Below are positions 1 through 64,000 of a DNA stretch of 64,000 nt, piece after piece. The notes under the pieces were generated by a model, which saw only the letters and a list, made by a program, of their open reading frames with translations, searched no databases and had not been told where the DNA came from. A program made the position numbers and the translations under genes. Position 1 is the stretch's first letter. Every line of letters begins with the position of its first letter. The stretch comes from Halichondria panicea (Eukaryota; Porifera; Demospongiae; Suberitida; Halichondriidae): contig NW_026986601.1 of assembly GCF_963675165.1 (NCBI RefSeq), positions 62,001-126,000 of the forward strand. The letters are read 5' to 3'.

Positions 1-10
1 TCCAACGTGC

Positions 11-146
11 GAGCAAAAACTGCATTCGATCTATTTATAGCTATCAGCTACCTGTACTTTGCACAAAACTCCATTTAACAGAAATCTATTTTTAGATATT
101 ACTGTACTTTTCCAGTAACATTACTCCGCCCATTCAGTTTTTGCTC
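11..146. repeat. Short inverted-repeat (MITE-like) unit
   Basis: A 12-base arm (GAGCAAAAACTG, 11-22) is matched by its reverse complement at 135-146. The interior is AT-rich and non-coding. No clear target duplication is seen, so the class is open. Confidence 0.4.
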
Positions 147-354
147 GTGGACTGTTGCATGCCCTCTTCTCTTATACGCCCTTGCTATTAGCTAACCTAC
201 TATCTTATCTTGAGGCTATCAATGCGGTAAACGTATAATACCACTTTGGCATCCATGGCAGCTTAGCAGTCACAAATAGACAAACAAACAGACATACAGT
301 CTGACTACTATAACCCGTGGCGCCCTAATAAAAGGCAACTTGATAAACGCTTAC

Positions 355-1287
355 CTTAATGTTCGTTGCACCTTCTTCACCAAGACCTGTGTTAGGAATA
401 ATACGGCTCCTATCAATGGGGAGTAGCCCGTTCCTATCAGGTGTGTCTTTAGCACCATTGTTTTTCAGTAATTGGCAACGTTGATCGCTTCCCATACGAT
501 GTGCTTCGTGTAACATGGTAGATTGATCGGTGTCAGTATACAACAAACTCAGTGGAAGAAGTTTATTTATTGCCATCTTCAAGACTTTCTCAAGCGTTTC
601 ATAGCTTAAATTATGAATTGCATAATACCATGGAGTCTCATTATTTTTGTTTGGAATTGAAACTGCTGCTGTAAGATGGTCACCTTCTACGCCATTTGCA
701 TTACATACTCTGAGAAAGATATCGAAGTACTTCGTATTTCCACGTTTAAATGCCCGGTGGAGGAGTGTGTTGGATTTCAGACCAGCTGGTGGATGTACTC
801 CTGTGAGTTCAGGCAGTTTGTTGCACTTAACACATTCCTCAAGTAGAACATCTACAGCAACCCAGTGTGAGTGTTCAAATGCGGACAACAACGGAGTTTG
901 ATTTTTTTTGTTACGAGAACACAGCATACCATCTGTCAGGTTTAGTTCCTTTGCTATGGTGAGGAATAGCTCAATAATTTCCTTTGGAGCCTTGCTGCGA
1001 ATTGCACTCTGTATAGGAATATCTTTATCTTTATCTTTGAGTAAAATTTGATTTTTCGGTTTCCCATCTTCATCTTTGAGGAGTAAAATCTGTTCCTTAC
1101 TTTCCAAGAATTTAAAGAACAATTTCATCACTGCGACACCCAAGTGTTCTGAGCTTGCTGCAAAAGCATGAGTTGCAGTCCAATTGAAATTGTTGTCACG
1201 TTGATATATACGATCTTGTAGTAAGTGTGACAGATTACCCTGCTTCACATTATTTTGCTTCAGGAATTGGGTCCAGCAAATCATTTC
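355..1287 (-). CDS. Ankyrin-repeat-like exon, internal, of a Roc-COR/Death-type family member (gene A)
   Basis: This is an internal exon of 933 nt, open throughout. The acceptor is a pyrimidine-rich tract ending TTTAG just before 1287, and the donor AAG|GTAAGC lies just below 355. It is read in phase 0 at both ends. The protein has degenerate ankyrin-like repeats: IPIQSAIRSK, TPLLSAFEHSHW, NTLLHRAFKRGNT and TMLHEAHRMGSD, the last followed by LLKNNGAKDTPDRNGLLP. It aligns along its length with the exon at 26621-27553: TATHAFA/TATHGLA, PIQSAIRSKAPKE/PVHSAINSKAKQE and TMLHEA in both. That exon also ends in phase 0. The downstream exons of this gene would lie left of the window. An upstream exon is implied by the acceptor but I could not locate it. 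Ankyrin repeats bind proteins; the partner is unknown. The repeat assignment is from pattern, not from a profile search. Confidence 0.75.
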
Positions 1288-2183
1288 CTAAATGGTAAAA
1301 ATGGTAGAGGCAATTAATGTATGACAGACACATTGCACCATTAAACTGTACAATGTCATATTATTCTATTAAATCTAGTGAAGTTTGTAAGATTACATAT
1401 GGCTATATATATATATGTAGATCTATTAGCTATAGTATAAACTACCTGTAATTGTGTTGCCATAGTTGTATGCCTTGATCACAAATTAATGAGGAATCTG
1501 GCTAAAAATAATTACAATAATATACTATGTATCAATGTGATCTTTATTGTTGTTACCAAATATGGTGTTGGAAGTGTTTCTTCTTGTATTTGATTGGCCA
1601 AAAAATACTGTGGTAAAATCAGTAGACCACAGCTAGGCTAGAGGGACTTCCTTGTTATGTTATGTCAGTGGCAACTTGCATGCCCATGAAACTGAAAACA
1701 CTGCTTATATATTATAGTTATAGTTATTATCATCAAAAATTCTGCTGTGTGAGGAGTTGCTTTGGAGACACTCTGGGAGAGAGCTTGGGCTCAGGCTGAG
1801 CTTTTTGCTCACTGACTGCACGCACTGCACTGCACTGGGCCTGTTCTTAATAATAATATAGGAGTGGCTATTTAAGCTTACCTTTGCTTGCCTACTAGCC
1901 TGGCATAGCTGAAGAGAGCTGGTCAGCCTGTGTAGAGCTAGCTGTGTTGTTTCTTCTGGCTGGTTGCTGCGCAGTAAGTGGAGGAAGGGGCTGATTAATT
2001 GAACAGAGAGGGGGAGTGGCTCTGAGTGTGGACAGGAGCCCTGGCGTGGACAAGCTCTCTTTTCCTAGTTGTCTTCTTGTTTGAATAGTGTTGCTATGTG
2101 GTAGTCATGCAAGCTTATAATATAGGCTGGATGCATAGCAACTAGCCAGCCAATCAGATGGGACATAATTATATCAATTAATG

Positions 2184-2285
2184 CACAGTGCCTCAGAGTT
2201 TATGACAGTAAACCACACCTCTCACTTGGGCTACGCCCTCGTAGTCGATCGGGAGGTTTACTGTCATAAACCCCTTTACACTGTA
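2184..2285. repeat. Inverted repeat (foldback)
   Basis: GTTTATGACAGTAAACC (2198-2214) is matched exactly by its reverse complement at 2255-2271. A weaker match extends outward (CACAGTG / CACTGT). The loop is about 40 bases. Confidence 0.6.
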
Positions 2286-2995
2286 CATTAACTAATACAT
2301 TTTCATATAATTTTGTGCAGGCTATAGCCGAAACAATTTCTCCAAGCTCACGATCGTCCACTGACTGGTGGACATCTTGTGGGTCAGATTCCTATAGCAT
2401 TGTTAAGTCACTTTATACTCAGTTTAACAGCATACAGGAAAGAGTTAGTCTATAGGAGAAATGTCGAACATCATAGGGTGAGCGGGCTTACTGCTTTTTT
2501 CTTGATAAAATACGTTATCTTACATTAATTAGATCCCATTTGAGTGTACTTAGCAGGGAACTATGAGCTATAGTACCGGTACATACTATAGATTGCTCTG
2601 GGCTACAAACTACAACATTGTATTGTGATTTACAAGATACATAATTATGTAATAACATAAAAATTCTTGTAGATCTAGCTAGATGCTTTGTCTAGAATAT
2701 AAGAACAGATTCTGAACTAGAATGAAAGAGAGAAGCTCTAGTTTCTTTTTTTGGCTTTGTTCGAGAGTAGTAGGAGACGCTCGTTTTTTGGGCAGTGTGC
2801 TGTGCTTTTTTGCTGCAAGGCTGCATGGGGGAGGAGCTGGATGTATGGAAGTGCTGGGATTCTAGCCTTGGCTTCTTCCTAAAGTTCCTTTCGCGTTGTT
2901 CAAGAGTAGTATAGGAGCCGCTCGTTTGATGGCTTGTTTGCTACAAATTATAGCTTAGGTGTCTTCCTAGCCAATAGGTTTTGGGATATAAATCA

Positions 2996-3086
2996 GTTAG
3001 AACATGTGCATTCTGGTTATAGCGTCCCTCATCCCTCGAGCTTTGGGACACTATAACACATAGATACCTCATGCCCATGTTCTAAC
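2996..3086. repeat. Nested inverted repeat
   Basis: Outer arms GTTAGAACATG / CATGTTCTAAC enclose inner arms GTTATAGCGTCCC / GGGACACTATAAC (3016-3057). This could form a cruciform of about 90 bp and is a probable MITE remnant. Confidence 0.55.
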
Positions 3087-3340
3087 TATAACGTAAAAAG
3101 AGAGTGTCTGCGTCCTGTAAATAATTGTGGACAATTTACCTTTTGATCATCACCACTCCTCACAGATCAAGAGGTCCATAAATTATCAGTCAAAATCAAC
3201 CACACCAGCTTTGTCCTGTATAGATTACAAAAGCTATAAGTAGTTGATCAATGCACGGCAAGGTTGTGCAATGCTTATTTAACTGTCCATTCCTATTAAC
3301 GTATAACTGCTACAAAAACTTGAAAATCAATCCATGTACT

Positions 3341-4106
3341 CAGAGATACAAAAGAAAGGGGATTGGAAACGAAATTTTTACGAAATTTTTGCGTGAAGCA
3401 TTCCGTGTTATAGGGCGTGGCTAAAACTACAAAGGATTATATTTATAGTCAGCATGCTCATTACCAGTCTTGACTGCTCTACAATGTGCTGTACATAGAA
3501 ACAGTGAAATTGATCATTTTTAATGTTGATTTTTCTAAAAAGTAAAGAGAATTTAGCTCTAAAAAGTCGACTAAGCCATGCAGCCACTATTACTAGACAA
3601 ATAAATGCTATGCAAGAAGAAATAGCCTTTACTATGAAGTCGTAGGAGGGACAGGCCCGTGGCGTGTCTAAAAGTATACTAAAGCAGTTTGAAGGACTAT
3701 ACTGCAAACGTTTATGAACAGTACAGCTTATTTATAGCATGAAGCCATTCTATGTAGCACTTAGATACATAATAACCAAGTCAAGCAATGTCCTTTGCTG
3801 TTTTGACTTCACAGGAGGGACAGAGAAAAGTTGACATAGAGTAATTCAAGCTAAACTCAAAAAAATTGGAAACAGAGTAAAGACAACGGACTTAGAGCTT
3901 GTCAGTGGTATAAGCTTACTTCTCTCAAGTATCTCCCAGGCCCTGAGTGATCTCTAGTGGATAGGAGAGCTAGAAACCAGGGATACAAAACTTTTCCATG
4001 TAATTATTTGCGAGCGCAATAATTACACGGAGTGCTTCACCGGATGTCAGTCCTTTTACATAGGGCGTGGGCGGTCGTTTCCAATCCCCTTTCTTTTGTA
4101 TCTCTG
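3341..4106. mobile_element. hAT-like non-autonomous element, 766 bp
   Basis: The ends are inverted: CAGAGATACAAAAGAAAGGG at 3341 continues for about 32 bases and is repeated inverted at 4075-4106. ATGTACT directly precedes the left end and directly follows the right end, a 7-8 bp target duplication. CAGAG termini and ~8-bp duplications fit hAT elements. No transposase is encoded; short open frames inside look like noise. Confidence 0.7.
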
Positions 4107-4379
4107 ATGTACTCGTTAGTTTGAGAGGATAATTATATGCACAGCAATTTTTGGCAGTTCTCACACTTAAACGAACATGCTGACTATAAAAAGGCGTGCC
4201 CAGGACAGCTCCGACTGAATGCAACGGGAAAATGGCAAAAATGAAAAATTAATTTGCTTGAGTCTTGCAAAAAGACGCCCTTGACAGTATAATTCTTTAC
4301 ATTCTTACAGTCTTCTTTTGCTACGGCTTCTTCCGCTCTCTCACAAGATAGTAAACATGACATAAATTTAAAACAAAAA

Positions 4380-4602
4380 ATGGCTGTCAAAAGTTTATTT
4401 TCAAGAAGTGTTCTCAACCTCAGAAGAAGCCTACTGGGGTTCCATGGAAGCTTTGATTCAAGACTGAAGATACCAAGCAGATCTTTGTTGATAGAATTGA
4501 CAGTGCTAAGCGTTTAATTTTCTTGCTGCCAGAGGTTCATTGGCCTTGGAAAACATGAAAGTCTGGCAAACTGATGTTGTTATTGAAGATGTGAACATAA
4601 AA
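4380..4602 (+). CDS. Candidate plus-strand 5' exons (possibly degenerate)
   Basis: An ATG at 4380 opens a 45-codon Arg/Ser/Leu-rich frame (starts MAVKSLFSRSVLNLRRS, reminiscent of a mitochondrial presequence). A better-supported exon is 4533-4602: acceptor TTTTCTTGCTGCCAG, donor AAA|GTAAGT, frame reading GSLALENMKVWQTDVVIED. An intron between the two would be only about 30 nt, so either the 5' part is misread or a small indel breaks one exon; a second frame (DTKQIFVDRIDSAKRL) spans the join. I do not recognise the protein. Confidence 0.35.
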
Positions 4603-4690
4603 GTAAGTAGTCTAGTCTATAAGTAGTAATGTGACTTTATCAACCTGCGAGTGCTTTTTAACATTAACATTTCATTTGACATGGATAAAG

Positions 4691-4788
4691 CAACGAAGAG
4701 AAGAGTTGAAAGTCTGTAGGGAACACCTAGTGGGTTCGGGTATCGTCCAAGCACCTCCTGAAGAACGGAAATTGATTGTACTAGTATT
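4691..4788 (+). CDS. Candidate plus-strand exon, unknown protein
   Basis: An open 98-nt stretch lies between acceptor ..GGATAAAG and a strong donor TATT|GTAAGTTG. It is read in the phase left by the 4533-4602 exon and includes REELKVCREHLVGSG followed by APPEERKLIVLV. Joining it to the acceptor at 5690 gives an early stop. The intron after it contains the 766-bp element starting at 4816. Function unknown; it could be a decayed gene. Confidence 0.35.
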
Positions 4789-4815
4789 GTAAGTTGAAAA
4801 TAGCGCACAAACATT

Positions 4816-5581
4816 TAGCCTCGATTCCAGGCCGCGAAGAGAAAGGCGGCCTAGTATACTTTGTATGCGTATGCGCGTACATTACCCCAAAAAGGGGGTA
4901 ATCCGTGTATTTGTGGATACTGTCAGTAAAATAAACTGTATATACTATTTGTATTCTGAAGTTACAGTCTGTTACATAGAAGTATTGTGCAAAGATGACT
5001 GAGTTCTTACGCCCTTTATTGTATCAAGCCAAGTCTCTCTACTTAACGACACCCTACACTGTAAGGCTACAGAGATGTTATAGGAAAGGCATGGTGTGTT
5101 CCTGTGGGTCCCCTGATGAGGCTGTGGTAATGTGGGCCAGGCAAGTCTTCTGCTACTAAATCTTGCCTTTATATTCGACAGGAAGTCATTGCTGAAGATA
5201 AACAAGCTTATGATTACTCTTGCATTAATAAGCTTTAACTCGACACTCAGGAAGTTTAATATTCACTCAAGATGTACTGATGTATTAAAGAGTCAACCAC
5301 TCTTCCTAGCTGGCAGTTCTACTGTCTGGGAGGCCTTCTTGAACTGTCTCTTTGATAAACAGAGCTAGAAGAAGCAACACTGCTTGCAGCATAATTATTC
5401 TACTTTGATTAGTGTCTCTGAAAGCTGCCATTGTGGTCACTTGTCATTATGTATTCTTCCTTTTTGTAACTTTGCCCGTTTTTTTACAATTTGTATGATG
5501 AAATTGTTGTCAATTATTTCGCGCATGCGCATACAAAGTATACCAGGCCGCCTTTCTCTTCGCGGCCTGGAATCGAGGCTA
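4816..5581. mobile_element. TAGCCTCG-family TIR transposon, copy A (766 bp)
   Basis: The terminal inverted repeats start TAGCCTCGATTCCAGGCC and run about 58 bp with few mismatches (4816-4873 and 5524-5581). A perfect 9-bp target duplication ACAAACATT flanks it (4807-4815, 5582-5590). The inside has a frame from ATG 4995 to a GC-type donor (CAG|GCAAGT) at 5140, then an acceptor before 5182 with an open frame to 5368. Whether this is expressed is unknown. The 9-bp duplication suits Mutator-like or Merlin-like superfamilies; no transposase is seen. Confidence 0.85.
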
Positions 5582-5690
5582 ACAAACATTGTGCTCATAG
5601 CCACCAAGACATTATTTTGTATAATAAAACTTTCATACATGGAGTCATTATTATTATAGTAACGTTCATCTTTTCTCAGGTCACTTTGAA

Positions 5691-5750
5691 GGACTATACC
5701 CTCACTTGTTGACAGTCTTCCAGGCATCAAACTATGTATATATAGAAAAT
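5691..5750 (+). CDS. Candidate plus-strand exon
   Basis: A strong acceptor (TCATCTTTTCTCAG) opens a short exon ending GAAAAT|GTAAGT. One frame is fully open (HFEGLYPHLLTVFQASNYVY). It lies just right of copy A and could belong with the exons at 4.5-4.8 kb, but its open frame does not follow in phase from the 4691-4788 exon. Confidence 0.3.
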
Positions 5751-5828
5751 GTAAGTCTTACTACTGTATCAAGCAATAATTATATCGTTACCTCTCTGGC
5801 CTCTTTTCTGGAGGAAGACTCACTGCTA

Positions 5829-6041
5829 GGGGTTGGTAGTTCTATTATTCTTTCCCACATTATTCCTCCAAAGCATAACATAGACCACAAGTACTCGCAA
5901 CTTCCATCAGGCCTACAGATGTTTATACTACTGACTCGACTGACCTGTATTTCCAAAACCTGCCTATTATTCTCACGAATGTGCCCAGCATAATTCTTCC
6001 CCAAAAATTATGCTCAAAATTATGCCAGCACTACCAACCCC
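5829..6041. mobile_element. Tc1/mariner-like MITE, 213 bp
   Basis: GGGGTTGGTAG at the left is inverted as CTACCAACCCC at the right, flanked by TA on both sides. The interior is rich in ATTATGCTC and CCTATTATTC motifs shared with the element at 38073-38949. It is non-autonomous. Confidence 0.6.
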
Positions 6042-6043
6042 TA

Positions 6044-6595
6044 CCCGGGAGTGCTCTCACTTGTTTGCGCCCCACTCTACAACTCTAGCAAAGATTTGTT
6101 TGATATACTGACATTAATTAATGCTGATATAAATTCTTTTTCAGAATCAATTCATCAACTTTCTACAATGCACAATGGCATAGTCTTAAGTCTCAATGCC
6201 GTCTATTTATATGCAAGAAAGCAAGGAAAACTCTTTGGAAGATAATAGACATAGCCTTTTACTGTACCTACAGACCTACCTGAGCATTATTTATTTGTCA
6301 CCATTATCATAAATTTTTATTTTTGTCTTTTTGATACTGGTAAAGAAGAAAACCCACCAGGAATGTATTCCCCTCCCTTGTGTATTTTTTTAGTGTTCAC
6401 TGTGTGTATGAATGGGTTCTGAGCGCTTTTGCGCAAGAGAAAAAAATAGCTCGTTACTAATTAAGGCTTGAATAAAATTTACAGGGGTCGCGTCCTGGGC
6501 AACTCTTTTTATACTCACAACTCGCTCCAAGATCCGGAAGTTGCTAATGCGATAATTAAAGCCAACATGCTCGTTTAAGGTATAAATAGCCAATC
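6044..6595. other. No gene recognised
   Basis: Short open frames only. A run with a good acceptor before 6145 gives only short tails. Nothing else is supportable. Confidence 0.4.
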
Positions 6596-6760
6596 ATTAT
6601 TTTCTTGCTTTGAGGACATTATAAAGCAAAATTGTAGTTTTGTGGCATATGAAATAAACAACTCCGTCTCTCATTTCTTTGATCGATTTTTGATCATAGT
6701 TCTGTGTAAACATTAATTTTGGTAAACTCTACATTTGAACAGCACCTGCAATGATAACTC
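6596..6760 (-). pseudogene. Decayed fragment of a Roc-COR exon tail
   Basis: The DNA matches the 3' part of the Roc-COR exon at about 14560-14730. Shared stretches include GAGGACATT, AAAGCAAAATTGTAG and GATTTTTG, with GAACAGCACCTG further on. Indels and stops break the frame, so it cannot encode the Cys-rich tail seen in the intact gene. It shows that another family member once lay here on the same strand. Confidence 0.6.
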
Positions 6761-6790
6761 ATTTTTGCAGAGACAGATCAATTTCCCGGC

Positions 6791-6964
6791 TTAATCCTTC
6801 ACCTCACATTGGTAGTGACAAAGTCCTCCAGTCCTCACACATACTCTGAAAGGTGATCGAAGTTGGGCCGCGTTCATTGTGACCGATGTTATGTGGAGGC
6901 TTAGCTCTTTGTTCCAGTGTAAGGAGAAACCATCACTATACATTGGAATTTTGACACCTCTAGT
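6791..6964 (-). pseudogene. Ig-like domain remnant
   Basis: An open stretch ends at TAA (6791-6793) and reads FSLHWNKELSLHITSVTMN followed by GGLCHYQCEV, the C to F-strand pattern of an Ig fold (Trp, then Leu-x-Ile-x-x-Val, then Tyr-x-Cys). It sits immediately upstream, on the minus strand, of the decayed Roc-COR tail. This mirrors the Ig-then-Roc order of the intact gene at 12.2-27.6 kb. No clean start or donor is seen. Confidence 0.4.
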
Positions 6965-7099
6965 TCACTTTTCTCACCAAGATTGACAAGCTGCAAATTA
7001 ATAATTACAAAATAGAAGATTAAGCAAGTTGATATTGCACACGAATCAATGCTAGACACAACTGAATAAATAGGTAATGATCACTAGCTAAATACGTTC

Positions 7100-10000
7100 A
7101 GTCAATGTTCATCTCCCTTCCAAGTCTTCAGGAGTAGGGATGAAAGACTTTTTAGTAGAGCCGGTCGGGGGGTCCTTGTGGATCGGCGTAGGGGCGGGTA
7201 GACATGGAGTGGGGTGGGCAGGCAGTGGGTGGTGGGTCAACAGGGTGGGAGTTTCATCAGAGGGGGGAGGAGAGCCATGTCATCTAAGATTGATCTCTGC
7301 TCCCTTGGCGGAGATACGGGGGTGTATTTCCGTAGGAATTTTCTGTTCCTTAGGGTTGGTCTGCCGGATCCATCAATGCGGACGAGGTACTGGTGGTACT
7401 GACAAACTTCAATAACAATGCCAGTGCGATCCTATTTGTTGGGGTGATGACCAGTTTGGTTTTGTAGCCTTACTCAATCCCCTACACGTAGAGGTGTGAG
7501 CGATGTTCACTCCACTTCTCATGTTGAATGATGTGGCGGTGTCTTAGTGCCTTTTCTCTTAAGTTAAAGGAGTCTCTGTGTGGGCGATATTAGATCTCTG
7601 ATGGGTACACACATAGCTGGGGAGAGTTTGGTACTTGGGTCAGGTTTGTTTCTGTACTGAAGGATAGCTTTCTGGAAAGCATCAATATTGAGTGATCCAC
7701 TGTGTCCAACGTTGCCAGTAATGAGTCTCAACTTCTGCTCTGCAATTGCTATGGGGGAATGCCACAGAGCTGAGGCAATGTTAGACTCCCATGTTTGCAT
7801 AAATTGCCTAGTGGTGTGAGCTATAAATTCTGGGCCACCATGCATTGGATGATAACTCATCGGGTATACCGTAAGTTGCAAATGTTTGTCGCAAGACGTC
7901 AATCAATCCTAGGGCTCCATCTTTAGCTCTTTTGACTATGGGCCAGTTGGAATATCTATCCACAATGACAAGATAGTTGCAGTCTTGGTAGTGACAGTAA
8001 TCTGCACAGATACATTAGAAAGGGTATTCCGCGAGGGTTGGTGGTGTGGGGGGAAGCACCGACTGTGATGGGGCCATTCTGTTGCAGGGTGAGCAATTGG
8101 TGCGAGTGCATGGCTTGGATGTCCTGTGTGATGCCAGGCCAAAAGATTGATGCTTCGGCTTTCGAAATCATATTTGCTGTGCCTTGGTGGGAAGCGTAGA
8201 GAGCAGATAGGCATGCAGGTCTCAAGGAGGGTGGGATAACGATCCTGTTATTGTATATCACAACGCCGTCGCTGCTGTAGAGGTGGTTTCTGTGTTGGTG
8301 TATTCTTTGATGGATTGTGGTAGGTCGCTTTTGAGTGCAGGAATACCGTCTTCGATGGTGTACATCAAGAGGAGCATGTTGTCATCAGACGATGTAGCCA
8401 TTTGAACTTGCTCCCAATTCACAGTATGTGTGGAGGAGTGGAGTGTGAAGAGGAGGGTCTCTTGCAGTCGGTGTTCCGTCAGATATGAGTGTAGTTGGTC
8501 ATCGGTGTTGATGCCAGCGATTAGTTGGGTAGGGATATGGAGAGGAGGTGTATGGGCGATACCACTGCTATCTTCGATGCTGTGGATATCATCTTGGAGG
8601 CCCATTTTTGGTGGATGTGGATCACCTGTGGGGTATCTCGAGAGGGTATCAGGGGCTCTGTGCTTGATGCCGGGAATGTGTATCATTTTGAAATGGTATC
8701 GGAGGGTTTTTTCTTTGAGGTTGCGCAGTCTAGTGTTGGATATGTTATCCATGGATCGAGATCTTCAGGAGAAGTTTATGGTCCACTGCGATAGTTAGGT
8801 TTTTGCACCCAAGGATAAAGTGTCTCGCTTTGTCTAGGGCATCTGTCACTGCTAGTGCTTTGCCTTCAACTGGGGCATACCGGGATTCGGCAGCGTCGGT
8901 GAATCTGCTCCCAACTAGGGTGATCTTCCACCCTTGTTTACAGCAAAACAGGTCAGTAGATGGGCAGGAGCAGTGTTTTTGAAACAGCCAGTAACCTATG
9001 CCATGTTTCGACCAATCGGTAGCCAAACATGTAGGTTTCGTTTTGTCGAAGATTTTAACTCCATTGTGGAATTATGGTCAATTGACTTGTCAAAGGCTTG
9101 TTGCAGATCGTCGTCCCAGTGAAACTTATTGCTAGGCTTGAGCAGTTCTCAGAAGGGCAGCATTGTGTCATTCATACTAAAAGCGTATGATACCTGGTTG
9201 ATCAAACCGAACCAAGCTGTGAGGTTCTGTGGAGTGGGGAAGTCGGAGATAGCTACTTCTTGCATGATCGCACTGTATCTTTCGTGATTTCAAAGCCAGC
9301 GAATTCAACCTCGTCTTGGGCAAACCTAAATTTCTCTGGGATGAGGGTGATGCCATTTCTGCCACAAAGGTCTAGCCAGTTGCACGCTTGAAAGAAGCTC
9401 TCTTCAATAGTATCAGACCACAGGAGGGCGTCATCCACACACTTGGTGTGATTGGGTATAGAGGAGGCGATTTCGTCATATCTCCTGGTGTAGCCATCTC
9501 CCGAGGAGATGTAGCCTTGTGGGGCTGTGCGGTATCTGTAGCGACCCTAAGGTGTGATAAAGGTTGTATAGTGTCGATCTTCAGGGTGGAGGGGTACACT
9601 GTGATATCCATTCCATGCATCGAATACAGATTTTTTCTTCCCCTGGGGGATGGATCTTGCTTGGTGGTAAGGTGATTGAGTATGGTGAGTTTCTCTGGTT
9701 GCATGGATATTGAGGGGTTCGTCTTGGCTTGCCATTTTTCTTAGCGCAGATTACCATGCGGTGGCACCATGTGACTGGTTCTCCCATGGGTACCGGTTCG
9801 AGGACGCCTATATAGTCTCACATCTCGATCTAAATCAGCTTTGACCTCGTCTTGCCAATGAAGGGGCACAGGGATAGGTGAGTGATGAGCCGTAGGGGTT
9901 GCCTGGGTGTCGATTAGTAGTCGCATTGGTGGACCGTCTATCATGGGCAGGGTTTGGTGTTCACAGACGTTGAATGTGCTAAATCTGTAATAGTCCAGGA

Positions 10001-10590
10001 GGTATTGCTGGAGCGACTCTCTGTTGGCCTCTGTGGCTGAGAATGGCACGGAGGTAGGGCGTGGTGGTGGCTTGGTCCTTCTGGGGCATCGACATTCTTC
10101 TTGGTGTGAGGTGGTGGCAGCACTGATGGAATCGCGTTCCCGAATCTCACATTCTTCTTGGTGTGATGCACTGATGGGATCGCCTTTGCTGGGAACATGT
10201 GTGGGATTATTCCCAGATCCGCGCATCCCTCTCTGCTCAGGAACAATTTGTCGGTACAATTAGTAACGTAAACCATTTGCCTGGTTGATTTCTCTTCTCC
10301 CTTGCTGTTTTTTCCAGAGAACCGCAGTATTATGGCACCTCTTTGTATGTTGTGGTTGTCCGCTGCGTGCATCTTGAGGTCAACAGGGATTAGGTCTTTG
10401 GTAGAAGTTTCTTAACCACTTGGAGGCCTGCCAAGCAACTCTGACAGCCTGTGTCGGCCATTGCACTAACAATGATCGCTTGGGTGGTATGCTGAGTTTG
10501 TATCCGAGTTGTATATATATAGTCCTCTGACTCAATACTTATTTGCAGTCTGACGTATATGGTTGAGGTTTGGAACGTTTCCTGAGCCAT
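7100..10590 (-). pseudogene. pol: Ty3/Gypsy-type retrotransposon pol, degenerate
   Basis: On the minus strand the order is aspartic protease (ADTGCQSC near 10450), reverse transcriptase (start around 9950; CVDDALLW catalytic box at about 9426-9440), RNase H (ESRYAPVEGKALAV; DHKLLLK; about 8750-8900), a spacer with HIPGIKHRAPDTLSRYP (about 8640-8690), integrase N-terminal zinc-binding segment (SHQGTANMISKAEASIFWPG near 8170), integrase core remnants (7560-7900) and a chromo-type tail with RPTLRNRKFLRKYTP (near 7340). The order with integrase last is Ty3/Gypsy. The reading frame changes at least six times and the integrase second metal pair is lost, so the copy is dead. I found neither gag nor a convincing pair of LTRs. 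Confidence 0.85.
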
Positions 10591-10947
10591 TCTCCTGTGG
10601 GTTGGTTAAATACATGGTGGTCTTGCACAGGATTAAAATTCCTGCTACAGTGCAAGCCTTAAAATCTGCATCTTTCCTGCAAACGTACTGACAAAGGATA
10701 GTGCAAATTTCCTGTACAATTTCCTTAATTTACCAATCCTGAAGAAGTTCAAGACATGTGTAGGACTCGGTTAGACAGCTTATTATTGTTGTATTGTCAA
10801 TATCTTTTAACTCTGAATGCCATTATATTCCCAAATGAAACCAATCTTTGCGAGCATTCTTCAGCTTCTCACAATTTGTTAAAGTCCTTTAATTGTGTCA
10901 AAACAATCGGATTAGAGACGACCGTTTTGTTATTACTTTTGTCACAA

Positions 10948-10982
10948 TTAGTTTATGCTTGGATGCTCCTCATCTGATGATT
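10948..10982 (-). CDS. Possible alternative last exon, SSDEEHPSIN tail
   Basis: After an acceptor ..GTGTGCATAG the frame reads SSDEEHPSIN then stop, in the phase (2 bases completing a codon) required after the Death-domain exon. A similar stretch (SSSSEEHPTI) occurs at about 13625-13665 after another AG, inside the region duplicated at 13620-13850. Only 35 nt, so evidence is thin; it competes with the exon at 12216-12340. Confidence 0.25.
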
Positions 10983-11050
10983 CTATGCACACATAACAAT
11001 TTGCCATTTTTAGAAATGTTATAGCAGGCTGAATAACACATGATAATTGA

Positions 11051-11127
11051 GTAGTTAAACCCCACCTCCTTGCAATGCTATGATACAGACCGGTCAGTAT
11101 CATAGCAACTGGTTGGACTTTAACTAC
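11051..11127. repeat. Palindromic MITE unit 1
   Basis: GTAGTTAAACCCCACC is answered by an imperfect inverted copy ending TTTAACTAC. It sits within a segment otherwise shared with 13620-13850. Confidence 0.55.
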
Positions 11128-11180
11128 CACAAACTCACACATAGTAAATTGTCCCCAGCAATATACCTCACTCGGGGTGA

Positions 11181-11260
11181 GTAGTTAAACCCCACCTCCT
11201 TGCAATGCTATATGATACAGACCGGATCGGTATCATCGCAACTGGGTGGAGTTTAACTAC
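11181..11260. repeat. Palindromic MITE unit 2
   Basis: A direct repeat of the unit 130 bp to the left, about 90% alike, again with inverted ends GTAGTTAAAC..GTTTAACTAC. Confidence 0.55.
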
Positions 11261-12119
11261 CATAAACTCAGAATACCTAAACGTTCCATACCTGAACTAA
11301 AAAGAGTAGACAACATGTTATAGAAAAGTATCAAGAAAGCACCGCGGTTGCTGATGCCTTGGTGGATGTATCGAAGCTGCCTAACATAAGATATAGCTAT
11401 CACATGATATCATGATGAACATTTTTGCATATCAAAGGGTGGGAAATCATTGACTACGATTTCGATTGTTGCTAAACGAATTAAAGATTTGTTAGAGCAT
11501 ATAGACCAATCAGATCGTTGCAATGTTTTGCAGCACTAATCAGATTGCTCCAGCCCTTCCCTTGCAGCAAGCTGAGCTCTGCGGTTAGAGGTGTGACTAA
11601 TACCTGGATAGTACAGTACAAATCCAGATGAGAGGAGGTACTGTGCCGCTAGCGACTGTCAGCAGCTCAGACATTACTTAGCAGATTGCAGACAAACTGG
11701 ATTTTTTAAAGGCCATTGTCAATCCAATAATTAAGAAATGCATGGACATTTGAGGCGGCCTGGAAGTTGAGGTATAATTATAGTGTCTGCTATCAGCCTG
11801 ATTGTCACTGCACACTTATAGCTTACTATCTTCTATATACACAAGCAACTACAGGCTACACCAGATCCATATGAACAATCATCGATTAACCACACGTTAG
11901 ATATAATTATATAGAGATCATTATATTATTACGTATATAACTTTCCCGGGTTTTCGTGGGAGTTAAAGAGAGATACACAGATGGTCCCAGAGCCACTATG
12001 TAGACGCCATTGTAAAACATTACATGAATCGCTTCCGAATCTAATCCCTCTTCCTCTTCTATCTGTGATTCTAGTAACGTACTCTAGTCTATATATGCTT
12101 GCATGCACACACCCCAGGA

Positions 12120-12197
12120 GCATGAAGGTCAAGCAAAGATCCTATCTGAAGACCCCACCATCCAAAGAACTGGCCAAACTGGAGGTGGAAGCTAAGT
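12120..12197 (+). CDS. Possible plus-strand exon next to the 3' end of gene B
   Basis: Open stretch with acceptor CACACACCCCAG and consensus donor AA|GTGAGT, symmetric in phase. It reads KVKQRSYLKTPPSKELAKLE. No neighbouring plus-strand exon fits it in phase, and its putative intron would run into the last exon of the minus-strand gene. Unknown protein; may be chance. Confidence 0.25.
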
Positions 12198-12215
12198 GAG
12201 TAATCACTCTTCATT

Positions 12216-12340
12216 CTAGCAATGCATTTCTATATCAGCTTTGATCCCCAGTAGTACTATCCATGTCTCGTTCTGAGGAGGATCTGAGGGCTGCTCTACC
12301 TCACTACTTAAGTTGTTAGTGGATATTGCCATATAATATC
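12216..12340 (-). CDS. Gene B exon 10: C-terminal tail
   Basis: The acceptor is TTTGAGATACAG. The exon begins with two bases that complete the codon left by the Death-domain exon, then stays open for 40 codons (YYMAISTNNLSSEVEQPSD ..) to TAG at 12218-12216. The tail is polar and acidic with no known domain. I see no AATAAA within 300 bases downstream, so a longer or alternative 3' end is possible. Confidence 0.5.
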
Positions 12341-12477
12341 CTGTATCTCAAACAGTTTAATACCCCCCCCCCCCTCCCCTGTTGTCCCAAGTGATTCGCT
12401 ATAGAAACGGGTGTGTTTACACTACGCTGTTCCAACACTGGCAAAATTAAAACTTGCACAAACACTAAAATAGTTAC

Positions 12478-12882
12478 CTGTGATACTATCAGCCAAATTG
12501 GTGAGATGCACTGTTGGCTTTTTGAGAGCGTCTGACAGGAGACTCCATGTTACATGTTGTGTACCCAGGAGCTTAGCCAACATTTCACGCAAGCACGACA
12601 TACTGTCTTGATGATACTGGATATTGATGTTGGTGAGAACAAGATGAGTTAGACCTAGAGCCAATCCCAGATTGAACCAGTGAGGGCTTGCATTTTCAAG
12701 TTTCTCATAAACATGTTGTAGATCGTTAATTGTCAAAGCCTGTACAAAAGTACCAACCAACAGGGTTTTATTTGGTGGGGATTGCCCCCTCGGAAGTATA
12801 CCTTCTAGAGAAAAATCAATGGGAATATGATTAAGGAGTTCTGTTGAGCAATACTTAACACGGCCGGTATAGTAGTGAATTC
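12478..12882 (-). CDS. Gene B exon 9: Death domain
   Basis: Acceptor GCATGCCCCCCAG, donor CACAG|GTAACT, phase 1 at both ends. After a 45-residue lead the exon encodes a Death-fold module: LTINDLQHVYEKLENASPHW, then FNLGLALGLTHLVLTNI, CLREMLAKLL, VTWSLLSDALKKPTV and LTNLADSI. The spacing of the six helices, the W at the end of helix 2 and the TW..L..AL..P.V..LA pattern fit the Death-domain superfamily. Such domains pair with other Death domains to assemble signalling platforms. The partner is unknown. It is the most C-terminal domain, the usual position in receptors and ROCO proteins that carry one. Confidence 0.8.
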
Positions 12883-12948
12883 CTGGGGGGCATGCCACAA
12901 ACCCTTTAGATACATGTCATCACACCCCCTAATATCATACACGTACAC

Positions 12949-13110
12949 CATTTTCTCCCCTCGCCAAAATGTCAATATGACAGGTACGTATATAATTTAG
13001 AGTACTGCCTACCTTGTGCATGCGAACGTGAGGAAATTTCTCAGGGATTTCTTGATCGAGTTGTTGGTCCCTTTTCTTACACACATCTACTGTAACAGAG
13101 GGAAATTCAC
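12949..13110 (-). CDS. Gene B exon 8: linker
   Basis: The acceptor is strong (TTTTCTTTCCTGCAG). The exon begins with two bases completing exon 7's split codon and reads EFPSVTVDVCKKRDQQLD and onward to FPHVRMHK. A donor AAG|GTAGGC at 13013 looks best but leaves phase 0, which does not fit exon 9. Reading on to AATG|GTGTAC (end 12949) restores phase and gives a 66-nt intron. The end is therefore uncertain. See the finding on compensating frameshifts. Confidence 0.5.
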
Positions 13111-14007
13111 CTGCAGGAAAGAAAACATAGTAAATGCATTAAATTTTAATCAAGCCTGGGAAAAATATACTAACTTTCAAACTAGAAATAACCTGTTGAC
13201 TATTGCAAGAGACAATTTGTCTGAGGGAAAAGTAGTGAGCTAACATTTTTCCATCATCCCTAATTGAAGAACGATACTCACTCGTTGAGCAGGTGTTCGT
13301 ATACAGTATGGAATGACAGATCAGAGAACACACTTAATCATATAATTATCCAGCTGCACTAACAAATAGTCAGCATGGTGCGTATAATTATATGTGTGTC
13401 TAACTGTGGTGTCGATCAGAAGTATATTTCAATGATATATACGGATGTCTCGATTCCAAGCCCTTAGTACGTATTATAAGGTCAATCCCTGGGGCCTGTA
13501 ATCTAACAAAAACTACCGCAACACCAATAGGAAGGAACGTAATAATTATTATGACATGCACCAAAGAACACAAATTGTTCGAGTATCCTTTTTAGTCAAA
13601 ATAATCAGATTGTAGGTTATAATTGTTGGATGCTCCTCTGATGATGATGATCCTATTCACCATAATTATAGCAATGCAATTAGGGCTGAATAATACATGA
13701 TGCATGACAAATTGCCAGCTAAAAAAAATTTTGACCCATGCATGCAGTGAATTCCAGTCTTATCGTGCTGAACATGCAAAAGTATTTAATCATTAGTGTT
13801 TTGGGAACTTTCACATAGTAAATTGCCCCCGGACACATAATTATTACTCCAAAGCAGGGTGTCCCCTGGTCACCGGACACATTACTCCGGAGTAGCTTGT
13901 CCCCCCAGGTGCAACCCTGTATATAGCTTACACTATTATGCGTCTTGATAATTATTATGCATGCAGGTCAACATGCACGTATACCCTATACTCATGTATG
14001 CACCCAC

Positions 14008-14044
14008 CTGGCTCCATAGAAGAAAGACGATCATGAGCAACATC
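14008..14044 (-). CDS. Gene B exon 7: 37-nt micro-exon
   Basis: Acceptor ATAATTATGTGCAG, donor CCAG|GTGGGT. It starts in phase 0 as required after the Roc-COR exon and leaves one base, as required by exon 8. It encodes DVAHDRLSSMEP. Supported only by splice sites and phase. Confidence 0.5.
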
Positions 14045-14451
14045 CTGCACATAATTATATTAAGTAAAGTAATATTTTATATAGTGTTTTCACAAAAACA
14101 CGACAAATTGTGTAAGCAGCCGAGAGTTAGACTTCGAAGAGTGCTCTAGTTACGGTCACGGGTACCAGTATAGTTACTATATAATAATTATTATAGTTAT
14201 TATAGGAGGACTTAATCACATAATTTTATAAGTAGAAATCTTATAGTAACTGATAGAGAAGATTGGGACACAAGATATTTATTATGTATATCAGGAGCAA
14301 ATAAGTGCAAGCTGCTAACATTAATTTATTGTACTCAGCACATTACAAACAAGGAAATGTGGTTAAACGATAGTGAGTCCACAATACTATCATATAGGTG
14401 ATATAGTACAACCATTAATTTTGATGTCTGACCACAATAAAGAAAACTAAC

Positions 14452-16697
14452 CTTTGGGAACCATGTACTCATTCGATGGGTTAGTTGCACAGCAATTTTG
14501 CAGCTCTTACACTTTAAGTCCCTGACGTTTTCCAGATTAAACAATGCAAATGATTCGTTTCCCATTCTTTTCTCACAATGAGGACATTTAAAAGCAAAAT
14601 TGTAGCTCTGTGTCAGCTGAAATAGAGAATTCTGTCTCATTCTATATATTACACCATTGATAGATTTTTGTAGTATGTCTTTAATTAGTAGGCAACATTT
14701 GGTGATCTCTTCGTCTCGAACAGCACCTGGGGCTCGTGATACTCGAAACTCACAGTACTTGGCTCGGGAAATCAGCGCAATGTTATACCGTCCTCGAAAT
14801 CGAAATGTTATTTTATTTTTGTACATCAGTTCATTTTGCTCTTTACCAAGTAAATCCAAATCCTTCTTGTTAGTATTTAGCAAATTAGCAACTAGGGCAG
14901 GAAAAAACCCCAATGGCACAAAACCAGTTTTAAAGCAGATGCAAAGCGGCGTTGGATCTTTTTCATAATCTGCACCATCTGGAGGCTTGTTCAACACCTC
15001 ACTATTGGCTGTTTGAAGTACTGCTGGAAGAAAATACCCATCAATTGAATCCACAACTATTGGAACAGCTATGTTTAGATACTCTAACAAGGGTAGTAGG
15101 TCTTTAATAGGTAAACGATTTCCTTGAGTAACGTTGGCCTCAATGTTGTGATCTTTATGACAAAAGAAGCCCTTTTGTTTGAAGCGATGGACCTCAGACG
15201 GTCCAATTTTTCTTTTCGGTGGATCATAAATATTAAAAATGAGCTCACTAATAGAAGTGAAAACAGCTTGAGGATCACAGATGACGATATCTTTGAGCTT
15301 TTCATCTGCCTGAAAGTACATCACTTGCCCAATGTACTTGTGAAGGAATCTAAGAGCTACTTTAACAGTATCTTCGTTCATTTTAAAAAATTTGCCGATT
15401 TCAACACAGTCTGTAAATTCTATAACTTTCCTCTTCTTTTTCTGAGCAAGAATCTTCAAGCAAATGCTAAACATCAACCACCGTGCAGGGATTTTATATT
15501 TACGGAATCTGCTTTCAATTAGGTCTGTAATAATTTGTCTATATTTATCGACTTCAGGTTTGCCCCCAGATTTATTATTAATTGGAAAAAGAACTTCAAG
15601 ATCATTCTTATGATACTCAATTAGATCGTCCTTATAGAAAGAAGTGGTTTCCAGCTTAGCATGAAGTTGCTTATTAGTTTCCTTTACCTTCTCTTCAGCT
15701 TTCTCTTCACCTTTTTTATCACAAGATGTGAGGTCATCTGCATAGGTTCCCATAATCAATACAAGTGAGTTGATTTTCTTACTATCGGCTGGGGCTATAT
15801 ACTTTTCTACCTCCTCATCCAAGTGACCAAAGCATGCAATGCATGAGAGAGCAGTGAAAATAACTTCTTCTGGTGTATATTTGAAATTCTCACAGATAGA
15901 AGCTTTTTTATCGTTTTGAAATTTGCATTTTGTATCCTGTGGAGTTTGCAATTCCCAAAGAAGTTTCATGAACACAAGATACATTGCGGGCCCAATTGTC
16001 AAGGATGGTAACAATTCCAAGAAAGCAGGCTGGCCACCCACATCAACTATGTTGATTATAGCATGTAGTGATTCTACATTATCATTGGGAGAATTGCTCA
16101 ATTTAGTACGTAGCTCCTCAAATTCTTTGTAAGTTTGATCAATCTCGCTTTGAGGTAAATTCTGAAGTTCTGGACAAGAGCTAGCAGTAGGTGGTTGCTC
16201 AAAGACTGAATAAGTAGTGCTCTGAGAACTTTCATTCGTAGAAACAGCAGCTATATCTGCAGTATCAGATGTATGATTAGGAGGCACAGAATCACTGCTA
16301 TGATCAGACGTAGACAGAGTCTTTTCTGGTTTTTCAGCAGTAGCCATTTTGCTTGCTTTTCTAGATTTAGTCTGAGAGGTTAGAAGGGACACGAGTGCGC
16401 TCAATTCCTTACCTATGTCTGATTCACCAAATATTTCCCAACTTCGTTCAGTTGACAGGGCTACTGATTCGTGATTATAGACTAGGAACGCCTCTTTATA
16501 TTCTGAAAGGCCAGTGCTTCTAGGCGGTTGCTTGTCAGGATCTTCGCTGATATCCCATTTCATTATCCCAAGCAATCTACGAACAAATGTTGACTTTCCT
16601 ATTTGCCCTGGTCCAATAGCCAGCATTTTGAGATAAAACAATAGGATAATGTCACCGTTTTTTATCGCTTCTTCATAGATTTTATCATCCTCTATCC
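14452..16697 (-). CDS. Gene B exon 6: Roc-COR GTPase
   Basis: A single 2,246-nt exon, acceptor TTTTTTGTGTGCAG and donor AAG|GTTAGT. Walker A GPGQIGKS is at residues 579-586 of the modelled protein (about 16591-16614). Switch II DVGGQ is at about 769 (16030-16044), and a G4-type GTYAD replaces the usual THxD/NKxD at about 867 (15736-15750). A COR domain follows, with WLMFSICLKILAQKKK, FFKMNEDTVKVALRFLHK and VICDPQAVFTSISELIF. Near the C end two CxxC pairs (CPHC, CKSC; 1255-1285) suggest a small zinc ribbon. An unusual Ser/Thr-rich stretch of about 80 residues (starting SQTKSRKASKMA) splits the Roc domain between P-loop and switch II. Roc domains bind GTP/GDP and COR dimerises them. No kinase domain follows, unlike LRRK proteins. 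The first in-frame initiator-like codon is intronic. Confidence 0.88.
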
Positions 16698-16774
16698 CTG
16701 CACACAAAAAATAATTTTCTGGGTGTGTTACTGGTCAAGTGAGTTGATTGGATATGGCTTATGAATGAACTTGT

Positions 16775-16880
16775 GTGAACAACAATTATACCTCGAGGCG
16801 TAGCCGCACGAGGAATACGGTAAAGCTGACTGTGTGTGTGTGCATGTGTGTGTATTCAGTTGTAACCGCTCAACGGTTGC
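16775..16880. repeat. Dispersed repeat fragment
   Basis: CCTCGAGGCGTAGCCGCACG followed by a TG-rich tract and ..CGCTCAACGGTTGCA. It matches, inverted, stretches near 36210-36345 and 22780-22830, so it belongs to the family that also contains the units at 25.6 and 31.2 kb. Confidence 0.5.
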
Positions 16881-17269
16881 ATGCGCCGAAAACTAACAGC
16901 CTCTATAGACCGCCAATCCTTCTCTCTTCAATTTATGATTATACGACATGCAAATTAACAGTTTGTTTAATGACCCGGCTATTCCAGCACAAAATTAAAG
17001 GGAAAGTTAGGTTAGCCCCAACACTAAAAAGACCCAAACAAGATAATGTGAGTATTGGTTATTTAAGAAATTTGATGGCAAAAAAACAAGTTGCAGGTGT
17101 CATACAGAATTTTGAAGTAGGGGGGAAATAACGGAGAGATGCGAAGCATGCCCCCCTATAGAAATTGTTTGCCTCTAAGGTGAATTTTGGTGGGTTTCGG
17201 GGTTGCCTTTGCTCATTTTGTAGGGTCATATTCGGGTCCAGATAATAATTGTCACTAAATGAAAAAAGT

Positions 17270-17590
17270 GCTCTAGGAGAACTTTAATGCCCGTCGTCAC
17301 TAAATCTCTCCTATAATAGAGAGGAGCTTAATGACTGAGGGACTAAATCTCTCCTATAATAATATGGGAGATTCTTAATATCTGCAGGGCACTACTACTC
17401 TCCTATATTACTTTAGGAAGGATGCAATGCCCAAACCTTTCCTATTATAGTAGGTTTAACTATAGGAATGATTTGGTGTGCCCAGCACTAAATCTCTCAC
17501 ATAATAATATGCACAATGCTAATAATGTCTGAGGGTACTAAGTCTCTCCTATAACAATATGAGATATGCTTAATGCTTGAGGGCACTAAT
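17270..17590. repeat. Degenerate tandem repeat
   Basis: About five copies of a ~62-bp unit built around CACTAAATCTCTCCTATAAT, with variants of 'gagggcact' at the joins. It lies in the intron between exons 5 and 6 of gene B. Confidence 0.65.
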
Positions 17591-17602
17591 TTTTTCCTGC
17601 AG

Positions 17603-17701
17603 AACAACAAAAACATGGGAGATATAGCCCACCAAAAGGTGCAAAAGGCTCTGTTGTGTCTTGGACAGAGGCAATCGGAGAGTGTCTTCGATGGCATTTA
17701 A
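17603..17701 (+). CDS. Possible short plus-strand terminal exon
   Basis: After an acceptor-like TTTTTTCCTGCAG a 32-codon frame runs to TAA and reads MGDIAHQKVQKALLCLGQRQ and on. It lies antisense within an intron of gene B, and no partner exon was found. Probably chance or a relic. Confidence 0.2.
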   Translation, partial: NNKNMGDIAHQKVQKALLCLGQRQSESVFDGI

Positions 17702-18266
17702 TACATACCGTAGTATAAAGTAGGTTGTTGCTACTCTTGGTTTTTACATTCATGTCAACAGCCGAGGGTTAGCACTTCAGTGCTCTAGTTTCTAAGTACC
17801 TGGCATGGACATTAGGAACTATGTGTCTAGTAAAGAAGTTACTGCATAGATGCCAGTGACAGTGACAGTGCTATATAGTGACAATAAAAGTGAAATGCCT
17901 GATCAATGAAAGCACCGCGGGTGCTAATGCCCCGATAGGTGGAGGCTTTATAGCAATGAAGCTACAATACTAGTACTAGCAGACTATTATTAAATACACA
18001 CCTGTGTACAGTTACAATTCTTACATTACTCTTTAAGATTTTTTCACTTTGTACACTTTTTCCGATCTATACATGCGTGTACGTAAACTATCTGTGCTCA
18101 ATTTAGAATTATAGCAGCATGTGGCGTTGCTACTTTTACCACCTTAACCAAAATTTTGCTGCAGATCGAGTAAGGGTTCTACTGAAGTTTTACTGCACCG
18201 CTGCAACTTTTGCTGCTTTGTTTTACCTATACGGAGCGCTCATCTTTTTATAATTTTACTGCTTAC

Positions 18267-18458
18267 GTGCTGTCAACCTTTGTTGCAGGTCAGTTGATAA
18301 ATATGATGTTTGCAAAGTCTGGCCAAAGATTATTTGGAGCTCTTCATATGTCACATTACTTGTTCCACTATCAAGCTCAATATCCAGTTTATCAATTTGC
18401 ATTGATGTCAATATTGTATGAAGAAGTTTGGACTCTTCGGCTTCAATTTTGGTTCCAT
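18267..18458 (-). CDS. Gene B exon 5: helical linker
   Basis: Acceptor CACTTATGCAG, donor GCAC|GTAAGC, 192 nt, phase 1 at both ends. It joins the Ig exon in frame through a 65-bp intron and then the Roc-COR exon. It reads GTKIEAEESKLLHTILTSM, then DKLDIELDSGTSNVTYEE and so on, a charged, probably helical stretch of 64 residues. No named domain is recognised. Confidence 0.6.
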
Positions 18459-18523
18459 CTGCATAAGTGAAGATAACATCAATACACTATACTTGACACC
18501 CGTACAATTAATACCTAATTTAC

Positions 18524-18793
18524 CAACTGTAAGTCTTGCCGAAGTTGAAGATATGTGCACACCCGAATGATGTTTGTTAGTGACAATACACTTGTAACTT
18601 CCACAGTGTTTAGACAAGGGCTTCAAAACAACCAGTTTATTTGACGTTGCTCCTCTGTAGTCAGGATTATCATCTGGTATACTCTGATCATTTAAGCACC
18701 AGTTGTATGAGAACTGTCCTGAAGACGTCACAATGGAGAATGTAGCTTCCTCACCGACCTTAGTGTGCACATCCTTGAGATCTTGTACAAGTG
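18524..18793 (-). CDS. Gene B exon 4: Ig-like domain
   Basis: One whole Ig-like domain on a symmetric phase 1-1 exon of 270 nt, the arrangement typical of shuffled Ig domains. Acceptor CACATGCCTGCAG, donor TTG|GTAAAT. It has GEEATFSIVTSSGQFSYNW, then SNKLVVLKPL, then the F-strand CGSYKCIVTN. Oddly the B-strand position usually holding the first disulphide cysteine is Ile (FSIV), while a Cys follows the core Trp (NWC). The usual bridge may be missing or rewired. No signal peptide or membrane segment is visible in any mapped exon, so an intracellular Ig fold is possible, as in titin-like and some signalling proteins. Confidence 0.8.
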
Positions 18794-18893
18794 CTGCAGG
18801 CATGTGGGATACATGTAAAACATACGCAAAATGTACTTAAACGTATATAATTATACTGAAAAGAGGACCTGATGGCATCAAGGATTGTCTTAC

Positions 18894-18981
18894 ATTGTGA
18901 TTCAAGTGCTGTCAAAGGGGAGGGAGGGTATTCCAGTAGAGAAGTAGAAAAACATCCACGATCAATTTGTTGAGCAACAGT
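18894..18981 (-). CDS. Gene B exon 3: linker
   Basis: Acceptor TTATTGCATGTGCAG, donor CAAT|GTAAGA. It starts in phase 0 and leaves one base, which matches the Ig exon 100 bp downstream. It encodes TVAQQIDRGCFSTSLLEYPP and nine more residues. No domain recognised. Confidence 0.55.
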
Positions 18982-20395
18982 CTGCACATGCAATAATTAA
19001 AGAGTACAATTACAGCGTGGCAGAATTGGACATATACAATCTTGTACCACGATGTGCTCTGACACTAAGGAATATCCATTGAAACTCTCAGGATACTCCA
19101 GGGTACAAATCCCATGTACCCTAGGGTACATTGGCTGTGGTCAGCCTAAAGCCTACCCTCCACCTTAAAGGAGCTTCTCTTTTATAGAAGATCAATTCTT
19201 CAGTATCCTATCAGATTCACTAAAACTACCGGACCACATTGGAACTGGGTTGTGAATGTGGTTAAGTGCAAGCACACGCACACAAAATGTGCACAGTGCA
19301 TGCACGGCAGGGGTCAAAGAGTGTTTACTACTACTCAGTTATAAATGGGTTGGATAACAGCTTCTAATTGCAATACGTGTTCATAGTATACAAGCTACCT
19401 GTACCATGGATATCTGTGTGTGTATGTGTACTACCTCGTGCAGTTGTATGCTCTCGGTAGTACAAATCCAATACACCCTTGATATCCATGGTACAATTAA
19501 CTATTACATGTACATGTACTTTTCTTACCTGCATGAGGCGTTCTAAAGCGCATGCGCAGCCTGCATGGACCCGAGACTATTTTTAGTGGTCGAACAGTAA
19601 TAATTTATGAATGTTTTATAACACTGACAATACAGTAGACTCTCGTTAATTCGTTCACTTTTGGGACAGTGCAGCTTGGCCGGAATAGTATTTCAAAAAA
19701 TAGCTGTGGCTAAAAAACGATCTTACCTGACTAATTTTGCAGTTCTGTCTCGAGGATAATGAAGGATAATGAATCATTCTGCTCTCTAATTAAGTGTATA
19801 TCTGCCAAACCACACCCAAAACGTCATATCCGGCCGTAATAACGTACATTGAAAACTTAGTTTGGGGCAGCCAGTACTGGCCAGTATACGGAATAGAGAG
19901 AGCTGCATTTCAGGGTGATTTTTGTGCAGTAAACATCTAGCTAGCAATCCGTGCCAAACCAAATGGCCGGTATATCGAGGTGGTCGTACTTCAGAGAGCC
20001 GGAGTAGTGAGTATATAAGCAGTTACATAGACACATAATTTTTGAGAATAAAAACTTAAAGTGATACTGTCACTCCAATTTTTAGGACATCTGTTCCTTC
20101 AGATGTTCTACAGTGCATGTCTCTATATACATACTGCATGTATATAGTTCTTTGATCAGTCTTGAGATAGGCCTGACCATGCATCCTCTCCGCCCATCTA
20201 ATTATGCACGTAACGCTGAGTTTACACAACTTCCCACCGGCAGTTTCATGTTCACGGTGTTGTCACAAACACTTGACTGCAAGTTCACCTGACCCCATAC
20301 GAATTGGGGAGGGCATGGCCAGACTATTTGGGATTGCAAGTACAAGTTAGATAGTAAAAGCAGTTGCTACAAGGCATGCTTTTGTCAACTATAAC

Positions 20396-20610
20396 ATTTA
20401 GAGAGTCCGTTATAAGAGGTTCCACTGTATATGGATGTGCATGAACGAACCAAAAAACCAAATTAATGCTGGTGGCAACATACATACACTAGTGCTCCAT
20501 GTAGTTAATACCTCTTTCTCTTGATGACGAACTTATTCCTTGTATAGTAGAACCTCGCTAATCCAGATCCCTTTAGTCCGAAACCAGGCTTGCAAATCCA
20601 GACAATATGG
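20396..20610. repeat. pogo/Tigger-like terminal fragments
   Basis: GTCCGTTATAAGAGGTTCCA (about 20406-20425) and TAGTAGAACCTCGCTAATCC (about 20545) resemble the characteristic ends of pogo-group Tc1/mariner elements. The two fragments face each other's flank and do not delimit one intact element. Confidence 0.4.
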
Positions 20611-21142
20611 CAAAAGGAGGGGCTACTGCGCATGCACACTCTAACTAACTTTTTTTTTGCTGAATCAGCAATAATTTTACAACGGATATATACTGGCAAA
20701 AAAACAAAGAGAGCTCACAGGACTTGGAGAGAAAGTTGAGATAAAAGACTATTCTAGCTAGCAGCTTCCCTTCTGGCCAACATTCATATCATAATACATG
20801 ATTGTACATGTGTAATATTCCACTCAAAGCACTCATTCGATCCAACACTGATGCCTGTTAGATGCATTAAATATGAGTGCTAAACTGAACACTGACAACC
20901 TCCTGACCCTCAGTCTCACTGCAAAAGAGCAAAGAAGTTATACCAGAGAGCATCAGAAAACATGAAAAGAGACTGATAAACATTGCATTGCATGATCAGA
21001 AGTGTGTAAATTATTGTTTTTCTTGCTCTCTCACTGCTGAAAAGCGTTTCATTCCAATTAAGAATCACTTCCTAGTGTGCAATAACAAGTGTGCAATAAT
21101 ACTTCCGGGTGAGCGATATGGAAAATTGTACAGAGGAAAAAC

Positions 21143-21570
21143 TATGCCATATAGACTAGGATCTACAACTGTAGCAACACAGACCGTGCTCTATTATTCT
21201 GTGGTTGGCATTTTTGGAACGGTTTGGTAGTTAGAGCACGGTTGGTGGTGAAAATGATTGATTTTTAAGTCATAGAACTTTATAATAAATAGCTACAACT
21301 GCTCCATGGTTGCAATGCGAGTACAGCTAAGTGATTCTATAAAGCTTCTAGCAATGGGGCTATCTGGCAAACAAAGGCTTTGTTCTCGAGTAAAGGTTAG
21401 TTTTGCTTACCAGTACATTGAAGGCCAATACTGCGCAGTCTCTCTAGAATCAAATCTGTTCGTAGAAGGTTGCTATTCTACTTAGTAGTTAGCTCTATAC
21501 TAGAGCGATAGCTATTGGTATAGCTGCAAGAAGCTGCAAACTACAAACCAGTTAATGCACAGTTTTACGC
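21143..21570. repeat. 430-bp dispersed repeat, copy 1
   Basis: Direct repeat of 26163-26590, with shared stretches such as TGCTCTATTATTCTGTGGTT, AGAAGGTTGCTATTCTACTT and CTACAACTGCTCCATGGTTG. The copies differ by several small indels. Confidence 0.7.
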
Positions 21571-22865
21571 TCGTGCTCTATGGATATTATTGGCCTCATG
21601 GAAGTTCAAGAAGCTCATGTAGCTCGAGGCGAAGCTGAGTGCTACATGATGCTTTGAGATAGCACTCGCAATCGTGCATTAACTAGTACATATCTGTACA
21701 CTTGGTGATGAGTCGCTCCTGTGCAATTTGAATGTAAAACACTAATGTCAGCACTTATTAAAAAGCATTATAAAGTCCAATGGTGGTGTAGAGTTCAATC
21801 TAAGACTGAGTACATTTTTGTCACTTTCTGTAGTGCTTGTTGTCGACCCGATCCCTTTGCCTCTGCTCTTCTTTATCCATGTTTCACTGATTAGCTCCAG
21901 TTCGCCGTTTTCGAAATTCCCTGGCCTGTTCCCTTCACCTTGCCAGCCTCTGTTCCGCCGTTTCATTAATAGCTCCTGCTTGCTGTCGAACTTCTCTTAT
22001 AGACTTGTCAGTTGATGGTTTCTTTGGTCCCTGTTAAGCTTCAGTTTCATTTAACGGTTCTATCTATGGTTTCATCCATACTTAACTTGTTACTTGCCCG
22101 CTTTAATTGCTTGTTCAAATGTAAGTGACCGTCCTGACCGTCCAAAATGCAGCAATCATCGCGCTAAAAAGCTTGAAATGTCAGACAACCAGTAAGTCTC
22201 TGTACTACTTGCTACTATTTTGGGACGAGCCTTAGGGCTTGCCCTAATAACCCGCAGCTGGCTGCGGCGGCCCCGGGTTAACAAACCAACAGACTACATG
22301 TACTATAACTCGGGGCCACCCACAGGCCTTGGGTTAATAACTTATATTCTTCGCCTGTATATATTCATTCAAGATATTTTTCTGCATAGAGTCAGGGTTT
22401 ACGGTATCTGTACATTTTATGGGCAATAACTAGACGGGGGTCACCGCCCTTGACCGTTGTACAGAAGGAGGACGGGACCCAAGCTTATCTACAGTTTTAT
22501 TCTACCAATGAAATTCCACCGGCTCCATCCAATCAGATTGCAGTATTTGATCACACCCACTTAACTTTACCACGTGTGAATTTTGCACACGCTAAATTGA
22601 CCGAGAGGCATGGCCAACACCAGTGATATTCATCGCTATTGGCTAACACCCACTTAAAAATAATGAGATTCATAATACTATTGCATAACAGGCCAGAACA
22701 AAACTGTATATAGGCTTGGTTCCTGAAGGAGGACGGCGACGCCCGTCTAGGCAATACTAGTGACGTGGGTAGAAGCCTATAGAAACTCTTAGTTTTCGTC
22801 GCATTGCAATCGTTGAGCAGTTACAGCTGGAATACGCACATGCACGTACAGACAACAGACACAGA

Positions 22866-23395
22866 GGAGGTCGGACACCACTTGACCTTTCTGATAATTA
22901 CGACCTTTTAATAAATCTTTTTACTACCCATGCTCTGCTAGATCTGCCCAACTAGTACAGTAGTGGCCGTGGCAACCACTCGAGGCAACACTAGATCTAG
23001 ACTATGGAGACGACACACAGTAGCCTAGCCCAGCCTCTGATGTTATAGTTCTGTCAGTTCCTCTAACCACCTGTTAACCTGGTCCTCACTATATCATCAC
23101 TAGTCTACAGTCAGATTATATAGCACACAACAGGGAAATAGAGAAACATGCAAACAGACAGGAAATGAACTCTATATAGCTTGGGAGTACCGAGGAACAG
23201 AGACTCTAAAGCTAGAAGATCGAGAGGCTAGGCTACTATGGTATAATCTCCAAAGTCTAGATCTAGTGTTGCCTCGGCCATTAGTTGGGCGGGCGGATCT
23301 AGCAGAGCGTGGGTAATTGGGTATAGTAGAAAATTTAATTAAAAATGTTCTCCAATTGTCATAATTAGCAGAAAGGTCAAGTGGTGTCCGACTCC
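22866..23395. mobile_element. Inverted-repeat element, about 530 bp
   Basis: GTCGGACACCACTTGACCTT near 22870 is inverted at 23374-23394, and a second inner pair (CTCTGCTAGATCTGCCC.., GAGGCAACACTAGATCTAG) is also inverted. Arms are about 150 bp with gaps. No coding capacity; target duplication unclear. Confidence 0.6.
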
Positions 23396-24105
23396 TTACC
23401 GTATCCTTCCTGCGGCTACACCTCGAGTCATAAAATTAACTGGCTGATACAGGATCAGGACAGTTGACGTTGGAAGTGTAGTGTACGTACAGGCTCTCCT
23501 TTTTCTGTTCTTTATCACAATCGTTCAATAAGATAAAATACTATACTAATCGTTCAATGAGATAAAATAATACGGTATTAATTGGAGGAATAAAGAAAGA
23601 AATAGACGTAGAGTTAGGAAAAAGGAGATCCTGTATCAGGAAGTCGCGTAAGGGTAGAAGTGGTAGAAGCGTGAAAATGAGCGTGGGTGGGTATGCAGTG
23701 CTAGAGATGTTGGACTGCCCACGTAGAGATCTATGACTAATAAAACTTTGCCTGCAGCAAGCTAGCAGGACATGGACTTGGAACTGGAAGTTTGCAAGCA
23801 CTAGCTAGCTAGCTAGACCACCTTAGGCTTAGCTAGATCTACTAGATTGTGTGATCTATCAGACTATCACCTTTCTTGTGTCTTTCTAAATGCTAGATCA
23901 GAATAGCTTAGTCATCATTATCATCTAGCAGGTATAGCTACTCAGAGCTGGCCACGCTGGTTCCCTAATCTGGCTTGCAGCACAGCTTAGTACAGTCTTA
24001 TTAACTCTGAATGCGTGGGAGAATACGTCACGATTGTGGGCTATTATATATTATATATATTGCCCACGTTCATAAAAATCCTTGTGGATCATGCGATTTC
24101 TCAAA

Positions 24106-24238
24106 CCAGGCCTTACTTTTTCTTAACTGTATACCCATTTTTTTCTTTGCTGCCTCACTTTGTCTATTCTTTTTTTGCTACCTTCTATTTATGATTTATG
24201 GATGAATAATGACAACAGCAAGAAAAAGTAAGGCCTGG
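24106..24238. repeat. 133-bp MITE
   Basis: CCAGGCCTTACTTTTTCTT and its exact inverse AAGAAAAAGTAAGGCCTGG bound the unit. Confidence 0.6.
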
Positions 24239-24771
24239 GAACGAGGCTACCATATATTGGTCCTACAATATGCCATACACTGTCTTATAAATAGAAAAAT
24301 TACGGACAACCCTAGACACAGCTCCATCTCTTCCTTTCTTCTAGACAATATAAGCCAGTATCTGCAGCGTATAAGATTGGCATGGACCAACGAGCGGCTT
24401 GACACAAATTGGTGCTGAAAAACAGACCCACCCTACTACGGCTGCTGCAAAAACAGCTCCACCCACCACGTCTGCTCGACGGCCTACCTCACAACCAAGC
24501 TAAAGAAGCTCGCCTCTACCATTTGTATCTATACCTGCTGCCAAGCCCACAGCAGAAGAGCCGCTTCTAGATGCTTATATAGTGCAAAGCAGAATTGAAG
24601 GACCTCTAATAAGCCGGCCATGCATGTGCATCATGCATGAGCACTAGACACAGAATCTTCGAACTTTGAACAATTTTAAAACGTGCATGGTTGCCAAGAA
24701 GAAATTCCAGCAGTGCATGCTGAACATTAACAGTGTCCTGCATGTTATTATGTTATTCTAATCAGGGGCGT

Positions 24772-25115
24772 TTCGAGATTGAAGCAAGGGGGTGCTCAAG
24801 AGCACAGAAAAAATGGGGCCGCGAACTATGCGCGCGTGATTTTATGCCCCTGCAATTATTGCGGTGCGTCTTTTACATGCATAGCGTGATAATAAGAGTA
24901 TCAAGACATAATTATTAGCTAGCTAGAGTCGGTCGTCTTGTAGGATCTCCATGCACTATTCTCCTGGGGCACATCCTAGCAAACTGGTCAATCACTGCAA
25001 TGGGGGTGTCCATTCAGTCTAGTGTTAGCCATTAAGATTAGTTTCATGGTTGTCTGGGAGGACAGAGGGGTGCTCAAGCCCCCGAATCCCCCCACTGCTA
25101 ATGACAGAGGGGCGT
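24772..25115. mobile_element. hAT-like MITE fragment
   Basis: Starts CAGGGGCGTTTCGAGATTG.. GGGGGTGCTCAAG and ends with an inverted AGCCCCCGAATCCCCCCACTG. Similar starts occur at about 28957 (CAGGGGCGTTTCTAG) and 41773 (CAGGGGCGTAGTTGG). Confidence 0.45.
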
Positions 25116-25356
25116 TTTGTGGGTTATATTATAACTTTGTGGTTAGTGGATTATGCTGCATATTGCACTTAGCAACAACGTAGCAACGGGGTATACATAT
25201 CTATACATAGGCCAGAATCAGGTAGTACGATTATTTGCCTCGCTTCCCGCTCGGCAAATAATTATGTCACCTGGGTTATGCTCAGTTTAATAACATACAG
25301 GAACGAGGTCACTTTAGTTTACTGTCAAGTTGATGTTGCTTATACTATATACTTAC

Positions 25357-25524
25357 TGTTATAGTAGCAAATTGTGTCACCGCTGGTGTATATTGATCAC
25401 TCATTCTTATCTTCTTACATACAGGTTCCATTACAGGGGACAATACGCCTGAGGTGGAAAATACAGGAGTATCTTCCAGACTTGAATTTGATTCACTTTT
25501 AGAGTGCTGCTGTACTCCAGGTAT
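25357..25524 (-). CDS. Gene B exon 2: Ser/Pro-rich linker
   Basis: Acceptor CATACGACCACAG, donor ATAACA|GTAAGTAT (near-consensus). It is 168 nt, phase 0 at both ends, in frame with the ankyrin-like exon and with exon 3. It encodes 56 residues, beginning IPGVQQHSKSESNSSLEDTP, with no domain recognised. The Ser/Thr content suggests a flexible linker. Confidence 0.6.
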
Positions 25525-25638
25525 CTGTGGTCGTATGTAAAAACCAACAATGGTAATAATTATAGACTGACTCAGAGCTTAAAACATTTCACGTACAAGT
25601 GCATGTTGTAGTTTTTCTGTACAAAGATCAAAGGAAAA

Positions 25639-26165
25639 ACTATGCTAATGAAAGCACCACAGGTGTTGATGCCTCGGTGGAGATGCCAAAGCTACATAAC
25701 ATAAAGCTACTAATAGCTTTTATACACATGATAATTTTGCTGCATGCAAAAACTCAGAGAGTGGGTAATAATCGACCATGATTGTTGTCAAAAACCAAAA
25801 GTTCAAGTCAAAAATTAATGGCTGCATTAGCAGAGCTTGCAGCTCTCTTCTCACTCTTGCAGCTACCAATAGCTAGTGTTCTAGTGCAGAGCTAACTACT
25901 AAGTAGAGTAGCAACACTCGGTAACAAGTTTGGCTACGTGCTCTTCTGAAAAGGCTGCAATGGCATTCCAAGTAAGCAAAACTAGGCATAACTCGAGAAC
26001 GAAGTATTATTTTGCAAATCCACGAATTAAAATCCAAGTAAACATGACTAGAAGCCTATAGAAACTCTTGATTCATCCTTGAGCAGCTGTAGCAGTCTAC
26101 ACACACAGACACACAAACACACTACCGTAAACCTCGCTTGTGCATGCGCACCGAGGCATAACAAA
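25639..26165. repeat. Dispersed ~530-bp repeat, copy 1
   Basis: Runs from GAAAGCACCACAGGTGTTGATGCCTCGGTGG to a CACA-rich tract and TGCGCATGCACAAG (inverse strand). An inverted copy lies at 31150-31705. It overlaps the intron between exons 1 and 2 of gene B. Confidence 0.7.
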
Positions 26166-26590
26166 TGCCATAGACTTGGATCAACAACTGTAGTAACCAC
26201 AGACCAGTGCTCTATTATTCTGTGGTTGGCATTTTTGGAACAGTTTGGTAGTGAGAGCACGGCTGGTGGTCAAAATAATTGATTTTTAAGCCATAGAATT
26301 TTATAATAGCTACAACTGCTCCATGGTTGCAATGAGAGTACAAGCTAAGTGATTCTATAAGCTTCTAGCAATGCTATCTTGCTAACAAGGCTTTATTCTC
26401 GAGTATAAAGGCTAGTTTTACTTACCAGTATGTTGAAGGCCATTGCAGTCTCTCCTGAATCAGGAATAGCAAAATCTTTTCGTAGAAGGTTGCTATTCTA
26501 CTTAGTAGTTAGCTCTATACTAGAGCCGATATAGCTATTGGTAGCTGCAAGAAGTTAAACTACAAAACAGTTAATGCACTGTTTTACATA
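26163..26590. repeat. 430-bp dispersed repeat, copy 2
   Basis: Partner of 21143-21570. It directly abuts the donor side of the ankyrin-like exon. Confidence 0.7.
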
Positions 26591-26620
26591 CATTAACTAG
26601 TACATAATTATGATCATTAC

Positions 26621-27553
26621 CTCAGAGCTTGCAGTCGGAGGAAGAGAAATGGAAGTACTTTGATGATCTCTCTGAAATGGTTTTATCCCGTCTATATCTT
26701 CGACATTATCTTTGTGACCATAACGAAACAACATTTCGGAGCATGAATCGTGATTTGTGCGCCTGGCTTCATGAAGCATTGTTCTCTTCTTAGAATCAGT
26801 GAATACAGAATTTATATCAATTTTATTCTCTCTCAATAGCTCAAGCACACTTTGGAAGCCAGCCAGCTTATATCGGTGGTCGCGCTGCATGCAATTCATC
26901 AGATAATGGAAAGGCGTGCAGTTACGTTCATCAAAAACTGTTATAGTTGGAAGAATATCCCGTGCAGCCCTTTTGCACGCGTTAATTACAACATTCAAAA
27001 ATTCCGACCAATACGACGTATCGCCTCCATCAAAACCAGTGTGAAGAATGGTAGATGCACTTCCGCTTTGTTCAAATCCAGTTAAACTTGGCAAGATGTT
27101 ATGTGTAACACATAGATTATAAAGCAGTTCAATGGCGCTATTGTGCCGTATGTCCACTGCTAATTTGATAGGGGTTTTTCCTTGATGATTTTTTGTACAT
27201 AGGATAGTCGTTTGCAGCTCAGAATCTCCCTCAACAAATAAGGCAATTACCTCTTGCTTTGCCTTACTATTAATGGCACTGTGAACTGGGAGATCACCAT
27301 CAGCGTCTTCTTCAGTTAACTGGTATTTAGGCATTTCCGAAACAATTTTCTTTATATCTTCAAACTGAGTGAAAGATGGACAACTTCTAGCAAGGCCATG
27401 AGTGGCAGTGCCGTCAAATAGTGTGTCACGCTTATGAAGGAGTTCTCCATATACTTTCTGAGCAGAAAGATTGCCTTTACACATTTTATGTGCATTATCT
27501 TCCAGCCATTTTTTCCAAACTATGGGCTCCTGAATGGGGTTCCATAAAACCAT
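26621..27553 (-). CDS. Gene B exon 1: ankyrin-like repeats
   Basis: An open exon of 311 codons ends in phase 0 at donor GAG|GTAATG. The start is ATG at 27553; an in-frame TGA lies four codons upstream with no AG between, so this can be the true initiator. An alternative is an internal acceptor (ACCCCATTCAG, about 27522) that would remove the first eleven codons. Ankyrin-like motifs: DGDLPVHSAINSKAKQEV, GKTPIKLAVDIRHNSAIELL, NCTPFHYLMNCM and RTMLHEARRTNHDSCSEMLF followed by YGHKDN. The family resemblance to the exon at 355-1287 is clear. No signal peptide is present. Confidence 0.75.
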
Positions 27554-28449
27554 AATAATAATTCATGAGACTGTATTTGTTTGGAATGGACCAAACACTC
27601 CCCTATCTATAACAAAATCTGGGAAGTTGTTCACCTAGTTGGGCGGAGTCAAACCCTGGACACTCACGTAGGATTGGGAACTACTAACTATTGTCAAGGT
27701 TTAATTGTTCCGGCCACTGGTACTGTAAGACCTCTAATTAAGGCAATCCTCCAAATATGCGACACCCTCAAGCTTACCTTTAAAAGTAGCGATAGCTGTG
27801 TTGACATTTACTTGTTAAGCCACACCCTAACCTCGATTATAGCCCATTGGAAAATACACGTATTTAAGCGGCTATTGAGCCAAGTACACTGATTAGAGCT
27901 ACCTCCAATTAGATGTGACTCTCTAAATAGGCCGACACTAGGCCTTCAACATAATTTGTCAACCTCAAATGAAGCAACCTTTGGCTTAAAAAGTGTCGCC
28001 TTAATTAAAGGTGTTACGGTATTTAGTTTTAGGGTGTGGCTAAGCATGAATATGATTTATCCAAGTGGGCAGAAACCGCAAAGCTCAGTTAATTAGTCGC
28101 TATAATTATACTGCAAGAGCATGCCACTAACTCTAACTTGACTTTGAGTTGGCGCGTCCTGGTTCAATTGCAAGCTGGCTTATCTACTGTTGTTGCATTA
28201 TGATTTGACAAAGAGAATTCATTAATGGGCCACGCCTTCAGCACTTGAATAGTTGCAAAATGTCTGGCAAATCCTGACATGGCAGTGGTTCCCAACCCTA
28301 ATGTGAGCGTCAGAGGAGGTGCAAAGCACTTGAAAAGGTCACTAATTGCAAACAGACAACTGACTACTGGCCTAGTTTTGGTGTTTGTGAACAAAACGTT
28401 ATTTTCACTATAGATAGTGGTGCTAATACTTTTTAGTGGTGTAAAATTA

Positions 28450-28538
28450 TGTTTTCGTCAATTTTACTCGGAGCAGAGATACAACTACCCTTGATTCCAA
28501 GGTTATATCTCTGCTTCTGAGCAAAATTGGCGAAAACA
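28450..28538. repeat. Palindromic MITE, 89 bp
   Basis: TGTTTTCGTCAATTTTACTC, then CGGAGCAGAGATA, is matched inverted by TATCTCTGCTTCTGAGC.. CGAAAACA. Confidence 0.6.
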
Positions 28539-29617
28539 AAAAGAAAATAACGGTTTTTGAGAGACACAAATAACTAGACCATGCAGTAGTTGTCTGCAAG
28601 AGAAGTTAGGAAGATACCAATTAGTGACCTTAATTAGTTAAGGGCAAGTGCTTTGCACCTCCTCTGCGTGAGCGCCCATGGTTTGGCTCTGCCCAACAAT
28701 TGTTTACCCTCGATGTTTACAGTCAAGAGTATATAAGAGTAAGGTGTTGAACACAGTAACAACATTTTCCCACCTCTGGCGTCATCACTGATAGTAACGA
28801 GTGGTTCAGGCTGCGCTAATGCCTTTCGCACTGTTTTGCTTTGCGCAAAAAGTATTATGTAGTATAATTATATAAGTAAGAAACAGGTATTAATTAGTTT
28901 GCTTTGTATATTTATTATAGCAATTGTGTGGCTATGAACCCACACAGTCATTATCAGGGGCGTTTCTAGAACTTGAAGCATGGGGGTACTCAAATTTAAG
29001 GAAAGGCCCAACTATTTTTTGAGGAACAACCTATCAGTGTATAGCTTTGCCTGCTGATTGCGCATGCTCAATAGGGACACGAGCCAATGTATGTTTTGGT
29101 CCACGTGGTTTCTCTGGAGGCAATTTGTTTACATGTGTACAGCTGCAGATGGAAGAAACTCACAAGACTTCATGTGTATGAATCCAAGACAACTGCTCAG
29201 TCAGCTAGACCAGTGCTGATAGCTAGATTAGTCTCATGGTTGACTGGGAGGCCCCTTCGAACCCCGGAAGGGGAGATTTCGCCCATACAAGCTTGGGCGA
29301 GGGGGCGCACCAAAACACAGGTGAAAAATTACGCTTCACTATGTGCGTCAATTTTATTGTTACTTTGTGACTACATCTGATGGACGCAGTGCAGAGCATG
29401 CGTTTTTGATTCAGAGTCAATGGCAGATAAATGGTTATAATGAGCTAGTGCCTCACGTTTGTGACTACATCACACATCATACGAAAATAAAACTATAAGT
29501 CTACCGCAATAGGTTCCACGTCACTATCCTAAGCTGTAGAAATATTTAAATACGCAATTTAATTGGGCAGTTCATACCAAAATGTGAACCAACGAATATT
29601 ACCCGCTATACGGTATA

Positions 29618-29692
29618 CAGTGGAACCTCCGAATAACGGACAAGTTGGTGCAGGAGGTTTTCCCCTGATATTTCGAGTTATTGGGAGGTTAT
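29618..29692. repeat. pogo-like terminal fragment
   Basis: CAGTGGAACCTCCGAATAAC followed by GGACAAG.. and a downstream 'GTTATTGGGAGG' is the usual start of a pogo-type Tc1/mariner element. No matching right end lies nearby. Confidence 0.45.
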
Positions 29693-31149
29693 ACCATATA
29701 AAGTTACGTTACCACAATTGTGGTGTATATATAGAGACAATAACTGTATACAACTGAATCAGTATACATGTAGCCAGGGTCTTTCACTAAACATTAAACA
29801 AAAAATTACACATATACGTGTCTACCCTAGCGAAGTAATTATGCGGTGCCCAAAACAAAGTAGAGTGTAAAGTGTATATATAGCTATATAGGACACTCCA
29901 AAGCTATACCTTTCTTCTATCTGCATGCCTGCAAAGTTTTGGCCATTGGTGAAACTTTAAACAATTTGTGCGTGTCGAAAAGACACACTGACCATCTTTT
30001 GTATGGAGAAATTAATCCTAAAAGCGCTAGCCTAGGGCCATCTTGGAAGCTTAACTCTGCTCTATTTGATCAAGCTATATAAAGATACTTCGCACTTGAA
30101 ATGTTGACTTGAATATCCATTGCAAATCACATGCTCAATTAATCAAAAAGATAGTATGCGTAGCTGGCTGTAATCATCACATGACACCTTTTATTGGAAG
30201 AGGATAAACAGGTTGCGCACACTATAATGCACAGTGGTAATGAGAAACAGTTATTTCTTTGTTGAGAGTAAATGTGAAATTTTGCTGACACCACAAGTCA
30301 ACCCGAAATCAAGCTTGGTTATACACTTAACTGTTGTAACTTAATGGCTTACAACAAGTACTAGTATATATTGTGTCCACCAAAAAGATCATATTAAGTT
30401 TTTAATGCATGCTTAGTCATTCCATCCGTTCCATGTTCCGTTTCATATTCCATTCCATTCCGCATTTACACTATATCCCCATTTTTTGAAGCAGCTGACA
30501 TCAATGGTAAAGTTGCCATGAACAGCTAGACTAAGAGGCTAAGAGGATTTTAAATCTAGCTAGGTCCGTCAAGTGTAATTGACTACCCACTGCCGAACAT
30601 TCCAGCCGTTCTTTTCACTTCAAAGATTGAAAACATTCCTTTGCAGTACAATGACACAGTGTGGATTGAACATCTGTATATTCATACCCTTTTGGCAAGC
30701 CCTGTATGAGGCTTGTCCCATAGTAGCGAGTACTGCAAAGAAGCTCAGCGACTGGATATCCGTCTCTCTGTCTGTCCTTTTATGTCCGTCTGTAAGTCTG
30801 TCCACGGTCAGATCCAGCTTTTTAGCGTGACGATCGCTGCATTTTCTAACAAGCAATTACAATGATCAGCAAGACTGTAATAACAATACTTCTACTGGAT
30901 GAAACTGATACAGCTCAACAACTGAGGCAATGGCGTTCCCTATGCCATATCTAAGACACCTAAGGGAAGTTTGACAACAAGTAGGAGCTAATGAGCTCGT
31001 CTGTTGTCAAAAGGCTCGAATTGAATAGGAAGAGAGATTTACAGTTAGAGAGACCTTTAGGAAACAGCAAGTCTACTACTCACTACAACTTCAACTACTC
31101 TTCGCTAAGCTAGGCTCGCCCCACACAATGCTTCCAGCATTCCCCTAGT

Positions 31150-31705
31150 AATATCTCGGTGCGCATGCGCAAGGGAGGTATACGGTAGTGTGTTTGTGTG
31201 TGTAGACTGCTATACAGCTGCTCAAGGATCAACGAAGTGCAAGTAAGAGTTTTTATAGGCTTCTAGTCATGTTTTCTTGGATTTGCAAAACAATGCTTCA
31301 TTTAGTTCTCTGAGTTGCCCTAGTTTTGCTTACTTGAAATGACACTGCAGACTTTTCAGAAGAGTGCGTAGAAAAACTTGTCCATGGAATGTTGCTACTC
31401 TGCTTAGTAGTTAGCTCTGCAATAGAACGCTAGCTATTGGTAGCTGCAAGAGTGAGAAGAGAGCTGCAAGGCTCTGCTGATGCAGCCATATTTTTTAGAC
31501 TTAGACTTTTGGCCTTGATCATTTTTAGCAACAATCATGGCCGCTAATTACCCACTCTTCGATCATACAGCAAAATTTATTAATGCTCATCATGATAAAT
31601 TATAATGTGTGTGTATAAAAGCTATTGCTATAATAGCTAGTAGTAGCTTTATGTTAAGTAGCTTTTACACCTCCACCGAGGCATCAGCACCCGCGGTGCT
31701 TTCAT
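31150..31705. repeat. Dispersed ~550-bp repeat, copy 2 (inverted)
   Basis: Inverse of 25639-26165: ends GAGGCATCAGCACCCGCGG and TGCTTTCAT, begins near TCGGTGCGCATGCGCAAG. Shorter relatives: 11337-11470, 17905-17980 and 35990-36355. Confidence 0.7.
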
Positions 31706-32749
31706 CATTATACTGGTAAACTTGTGTAGAAATTATTTTGAAACTGTACCAAATTCAAAATTTATGTCCGGAAATGTAGAATGTACTAAGAAATCCACTA
31801 AAAATGTTAGACAGTGTGAAAGCCTGAAATATTTATTCTAAGTTATTGGTAAGATTTCATATTGAATGTGTTATGGTTGCCTAGCAACCTAAATTGACGT
31901 GAAGAGATGCCTCTAAAGCCAGGCGAGGAGATTCCAGACGATAAGTAGCTGGAAAAAGCTATTTACATCAATAACATCTACACATGTAAAATAAAATAGT
32001 GGGTGTGGTCAGAGTATCGCTACAAGTGATGGAAGAGTTCAAACGACACACAGCAGCCTCAACAAAGAAGCATGCAAGCATATTGATCCACGTACTAGAG
32101 TACCTATGAACAGTATATACAGGGCTGTAATATAGAGTGAAATGGGGTGGGGTTCCTCTTGAAGCAGTTACTCATGACTTTGCTTCCACTAACGCACGTC
32201 AAATAAACTATTTCTGACATTTCTAATAGTTTTCACTAGCCTCGATCCCAGGCCAAGTTTTCGCTTTTATAACGGTTAGGCTGCATCAGTTAATTAGCCA
32301 GATTCGTTCACTTTTGTGACATTTATTTGTGTACGAACCGTTTACTAGCCAGTATCATTATTGGAATGGCTTAGCTGAAGCTTTTATCTTCCCTAAAGCT
32401 TATTCTGAAGACAGAAGAACAAGTGAAGAGGCTTATCAAGGTCAGATATTTTTGTGTGGTTCTATCAAGTCATTTTTGTTTGGCAAGATCTAGATCCACC
32501 ATTGACAGGATATATCTTTATATTAGATATGGCACGATTGTTAAATGACAAGCTTTTGACTACCATTGGTAGCCAGTAATGTTGTAGTCAACAAAGACAG
32601 CCGATTTTCAGTGAATGAGGAAAGAACTGAGTAGACTATATAGTTGAGGTCACATGTAAAAAAAAGTATATATCTAGGATGGGCAGTCACGTATATATAT
32701 GTATATGCTGAGTGTCTATGTATGGTATATAGCCAACTGAGACTTAGTT

Positions 32750-33508
32750 GGGTAGTATAGCCAGGTAGTTCAGTTGGTATAATCGAGTAGCTATAAAGTT
32801 GGGTAGTGGAGTAGCTATAGGTAGTTGGGTAGTCAAGTAGTCGAGTAGTTAGGTATAGTGAAGTAGTTGGGTAGTGCAGTAGCTAGGTAGTTGGGTAGTC
32901 CAGTAGTTGGGTAGTCAAGTAGTTGGGTAGTCAAGTAGTTGGGTAGTCAAGTAGTTGGGTAGTGCAGTAGCTAGGTAGTGAAGTAGTTGGGTAGTTGGGT
33001 AATGAAGTAGTCAAGTATAGTTGGGTATAGTGAAGTACAGTTGGGTAGTGCAGTAGCTAGGTAGTTGGGTAGTGAAGTATTGGGTAGTGAAGTAGTCGAG
33101 TAGTGAAGTAGTTGGGTAGTGAAGTAGTGAAGTAGTTGGGTAGTGAAGTAGTAAAGTAGTTGGGTAGTGAAGTAGTCGGGTAGTAAAGTAGTGAAGTAGT
33201 TGGGTAGTGAAGTAGTCGGGTAGTTGGGTAGTGAAGTAGTGAAGTAGTTGGGTAGTGAAGTAGTTGGGTAGTCAAGTAGTTGGGTAGTCAAGTAGTGAAG
33301 TAGTTGGATAGTGCAGTAGCTAGGTAGTTGGGTAGTGAAGTAGTTGGGTAGTGAAGTAGTTGGGTAGTTGGGTAGTCAAGTAGTTGGGTAGTGAAGTAGT
33401 GAAGTATAGTTGGGTAGTGAAGTAGTTGGGTAGTGAAGTAGTGAAGTATAGTTGGGTAGTGAAGTAGTGAAGTAGTCGAGTAGTGAAGTAGTTGAGTAGT
33501 GAAGTAAT
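32750..33508. repeat. Minisatellite, 'GTAGTTGGGTAGTGAA' family
   Basis: Roughly 750 bp of irregular repeats of 10-base modules (AGTAGTTGGG, TAGTGAAGTA, TAGTCAAGTA, CAGTAGCTAG). Strand asymmetry is extreme, with almost no C on the plus strand. Frames reading YPTTSLPNYF on the minus strand are by-products. Confidence 0.9.
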
Positions 33509-33675
33509 TGTATGCATGGGAGCTCTGTGCTGCACTTAGTGACAAACAGATCTCAATCACTGCATGTGCAAGACTTTCAGAAAAGAATTGCCAACTTCCC
33601 TTTGAACACTGTCAATCCCCAATGGTTATACAACTGACAGGACCACAATTCCATCTATATAGCTAGCATCCATGC

Positions 33676-33742
33676 ATGCTAAGCAAAAGAAGTGCTCGCA
33701 GATCTACCTTTGACGAGTCTTTTCTCGAAAAGTTGGAAGCAG
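33676..33742 (+). CDS. Possible first exon of the gene in element B
   Basis: ATG opens MLSKRSARRSTFDESFLEKL and runs to a possible donor GCAG|GTGTAC. A basic N terminus like this would suit a nuclear protein. Weak donor; unproven. Confidence 0.3.
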
Positions 33743-33883
33743 GTGTACGTAATTATAATACTATTCATGCTAAAATTATTCCGAGCATAAAATTTATAAT
33801 TTATCAGGGCATACCTTTAATAGATAGTATATGCAGCATGCATATAATTATAATCATACAATTTTGTGTAGTTTTTATAGCTA

Positions 33884-34411
33884 TACATGGAGAAGAGGTG
33901 TGTTCAGCTAGAGGAAGTTGACAAGGACTCCAGTGGCCTTTGGGGCGGGGAGAGTCAGGCTCCTCCAAAGGAAACCAGTGTGGAAAGAGAGACCCCTCCA
34001 TCATCAGACACTCCTCACGTGGTAGAGATCCCTCCATCAAACAGCAGTACAACTCCTCCTGTGGTAGCTGTAGAGACCCTCCATCAGTCAGTGGTACGAA
34101 CAGAGATCCAGCGAGCAGTGGTGAAGCCGTGACAAAACAACTAAAGCGTGCTCTTACACTTTGTACTGAAGACAATACTCCTGTGTTGAAGCGCAGCAAA
34201 CGGATGAAGGGGAGACACAGTACCACCCCTGTGGTGAAACGCAGACGCATGAACAAAAAGATCAACTCGACACAAACATTTGTCAGCAGTGCCAGCAGGC
34301 AGGAGACGAGGAGAATTGAGTGGGATGTGATTACTGTCCATGCACGTTGGTTCCACATTAATTGCATGAGGATTGACCAACATGCATGACATCCGTGAAC
34401 AGTGGAAATGC
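33884..34411 (+). pseudogene. Broken PHD-finger protein in element B
   Basis: A Pro/Ser/Thr-rich frame (ETPPSSDTPHVVEIPPSNSS, 33887-34132) gives way to a basic segment in another frame (LKRSKRMKGRHSTTPVVKRR). A PHD-finger signature follows: NICQQCQQAGDEEN (from 34272) with an in-frame TGA at 34317, VGCDYCPC, then in a second frame WFHINC (34348-34365), and in the third frame REQWKC (to 34411). Together these give C-x2-C, C-x2-C, H-x2-C and a final WKC, the order of a PHD zinc finger. One stop and two frame changes make this copy non-functional as read. PHD fingers read histone tails. Confidence 0.5.
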
Positions 34412-35406
34412 TCAATAATTATGTTAAACAGAGTTTCTGAGCTATCACTTACGTTTTGTGTTCACCTAGTAGATATAATTATATCTAGCTCATTTATTTA
34501 CTCATTTATACAATAACAGCTCAATGTTCACTTTGTAAACGAGTGTTGCAAGCGTGCGCTTGCTAATGCCTCTCGCCATGTTATGCTTTCGCTCAAAAAG
34601 TATTAGTGTTATATTAGTTTCTATAATGAATTTTATATTAAAGTTAGCTTATCTATATAAAGTCACTGAGAAGAAAAGACATGCATCTATTGTTGTTATT
34701 ATTTATTGTATTATGTGGCTTACCAGGACCTCAAGAAAGAATAAAATTGATTCTTCCAGGATCTGTAGTTCAGTGTATATAATATCTAAGAAGAAAAGAC
34801 CTGTGTACATGCATATTGTTATCTATATTGTTATATGGTAGTGTTTTGTGGCTTAGACGATTCTGCCAGGAGGATCTGGATCTGGATCTTGGATATTATT
34901 TTCTCACACATGGGGAATGAGCGCGCATGCGCATTACATTCATAGGAATAATTAAAGGGTGTGTCCAAAGAGATGAAAGCGACTAAATACAGGAATGGTA
35001 AAAAACCGTTAATAGTCAAACTCTTCAGAGCTAGCTAGCTAGAGCTTGAGAGATGAGAGCTAGCTAGGGCCTGGGGCTAGGGGGAACAGACTGCAGTCGT
35101 TGCTAGCCTCCTTGTGGTGAACCATGTATCCTCTACTATCTATGGCACAAGTAAGATAAAATTAGGTAGTCTATAAAATTATAATTATATAATCTCAGTA
35201 CAGTACATGCAGTATACACAATAGCTAGCTGGTACATGGTATGGTATAGATACATGTCTGATGTAGATCTAGTATTTGTAACACTTGTTTGTAAAGACAG
35301 ACCCTTTGCACCACCTTCACTCCTGTTTCTTCTTTTCCGCTATTCGTCCATTTACTCCATACGTTTCATACTATCTCACTTGTAATTGTTGTTTCACCAT
35401 TTCCCA

Positions 35407-35580
35407 GGCCGTACTGTACAAGTAAAAGCAATCCTTGATATCTGCAACGTCTTGGTCTACAAAGAGTCTGTCGTTCATTTCTCATTTCTGGATTCTTTAC
35501 CCATGTTCCTGTGTATCATTACTGTGTGGCTTGTGCTACATATTCAAATTTTGAGTGGAGTTCTACTGGGGCTATTGTAG
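35407..35580 (+). CDS. Possible plus-strand exon in element B
   Basis: After an acceptor TTTCACCATTTCCCAG one frame stays open (RTVQVKAILDICNVLVYKES ..) to TAG. It may belong to the element's gene. Domain unknown. Confidence 0.25.
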   Translation, partial: GRTVQVKAILDICNVLVYKESVVHFSFLDSLPMFLCIITVWLVLHIQILSGVLLGLL

Positions 35581-35989
35581 CATTGTCCTTGGGACCGAGG
35601 CTATAGGACAAATCGGACTGCTCTGCCTCATAAATGAAGAGGCGAACACAAATGGCAGAATGTTCCCTCACAATAATGATTGTTTTTTGTGCAATAAAAC
35701 AATGTTTGCTGTATTAATTTCAATAGTCTTACAACATGTTGGGATGCATGAGCACATTAATTTTAATACCCTGTATGGATCTGCACTATAGATCTAGTAT
35801 TAATTGAAGATTTAAAGTTTCATGTGCTTCTTGGGCATAATCCTTTGGAGCCGCCCCCACATCACAGACAAAAATTAATTATAAGGTCAAAGTTCATGGA
35901 CATATTCCTATCCTGTCTTTAGGCTCTTGTGAAGAGATCAATTTCACAAATGGCTACTGCTAGCTAGCTGTTTTAACAGATATTTTCTG

Positions 35990-36355
35990 AGTATTGTAGC
36001 TAACAAAAAGCTAGCGCTTTAGTGCAAGGCTAACTCATATGTTGAATAGAAAGTTTGTGCGGACAGATGATGCTATGAAAGATTCTGAAGAGACTGCAAC
36101 AGCCTTCAATGTGAGTCAAACTAGCCATAACTCGAGAAAGAAGCTTTAGTTTGCTAATCCACGAATCAAAATCCAAGAGAACGTGGCTAGAAGCCTATAG
36201 AAGCTGTTAGCTTTCATCGCATTGCAACCGTTGAGCAGTTACAGCTGGAACAGACACACACACACACAGACAGACACACAGAATGTACACACACACACAC
36301 ACACACACACAGACAGCTTTACCTTATCCCTCGTGCGGCTACGCCTCGAGGCATA
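35990..36355. repeat. Dispersed repeat copy with CACA microsatellite
   Basis: Related to the 25.6- and 31.2-kb units: AACTCGAGAAAGAAG, AATCCACGAATCAAAATCCA, CTAGAAGCCTATAGAA, then a (CA)n tract with CAGACA interruptions (about 36252-36316) and GCGGCTACGCCTCGAGGCAT. It is nested in element B. Confidence 0.6.
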
Positions 36356-36630
36356 ATCAATGTCATGGTGTTCAATTATTGGAATTATTACTGGTGATTG
36401 GACAATTGGTGATGACTACCCACTACTTGACTAAGGTGGTAGTCTACAGCGCATAGTTTAAGGATCAAGACATATATGCTTTATATGGTGGATTAAGTGA
36501 AGAATGTGAGCTAGAGGACTTGGTGCTGCCATCATCAGCTCGAACAGAGGGATCGCCAATGACACTATAACCTGTTTAAAACGAGAAATTTAATATGTAC
36601 ACGTTATAAAATGTCTACTTCTCTGCACAG

Positions 36631-36699
36631 GAGCAATGGCTAATATCCAGCTATCCCAACAGTGCTCCTCTTGGCTATACTAACGGACGAGACTGGACA
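36631..36699 (+). CDS. Penultimate exon of the gene in element B
   Basis: Acceptor TACTTCTCTGCACAG, open 23 codons: EQWLISSYPNSAPLGYTNGR and DWT. A donor at ACA|GTGTGA keeps phase with the last exon; the stronger GAG|GTAAGG seven bases on would follow an in-frame TGA. Protein unknown. Confidence 0.4.
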
Positions 36700-36755
36700 G
36701 TGTGAGGTAAGGGTTTAAAGTCTTCAGTTATTTTTTTATCTTGTCTTACTCACAG

Positions 36756-36914
36756 GACTGGAGTGTATCTATATCTGCTCGTCCGAGTGTTGTTTCTGAT
36801 AGCTCAGAGGCACCAAGAGAATCTATGTTTCTCAAACAAGATTTACCTGAGTTTACGAATAGGGGCCTAGAATCAGAGAGGTCCAGCAGCCTGCTAAACC
36901 TTCTTGAAAAGTAA
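36756..36914 (+). CDS. Last exon of the gene in element B
   Basis: A very strong acceptor (TTATCTTGTCTTACTCACAG) is followed by 52 open codons and TAA. The exon is Ser-rich: DWSVSISARPSVVSDSSEAP .. ending ERSSSLLNLLEK. An AATAAA signal lies 175 bases downstream at 37087-37092. Not recognised. Position next to the right TIR indicates it is carried by the element. Confidence 0.5.
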   Translation, partial: DWSVSISARPSVVSDSSEAPRESMFLKQDLPEFTNRGLESERSSSLLNLLEK

Positions 36915-37086
36915 TTTAAGGCATTCAATCATCCTGAAGTTGCCCTGGGTCACTATAATTATGCTGCAGCACAACCGGCAACTCTCCTTGTGAAGCAGCT
37001 CCCTATGTGCATCTTTTGTATACCCACTCTGTGAATTTTCTATGTATAATTGGTTAATTAAATATTTTTGCCGACCACAAAAATAC

Positions 37087-37092
37087 AATAAA
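37087..37092 (+). promoter_or_regulatory. Polyadenylation signal AATAAA
   Basis: AATAAA lies between the stop at 36914 and the right TIR of element B, so the transcript would end inside the element. Confidence 0.45.
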
Positions 37093-37667
37093 AATTTGAC
37101 GCATACGCAGACAACTAGTACCAGGCCTAGTTGTTCACCTAACCGTTATAAAAGCGAAAACTCGGCCTGGGATCGAGGCTAAGTTTTCACACAAATTATT
37201 TTATTTATGTATCATCTTTCTCTTGTTTATGATCTCTTAGAACATAATTATACATGCACTCCTGTTAGCACTTACATTGTGCATGTGCTAACAAGTTTTC
37301 AAAAATTTCCCCTACCCCCTGCAGCTCCGCCGCGTGGGCTTTGTCCCATTCCTTTTTTCTGAAGTAAATACACATGATCCTTTCCAGAACACAATAGTTA
37401 GATCGCAAAGGGTCAAATTTTCTGCTGATTTGGCTCATTCGCAAAGGTTTTTCACTCGCAAAATATTCTAGTAATACGGTATGTCCATGTTTTCTTACTT
37501 AGAATGATTCTCAATATCAATATCCAGTCTTCACAGCCATCAGAGCAAGATGTTTCCTGAAGACTTGTTATCTAGCTAGAAACTTAATTGCTACACTGTA
37601 TAGCACTGTATTATAACAAAAGAAAGCTTGTCTTCAGTTTCTCGAGCATATGATTTTAGTCCACGAT

Positions 37668-38036
37668 CAGTGGCAGATCTAGGATTCTTGAAAGGGGAGT
37701 TCCAGGGCTGTTAAATTTACCTAAAAAAAGGTCGTCACTTCTTCGAAACAGTGAGCATGCGCATTATAACACACCAAATTTTTTCCCCAAAAAAAGTTCA
37801 TCACTTTTCATAAGCAGTCTGCATGCACTACGCTGGAGAGTTTTTAGCCTTCATAGTCACTGAAACTGCACAGACAAAGCTTCGCAGGACTAACAAGGAC
37901 TAAAGGTAAGTGAGAAGTGCATGTGAAAGCTAGTAAGAAAGGAACAACTTGCTAACTAGTTGCTTGAGCCTCCCACTCACTTCTTTCTCAAGGGGGTTCA
38001 ATTGAACCCAAAGAACCCCCTCTGGATCCGCCACTG
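37668..38036. mobile_element. hAT-like MITE, 369 bp
   Basis: CAGTGGCAGATCTAG at the left pairs with CTGGATCCGCCACTG at the right, the familiar CAGTGGCGGATCCAG type of hAT terminus. No obvious 8-bp duplication (TCCACGAT / ATGATAAG). Confidence 0.65.
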
Positions 38037-38072
38037 ATGATAAGTTTTTGCTAGTTGTGCACTTGATCACTA

Positions 38073-38949
38073 GGGGTTAGTAGATTATGCTCGAGATATT
38101 ACCTATTATGCTATTCTTTAATAGCTTACAAATTGCCTATTATTCCCACATTATACTAAAGCACAACATAGACCCCATATCCTCGCACAAGTAACATCAA
38201 ACTATAAATATTATTAGCACTATAGAATGCTAAGGAGATAATCAACCATTATATGCAGTATAATACTTCCATCAGGCCTACAAATGTTTTTACTATGATT
38301 GGTACTGACCTGTACTAAGTCTTCCAAAACCTCCCTATTATTCTCATAATCGCATGTTGTTACTCATCGTCAAGGCAGTAATTGCATGTCGTCATTAATG
38401 ACGTGCAATTACTGCCTTAACGACCGCACGTTCGAATAACGGCCGCGGCTAATTTTTTGTACTGAAATTGCAGCTGAAGTGTCCTTAAAACTGCATCACA
38501 AACGATTAACAATCAATAGTATGGCTACTCGCACTCTTAGCCATACTATTAATTATACTAATCGCATGTTGTCCTATTATTCACTGTGATTCGTACAGTG
38601 ATTAATCGCGTATCAGTAATTACTTTCTTGATGACCGCGGCTATTTTTTTTTACTGAAACTGCAGCTAAAAATGTCTTTAAAACTGCATATCACAAACGA
38701 TTAACAATCAATAGTATGGCTACTCATGCAATAAGGGATTAATAGCACTCATAACAAGCACTGGCAAGGTTAATAGCACTCGGCTATACGGCTCGTGCAA
38801 TTAGTATCCTTGCCATTGCTTGTTACTCGTGCTATTAATACCATATTGCACTCTTAGCCATTATTAAGTGCTTATTATGCCAGTATAATTCTCACCCAAA
38901 AAATGTGTCTATTATGCTCAAAATTACGCCAGCATAATCTACCAACCCC
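38073..38949. mobile_element. Tc1/mariner-like element, 877 bp, with internal palindromes
   Basis: GGGGTTAGTAGATTATGC / GCATAATCTACCAACCCC ends flanked by TA. It is a larger relative of 5829-6041. Inside are a near-perfect hairpin (AAGGCAGTAATTGCATG.. at about 38370-38418) and a ~185-bp direct duplication (ACAAACGATTAACAATCAAT at about 38500 and 38694). Confidence 0.65.
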
Positions 38950-39424
38950 TAGCACTCACCACTGCTGACTACGCAATAATTAAGTTGCACAATGTGCAGT
39001 AATGCCTTAGCTGCAGAAGGATGTCACTCCTGAGTCTCCAGCAGCAAGGTAAGTATTTTTAACAGAACTTAGTAATTTTCTACCGCAGTGGCCTGCGGCG
39101 TATAGAGGGTTAATACTTAATAGCACATCATACGTACCCTCGCGAAAATACGCCCACCCTTTTCAGCAGGGCTTATTAGGGGACTGGGCGTTTAATCGTG
39201 AACGGCGAGTTTTCACTCGAATATACGCCCACCCGCGGCCTCAATTAATCGAGGCTTACTTGGCTCTATGACAATTCTTTATTAATTTGACATAGCATTG
39301 AGCTAATGCATAAGTATGATTAAAGCATGATCAGAATGAACATGAAAAAGTGCTGGGTGATTCTGTTTGTTGCTCGTCAGACGTAGCAAGAACTTCTCAA
39401 AGGATGGTAGGTCATACTCCTACA
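38950..39424. other. No gene recognised
   Basis: AT-rich flank; short frames only. Confidence 0.4.
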
Positions 39425-39521
39425 TAGCTTTGGTCCCAGGTCGATTTTTTTTTAATAGAACGAAGTTGAAAAATAAGACCTAGCGTTCAATTGGAGACGG
39501 ATCGGCCTGGGGTCGAGGCTA
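39425..39521. mobile_element. TAGCCTCG-family TIR transposon, copy C (97 bp)
   Basis: The left end is TAGCTTTGGTCCCAGG and the right end inverts to TAGCCTCGACCCCAGGCC. The perfect 9-bp duplication ACTCCTACA flanks it (39416-39424, 39522-39530). The element is nearly all TIR and the same length as copy D. Confidence 0.85.
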
Positions 39522-39751
39522 ACTCCTACAGAGCTCTCAGGCACTTTGTTTCATAAAACCCGGCAAGGTAAGGTAACCTGCAATTGGCCTGGGTGATGAC
39601 TTTATTCTCAGAATTTTTCCCTTTCTCTGCATATAGGACTAGTTATTCCCCTGCATAATTATACATATTCAAGGGCAAACAGATCCACACAGAGAGCTTA
39701 TATTAGTGTCTGATTTTGGTCCAGCAGGGAATATAGAATAACTATAGCTAC

Positions 39752-41136
39752 TTACGGTGGCCCTGAGCGCTACTAGTAGTTCACCTTAGCTACTTGATAG
39801 TTCACCTACCTTAGCTACTTGATAGTTTGCCTACCTTAGCTACTTGATAGTTCAACTTGATAGTTCGCCTACCTTAGCTTAGGCTTGAGGCTATTATGCT
39901 CCAAATTTTACTGGTTATTCTATTCTCCAATTCCCAAGCTATAGCCTATTATTCTCAGTGATTCAGCCCATTATTCTCATAAAAATTTTATTATTCTTCA
40001 TTAAAATCACAATAAAAATCATATTTTGCAACACAAGTGAAGTCTCTACATATAATATACATATAGTCCTGAAGAGCATTGTCTTGCTGATCACCAAACG
40101 AAGTGCCTTGAGTTGATCCAGCATCAATATGTCTCTACTTGGGGGGTTGGAACTGGAATCATAGTGGCTTCAGTAGGTTCAGTGTCTGTTGTGTTGGGAT
40201 AGGCACTACTGGCTGTACTAACCTTGATTCTCTTCAGATTCCATATAAAGTACTAGTAGTCTACTAGCTATAAGGCTAGCTAGCTACTGCGCTACGTGTA
40301 GCTGCAGTCTAGTTAATTCAGATCAGAGTACAATAACATTGGTAATTGTGCTTTATTTAGAATGCTAGCCACGTGGCATAATTATTCCCACCCACTCTAC
40401 CGTTTATTCCTGCATAATTCCTAATGCTCCAAGCTACCTCTCAAAATTATGCTCGCATAATCGCCGCATCCCTTAATGCTGCTGTAGCCATGCGACTCAA
40501 TATAAATATAATGAGAGCTCCATGTATATATACAGGTACTGAGGATTATCTGCAGCCGGTTAGTTCTACCCTATGGGTAACAGCAATGCAAGACGAGAGT
40601 ACCACACTTGATTCATTTGGAAGTTACATGTTATTCACAATACTAGCTAGTCTAATAGCTTGGGGCAAAATCAAATAGAGCTAGGATTAAGAGACCTTTT
40701 TCTTCTCTTCCCCCTCCTCCTCTGAGAAAAGGTCTGGCCCCAGACTAATACAATACATGCAGTTCAAGTTGTTCACGTTTATATCTAAACCTATCGCAGC
40801 ACAAGAATTCTGTACTATACAATGGTTCTGGTGTGGTACTCTAGTCTTGCATTGCTGTTAGATAATCCTCAGTACCTGTATACGTGCATATGTAGCTCTC
40901 ATTATTGATATCTAGTCGCTATGTACAGTATGGCTGGCTACAGCAGCATTAAATAGAATTAACATACAGTTCAAAGGTCAACTGCGAAGTAGCTAAGGTA
41001 GGTGAACTATCAAGCAGCGAAGGTAGGTCAACTATCAAGTAGCTAAGGTTGTTGAACTTACAAACTTAGGTAGTTGAACTATCAGGTAAGCGAACTATCA
41101 AGTATATCTAATAGTAACGCTCAGGGCCACCGTAGC
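39752..41136. mobile_element. Foldback element, about 1.4 kb
   Basis: Outer arms: ACGGTGGCCCTGAGCG (about 39755) versus CGCTCAGGGCCACCGTAG (about 41119-41136), each joined to tandem GATAGTTCACCTACCTTAGC modules and their inverses. Inner arms: AATGCTGCTGTAGCCA, GGTACTGAGGATTATCT and AACAGCAATGCAAGAC (about 40470-40595) are repeated inverted at about 40850-40955. No coding capacity; a structural foldback transposon is likely. Confidence 0.7.
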
Positions 41137-41303
41137 TACTACCTAAAACTTGCTTTCTTCACTATAGTAAACATGTGGCATTTAGCTACTGCACATGCTC
41201 AAACTCTAATAGTAACGCTCAGGGCCACCGTAGCTACTACCTAAAACTTGCTTTCTTCACTATAGTAAACATGTGGCATTTAGCTACTGCACATGCTCAA
41301 ACT
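41108..41303. repeat. Exact 98-bp tandem duplication
   Basis: Two adjacent copies beginning CTAATAGTAACGCTCAGGGC and ending ..ACATGCTCAAACT, with no difference that I can see. The first half is part of the foldback's right arm. Confidence 0.85.
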
Positions 41304-42173
41304 CTTTATTCTGGGTGGGTGTATATAATCGAGTCAAAATATCCTTGTGCAGGAACTTCTAAGCAAAAGGGGGGATGGGCGTTTATTCAAGATGGGCTTA
41401 TTTTCACAAGGGGTACGGTACATAAAATTAAAGACTATAGACATAGACTGTAGACATAAACACAGCACACAACTGATGTTATTTTGCTGATCCATAATAT
41501 TCACTTTCTAGTAACACGGTAGTTGTGATTTGTGATTTTTATCTTTGATCATAATTATGTGTATATAAACATGGGTAGGGTAAGTATTCACTTTCAGCCA
41601 ATTTTTGCCATGAGAACGTCGTTATGCAAAACTTAATGTAATGACATTTACTAACATGGACCATTGATGCCATTACGCAAAAATTATTTCGAGCATAATT
41701 TATCAGGGCCTAGACTCTGTACCTATTGTGCTTGTGTTTGTGAAAGTTCTGAGCCAGAAAAATCTGGATTCAGGGGCGTAGTTGGGACTATGGGAAGGGG
41801 GTGCTATTATAGATGAAAGAGAGCGCGAAGCGATTGATTTTTTTTAGCCGTGCAGCGCCGAAATTTGGTTGGCCGGAAGCCATACCTCTTATTAATGCCG
41901 TCATAATTAACTTATGTGCCAAGTTGCAATCTTCTATTTGAATAGAGAAGCCTATTAGCTATAGCCACGAAAGAGAACTAGTTTATAGATTTAAACCAGA
42001 ATATAGCTCACAGTTTAGAGACTGAATCATTTTGCTTGCCTAGCTAACTGTAGCAAGATCTTTGCTGGATACATTTCTCAGTAATTTGCTGGATGGGAGT
42101 GCTCAAGCCCCCTCCCAGGCTACGCCTCTGGGCAAGGTGCTTGCACTGAAAAGAAAATAATCTCTAGCTTTGC
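41304..42173. other. No gene recognised
   Basis: A hAT-like start at about 41773 and ATTATTTCGAGCATAATTTA near 41688 (also seen at about 33776) are repeat pieces. Nothing else is supported. Confidence 0.4.
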
Positions 42174-42270
42174 TAGCCTCGGTCCCAGGCCGATTTTTTT
42201 TTACTAGAACGAAGTTGAAAAATACGACCTAGTGTTCAATTAGAGACGGATCGGCCTGGGATCGAGGCTA
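42174..42270. mobile_element. TAGCCTCG-family TIR transposon, copy D (97 bp)
   Basis: Ends TAGCCTCGGTCCCAGGCCG / CGGCCTGGGATCGAGGCTA with the perfect 9-bp duplication TAGCTTTGC (42165-42173, 42271-42279). Its interior is almost the same as copy C (ACGAAGTTGAAAAATA, TTCAATT.GAGACGGATCGG). Confidence 0.88.
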
Positions 42271-43078
42271 TAGCTTTGCATGATTGTCCAACATAATTAT
42301 AATTAATAAATTATACATTTCCGTTTATTGAGGAAATTGTGGGTGTGTTTTCAATTAAAATTTAATTTTATCATCACCTTTATGCTACTTGCTATTTTAA
42401 GAATAGTAGCCTGAGAGAAACTATTGTTATAATTATAAACAAATTGAAATAGCAGGAAAAAATTTTCCTGTGAAATAAATTATGTCGCTTTAGTCTAGTC
42501 GAGTCCAAGTCGATTGAACAAATGAGTGTAGTATTATATATATAATTATATATATACCTGATTATCTAGCACTGGAGAAGACTGTGAGGCCATTAATCTG
42601 ATTCCTGGCTGTGTCCTAACTCGTACTCTTGCGCTATAATTCTGACTTCTGGTCGATTCCGGCTAGGATGTGGGTATTATGCGCATGCGTTGTTGACCAA
42701 GCTGATTAGATTACGAGAAATACCCCCGCTGGTAACAAGGGCATCATTGAGGCACAGGAGAGATAAGCTATAGGTAGACATACACAAACAATAGTTCTGT
42801 TTATTAAAGTATAATAATTATCTCTCTTATAATTATAATCCAGATCGATATGAGGATACAAATTAATGTCTTTGCTCTTGGCGTCCGGATAGGCCATGAC
42901 TTGAGTGAACAGCTACATGAACCAGCAGCAGAGTTGTCAGCAAATGCATAAATGGTCTTTGGTGCAAGGAAGACATAGTAGGCCTCTAGGAAACAAAACT
43001 CTCCAGTCTGTAAATTATTTCAGTTTCAAGTTTCTCTGTTATTAGCATGCACCGTTTTTACTTGCATAGCAACCATAG
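42271..43078. other. No gene recognised
   Basis: AT-rich with an (AT)n tract near 42533-42556. No frame with splice or domain support. Confidence 0.4.
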
Positions 43079-44019
43079 CCCTTTCCTTGCCATTCGTGAA
43101 ATCTGGAACAGGAGCGTCTTTAGGTCCATCAATTAGTGTGGATCCGGCCTCACCACGCCTCCAAGTCATTCTATTAGTCTAGATCCGGCTAGCAATTCTA
43201 GCTGGGACTCCCAGTTCTAGCTCCTTTTGTTTAGCGTGTCAGAGACTGGGAGAAGATGATTGGCACTCCCTGGCTCCTTTGGATGTACAGCTGTCCAGAT
43301 CCCTAGAACATACCCTCCATTCTGACGAGTTATCAGTGCATAGGGTGCTTACTAGATTCTTGCCAGCCAGTACAGTTCAAGCTACACACAGCACCGCTCA
43401 ACTATTCTCTACCCCATTATCTAGCTAAATCTGGTCCAACTAGACAGCAGACACAGCTAGTTAATTCAGTAAAGCCAGGGGTAGCCCTACTTCTACGGTT
43501 GTTCAGTACCCACGGTAACAATTCCTCTGGGCTGGGCTAACTAGTTGAGCCACGCCTCCCAATTCTCAAGGCTAGGTACATGTCTCTGTCTAGCTGCTTC
43601 TTCAGCTTCTTGCTCAGTTTTGTGGCTTAGAGAAAGGCCAGCTACTCAGGGGGAAGAGTCCAGATGAAAGTCTGGCAGCCAGGTGACGTCCAAACGGTCA
43701 GTTATTCTTTCCACCAACTTTTTAATCTAGTCTAGTCCTGCTTGCACTGCTACTACTACTGCTGCCTACTGCTGCTACTCTTCCTAGCTAGTCAAAGGTT
43801 TCTTTTTTTTTTTTTTTTTTTTTTATAACTACATATGCACAAAGAGACATCAAAGCTTACATCAAAGGACACAGATTTTTAGCCTACTTGACTGATAAGG
43901 CGGTTACCTAGACTACAGTTTGTTTGTCAGGGAGGAGCTCACATACAACTTCATCTAATTCATCATAACGATTCCTTACCCATTGTTGTAATTTCTACAA
44001 CAGATTGCCAAGGAAAGAG
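43079..44019. mobile_element. 941-bp non-autonomous element F at the left edge of the array
   Basis: Ends CCCTTTCCTTGCCATTC and (inverted) CTCTTTCCTTGGCAATC, 14 of 17 matching. ATAA follows the right end and ATAG precedes the left. The interior has a 20-odd-base poly-T tract (about 43802-43823). CCC-starting ends and a 4-bp AT-only duplication resemble piggyBac-type MITEs. An almost identical copy is at 56000-56940. Confidence 0.6.
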
Positions 44020-44089
44020 ATAATTACAACAGAATTTACAACAGAGTGGGTTAGGGCCTCTCATATACAACTGAATTCTTTATCACAAT

Positions 44090-44095
44090 TTTATT
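44090..44095 (-). promoter_or_regulatory. Polyadenylation signal of the transposase gene
   Basis: AATAAA about 90 bases past the transposase stop. The same signal follows each copy, because the units are identical. Confidence 0.6.
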
Positions 44096-44185
44096 AATCA
44101 TTGAAATAATACCCCTTTCCTCCCCTCTCCAAGGCCAATTTAGACCAGGAGAGTACCATCTAACAAAAATCAGTCACACAGCACA

Positions 44186-45753
44186 TTAGCTAGCACATGT
44201 GTGTCCGATAACAGAGTGTCCTTTGCATATTCTTATGCGACAGTGGGGACATGCCATTGCAGTGTGTTGCTGCTCTCTGCTAGGGATCTTCTCCCGAACA
44301 CACACTTGACAGCGCCCACGAGACACTCCGACACTATTTGCACTCACACGTGCGCCCTGTGATGGGGGGAAAACGATATTTAGACTGGCCAGACCTGAGG
44401 CACTGCTACGAGTACGTGGCACACCCAATAGACTATGAATTAGTTCCAATCGAAACCCTTTCAAAGGCATGGCCTTTGAACCCACCCTGACACAGTTGTG
44501 CCTGTATAGAATGTATGCATTATTCACACTAACGTCAAGGAATTGAAAGAAAATCCTGAACCAATACCGCCGACACTTTCTATCGTACCCATAGGTTTTC
44601 CTCATACGCCCTGTATTGTCAACTCCTCCCATGTACATGTTATATGCAGGGAGACAGGGGGGGACACTCTGAGAGCGTAGGGTACCGTCTTTGTGCATTC
44701 GCATTACAGTGTGGGGCATATGGTCAGGGAACACATTTGTTGCAAAGGACACAACTCTACGGTCGTTAAACATAGAGTAAGAAATATCACCAACAGTCAT
44801 GGACGTATAGTCACCTTTGTCGAGTACCACATCCTTAAGACTTGCTGGGAAACCAGCAGCATTCTTCAAAATTGTGCCGACAGTAAACACATTTTGCTTA
44901 GCCAACTCTTCTATCAATGGACCGGACGTGTAAAAGTTGTCCATGTACACAACATGCTGATGACCATAAAAAGGAGTGAGTAAACGATGGACTACATTTT
45001 TCACAAGCCCTTTCACAGCTATCTTTTTCCCAGAGGAATCGGTGAGCTTACCACTGTATACATCAAACACACAGAGATACCCACAGCATGAACATGAGCA
45101 GCACCATACCTTGAACCCCAGTTTAACAGGCTTCTTGGGCATATGAATTTTCCCGCTTTTACGACCCTTGTACTTTATCATCATCTCATCAACGGAAAGC
45201 TCCTGACTGGGATTATACCTCATGAAGTAGTTGGCTTTAAGAGTCTCTAAAACAGTTTTTAGCTTGCTAGTTACCTTACGTGCATCAGTGATGGACGTAT
45301 TGTCCTCACAGTGCAGATACCGCCATAAACTTTGGAACCTTTTGAGCGACATTACATTGCTCACACATTGTACACCTAAAAGGGGATCCTTGGACCAGTA
45401 GTCCGTAATTTCAGGGAGCCTATGAATGCCCATCTCTAGTACAATCCCCAAAAACACCCACAATTCGGCACTGTTTGTAGCTGACCAACCCTTAGCACCA
45501 CACTGCCTAGCGTACAGGTTGGTCTGTTCGGCTATGTACTCACACAAACTATCGGGCCAAAGTAACTTAACAAAATCTAGGCATGGAGTTACAGACGGAT
45601 CAAGTTGATCGACAGGACCGACCACACCGCCAAAGACGGGGTATCTTCCTGTGGACTTAGCTTTTTGGAGTCCATTGTCCCTCGCCAGCTTCCTCCGTTT
45701 GGGAGTCGGAGCCATGCCATCGACCATTTCGTCATCATCCTCCACTGCAGCAT
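44186..45753 (-). CDS. piggyBac-type transposase, copy 1, exon 2
   Basis: Catalytic exon of a 568-residue two-exon DDD transposase. The acceptor TTTCCGTGCAG precedes an exon whose first two bases complete the codon left by exon 1 (47954-48092). It starts AAVEDDDEMVDG with a PKRRK nuclear signal. The three catalytic aspartates sit in SVDEMMIKYKGR (D235), VYMDNFYTS (D318) and GGVDNTGRMRKTYG (D425). A C-terminal Cys/His module (CQVC, CPHC, CKGH, HTC) fits the PHD/RING-like DNA-binding tail of piggyBac. The domain is complete with no stop, so the enzyme could be active. The protein upstream of the acceptor in the same open frame (MVRPHNDIHS..) is repeat-derived and not part of the gene. TTAA-specific cut-and-paste transposition is the family activity. 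Confidence 0.9.
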
Positions 45754-45826
45754 CTGCACGGAAACAAAGCATGAATATCATTAGAGTACCACAAGAGTGC
45801 TCGCCAGTGCAGGTGGGGGACAGGCT

Positions 45827-47786
45827 ATGAATGTCATTATGTGGGCGTACCACACGCTAGTGGTGCTATGAATATCATTAACTACTGGGGGGGGGTTAGG
45901 GCGCATAGGTAGAGTACAGCAGAGGAAAAGGCTCGTCCACATCAAAGGCTCGTGGGAGGAGCCCAACAAACCACAACAACCATGAATGTCATTAGTGGGC
46001 GTACCACACGCTAGTGGTGCTATGAATATCATTAACTACTGGGGGGGGGGTTAGGGCGCATAGGTACAGTACAGCAGAGGAAAAGGCTCGTCCCCATCAA
46101 AGGCTCGTGGGAGGATCCCAACAAACCACAACAACCATGAATGTCATTATGTGGGCGTACCGCACGCTAGTGGTGCTATGAATATCATTAACTACTGGGG
46201 GGGGGTTAGGGCACATAGGTACAGTACAGCAGAGGAAAAGGCTCGTCCCCATCAAAGGCTCGTGGGAGGATCCCAACAAACCACAACAACCATGAATGTC
46301 ATTACGTGGGCGTACCGCACGCTAGTGGTGCTATGAATATCATTAACTACTGGGGGGGGGGGGGGTTTAGGGCACATAGGTACAGTACAGCAGAGGAAAA
46401 GGCTCGTCCACATCAAAGGCTCGTGGGAGGATCCCAACAAACCACAACAACCATGAATGTCATTACGTGGGCGTACCACACGCTAGTGGTGCTATGAATA
46501 TCATTAACTACTGGGGGGGGGGTTAGGGCACACAGGTACAGTACAGCAGAGGAAAAGGCTCGTCCACATCAAAGGCTCGTGGGAGGAGCCCAACAAACCA
46601 CAACAACCATGAATGTCATTACGTGGGCGTACCACACGCTAGTGGTGCTATGAATATCATTAACTACTGGGGGGGGGGGGGGTTAGGGCACACAGGTACA
46701 GTACAGCAGAGGAAAAGGCTCGTCCACATCAAAGGCTCGTGGGAGGAGCCCAACAAACCACAACAACCATGAATGTCATTACGTGGGCGTACCACACGCT
46801 AGTGGTGCTATGAATATCATTAACTACTGGGGGGGGGGGTTAGGGCACATAGGTACAGTACAGCAGAGGAAAAGGCTCGTCCACATCAAAGGCTCGTGGG
46901 AGGAGCCCAACAAACCACAACAACCATGAATGTCATTACGTGGGCGTACCACACGCTAGTGGTGCTATGAATATCATTAACTACTGGGGGGGGTTAGGGC
47001 ACATAGGTACAGTACAGCAGAGGAAAAGGCTCGTCCACATCAAAGGCTCGTGGGAGGAGCCCAACAAACCACAACAACCATGAATGTCATTACGTGGGCG
47101 TACCACACGCTAGTGGTGCTATGAATATCATTAACTACTGGGGGGGGGGGGGGTTAGGGCACATAGGTACAGTACAGCAGAGGAAAAGGCTCGTCCACAT
47201 CAAAGGCTCGTGGGAGGAGCCCAACAAACCACAACAACCATGAATGTCATTACGTGGGCGTACCGCACGAGTGTGGTGCTATGAATATAATTAACTACTG
47301 GGGGGGGGGGGGTTAGGGCACACAGGTACAGTACAGCAGAGGAAAAGGCTCGTGGAAAAGGCTCGTCCACATCAAAGGCTCGTGGGAGGAGCCCAACAAA
47401 CCACAACAACCATGAATGTCATTATGTGGGCGTACCACACGCTAGTGGTGCTATGAATATCATTAACTACTGGGGGGGGGTTAGGGCACATAGGTACAGC
47501 AGAGGAAAAGGCTCGTCCACATCAAAGGCTCGTGGGAGGAGCCCAACAAACCACAACAACCATGAATGTCATTATGTGGGCGTACCGCACGCTAGTGGTG
47601 CTATGAATATAATTAACTACTGGGGGGGGTTAGGGCACATAGGTACAGTACAGCAGAGGAAAAGGCTCGTCCACATCAAAGGCTCGTGGGAGGAGCCCAA
47701 CAAACCACAACAACCATGAATATCAATATGTGGGCGTAATGCACGCGTGTGGTGCTATGAATATCATTAACAACTGGGGGTTAGGG
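45827..47786. repeat. Intronic minisatellite, array 1 (about 13 units of ~155 bp)
   Basis: Each unit runs GTGGGCGTACCACACGCTAG, then ..GAATATCATTAACTACT, a G-tract of 7-14, TTAGGGCACATAGGTACAG, ..AAAGGCTCGTGGGAGGAGCC and ..CAACAACCATGAATGTCATT. It occupies nearly all of the intron between exons 1 and 2 of transposase copy 1. Unit differences are mainly G-tract length and a few substitutions (CACACG/CGCACG, GGAGCC/GGATCC, CCACAT/CCCCAT). Confidence 0.95.
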
Positions 47787-47953
47787 TACAGTACAGTACT
47801 GCAGTCAAGGCGACGCCAAAAAGAGGCTCACACAATGTAGGAGGAGCCACAAAAGGCATGCACATGACGCCTCCGCCAAAAAGAGGCCACATATCGTTAG
47901 GGCATCACAATGCTGCCTCCCCAACCACTATTTAATGGTGCAATGACACAAAC

Positions 47954-48092
47954 CTGAATCACTCTCCAGATCTGTCTCAAAATCGTCATCACTGGGCTCG
48001 TCATGGTCATAACAGACTTCCTGGTCCTCCTCAAGCTCTCTGACAGTGTGCTCAAGCTCGCTGACAGTGTCAAGGAGTCCAATCAGCTCCAT
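47954..48092 (-). CDS. piggyBac-type transposase, copy 1, exon 1
   Basis: ATG at 48092 opens MELIGLLDTVSELEHTVREL, then a strongly acidic run (EEDQEVCYDHDEPSDDDFET) ending at donor TCAG|GTTTGT. It is 46 codons plus one base and joins exon 2 in frame (GAT, Asp47). Acidic N termini are usual in piggyBac transposases. The intron that follows is 2,200 bp. Confidence 0.8.
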
Positions 48093-48280
48093 TTGGATTC
48101 AAAAGTTTTGAAAAATAATTACAACAGAATTTACAACAGAGTGGGTTAGGGCCTCTCATATACAACTGAATTCTTTATCACAATTTTATTAATCATTGAA
48201 ATAATACCCCTTTCCTCCCCTCTCCAAGGCCAATTTAGACCAGGAGAGTACCATCTAACAAAAATCAGTCACACAGCACA

Positions 48281-49848
48281 TTAGCTAGCACATGTGTGTC
48301 CGATAACAGAGTGTCCTTTGCATATTCTTATGCGACAGTGGGGACATGCCATTGCAGTGTGTTGCTGCTCTCTGCTAGGGATCTTCTCCCGAACACACAC
48401 TTGACAGCGCCCACGAGACACTCCGACACTATTTGCACTCACACGTGCGCCCTGTGATGGGGGGAAAACGATATTTAGACTGGCCAGACCTGAGGCACTG
48501 CTACGAGTACGTGGCACACCCAATAGACTATGAATTAGTTCCAATCGAAACCCTTTCAAAGGCATGGCCTTTGAACCCACCCTGACACAGTTGTGCCTGT
48601 ATAGAATGTATGCATTATTCACACTAACGTCAAGGAATTGAAAGAAAATCCTGAACCAATACCGCCGACACTTTCTATCGTACCCATAGGTTTTCCTCAT
48701 ACGCCCTGTATTGTCAACTCCTCCCATGTACATGTTATATGCAGGGAGACAGGGGGGGACACTCTGAGAGCGTAGGGTACCGTCTTTGTGCATTCGCATT
48801 ACAGTGTGGGGCATATGGTCAGGGAACACATTTGTTGCAAAGGACACAACTCTACGGTCGTTAAACATAGAGTAAGAAATATCACCAACAGTCATGGACG
48901 TATAGTCACCTTTGTCGAGTACCACATCCTTAAGACTTGCTGGGAAACCAGCAGCATTCTTCAAAATTGTGCCGACAGTAAACACATTTTGCTTAGCCAA
49001 CTCTTCTATCAATGGACCGGACGTGTAAAAGTTGTCCATGTACACAACATGCTGATGACCATAAAAAGGAGTGAGTAAACGATGGACTACATTTTTCACA
49101 AGCCCTTTCACAGCTATCTTTTTCCCAGAGGAATCGGTGAGCTTACCACTGTATACATCAAACACACAGAGATACCCACAGCATGAACATGAGCAGCACC
49201 ATACCTTGAACCCCAGTTTAACAGGCTTCTTGGGCATATGAATTTTCCCGCTTTTACGACCCTTGTACTTTATCATCATCTCATCAACGGAAAGCTCCTG
49301 ACTGGGATTATACCTCATGAAGTAGTTGGCTTTAAGAGTCTCTAAAACAGTTTTTAGCTTGCTAGTTACCTTACGTGCATCAGTGATGGACGTATTGTCC
49401 TCACAGTGCAGATACCGCCATAAACTTTGGAACCTTTTGAGCGACATTACATTGCTCACACATTGTACACCTAAAAGGGGATCCTTGGACCAGTAGTCCG
49501 TAATTTCAGGGAGCCTATGAATGCCCATCTCTAGTACAATCCCCAAAAACACCCACAATTCGGCACTGTTTGTAGCTGACCAACCCTTAGCACCACACTG
49601 CCTAGCGTACAGGTTGGTCTGTTCGGCTATGTACTCACACAAACTATCGGGCCAAAGTAACTTAACAAAATCTAGGCATGGAGTTACAGACGGATCAAGT
49701 TGATCGACAGGACCGACCACACCGCCAAAGACGGGGTATCTTCCTGTGGACTTAGCTTTTTGGAGTCCATTGTCCCTCGCCAGCTTCCTCCGTTTGGGAG
49801 TCGGAGCCATGCCATCGACCATTTCGTCATCATCCTCCACTGCAGCAT
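48281..49848 (-). CDS. piggyBac-type transposase, copy 2, exon 2
   Basis: Same protein as copy 1 with no residue changed, displaced by exactly 4,095 bp. Its first exon is 52049-52187. Confidence 0.9.
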
Positions 49849-49921
49849 CTGCACGGAAACAAAGCATGAATATCATTAGAGTACCACAAGAGTGCTCGCC
49901 AGTGCAGGTGGGGGACAGGCT

Positions 49922-51881
49922 ATGAATGTCATTATGTGGGCGTACCACACGCTAGTGGTGCTATGAATATCATTAACTACTGGGGGGGGGTTAGGGCGCA
50001 TAGGTAGAGTACAGCAGAGGAAAAGGCTCGTCCACATCAAAGGCTCGTGGGAGGAGCCCAACAAACCACAACAACCATGAATGTCATTAGTGGGCGTACC
50101 ACACGCTAGTGGTGCTATGAATATCATTAACTACTGGGGGGGGGTTAGGGCGCATAGGTACAGTACAGCAGAGGAAAAGGCTCGTCCCCATCAAAGGCTC
50201 GTGGGAGGATCCCAACAAACCACAACAACCATGAATGTCATTATGTGGGCGTACCGCACGCTAGTGGTGCTATGAATATCATTAACTACTGGGGGGGGGT
50301 TAGGGCACATAGGTACAGTACAGCAGAGGAAAAGGCTCGTCCCCATCAAAGGCTCGTGGGAGGATCCCAACAAACCACAACAACCATGAATGTCATTACG
50401 TGGGCGTACCGCACGCTAGTGGTGCTATGAATATCATTAACTACTGGGGGGGGGGGGGGTTTAGGGCACATAGGTACAGTACAGCAGAGGAAAAGGCTCG
50501 TCCACATCAAAGGCTCGTGGGAGGATCCCAACAAACCACAACAACCATGAATGTCATTACGTGGGCGTACCACACGCTAGTGGTGCTATGAATATCATTA
50601 ACTACTGGGGGGGGGGTTAGGGCACACAGGTACAGTACAGCAGAGGAAAAGGCTCGTCCACATCAAAGGCTCGTGGGAGGAGCCCAACAAACCACAACAA
50701 CCATGAATGTCATTACGTGGGCGTACCACACGCTAGTGGTGCTATGAATATCATTAACTACTGGGGGGGGGGGGGGTTAGGGCACACAGGTACAGTACAG
50801 CAGAGGAAAAGGCTCGTCCACATCAAAGGCTCGTGGGAGGAGCCCAACAAACCACAACAACCATGAATGTCATTACGTGGGCGTACCACACGCTAGTGGT
50901 GCTATGAATATCATTAACTACTGGGGGGGGGGGTTAGGGCACATAGGTACAGTACAGCAGAGGAAAAGGCTCGTCCACATCAAAGGCTCGTGGGAGGAGC
51001 CCAACAAACCACAACAACCATGAATGTCATTACGTGGGCGTACCACACGCTAGTGGTGCTATGAATATCATTAACTACTGGGGGGGGTTAGGGCACATAG
51101 GTACAGTACAGCAGAGGAAAAGGCTCGTCCACATCAAAGGCTCGTGGGAGGAGCCCAACAAACCACAACAACCATGAATGTCATTACGTGGGCGTACCAC
51201 ACGCTAGTGGTGCTATGAATATCATTAACTACTGGGGGGGGGGGGGGGTTAGGGCACATAGGTACAGTACAGCAGAGGAAAAGGCTCGTCCACATCAAAG
51301 GCTCGTGGGAGGAGCCCAACAAACCACAACAACCATGAATGTCATTACGTGGGCGTACCGCACGAGTGTGGTGCTATGAATATAATTAACTACTGGGGGG
51401 GGGGGGGTTAGGGCACACAGGTACAGTACAGCAGAGGAAAAGGCTCGTGGAAAAGGCTCGTCCACATCAAAGGCTCGTGGGAGGAGCCCAACAAACCACA
51501 ACAACCATGAATGTCATTATGTGGGCGTACCACACGCTAGTGGTGCTATGAATATCATTAACTACTGGGGGGGGGTTAGGGCACATAGGTACAGCAGAGG
51601 AAAAGGCTCGTCCACATCAAAGGCTCGTGGGAGGAGCCCAACAAACCACAACAACCATGAATGTCATTATGTGGGCGTACCGCACGCTAGTGGTGCTATG
51701 AATATAATTAACTACTGGGGGGGGTTAGGGCACATAGGTACAGTACAGCAGAGGAAAAGGCTCGTCCACATCAAAGGCTCGTGGGAGGAGCCCAACAAAC
51801 CACAACAACCATGAATATCAATATGTGGGCGTAATGCACGCGTGTGGTGCTATGAATATCATTAACAACTGGGGGTTAGGG
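49922..51881. repeat. Intronic minisatellite, array 2
   Basis: Unit-by-unit copy of array 1, including the distinctive unit with a duplicated AAAGGCTCGTGG and the same G-tract lengths as far as I can compare. Confidence 0.95.
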
Positions 51882-52048
51882 TACAGTACAGTACTGCAGT
51901 CAAGGCGACGCCAAAAAGAGGCTCACACAATGTAGGAGGAGCCACAAAAGGCATGCACATGACGCCTCCGCCAAAAAGAGGCCACATATCGTTAGGGCAT
52001 CACAATGCTGCCTCCCCAACCACTATTTAATGGTGCAATGACACAAAC

Positions 52049-52187
52049 CTGAATCACTCTCCAGATCTGTCTCAAAATCGTCATCACTGGGCTCGTCATG
52101 GTCATAACAGACTTCCTGGTCCTCCTCAAGCTCTCTGACAGTGTGCTCAAGCTCGCTGACAGTGTCAAGGAGTCCAATCAGCTCCAT
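52049..52187 (-). CDS. piggyBac-type transposase, copy 2, exon 1
   Basis: Identical to the first exon of copy 1. It lies immediately left of the start of the next unit, whose left end is 52206 or thereabouts. Confidence 0.8.
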
Positions 52188-52375
52188 TTGGATTCAAAAG
52201 TTTTGAAAAATAATTACAACAGAATTTACAACAGAGTGGGTTAGGGCCTCTCATATACAACTGAATTCTTTATCACAATTTTATTAATCATTGAAATAAT
52301 ACCCCTTTCCTCCCCTCTCCAAGGCCAATTTAGACCAGGAGAGTACCATCTAACAAAAATCAGTCACACAGCACA

Positions 52376-53943
52376 TTAGCTAGCACATGTGTGTCCGATA
52401 ACAGAGTGTCCTTTGCATATTCTTATGCGACAGTGGGGACATGCCATTGCAGTGTGTTGCTGCTCTCTGCTAGGGATCTTCTCCCGAACACACACTTGAC
52501 AGCGCCCACGAGACACTCCGACACTATTTGCACTCACACGTGCGCCCTGTGATGGGGGGAAAACGATATTTAGACTGGCCAGACCTGAGGCACTGCTACG
52601 AGTACGTGGCACACCCAATAGACTATGAATTAGTTCCAATCGAAACCCTTTCAAAGGCATGGCCTTTGAACCCACCCTGACACAGTTGTGCCTGTATAGA
52701 ATGTATGCATTATTCACACTAACGTCAAGGAATTGAAAGAAAATCCTGAACCAATACCGCCGACACTTTCTATCGTACCCATAGGTTTTCCTCATACGCC
52801 CTGTATTGTCAACTCCTCCCATGTACATGTTATATGCAGGGAGACAGGGGGGGACACTCTGAGAGCGTAGGGTACCGTCTTTGTGCATTCGCATTACAGT
52901 GTGGGGCATATGGTCAGGGAACACATTTGTTGCAAAGGACACAACTCTACGGTCGTTAAACATAGAGTAAGAAATATCACCAACAGTCATGGACGTATAG
53001 TCACCTTTGTCGAGTACCACATCCTTAAGACTTGCTGGGAAACCAGCAGCATTCTTCAAAATTGTGCCGACAGTAAACACATTTTGCTTAGCCAACTCTT
53101 CTATCAATGGACCGGACGTGTAAAAGTTGTCCATGTACACAACATGCTGATGACCATAAAAAGGAGTGAGTAAACGATGGACTACATTTTTCACAAGCCC
53201 TTTCACAGCTATCTTTTTCCCAGAGGAATCGGTGAGCTTACCACTGTATACATCAAACACACAGAGATACCCACAGCATGAACATGAGCAGCACCATACC
53301 TTGAACCCCAGTTTAACAGGCTTCTTGGGCATATGAATTTTCCCGCTTTTACGACCCTTGTACTTTATCATCATCTCATCAACGGAAAGCTCCTGACTGG
53401 GATTATACCTCATGAAGTAGTTGGCTTTAAGAGTCTCTAAAACAGTTTTTAGCTTGCTAGTTACCTTACGTGCATCAGTGATGGACGTATTGTCCTCACA
53501 GTGCAGATACCGCCATAAACTTTGGAACCTTTTGAGCGACATTACATTGCTCACACATTGTACACCTAAAAGGGGATCCTTGGACCAGTAGTCCGTAATT
53601 TCAGGGAGCCTATGAATGCCCATCTCTAGTACAATCCCCAAAAACACCCACAATTCGGCACTGTTTGTAGCTGACCAACCCTTAGCACCACACTGCCTAG
53701 CGTACAGGTTGGTCTGTTCGGCTATGTACTCACACAAACTATCGGGCCAAAGTAACTTAACAAAATCTAGGCATGGAGTTACAGACGGATCAAGTTGATC
53801 GACAGGACCGACCACACCGCCAAAGACGGGGTATCTTCCTGTGGACTTAGCTTTTTGGAGTCCATTGTCCCTCGCCAGCTTCCTCCGTTTGGGAGTCGGA
53901 GCCATGCCATCGACCATTTCGTCATCATCCTCCACTGCAGCAT
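52376..53943 (-). CDS. piggyBac-type transposase, copy 3, exon 2
   Basis: Identical protein. It precedes a shorter intron (1,891 bp) than in copies 1 and 2; exon 1 is 55835-55973. Confidence 0.9.
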
Positions 53944-54016
53944 CTGCACGGAAACAAAGCATGAATATCATTAGAGTACCACAAGAGTGCTCGCCAGTGC
54001 AGGTGGGGGACAGGCT

Positions 54017-55669
54017 ATGAATGTCATTATGTGGGCGTACCACACGCTAGTGGTGCTATGAATATCATTAACTACTGGGGGGGGGGGGTTTAGGGCACAT
54101 AGGTACAGTACAGCAGAGGAAAAGGCTCGTCCACATCAAAGGCTCGTGGGAGGAGCCCAACAAACCACAACAACCATGAATGTCATTAGTGGGCGTACCG
54201 CACGCTAGTGGTGCTATGAATATCATTAACTACTGGGGGGGGGGGGGGGTTAGGGCGCATAGGTACAGTACAGCAGAGGAAAAGGCTCGTCCCCATCAAA
54301 GGCTCGTGGGAGGATCCCAACAAACCACAACAACCATGAATGTCATTATGTGGGCGTACCGCACGCTAGTGGTGCTATGAATATCATTAACTACTGGGGG
54401 GGGGGGGGGGGGGGTTAGGGCACATAGGTACAGTACAGCAGAGGAAAAGGCTCGTCCCCATCAAAGGCTCGTGGGAGGAGCCCAACAAACCACAACAACC
54501 ATGAATGTCATTACGTGGGCGTACCACACGCTAGTGGTGCTATGAATATCATTAACTACTGGGGGGGGGGGTTAGGGCACATAGGTACAGTACAGCAGAG
54601 GAAAAGGCTCGTCCACATCAAAGGCTCGTGGGAGGAGCCCAACAAACCACAACAACCATGAATGTCATTACGTGGGCGTACCGCACGCTAGTGGTGCTAT
54701 GAATATCATTAACTACTGGGGGGGAGGGGGTTAGGGCACATAGGTACAGTACAGCAGAGGAAAAGGCTCGTCCCCATCAAAGGCTCGTGGGAGGAGCCCA
54801 ACAAACCACAACAACCATGAATGTCATTACGTGGGCGTACCACACGCTAGTGGTGCTATGAATATCATTAACTACTGGGGGGGGGGGGGTTAGGGCACAT
54901 AGGTACAGTACAGCAGAGGAAAAGGCTCGTCCCCATCAAAGGCTCGTGGGAGGAGCCCAACAAACCACAACAACCATGAATGTCATTACGTGGGCGTACC
55001 ACACGCTAGTGGTGCTATGAATATCATTAACTACTGGGGGGGGGGGTTAGGGCACATAGGTACAGTACAGCAGAGGAAAAGGCTCGTGGGAGGAGCCCAA
55101 CAAACCACAACAACCATGAATGTCATTACGTGGGCGTACCGCACGAGTGTGGTGCTATGAATATAATTAACTACTGGGGGGGGGGGGTTAGGGCACACAG
55201 GTACAGTACAGCAGAGGAAAAGGCTCGTGGAAAAGGCTCGTCCCCATCAAAGGCTCGTGGGAGGAGCCCAACAAACCACAACAACCATGAATGTCATTAT
55301 GTGGGCGTACCACACGCTAGTGGTGCTATGAATATCATTAACTACTGGGGGGGGGGTTAGGGCACATAGGTACAGTACAGCAGAGGAAAAGGCTCGTCCA
55401 CATCAAAGGCTCGTGGGAGGAGCCCAACAAACCACAACAACCATGAATGTCATTATGTGGGCGTACCGCACGCTAGTGGTGCTATGAATATAATTAACTA
55501 CTGGGGGGGGTTAGGGCACATAGGTACAGTACAGCAGAGGAAAAGGCTCGTCCACATCAAAGGCTCGTGGGAGGAGCCCAACAAACCACAACAACCATGA
55601 ATATCAATATGTGGGCGTAATGCACGCGTGTGGTGCTATGAATATCATTAACAACTGGGGGTTAGGGTA
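54017..55669. repeat. Intronic minisatellite, array 3 (about 11 units)
   Basis: A different arrangement from arrays 1-2: G-tracts reach about 18, one unit has GGGGGGAGGGGG, and one unit lacks the CCACATCAAAGG segment. Confidence 0.95.
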
Positions 55670-55834
55670 CAGTACAGTACTGCAGTCAAGGCGACGCCAA
55701 AAAGAGGCTCACACAATGTAGGAGGAGCCACAAAAGGCATGCACATGACGCCTCCGCCAAAAAGAGGCCACATATCGTTAGGGCATCACAATGCTGCCTC
55801 CCCAACCACTATTTAATGGTGCAATGACACAAAC

Positions 55835-55973
55835 CTGAATCACTCTCCAGATCTGTCTCAAAATCGTCATCACTGGGCTCGTCATGGTCATAACAGACTT
55901 CCTGGTCCTCCTCAAGCTCTCTGACAGTGTGCTCAAGCTCGCTGACAGTGTCAAGGAGTCCAATCAGCTCCAT
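55835..55973 (-). CDS. piggyBac-type transposase, copy 3, exon 1
   Basis: Same sequence as the other first exons. Its upstream flank is cut by element F' 26 bases away, so this copy has a different promoter region from copies 1, 2 and 4. Confidence 0.8.
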
Positions 55974-55999
55974 TTGGATTCAAAAGTTTTGAAAAATAA

Positions 56000-56940
56000 C
56001 CCTTTCCTTGCCATTCGTGAAATCTGGAACAGGAGCGTCTTTAGGTCGATCAATTAGTGTGGATCCGGCCTCACCACGCCTCCAAGTCATTCTATTAGTC
56101 TAGATCCGGCTAGCAATTCTAGCTGGGACTCCCAGTTCTAGCTCCTTTTGTTTAGCGTGTCAGAGACTGGGAGAAGATGATTGGCACTCCCTGGCTCCTT
56201 TGGATGTACAGCTGTCCAGATCCCTAGAACATACCCTCCATTCTGACGAGTTATCAGTGCATAGGGTGCTTACTAGATTCTTGCCAGCCAGTACAGTTCA
56301 AGCTACACACAGCACCGCTCAACTATTCTCTACCCCATTATCTAGCTAAATCTGGTCCAACTAGACAGCAGACACAGCTAGTTAATTCAGTAAAGCCAGG
56401 GGTAGCCCTACTTCTACGGTTGTTCAGTACCCACGGTAACAATTCCTCTGGGCTGGGCTAACTAGTTGAGCCACGCCTCCCAATTCTCAAGGCTAGGTAC
56501 ATGTCTCTGTCTAGCTGCTTCTTCAGCTTCTTGCTCAGTTTTGTGGCTTAGAGAAAGGCCAGCTACTCAGGGGGAAGAGTCCAGATGAAAGTCTGGCAGC
56601 CAGGTGACGTCCAAACGGTCAGTTATTCTTTCCACCAACTTTTTAATCTAGTCTAGTCCTGCTTGCACTGCTACTACTACTGCTGCCTACTGCTGCTACT
56701 CTTCCTAGCTAGTCAAAGGTTTCTTTTTTTTTTTTTTTTTTTTTTATAACTACATATGCACAAAGAGACATCAAAGCTTACATCAAAGGACACAGATTTT
56801 TAGCCTACTTGACTGATAAGGCGGTTACCTAGACTACAGTTTGTTTGTCAGGGAGGAGCTCACATACAACTTCATCTAATTCATCATAACGATTCCTTAC
56901 CCATTGTTGTAATTTCTACAACAGATTGCCAAGGAAAGAG
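56000..56940. mobile_element. 941-bp element F' inside the array
   Basis: Matches 43079-44019 over its whole length; I noticed one difference (GGTCCATC / GGTCGATC). ATAA precedes (55996-55999) and follows it (56941-56944), whereas uninterrupted unit junctions read GAAAAATAATTACAAC with a single ATAA. That is the footprint expected of an insertion with a 4-bp duplication. Confidence 0.7.
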
Positions 56941-57106
56941 ATAATTACAACAGAATTTACAACAGAGTGGGTTAGGGCCTCTCATATACAACTGAATTCT
57001 TTATCACAATTTTATTAATCATTGAAATAATACCCCTTTCCTCCCCTCTCCAAGGCCAATTTAGACCAGGAGAGTACCATCTAACAAAAATCAGTCACAC
57101 AGCACA

Positions 57107-58674
57107 TTAGCTAGCACATGTGTGTCCGATAACAGAGTGTCCTTTGCATATTCTTATGCGACAGTGGGGACATGCCATTGCAGTGTGTTGCTGCTCTCTG
57201 CTAGGGATCTTCTCCCGAACACACACTTGACAGCGCCCACGAGACACTCCGACACTATTTGCACTCACACGTGCGCCCTGTGATGGGGGGAAAACGATAT
57301 TTAGACTGGCCAGACCTGAGGCACTGCTACGAGTACGTGGCACACCCAATAGACTATGAATTAGTTCCAATCGAAACCCTTTCAAAGGCATGGCCTTTGA
57401 ACCCACCCTGACACAGTTGTGCCTGTATAGAATGTATGCATTATTCACACTAACGTCAAGGAATTGAAAGAAAATCCTGAACCAATACCGCCGACACTTT
57501 CTATCGTACCCATAGGTTTTCCTCATACGCCCTGTATTGTCAACTCCTCCCATGTACATGTTATATGCAGGGAGACAGGGGGGGACACTCTGAGAGCGTA
57601 GGGTACCGTCTTTGTGCATTCGCATTACAGTGTGGGGCATATGGTCAGGGAACACATTTGTTGCAAAGGACACAACTCTACGGTCGTTAAACATAGAGTA
57701 AGAAATATCACCAACAGTCATGGACGTATAGTCACCTTTGTCGAGTACCACATCCTTAAGACTTGCTGGGAAACCAGCAGCATTCTTCAAAATTGTGCCG
57801 ACAGTAAACACATTTTGCTTAGCCAACTCTTCTATCAATGGACCGGACGTGTAAAAGTTGTCCATGTACACAACATGCTGATGACCATAAAAAGGAGTGA
57901 GTAAACGATGGACTACATTTTTCACAAGCCCTTTCACAGCTATCTTTTTCCCAGAGGAATCGGTGAGCTTACCACTGTATACATCAAACACACAGAGATA
58001 CCCACAGCATGAACATGAGCAGCACCATACCTTGAACCCCAGTTTAACAGGCTTCTTGGGCATATGAATTTTCCCGCTTTTACGACCCTTGTACTTTATC
58101 ATCATCTCATCAACGGAAAGCTCCTGACTGGGATTATACCTCATGAAGTAGTTGGCTTTAAGAGTCTCTAAAACAGTTTTTAGCTTGCTAGTTACCTTAC
58201 GTGCATCAGTGATGGACGTATTGTCCTCACAGTGCAGATACCGCCATAAACTTTGGAACCTTTTGAGCGACATTACATTGCTCACACATTGTACACCTAA
58301 AAGGGGATCCTTGGACCAGTAGTCCGTAATTTCAGGGAGCCTATGAATGCCCATCTCTAGTACAATCCCCAAAAACACCCACAATTCGGCACTGTTTGTA
58401 GCTGACCAACCCTTAGCACCACACTGCCTAGCGTACAGGTTGGTCTGTTCGGCTATGTACTCACACAAACTATCGGGCCAAAGTAACTTAACAAAATCTA
58501 GGCATGGAGTTACAGACGGATCAAGTTGATCGACAGGACCGACCACACCGCCAAAGACGGGGTATCTTCCTGTGGACTTAGCTTTTTGGAGTCCATTGTC
58601 CCTCGCCAGCTTCCTCCGTTTGGGAGTCGGAGCCATGCCATCGACCATTTCGTCATCATCCTCCACTGCAGCAT
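57107..58674 (-). CDS. piggyBac-type transposase, copy 4, exon 2
   Basis: Identical protein, 4,731 bp from copy 3 because F' lies between. Exon 1 is 60566-60704. Confidence 0.9.
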
Positions 58675-58747
58675 CTGCACGGAAACAAAGCATGAATATC
58701 ATTAGAGTACCACAAGAGTGCTCGCCAGTGCAGGTGGGGGACAGGCT

Positions 58748-60400
58748 ATGAATGTCATTATGTGGGCGTACCACACGCTAGTGGTGCTATGAATATCATT
58801 AACTACTGGGGGGGGGGGGTTTAGGGCACATAGGTACAGTACAGCAGAGGAAAAGGCTCGTCCACATCAAAGGCTCGTGGGAGGAGCCCAACAAACCACA
58901 ACAACCATGAATGTCATTAGTGGGCGTACCGCACGCTAGTGGTGCTATGAATATCATTAACTACTGGGGGGGGGGGGGGGTTAGGGCGCATAGGTACAGT
59001 ACAGCAGAGGAAAAGGCTCGTCCCCATCAAAGGCTCGTGGGAGGATCCCAACAAACCACAACAACCATGAATGTCATTATGTGGGCGTACCGCACGCTAG
59101 TGGTGCTATGAATATCATTAACTACTGGGGGGGGGGGGGGGGGGGTTAGGGCACATAGGTACAGTACAGCAGAGGAAAAGGCTCGTCCCCATCAAAGGCT
59201 CGTGGGAGGAGCCCAACAAACCACAACAACCATGAATGTCATTACGTGGGCGTACCACACGCTAGTGGTGCTATGAATATCATTAACTACTGGGGGGGGG
59301 GGTTAGGGCACATAGGTACAGTACAGCAGAGGAAAAGGCTCGTCCACATCAAAGGCTCGTGGGAGGAGCCCAACAAACCACAACAACCATGAATGTCATT
59401 ACGTGGGCGTACCGCACGCTAGTGGTGCTATGAATATCATTAACTACTGGGGGGGAGGGGGTTAGGGCACATAGGTACAGTACAGCAGAGGAAAAGGCTC
59501 GTCCCCATCAAAGGCTCGTGGGAGGAGCCCAACAAACCACAACAACCATGAATGTCATTACGTGGGCGTACCACACGCTAGTGGTGCTATGAATATCATT
59601 AACTACTGGGGGGGGGGGGGTTAGGGCACATAGGTACAGTACAGCAGAGGAAAAGGCTCGTCCCCATCAAAGGCTCGTGGGAGGAGCCCAACAAACCACA
59701 ACAACCATGAATGTCATTACGTGGGCGTACCACACGCTAGTGGTGCTATGAATATCATTAACTACTGGGGGGGGGGGTTAGGGCACATAGGTACAGTACA
59801 GCAGAGGAAAAGGCTCGTGGGAGGAGCCCAACAAACCACAACAACCATGAATGTCATTACGTGGGCGTACCGCACGAGTGTGGTGCTATGAATATAATTA
59901 ACTACTGGGGGGGGGGGGTTAGGGCACACAGGTACAGTACAGCAGAGGAAAAGGCTCGTGGAAAAGGCTCGTCCCCATCAAAGGCTCGTGGGAGGAGCCC
60001 AACAAACCACAACAACCATGAATGTCATTATGTGGGCGTACCACACGCTAGTGGTGCTATGAATATCATTAACTACTGGGGGGGGGGTTAGGGCACATAG
60101 GTACAGTACAGCAGAGGAAAAGGCTCGTCCACATCAAAGGCTCGTGGGAGGAGCCCAACAAACCACAACAACCATGAATGTCATTATGTGGGCGTACCGC
60201 ACGCTAGTGGTGCTATGAATATAATTAACTACTGGGGGGGGTTAGGGCACATAGGTACAGTACAGCAGAGGAAAAGGCTCGTCCACATCAAAGGCTCGTG
60301 GGAGGAGCCCAACAAACCACAACAACCATGAATATCAATATGTGGGCGTAATGCACGCGTGTGGTGCTATGAATATCATTAACAACTGGGGGTTAGGGTA
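58748..60400. repeat. Intronic minisatellite, array 4
   Basis: The same as array 3, including the GGGGGGAGGGGG unit and the truncated unit, so copies 3 and 4 are sister duplicates. Confidence 0.95.
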
Positions 60401-60565
60401 CAGTACAGTACTGCAGTCAAGGCGACGCCAAAAAGAGGCTCACACAATGTAGGAGGAGCCACAAAAGGCATGCACATGACGCCTCCGCCAAAAAGAGGCC
60501 ACATATCGTTAGGGCATCACAATGCTGCCTCCCCAACCACTATTTAATGGTGCAATGACACAAAC

Positions 60566-60704
60566 CTGAATCACTCTCCAGATCTGTCTCAAAATCGTCA
60601 TCACTGGGCTCGTCATGGTCATAACAGACTTCCTGGTCCTCCTCAAGCTCTCTGACAGTGTGCTCAAGCTCGCTGACAGTGTCAAGGAGTCCAATCAGCT
60701 CCAT
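60566..60704 (-). CDS. piggyBac-type transposase, copy 4, exon 1
   Basis: Same sequence as in copies 1-3. It is followed directly by the next unit with no F element. Confidence 0.8.
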
Positions 60705-60892
60705 TTGGATTCAAAAGTTTTGAAAAATAATTACAACAGAATTTACAACAGAGTGGGTTAGGGCCTCTCATATACAACTGAATTCTTTATCACAATTTTA
60801 TTAATCATTGAAATAATACCCCTTTCCTCCCCTCTCCAAGGCCAATTTAGACCAGGAGAGTACCATCTAACAAAAATCAGTCACACAGCACA

Positions 60893-62460
60893 TTAGCTAG
60901 CACATGTGTGTCCGATAACAGAGTGTCCTTTGCATATTCTTATGCGACAGTGGGGACATGCCATTGCAGTGTGTTGCTGCTCTCTGCTAGGGATCTTCTC
61001 CCGAACACACACTTGACAGCGCCCACGAGACACTCCGACACTATTTGCACTCACACGTGCGCCCTGTGATGGGGGGAAAACGATATTTAGACTGGCCAGA
61101 CCTGAGGCACTGCTACGAGTACGTGGCACACCCAATAGACTATGAATTAGTTCCAATCGAAACCCTTTCAAAGGCATGGCCTTTGAACCCACCCTGACAC
61201 AGTTGTGCCTGTATAGAATGTATGCATTATTCACACTAACGTCAAGGAATTGAAAGAAAATCCTGAACCAATACCGCCGACACTTTCTATCGTACCCATA
61301 GGTTTTCCTCATACGCCCTGTATTGTCAACTCCTCCCATGTACATGTTATATGCAGGGAGACAGGGGGGGACACTCTGAGAGCGTAGGGTACCGTCTTTG
61401 TGCATTCGCATTACAGTGTGGGGCATATGGTCAGGGAACACATTTGTTGCAAAGGACACAACTCTACGGTCGTTAAACATAGAGTAAGAAATATCACCAA
61501 CAGTCATGGACGTATAGTCACCTTTGTCGAGTACCACATCCTTAAGACTTGCTGGGAAACCAGCAGCATTCTTCAAAATTGTGCCGACAGTAAACACATT
61601 TTGCTTAGCCAACTCTTCTATCAATGGACCGGACGTGTAAAAGTTGTCCATGTACACAACATGCTGATGACCATAAAAAGGAGTGAGTAAACGATGGACT
61701 ACATTTTTCACAAGCCCTTTCACAGCTATCTTTTTCCCAGAGGAATCGGTGAGCTTACCACTGTATACATCAAACACACAGAGATACCCACAGCATGAAC
61801 ATGAGCAGCACCATACCTTGAACCCCAGTTTAACAGGCTTCTTGGGCATATGAATTTTCCCGCTTTTACGACCCTTGTACTTTATCATCATCTCATCAAC
61901 GGAAAGCTCCTGACTGGGATTATACCTCATGAAGTAGTTGGCTTTAAGAGTCTCTAAAACAGTTTTTAGCTTGCTAGTTACCTTACGTGCATCAGTGATG
62001 GACGTATTGTCCTCACAGTGCAGATACCGCCATAAACTTTGGAACCTTTTGAGCGACATTACATTGCTCACACATTGTACACCTAAAAGGGGATCCTTGG
62101 ACCAGTAGTCCGTAATTTCAGGGAGCCTATGAATGCCCATCTCTAGTACAATCCCCAAAAACACCCACAATTCGGCACTGTTTGTAGCTGACCAACCCTT
62201 AGCACCACACTGCCTAGCGTACAGGTTGGTCTGTTCGGCTATGTACTCACACAAACTATCGGGCCAAAGTAACTTAACAAAATCTAGGCATGGAGTTACA
62301 GACGGATCAAGTTGATCGACAGGACCGACCACACCGCCAAAGACGGGGTATCTTCCTGTGGACTTAGCTTTTTGGAGTCCATTGTCCCTCGCCAGCTTCC
62401 TCCGTTTGGGAGTCGGAGCCATGCCATCGACCATTTCGTCATCATCCTCCACTGCAGCAT
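60893..62460 (-). CDS. piggyBac-type transposase, copy 5, exon 2
   Basis: Identical protein. Its first exon would be beyond the right edge of the window. Confidence 0.9.
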
Positions 62461-62533
62461 CTGCACGGAAACAAAGCATGAATATCATTAGAGTACCACA
62501 AGAGTGCTCGCCAGTGCAGGTGGGGGACAGGCT

Positions 62534-64000
62534 ATGAATGTCATTATGTGGGCGTACCACACGCTAGTGGTGCTATGAATATCATTAACTACTGGGGGGG
62601 GTTAGGGCGCATAGGTACAGTACAGCAGAGGAAAAGGCTCGTCCACATCAAAGGCTCGTGGGAGGAGCCCAACAAACCACAACAACCATGAATGTCATTA
62701 GTGGGCGTACCACACGCTAGTGGTGCTATGAATATCATTAACTACTGGGGGGGGGGGGGGGTTAGGGCGCATAGGTACAGTACAGCAGAGGAAAAGGCTC
62801 GTCCCCATCAAAGGCTCGTGGGAGGATCCCAACAAACCACAACAACCATGAATGTCATTACGTGGGCGTACCGCACGCTAGTGGTGCTATGAATATCATT
62901 AACTACTGGGGGGGGGGGGGTTTAGGGCACATAGGTACAGTACAGCAGAGGAAAAGGCTCGTCCACATCAAAGGCTCGTGGGAGGAGCCCAACAAACCAC
63001 AAAATGTCATTATGTGGGCGTACCGCACGCTAGTGGTGCTATGAATATAATTAACTACTGGGGGGGGTTAGGGCACATAGGTACAGTACAGCAGAGGAAA
63101 AGGCTCGTCCCCATCAAAGGCTCGTGGGAGGATCCCAACAAACCACAACAACCATGAATGTCATTATGTGGGCGTACCGCACGCTAGTGGTGCTATGAAT
63201 ATCATTAACTACTGGGGGGGGTTAGGGCACATAGGTACAGTACAGCAGAGGAAAAGGCTCGTCCACATCAAAGGCTCGTGGGAGGAGCCCAACAAACCAC
63301 AACAACCATGAATGTCATTATGTGGGCGTACCGCACGCTAGTGGTGCTATGAATATCATTAACTACTGGGGGGGGGGTTAGGGCACATAGGTACAGTACA
63401 GCAGAGGAAAAGGCTCGTCCCCATCAAAGGCTCGTGGGAGGAGCCCAACAAACCACAACAACCATGAATGTCATTATGTGGGCGTACCACACGCTAGTGG
63501 TGCTATGAATATCATTAACTACTGGGGGGGGGGGGGTTAGGGCACATAGGTACAGTACAGCAGAGGAAAAGGCTCGTCCACATCAAAGGCTCGTGGGAGG
63601 AGCCCAACAAACCACAACAACCATGAATGTCATTACGTGGGCGTACCACACGCTAGTGGTGCTATGAATATCATTAACTACTGGGGGGGGGGGGGGTTAG
63701 GGCACATAGGTACAGTACAGCAGAGGAAAAGGCTCGTCCACATCAAAGGCTCGTGGGAGGAGCCCAACAAACCACAACAACCATGAATGTCATTACGTGG
63801 GCGTACCACACGCTAGTGGTGCTATGAATATCATTAACTACTGGGGGGGGGGGGGTTAGGGCACATAGGTACAGTACAGCAGAGGAAAAGGCTCGTCCAC
63901 ATCAAAGGCTCGTGGGAGGAGCCCAACAAACCACAACAACCATGAATGTCATTACGTGGGCGTACCGCACGAGTGTGGTGCTATGAATATAATTAACTAC
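62534..64000. repeat. Intronic minisatellite, array 5 (cut by window end)
   Basis: At least nine units and a partial one, in yet another order (one unit has lost CAACCATGA at about 63002). Confidence 0.95.

Follow-up and report, generated by a model that had tools for sequence, protein, structure and literature searches.

DAPK1 carries ankyrin repeats, and MALT1 combines intracellular Ig domains with a Death domain and a paracaspase, without a Roc-COR module. Among the ROCO proteins, the DAPK1 group is described as having a Death domain (PMC6337361). In brown algae, LRR-ROC-COR proteins form an expanded ROCO family whose LRR exons shuffle, and they have been presented as candidate immune receptors with a proposed role in immunity (PMC11378527). 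For the sponge Amphimedon, hundreds of proteins (357 with TRADD-N) are reported in which Death-superfamily domains occur with ankyrin and other partners, with lineage-specific expansions (PMC8195603).

Here, we analyzed a window of 64,000 nt from Halichondria panicea (GCF_963675165.1, NW_026986601.1, positions 62,001-126,000). Positions 18793-12216 on its minus strand hold the body of a ROCO-type GTPase gene as read from the sequence, in the order Ig, linker, Roc-COR and Death-type exon, with Death as the weakest of the domain calls. It is a probable animal gene and belongs to a duplicated family whose members seem to exchange ends. No description of an Ig-Roc-COR-Death family was found in a search of titles and abstract openings in a library of open-access papers.

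Gene Model and Domain Composition

A preliminary description of this DNA had joined ten exons in frame, and we could reproduce that model. The exons are bounded by AG and GT, the phases agree at every junction, and the spliced reading from 27553 to 12216 comprises 1453 codons with no internal stop and a single terminal one (Table 1).

Table 1. Exons of the ten-exon model, in order of transcription, with positions in the window
Feature	Position	Strand	Evidence
Ankyrin-repeat exon, 311 aa	26621..27553	-	Ank_2 32.8 bits, exon alone
Ser-rich tail exon of the ankyrin unit, phase 0-0	25357..25524	-	Similar exons on C2 and in the tandem copy
Exon 3, bridging, 88 nt, phase 0-1, doubtful	18894..18981	-	Splice signals at chance level
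Ig (I-set-like) exon, phase 1-1	18524..18793	-	I-set 23.7 bits; 13/13 rows match Ig models
Linker exon, 64 aa, phase 1-1	18267..18458	-	The paralogous loci searched have it between Ig and Roc
Roc-COR exon, 748 aa, with GPGQIGKS P-loop, DVGGQ and Cys-containing end	14452..16697	-	COR-A 35.6 bits
Exon 7, 37 nt, weakly supported	14008..14044	-	By-eye likeness to the tandem copy's post-Roc exon
Exon 8, 98 nt	13013..13110	-	57% over 47 aligned columns vs the C13 ROCO gene
Death-type exon	12478..12739	-	76-84% identity to five aligned relatives; Death 13.1 of 22.6 bits
Terminal exon and stop	12216..12283	-	DPPQNETW vs C2 DPPQDETW

Comparison with related loci bears on the individual junctions. For the junction of exons 1 and 2, C2 and the tandem copy provide homologues; the junctions on either side of exon 3 (2-3 and 3-4) received no support from paralogue comparison or from the count of splice candidates. 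The support for exon 7 is limited to a likeness, seen by eye, between its opening residues and those of the exon that follows Roc in the tandem copy. Exons 8 and 9 align with C13 and C10 DNA (79% identity to C13 over window positions 13140-12435), and the counterpart of exon 8 in the C13 ROCO gene sits upstream of its Death-type exon. The C2 motif that the terminal exon matches is located after a Death-type exon.

Pfam was searched with single exons and with an earlier 1443-aa version of the protein that had a different last exon. The Ig domain previously proposed was borne out: I-set reaches its cut-off in the exon alone (23.7 of 23.7 bits; 17.6 in the whole protein), and all 13 rows of relatives match Ig models at E values up to 0.1. 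Ank_2 scores 27.8 bits in the whole protein against a cut-off of 27.3. The Roc-COR call stands for its COR part, with COR-A at 35.6 bits against 35.3 in the exon alone, 33.5 and thus under the cut-off in the whole protein, and a match in 12/12 relatives (E up to 0.1). Roc itself falls short, the window exon alone scoring 13.4 bits against a cut-off of 27; it is absent from the whole-protein listing and matches 8 of the 12 rows (E up to 0.1). The residues of its G1 (P-loop) and G3 (DxGGQ) motifs are invariant or near invariant across the 12 rows. For the possible zinc ribbon suggested earlier, Cys 704 and Cys 729 are invariant in 12/12 rows, but no family match of weight was obtained. Pfam reported neither a kinase nor an LRR model for the spliced protein. 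The highest 19-residue Kyte-Doolittle mean is 1.77 and lies inside COR, and the model contains no strongly hydrophobic stretch.

The Ig-Roc-COR Family in the Genome

The placement of an Ig domain ahead of Roc-COR, unfamiliar to the preliminary description, proved to be a repeated arrangement. Among the 24 strongest Ig-exon matches in the genome, 21 (the window gene and its tandem copy included) have a Roc-COR exon at most 8 kb downstream on the same strand, and the other three have no listed Roc. One of the 21 loci (C5:5043029) carries stop codons in Roc. The phases of the Ig acceptor and donor and of the Roc intron are the same in all 12 loci examined, as are the linker phases in the 11 loci read in frame. 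By these comparisons, Ig - 64-aa linker - Roc-COR is a real and recurrent architecture, with about twenty Ig-Roc loci found in the genome.

A Death-type exon lies further downstream on the same strand in 15 of the 21 Ig-Roc loci, a count based on a hand-typed subset of matches; the remaining six have no typed Death exon. At one of the 15 (C5:1700902), the reach to this exon passes a second Roc gene. Death-type exons also occur upstream of Ig at L006, L009 and L010. At least some of these more probably close the preceding gene of a tandem series than serve as N-terminal domains, since a gene on C13 reaches its stop right after such a pair.

The Death-Type Exon

The Death domain first proposed for the end of the product is less secure than the Ig and COR calls: the window exon by itself reaches 13.1 of 22.6 bits and is absent from the whole-protein Pfam listing. 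In a mixed alignment of Death-type exons, Death matches 12 of 16 rows (E up to 0.1), the window row not among them. Within the close subfamily of the window exon, the one row of six that matches Death is that of the window (E 0.11), and five of the six weakly match NADH_dh_m_C1, an unrelated family. When this set was widened with more distant relatives, Death matched 5 of 11 rows, with a best E value of 0.019. Of the profiles searched against the PDB, the wider one alone placed Death domains at the top of its list, namely those of PIDD, FADD and CRADD (best E 0.022; 14/18 matches). In other profile searches, repeat-protein or designed chains outranked Fas in one case and RIPK1 in another. Predicted by AlphaFold from its single sequence, the window exon comes out helical, but at a pLDDT of 55 the model was too poor for a structure search. 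On these profile comparisons, the case for a Death domain in the window exon is weak.

With 23.6 bits, the corresponding exon of the tandem copy clears the Pfam cut-off for Death (22.6). The two exons fall into separate groups of the tree: that of the copy joins the L004, L005 and L009 Ig-Roc genes as well as L015 and L020 (100/100), and that of the window joins copies on C10, C2 and C13 (100/100). Identity between the window exon and the other group is 16-25%, which leaves both the alignment and the tree's deep branch uncertain.

Tandem Copy and Probable Module Exchange

The window gene and its tandem copy are mostly 97-100% identical over some 10 kb. Between 24.3 and 15.9 kb, 22 of 28 blocks of 300 bases fall in this range and the other six at 93.7-96.7% (indels not counted). 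The copies differ in the 3' half of the ankyrin exon, at the COR end and in their Death-type exons. At the COR end, identity drops to 75% and dS climbs from 0.03-0.05 to 0.75-0.91. As synonymous change climbs while identity falls, this pattern argues for exchange rather than selection. Over the whole Roc-COR exon, the copies differ by a dN of 0.071 and a dS of 0.211 (dN/dS about 0.34, p 6e-13). For the ankyrin exon, we considered and rejected positive selection, as dN (0.0985) and dS (0.1295) show no departure from neutrality (p 0.28).

Set against its tandem copy, the window gene differs at the end of COR, and its Death-type exon belongs to another subfamily. Exchange of modules between the ends of the copies is likely, with the window copy presumably the one that changed. 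In such an event, the front of the gene would be kept and its output end replaced. A broader extension is a modular receptor system built around the Ig-Roc-COR core. Gene conversion or ectopic recombination, acting inside the ankyrin and COR exons or next to them, would supply this core with exchangeable ankyrin modules at its front and Death modules at its rear, and the window gene would be one hybrid (ankyrin-Ig-Roc-COR-Death). We put this forward tentatively, as a rather unlikely possibility.

Alternative Readings of the Locus

The first exon of the gene would be either the ankyrin exons upstream or a small, unrecognised exon, and the evidence on whether the ankyrin repeats belong to the same product, part of the original claim, points both ways. 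A single gene running from ankyrin through Ig and Roc-COR to Death would agree with the phases, which match throughout, and with the tandem copy, which keeps the order of ankyrin, tail exon, Ig, linker and Roc with open frames. Such conservation is, however, expected from common descent alone. On C8, too, an ankyrin relative is followed 5.4 kb downstream by a Roc-COR exon and then by a Death-type exon. The bridging exon 3 does not strengthen the case: it is one of five intron candidates with splice signals at least as good, the opposite strand also yields five, and outside the tandem copy it finds matches only at E 0.12 or worse. The ankyrin exon matches 18 stretches of the genome, its own included. 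An Ig-Roc gene follows two of them, those of the window and the tandem copy; for the other 16, the 28 Ig rows typed out of 150 include none in the 15 kb downstream. The tail exon has a similar exon after the C2 ankyrin exon (19 residues matched, E 4e-4) and, read by eye, a 75-nt one in the tandem copy. Three ankyrin relatives, one on C2 and two on C17, reach a stop in short tail exons, with splice sites placed by eye. We regard the single gene as rather doubtful and give about an even chance to two genes, namely a stand-alone ankyrin gene (27553 to about 25357) and an Ig-Roc-COR-Death gene that starts from a small exon of its own. Where the window unit has its ATG, an acceptor can be read by eye in the C2 ankyrin exon, and hence the window unit may be a 5'-truncated piece. 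A model for the small first exon is offered by two C10 loci, where the Ig exon can follow a short exon, MRTKMDQQQQS, ending in phase 1; at L013, however, a Death-type exon pair lies directly 5' of the short exon and could join it instead. The Ig acceptor is in phase 1 in 12/12 loci, so an upstream exon is expected, but none of six small ATG exons ending in phase 1 within 2.5 kb of Ig is convincing. We dropped two starts by comparison with the tandem copy: the candidate with the strongest donor (ATG near 19553), which is out of phase in the copy, and an ATG immediately 5' of the Ig exon, which reads ATT in the copy. Also against two genes, the searched part of the window gave no relative of the terminal ankyrin exon of C2 (E up to 0.5). 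In one C15 frame, a Death segment read by eye after ankyrin repeats was discarded, as Pfam finds no Death there.

Alternatively, the locus, which lies on a short contig, might be a copy in decay or an assembly error rather than a working gene. Contig C22 is 143 kb long and carries the near-identical tandem copy, and the window contains five identical transposase frames. Nevertheless, all exons are open, change in the Roc-COR exon relative to the copy is greater at synonymous sites, and the 3' ends are too different for alleles, making this an improbable reading.

Proposed Function and Comparison with Known Systems

Overall, we lean slightly toward a ROCO-type gene of the order Ig - linker - Roc-COR - Death-type exon, whose product may be cytosolic and would act by clustering Death domains. 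Its Ig domain and, if present, the ankyrin repeats would bind a ligand or partner. Nucleotide-dependent COR dimerization could then bring the C-terminal Death domains together, and the gathered domains might nucleate a Death-fold complex. The function in this scheme, from GTP binding and dimerization to clustering, we infer from domain content. A cytosolic Death-clustering sensor, as envisaged in the preliminary description, would fit the parts, since the model has no strongly hydrophobic stretch by the Kyte-Doolittle measure.

The one ROCO group described with a Death domain is DAPK1 (PMC6337361). If the present reading is correct, the Ig-Roc-COR-Death proteins would be candidates for a class of cytosolic immune receptors distinct from NLRs. 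Near-identical duplicates with replaced ends would, moreover, represent a natural experiment on wiring a ROCO GTPase to a cell-death output.

The window gene shares an Ig domain and a putative Death domain with MALT1, which differs in having a paracaspase and no Roc-COR; in a search of the PDB with the Ig profile, a MALT1 Ig chain was among the weaker matches (E 0.0033). With the DAPK1 group it has in common Roc-COR and a putative C-terminal Death domain, and it would share ankyrin repeats as well if the upstream exons belong to the same gene. In contrast to that group, the window model has no kinase match, its Ig domain stands directly before Roc, and there are many local copies. The TRADD-N proteins of Amphimedon combine Death-superfamily domains with ankyrin and other partners in one animal, whereas coupling to Roc-COR is not described in the portion of PMC8195603 considered here, and the window model has no TRADD-N-type match in Pfam. 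In the brown algal LRR-ROC-COR genes, as far as the account drawn on here goes, it is the LRR exons that shuffle, whereas here no LRR is matched and the 3' half of the ankyrin exon and the COR-Death end vary; both are expanded ROCO families with a proposed immune role and with shuffling of modules, in the present family a likely one.

Gene model and domains

The window (C22:62001-126000) lies in a 143-kb contig of a genome of 131 Mb in 39 contigs. The preliminary description had joined ten minus-strand exons in frame, and the rebuilt model indeed reads 1453 open codons followed by one stop when 18894 is taken as the end of exon 3 and 12283-12216 as the last exon. Its domain assignments were borne out in part when a 1443-aa version of the model and single exons were scanned with Pfam: Ank_2 was matched; in exons alone, I-set reached the cut-off and COR-A lay just above it; Roc and Death both fell under cut-off. 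The G1 (GPGQIGKS) and G3 (DVGGQ) residues of Roc are conserved.

Features in the window and in paralogous loci of the same genome
Feature	Location	Strand	Observation
Tandem copy	C22:24775-37354
Distant ankyrin exon	window 325-1287	minus	second in window; 30% identical to main one; Ank_2 43.7 bits
Distant ankyrin relative	C22:50767-51612		related to main ankyrin exon
Retroelement-like frames	window 7956-10411	minus	resemble polyprotein pieces, by eye
Identical 556-aa frames	window 44186-62563	minus	five copies, starts of first three spaced exactly 4095 bases; DDE_Tnp_1_7 (transposase family), 8.8e-69, one copy scanned
Ig-Roc locus, one of the 21	C5:5043029		stops within Roc
Ig-Roc locus, one of the 15	C5:1700902		Death-type exon past a second Roc gene
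Ig-Roc gene pair (L005)	C5:1686000-1695900		closely spaced; phases seemingly compatible by eye
SEFIR domain frame	L003:1-666		26.8 of 23 bits; 7 kb upstream of an Ig-Roc gene
Weak Ig match, C8 gene	L018:4730-5071	minus	right behind Roc-COR; Ig_2 E 0.0058, below cut-off; ankyrin relative upstream of gene

A family of Ig-Roc-COR genes

Ig-Roc-COR is a gene family in this genome. At least 60 stretches are related to the Roc-COR exon of the window (60 of 350 candidates scored), and COR-A stretches also number at least 60, with 25 above the Pfam cut-off. Among the 150 Ig matches listed, 24, including that of the window, have an E value of 2e-6 or better, and the Ig domain ahead of Roc-COR, an order that the preliminary description did not recognise, recurs at 21 of them, with a Roc-COR exon of the same orientation lying no more than 8 kb downstream. 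AG and GT occur often; the information in the splice comparison resides in constant phase and position. A phase-matched acceptor before both Ig and Roc, together with a phase-1 Ig donor, is present in all 12 loci examined (window gene, tandem copy and ten others), and the linker exon agrees in phase across the 11 loci where it was read in frame.

Using a subset of the Death-type matches, we counted 39 of 60 Roc rows and 15 of the 21 Ig-Roc loci in which a Death-type exon of the same orientation lies downstream at a distance of up to 8 kb. In two C10 loci a further Ig match, a weaker one, separates COR from the Death-type exon. For the L005 gene pair, one double Ig-Roc-COR product is possible.

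The ankyrin exons

The Ig acceptor phase implies that the preceding exon ends in phase 1, and since exon 2 ends in phase 0, fusion of the ankyrin exons to Ig-Roc-COR-Death requires exon 3. Beyond the window and the tandem copy, no relative of exon 3 matched better than E 0.12. Exon 3 is one of five open candidates in the 6.5-kb intron whose splice signals equal or surpass its own, and the opposite strand likewise holds five. Ankyrin matches comprise 18 stretches, that of the window included; with a subset of Ig matches, none outside the two C22 copies has an Ig match within 15 kb downstream, and one C8 stretch is followed by a Roc-COR exon at 5.4 kb.

Ankyrin tails were read on C2 and C17. The closest relative after the tandem copy, on C2 (78%), has next a tail exon resembling exon 2, followed, by eye, by an exon with a stop at its end; the two C17 copies that were read reach a stop soon after the ankyrin exon. 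The proposed single product finds support in the order kept intact in both C22 copies, but exon 3 is no better than the opposite-strand candidates and the C2 and C17 relatives stop, so that we consider the fusion conceivable yet rather doubtful. At the position of the window ATG, the C2 ankyrin exon has, by eye, a splice acceptor, so the window unit may have lost a first ankyrin module. A Death domain seen by eye after ankyrin repeats in a C15 frame was dropped, as Pfam finds no Death.

Divergence from the tandem copy

Over aligned bases, with indels uncounted, the stretch from 24.3 to 15.9 kb was divided into 28 blocks of 300 bases, of which 22 are 97-100% identical between the copies and six 93.7-96.7%, two blocks having few aligned bases; of 15 blocks of 150 bases between 29.7 and 27.5 kb, 12 reach 97.3% or more. 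The Ig exon shows no difference. Identity is 84-93% in the ankyrin 3' half, and the region from 26.6 to 24.3 kb measures ~2.3 kb in the window versus ~0.25 kb in the tandem copy. From 15.9 to 14.4 kb identity drops from 93% to 75%. Between the two genes, purifying selection acts on the Roc-COR exon. Its dS per 100-codon block is 0.03-0.05 in the first three blocks and climbs to 0.75 and 0.91 in the final two.

In the last COR segment, the tandem copy is 71-76% identical to paralogous loci L005, L006 and L009, versus 66% to the window gene. Its Death-type exon after Roc forms a clade with those of L004, L005, L009 (and L015, L020), and the window exon clusters with copies on C10, C2 and C13, both sets having support of 100/100; identity of the window exon to the other group is 16-25% in an unsure alignment. 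Window DNA 13140-12435 shares 79% identity with the tail of a C13 ROCO gene. These sequences are most simply read as the window gene having acquired a new COR-Death end.

Identity of the Death-type exon

Two queries gave 564 and 566 first-look Death-type candidates (150 of each scored and listed); contigs C3, C6, C7, C10, C13 and C14 contain such exons in very large numbers. Of 16 Death-type exons aligned as a mixed set, 12 match Pfam Death at E up to 0.1, the best being that of the tandem copy (5.7e-5, above the Pfam cut-off), and the window exon falls in a separate group. Among the six close rows of the latter, the window row alone matches Death (E 0.11), five match NADH_dh_m_C1 weakly, and the close-row profile ranks designed proteins and NDUFC1 in PDB above RIPK1 Death (E 0.91). 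With ten relatives at 41-51% identity added, five of the 11 rows match Death (best 0.019). PDB matches of this wider profile at E up to 1 are headed by the Death domains of PIDD (0.022, 0.029), FADD and CRADD, and 14 of the 18 are Death domains. The Death domain originally proposed is favoured by this ranking, but the window exon lies below the Pfam cut-off and its close rows are mostly unmatched; a divergent Death domain is suggested, not proven.

Possible function

A Kyte-Doolittle scan of the model found no strongly hydrophobic segment. As a whole, an Ig-Roc-COR-Death gene that would act by clustering Death domains is the best explanation, which we judge slightly on the probable side. Death domains are assembly modules, and partly for this reason a GTPase-gated Death scaffold would be the most likely mechanism, with every step one that we infer. 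Such a scaffold would also build on dimerisation through COR, which PMC6337361 describes for ROCO proteins.
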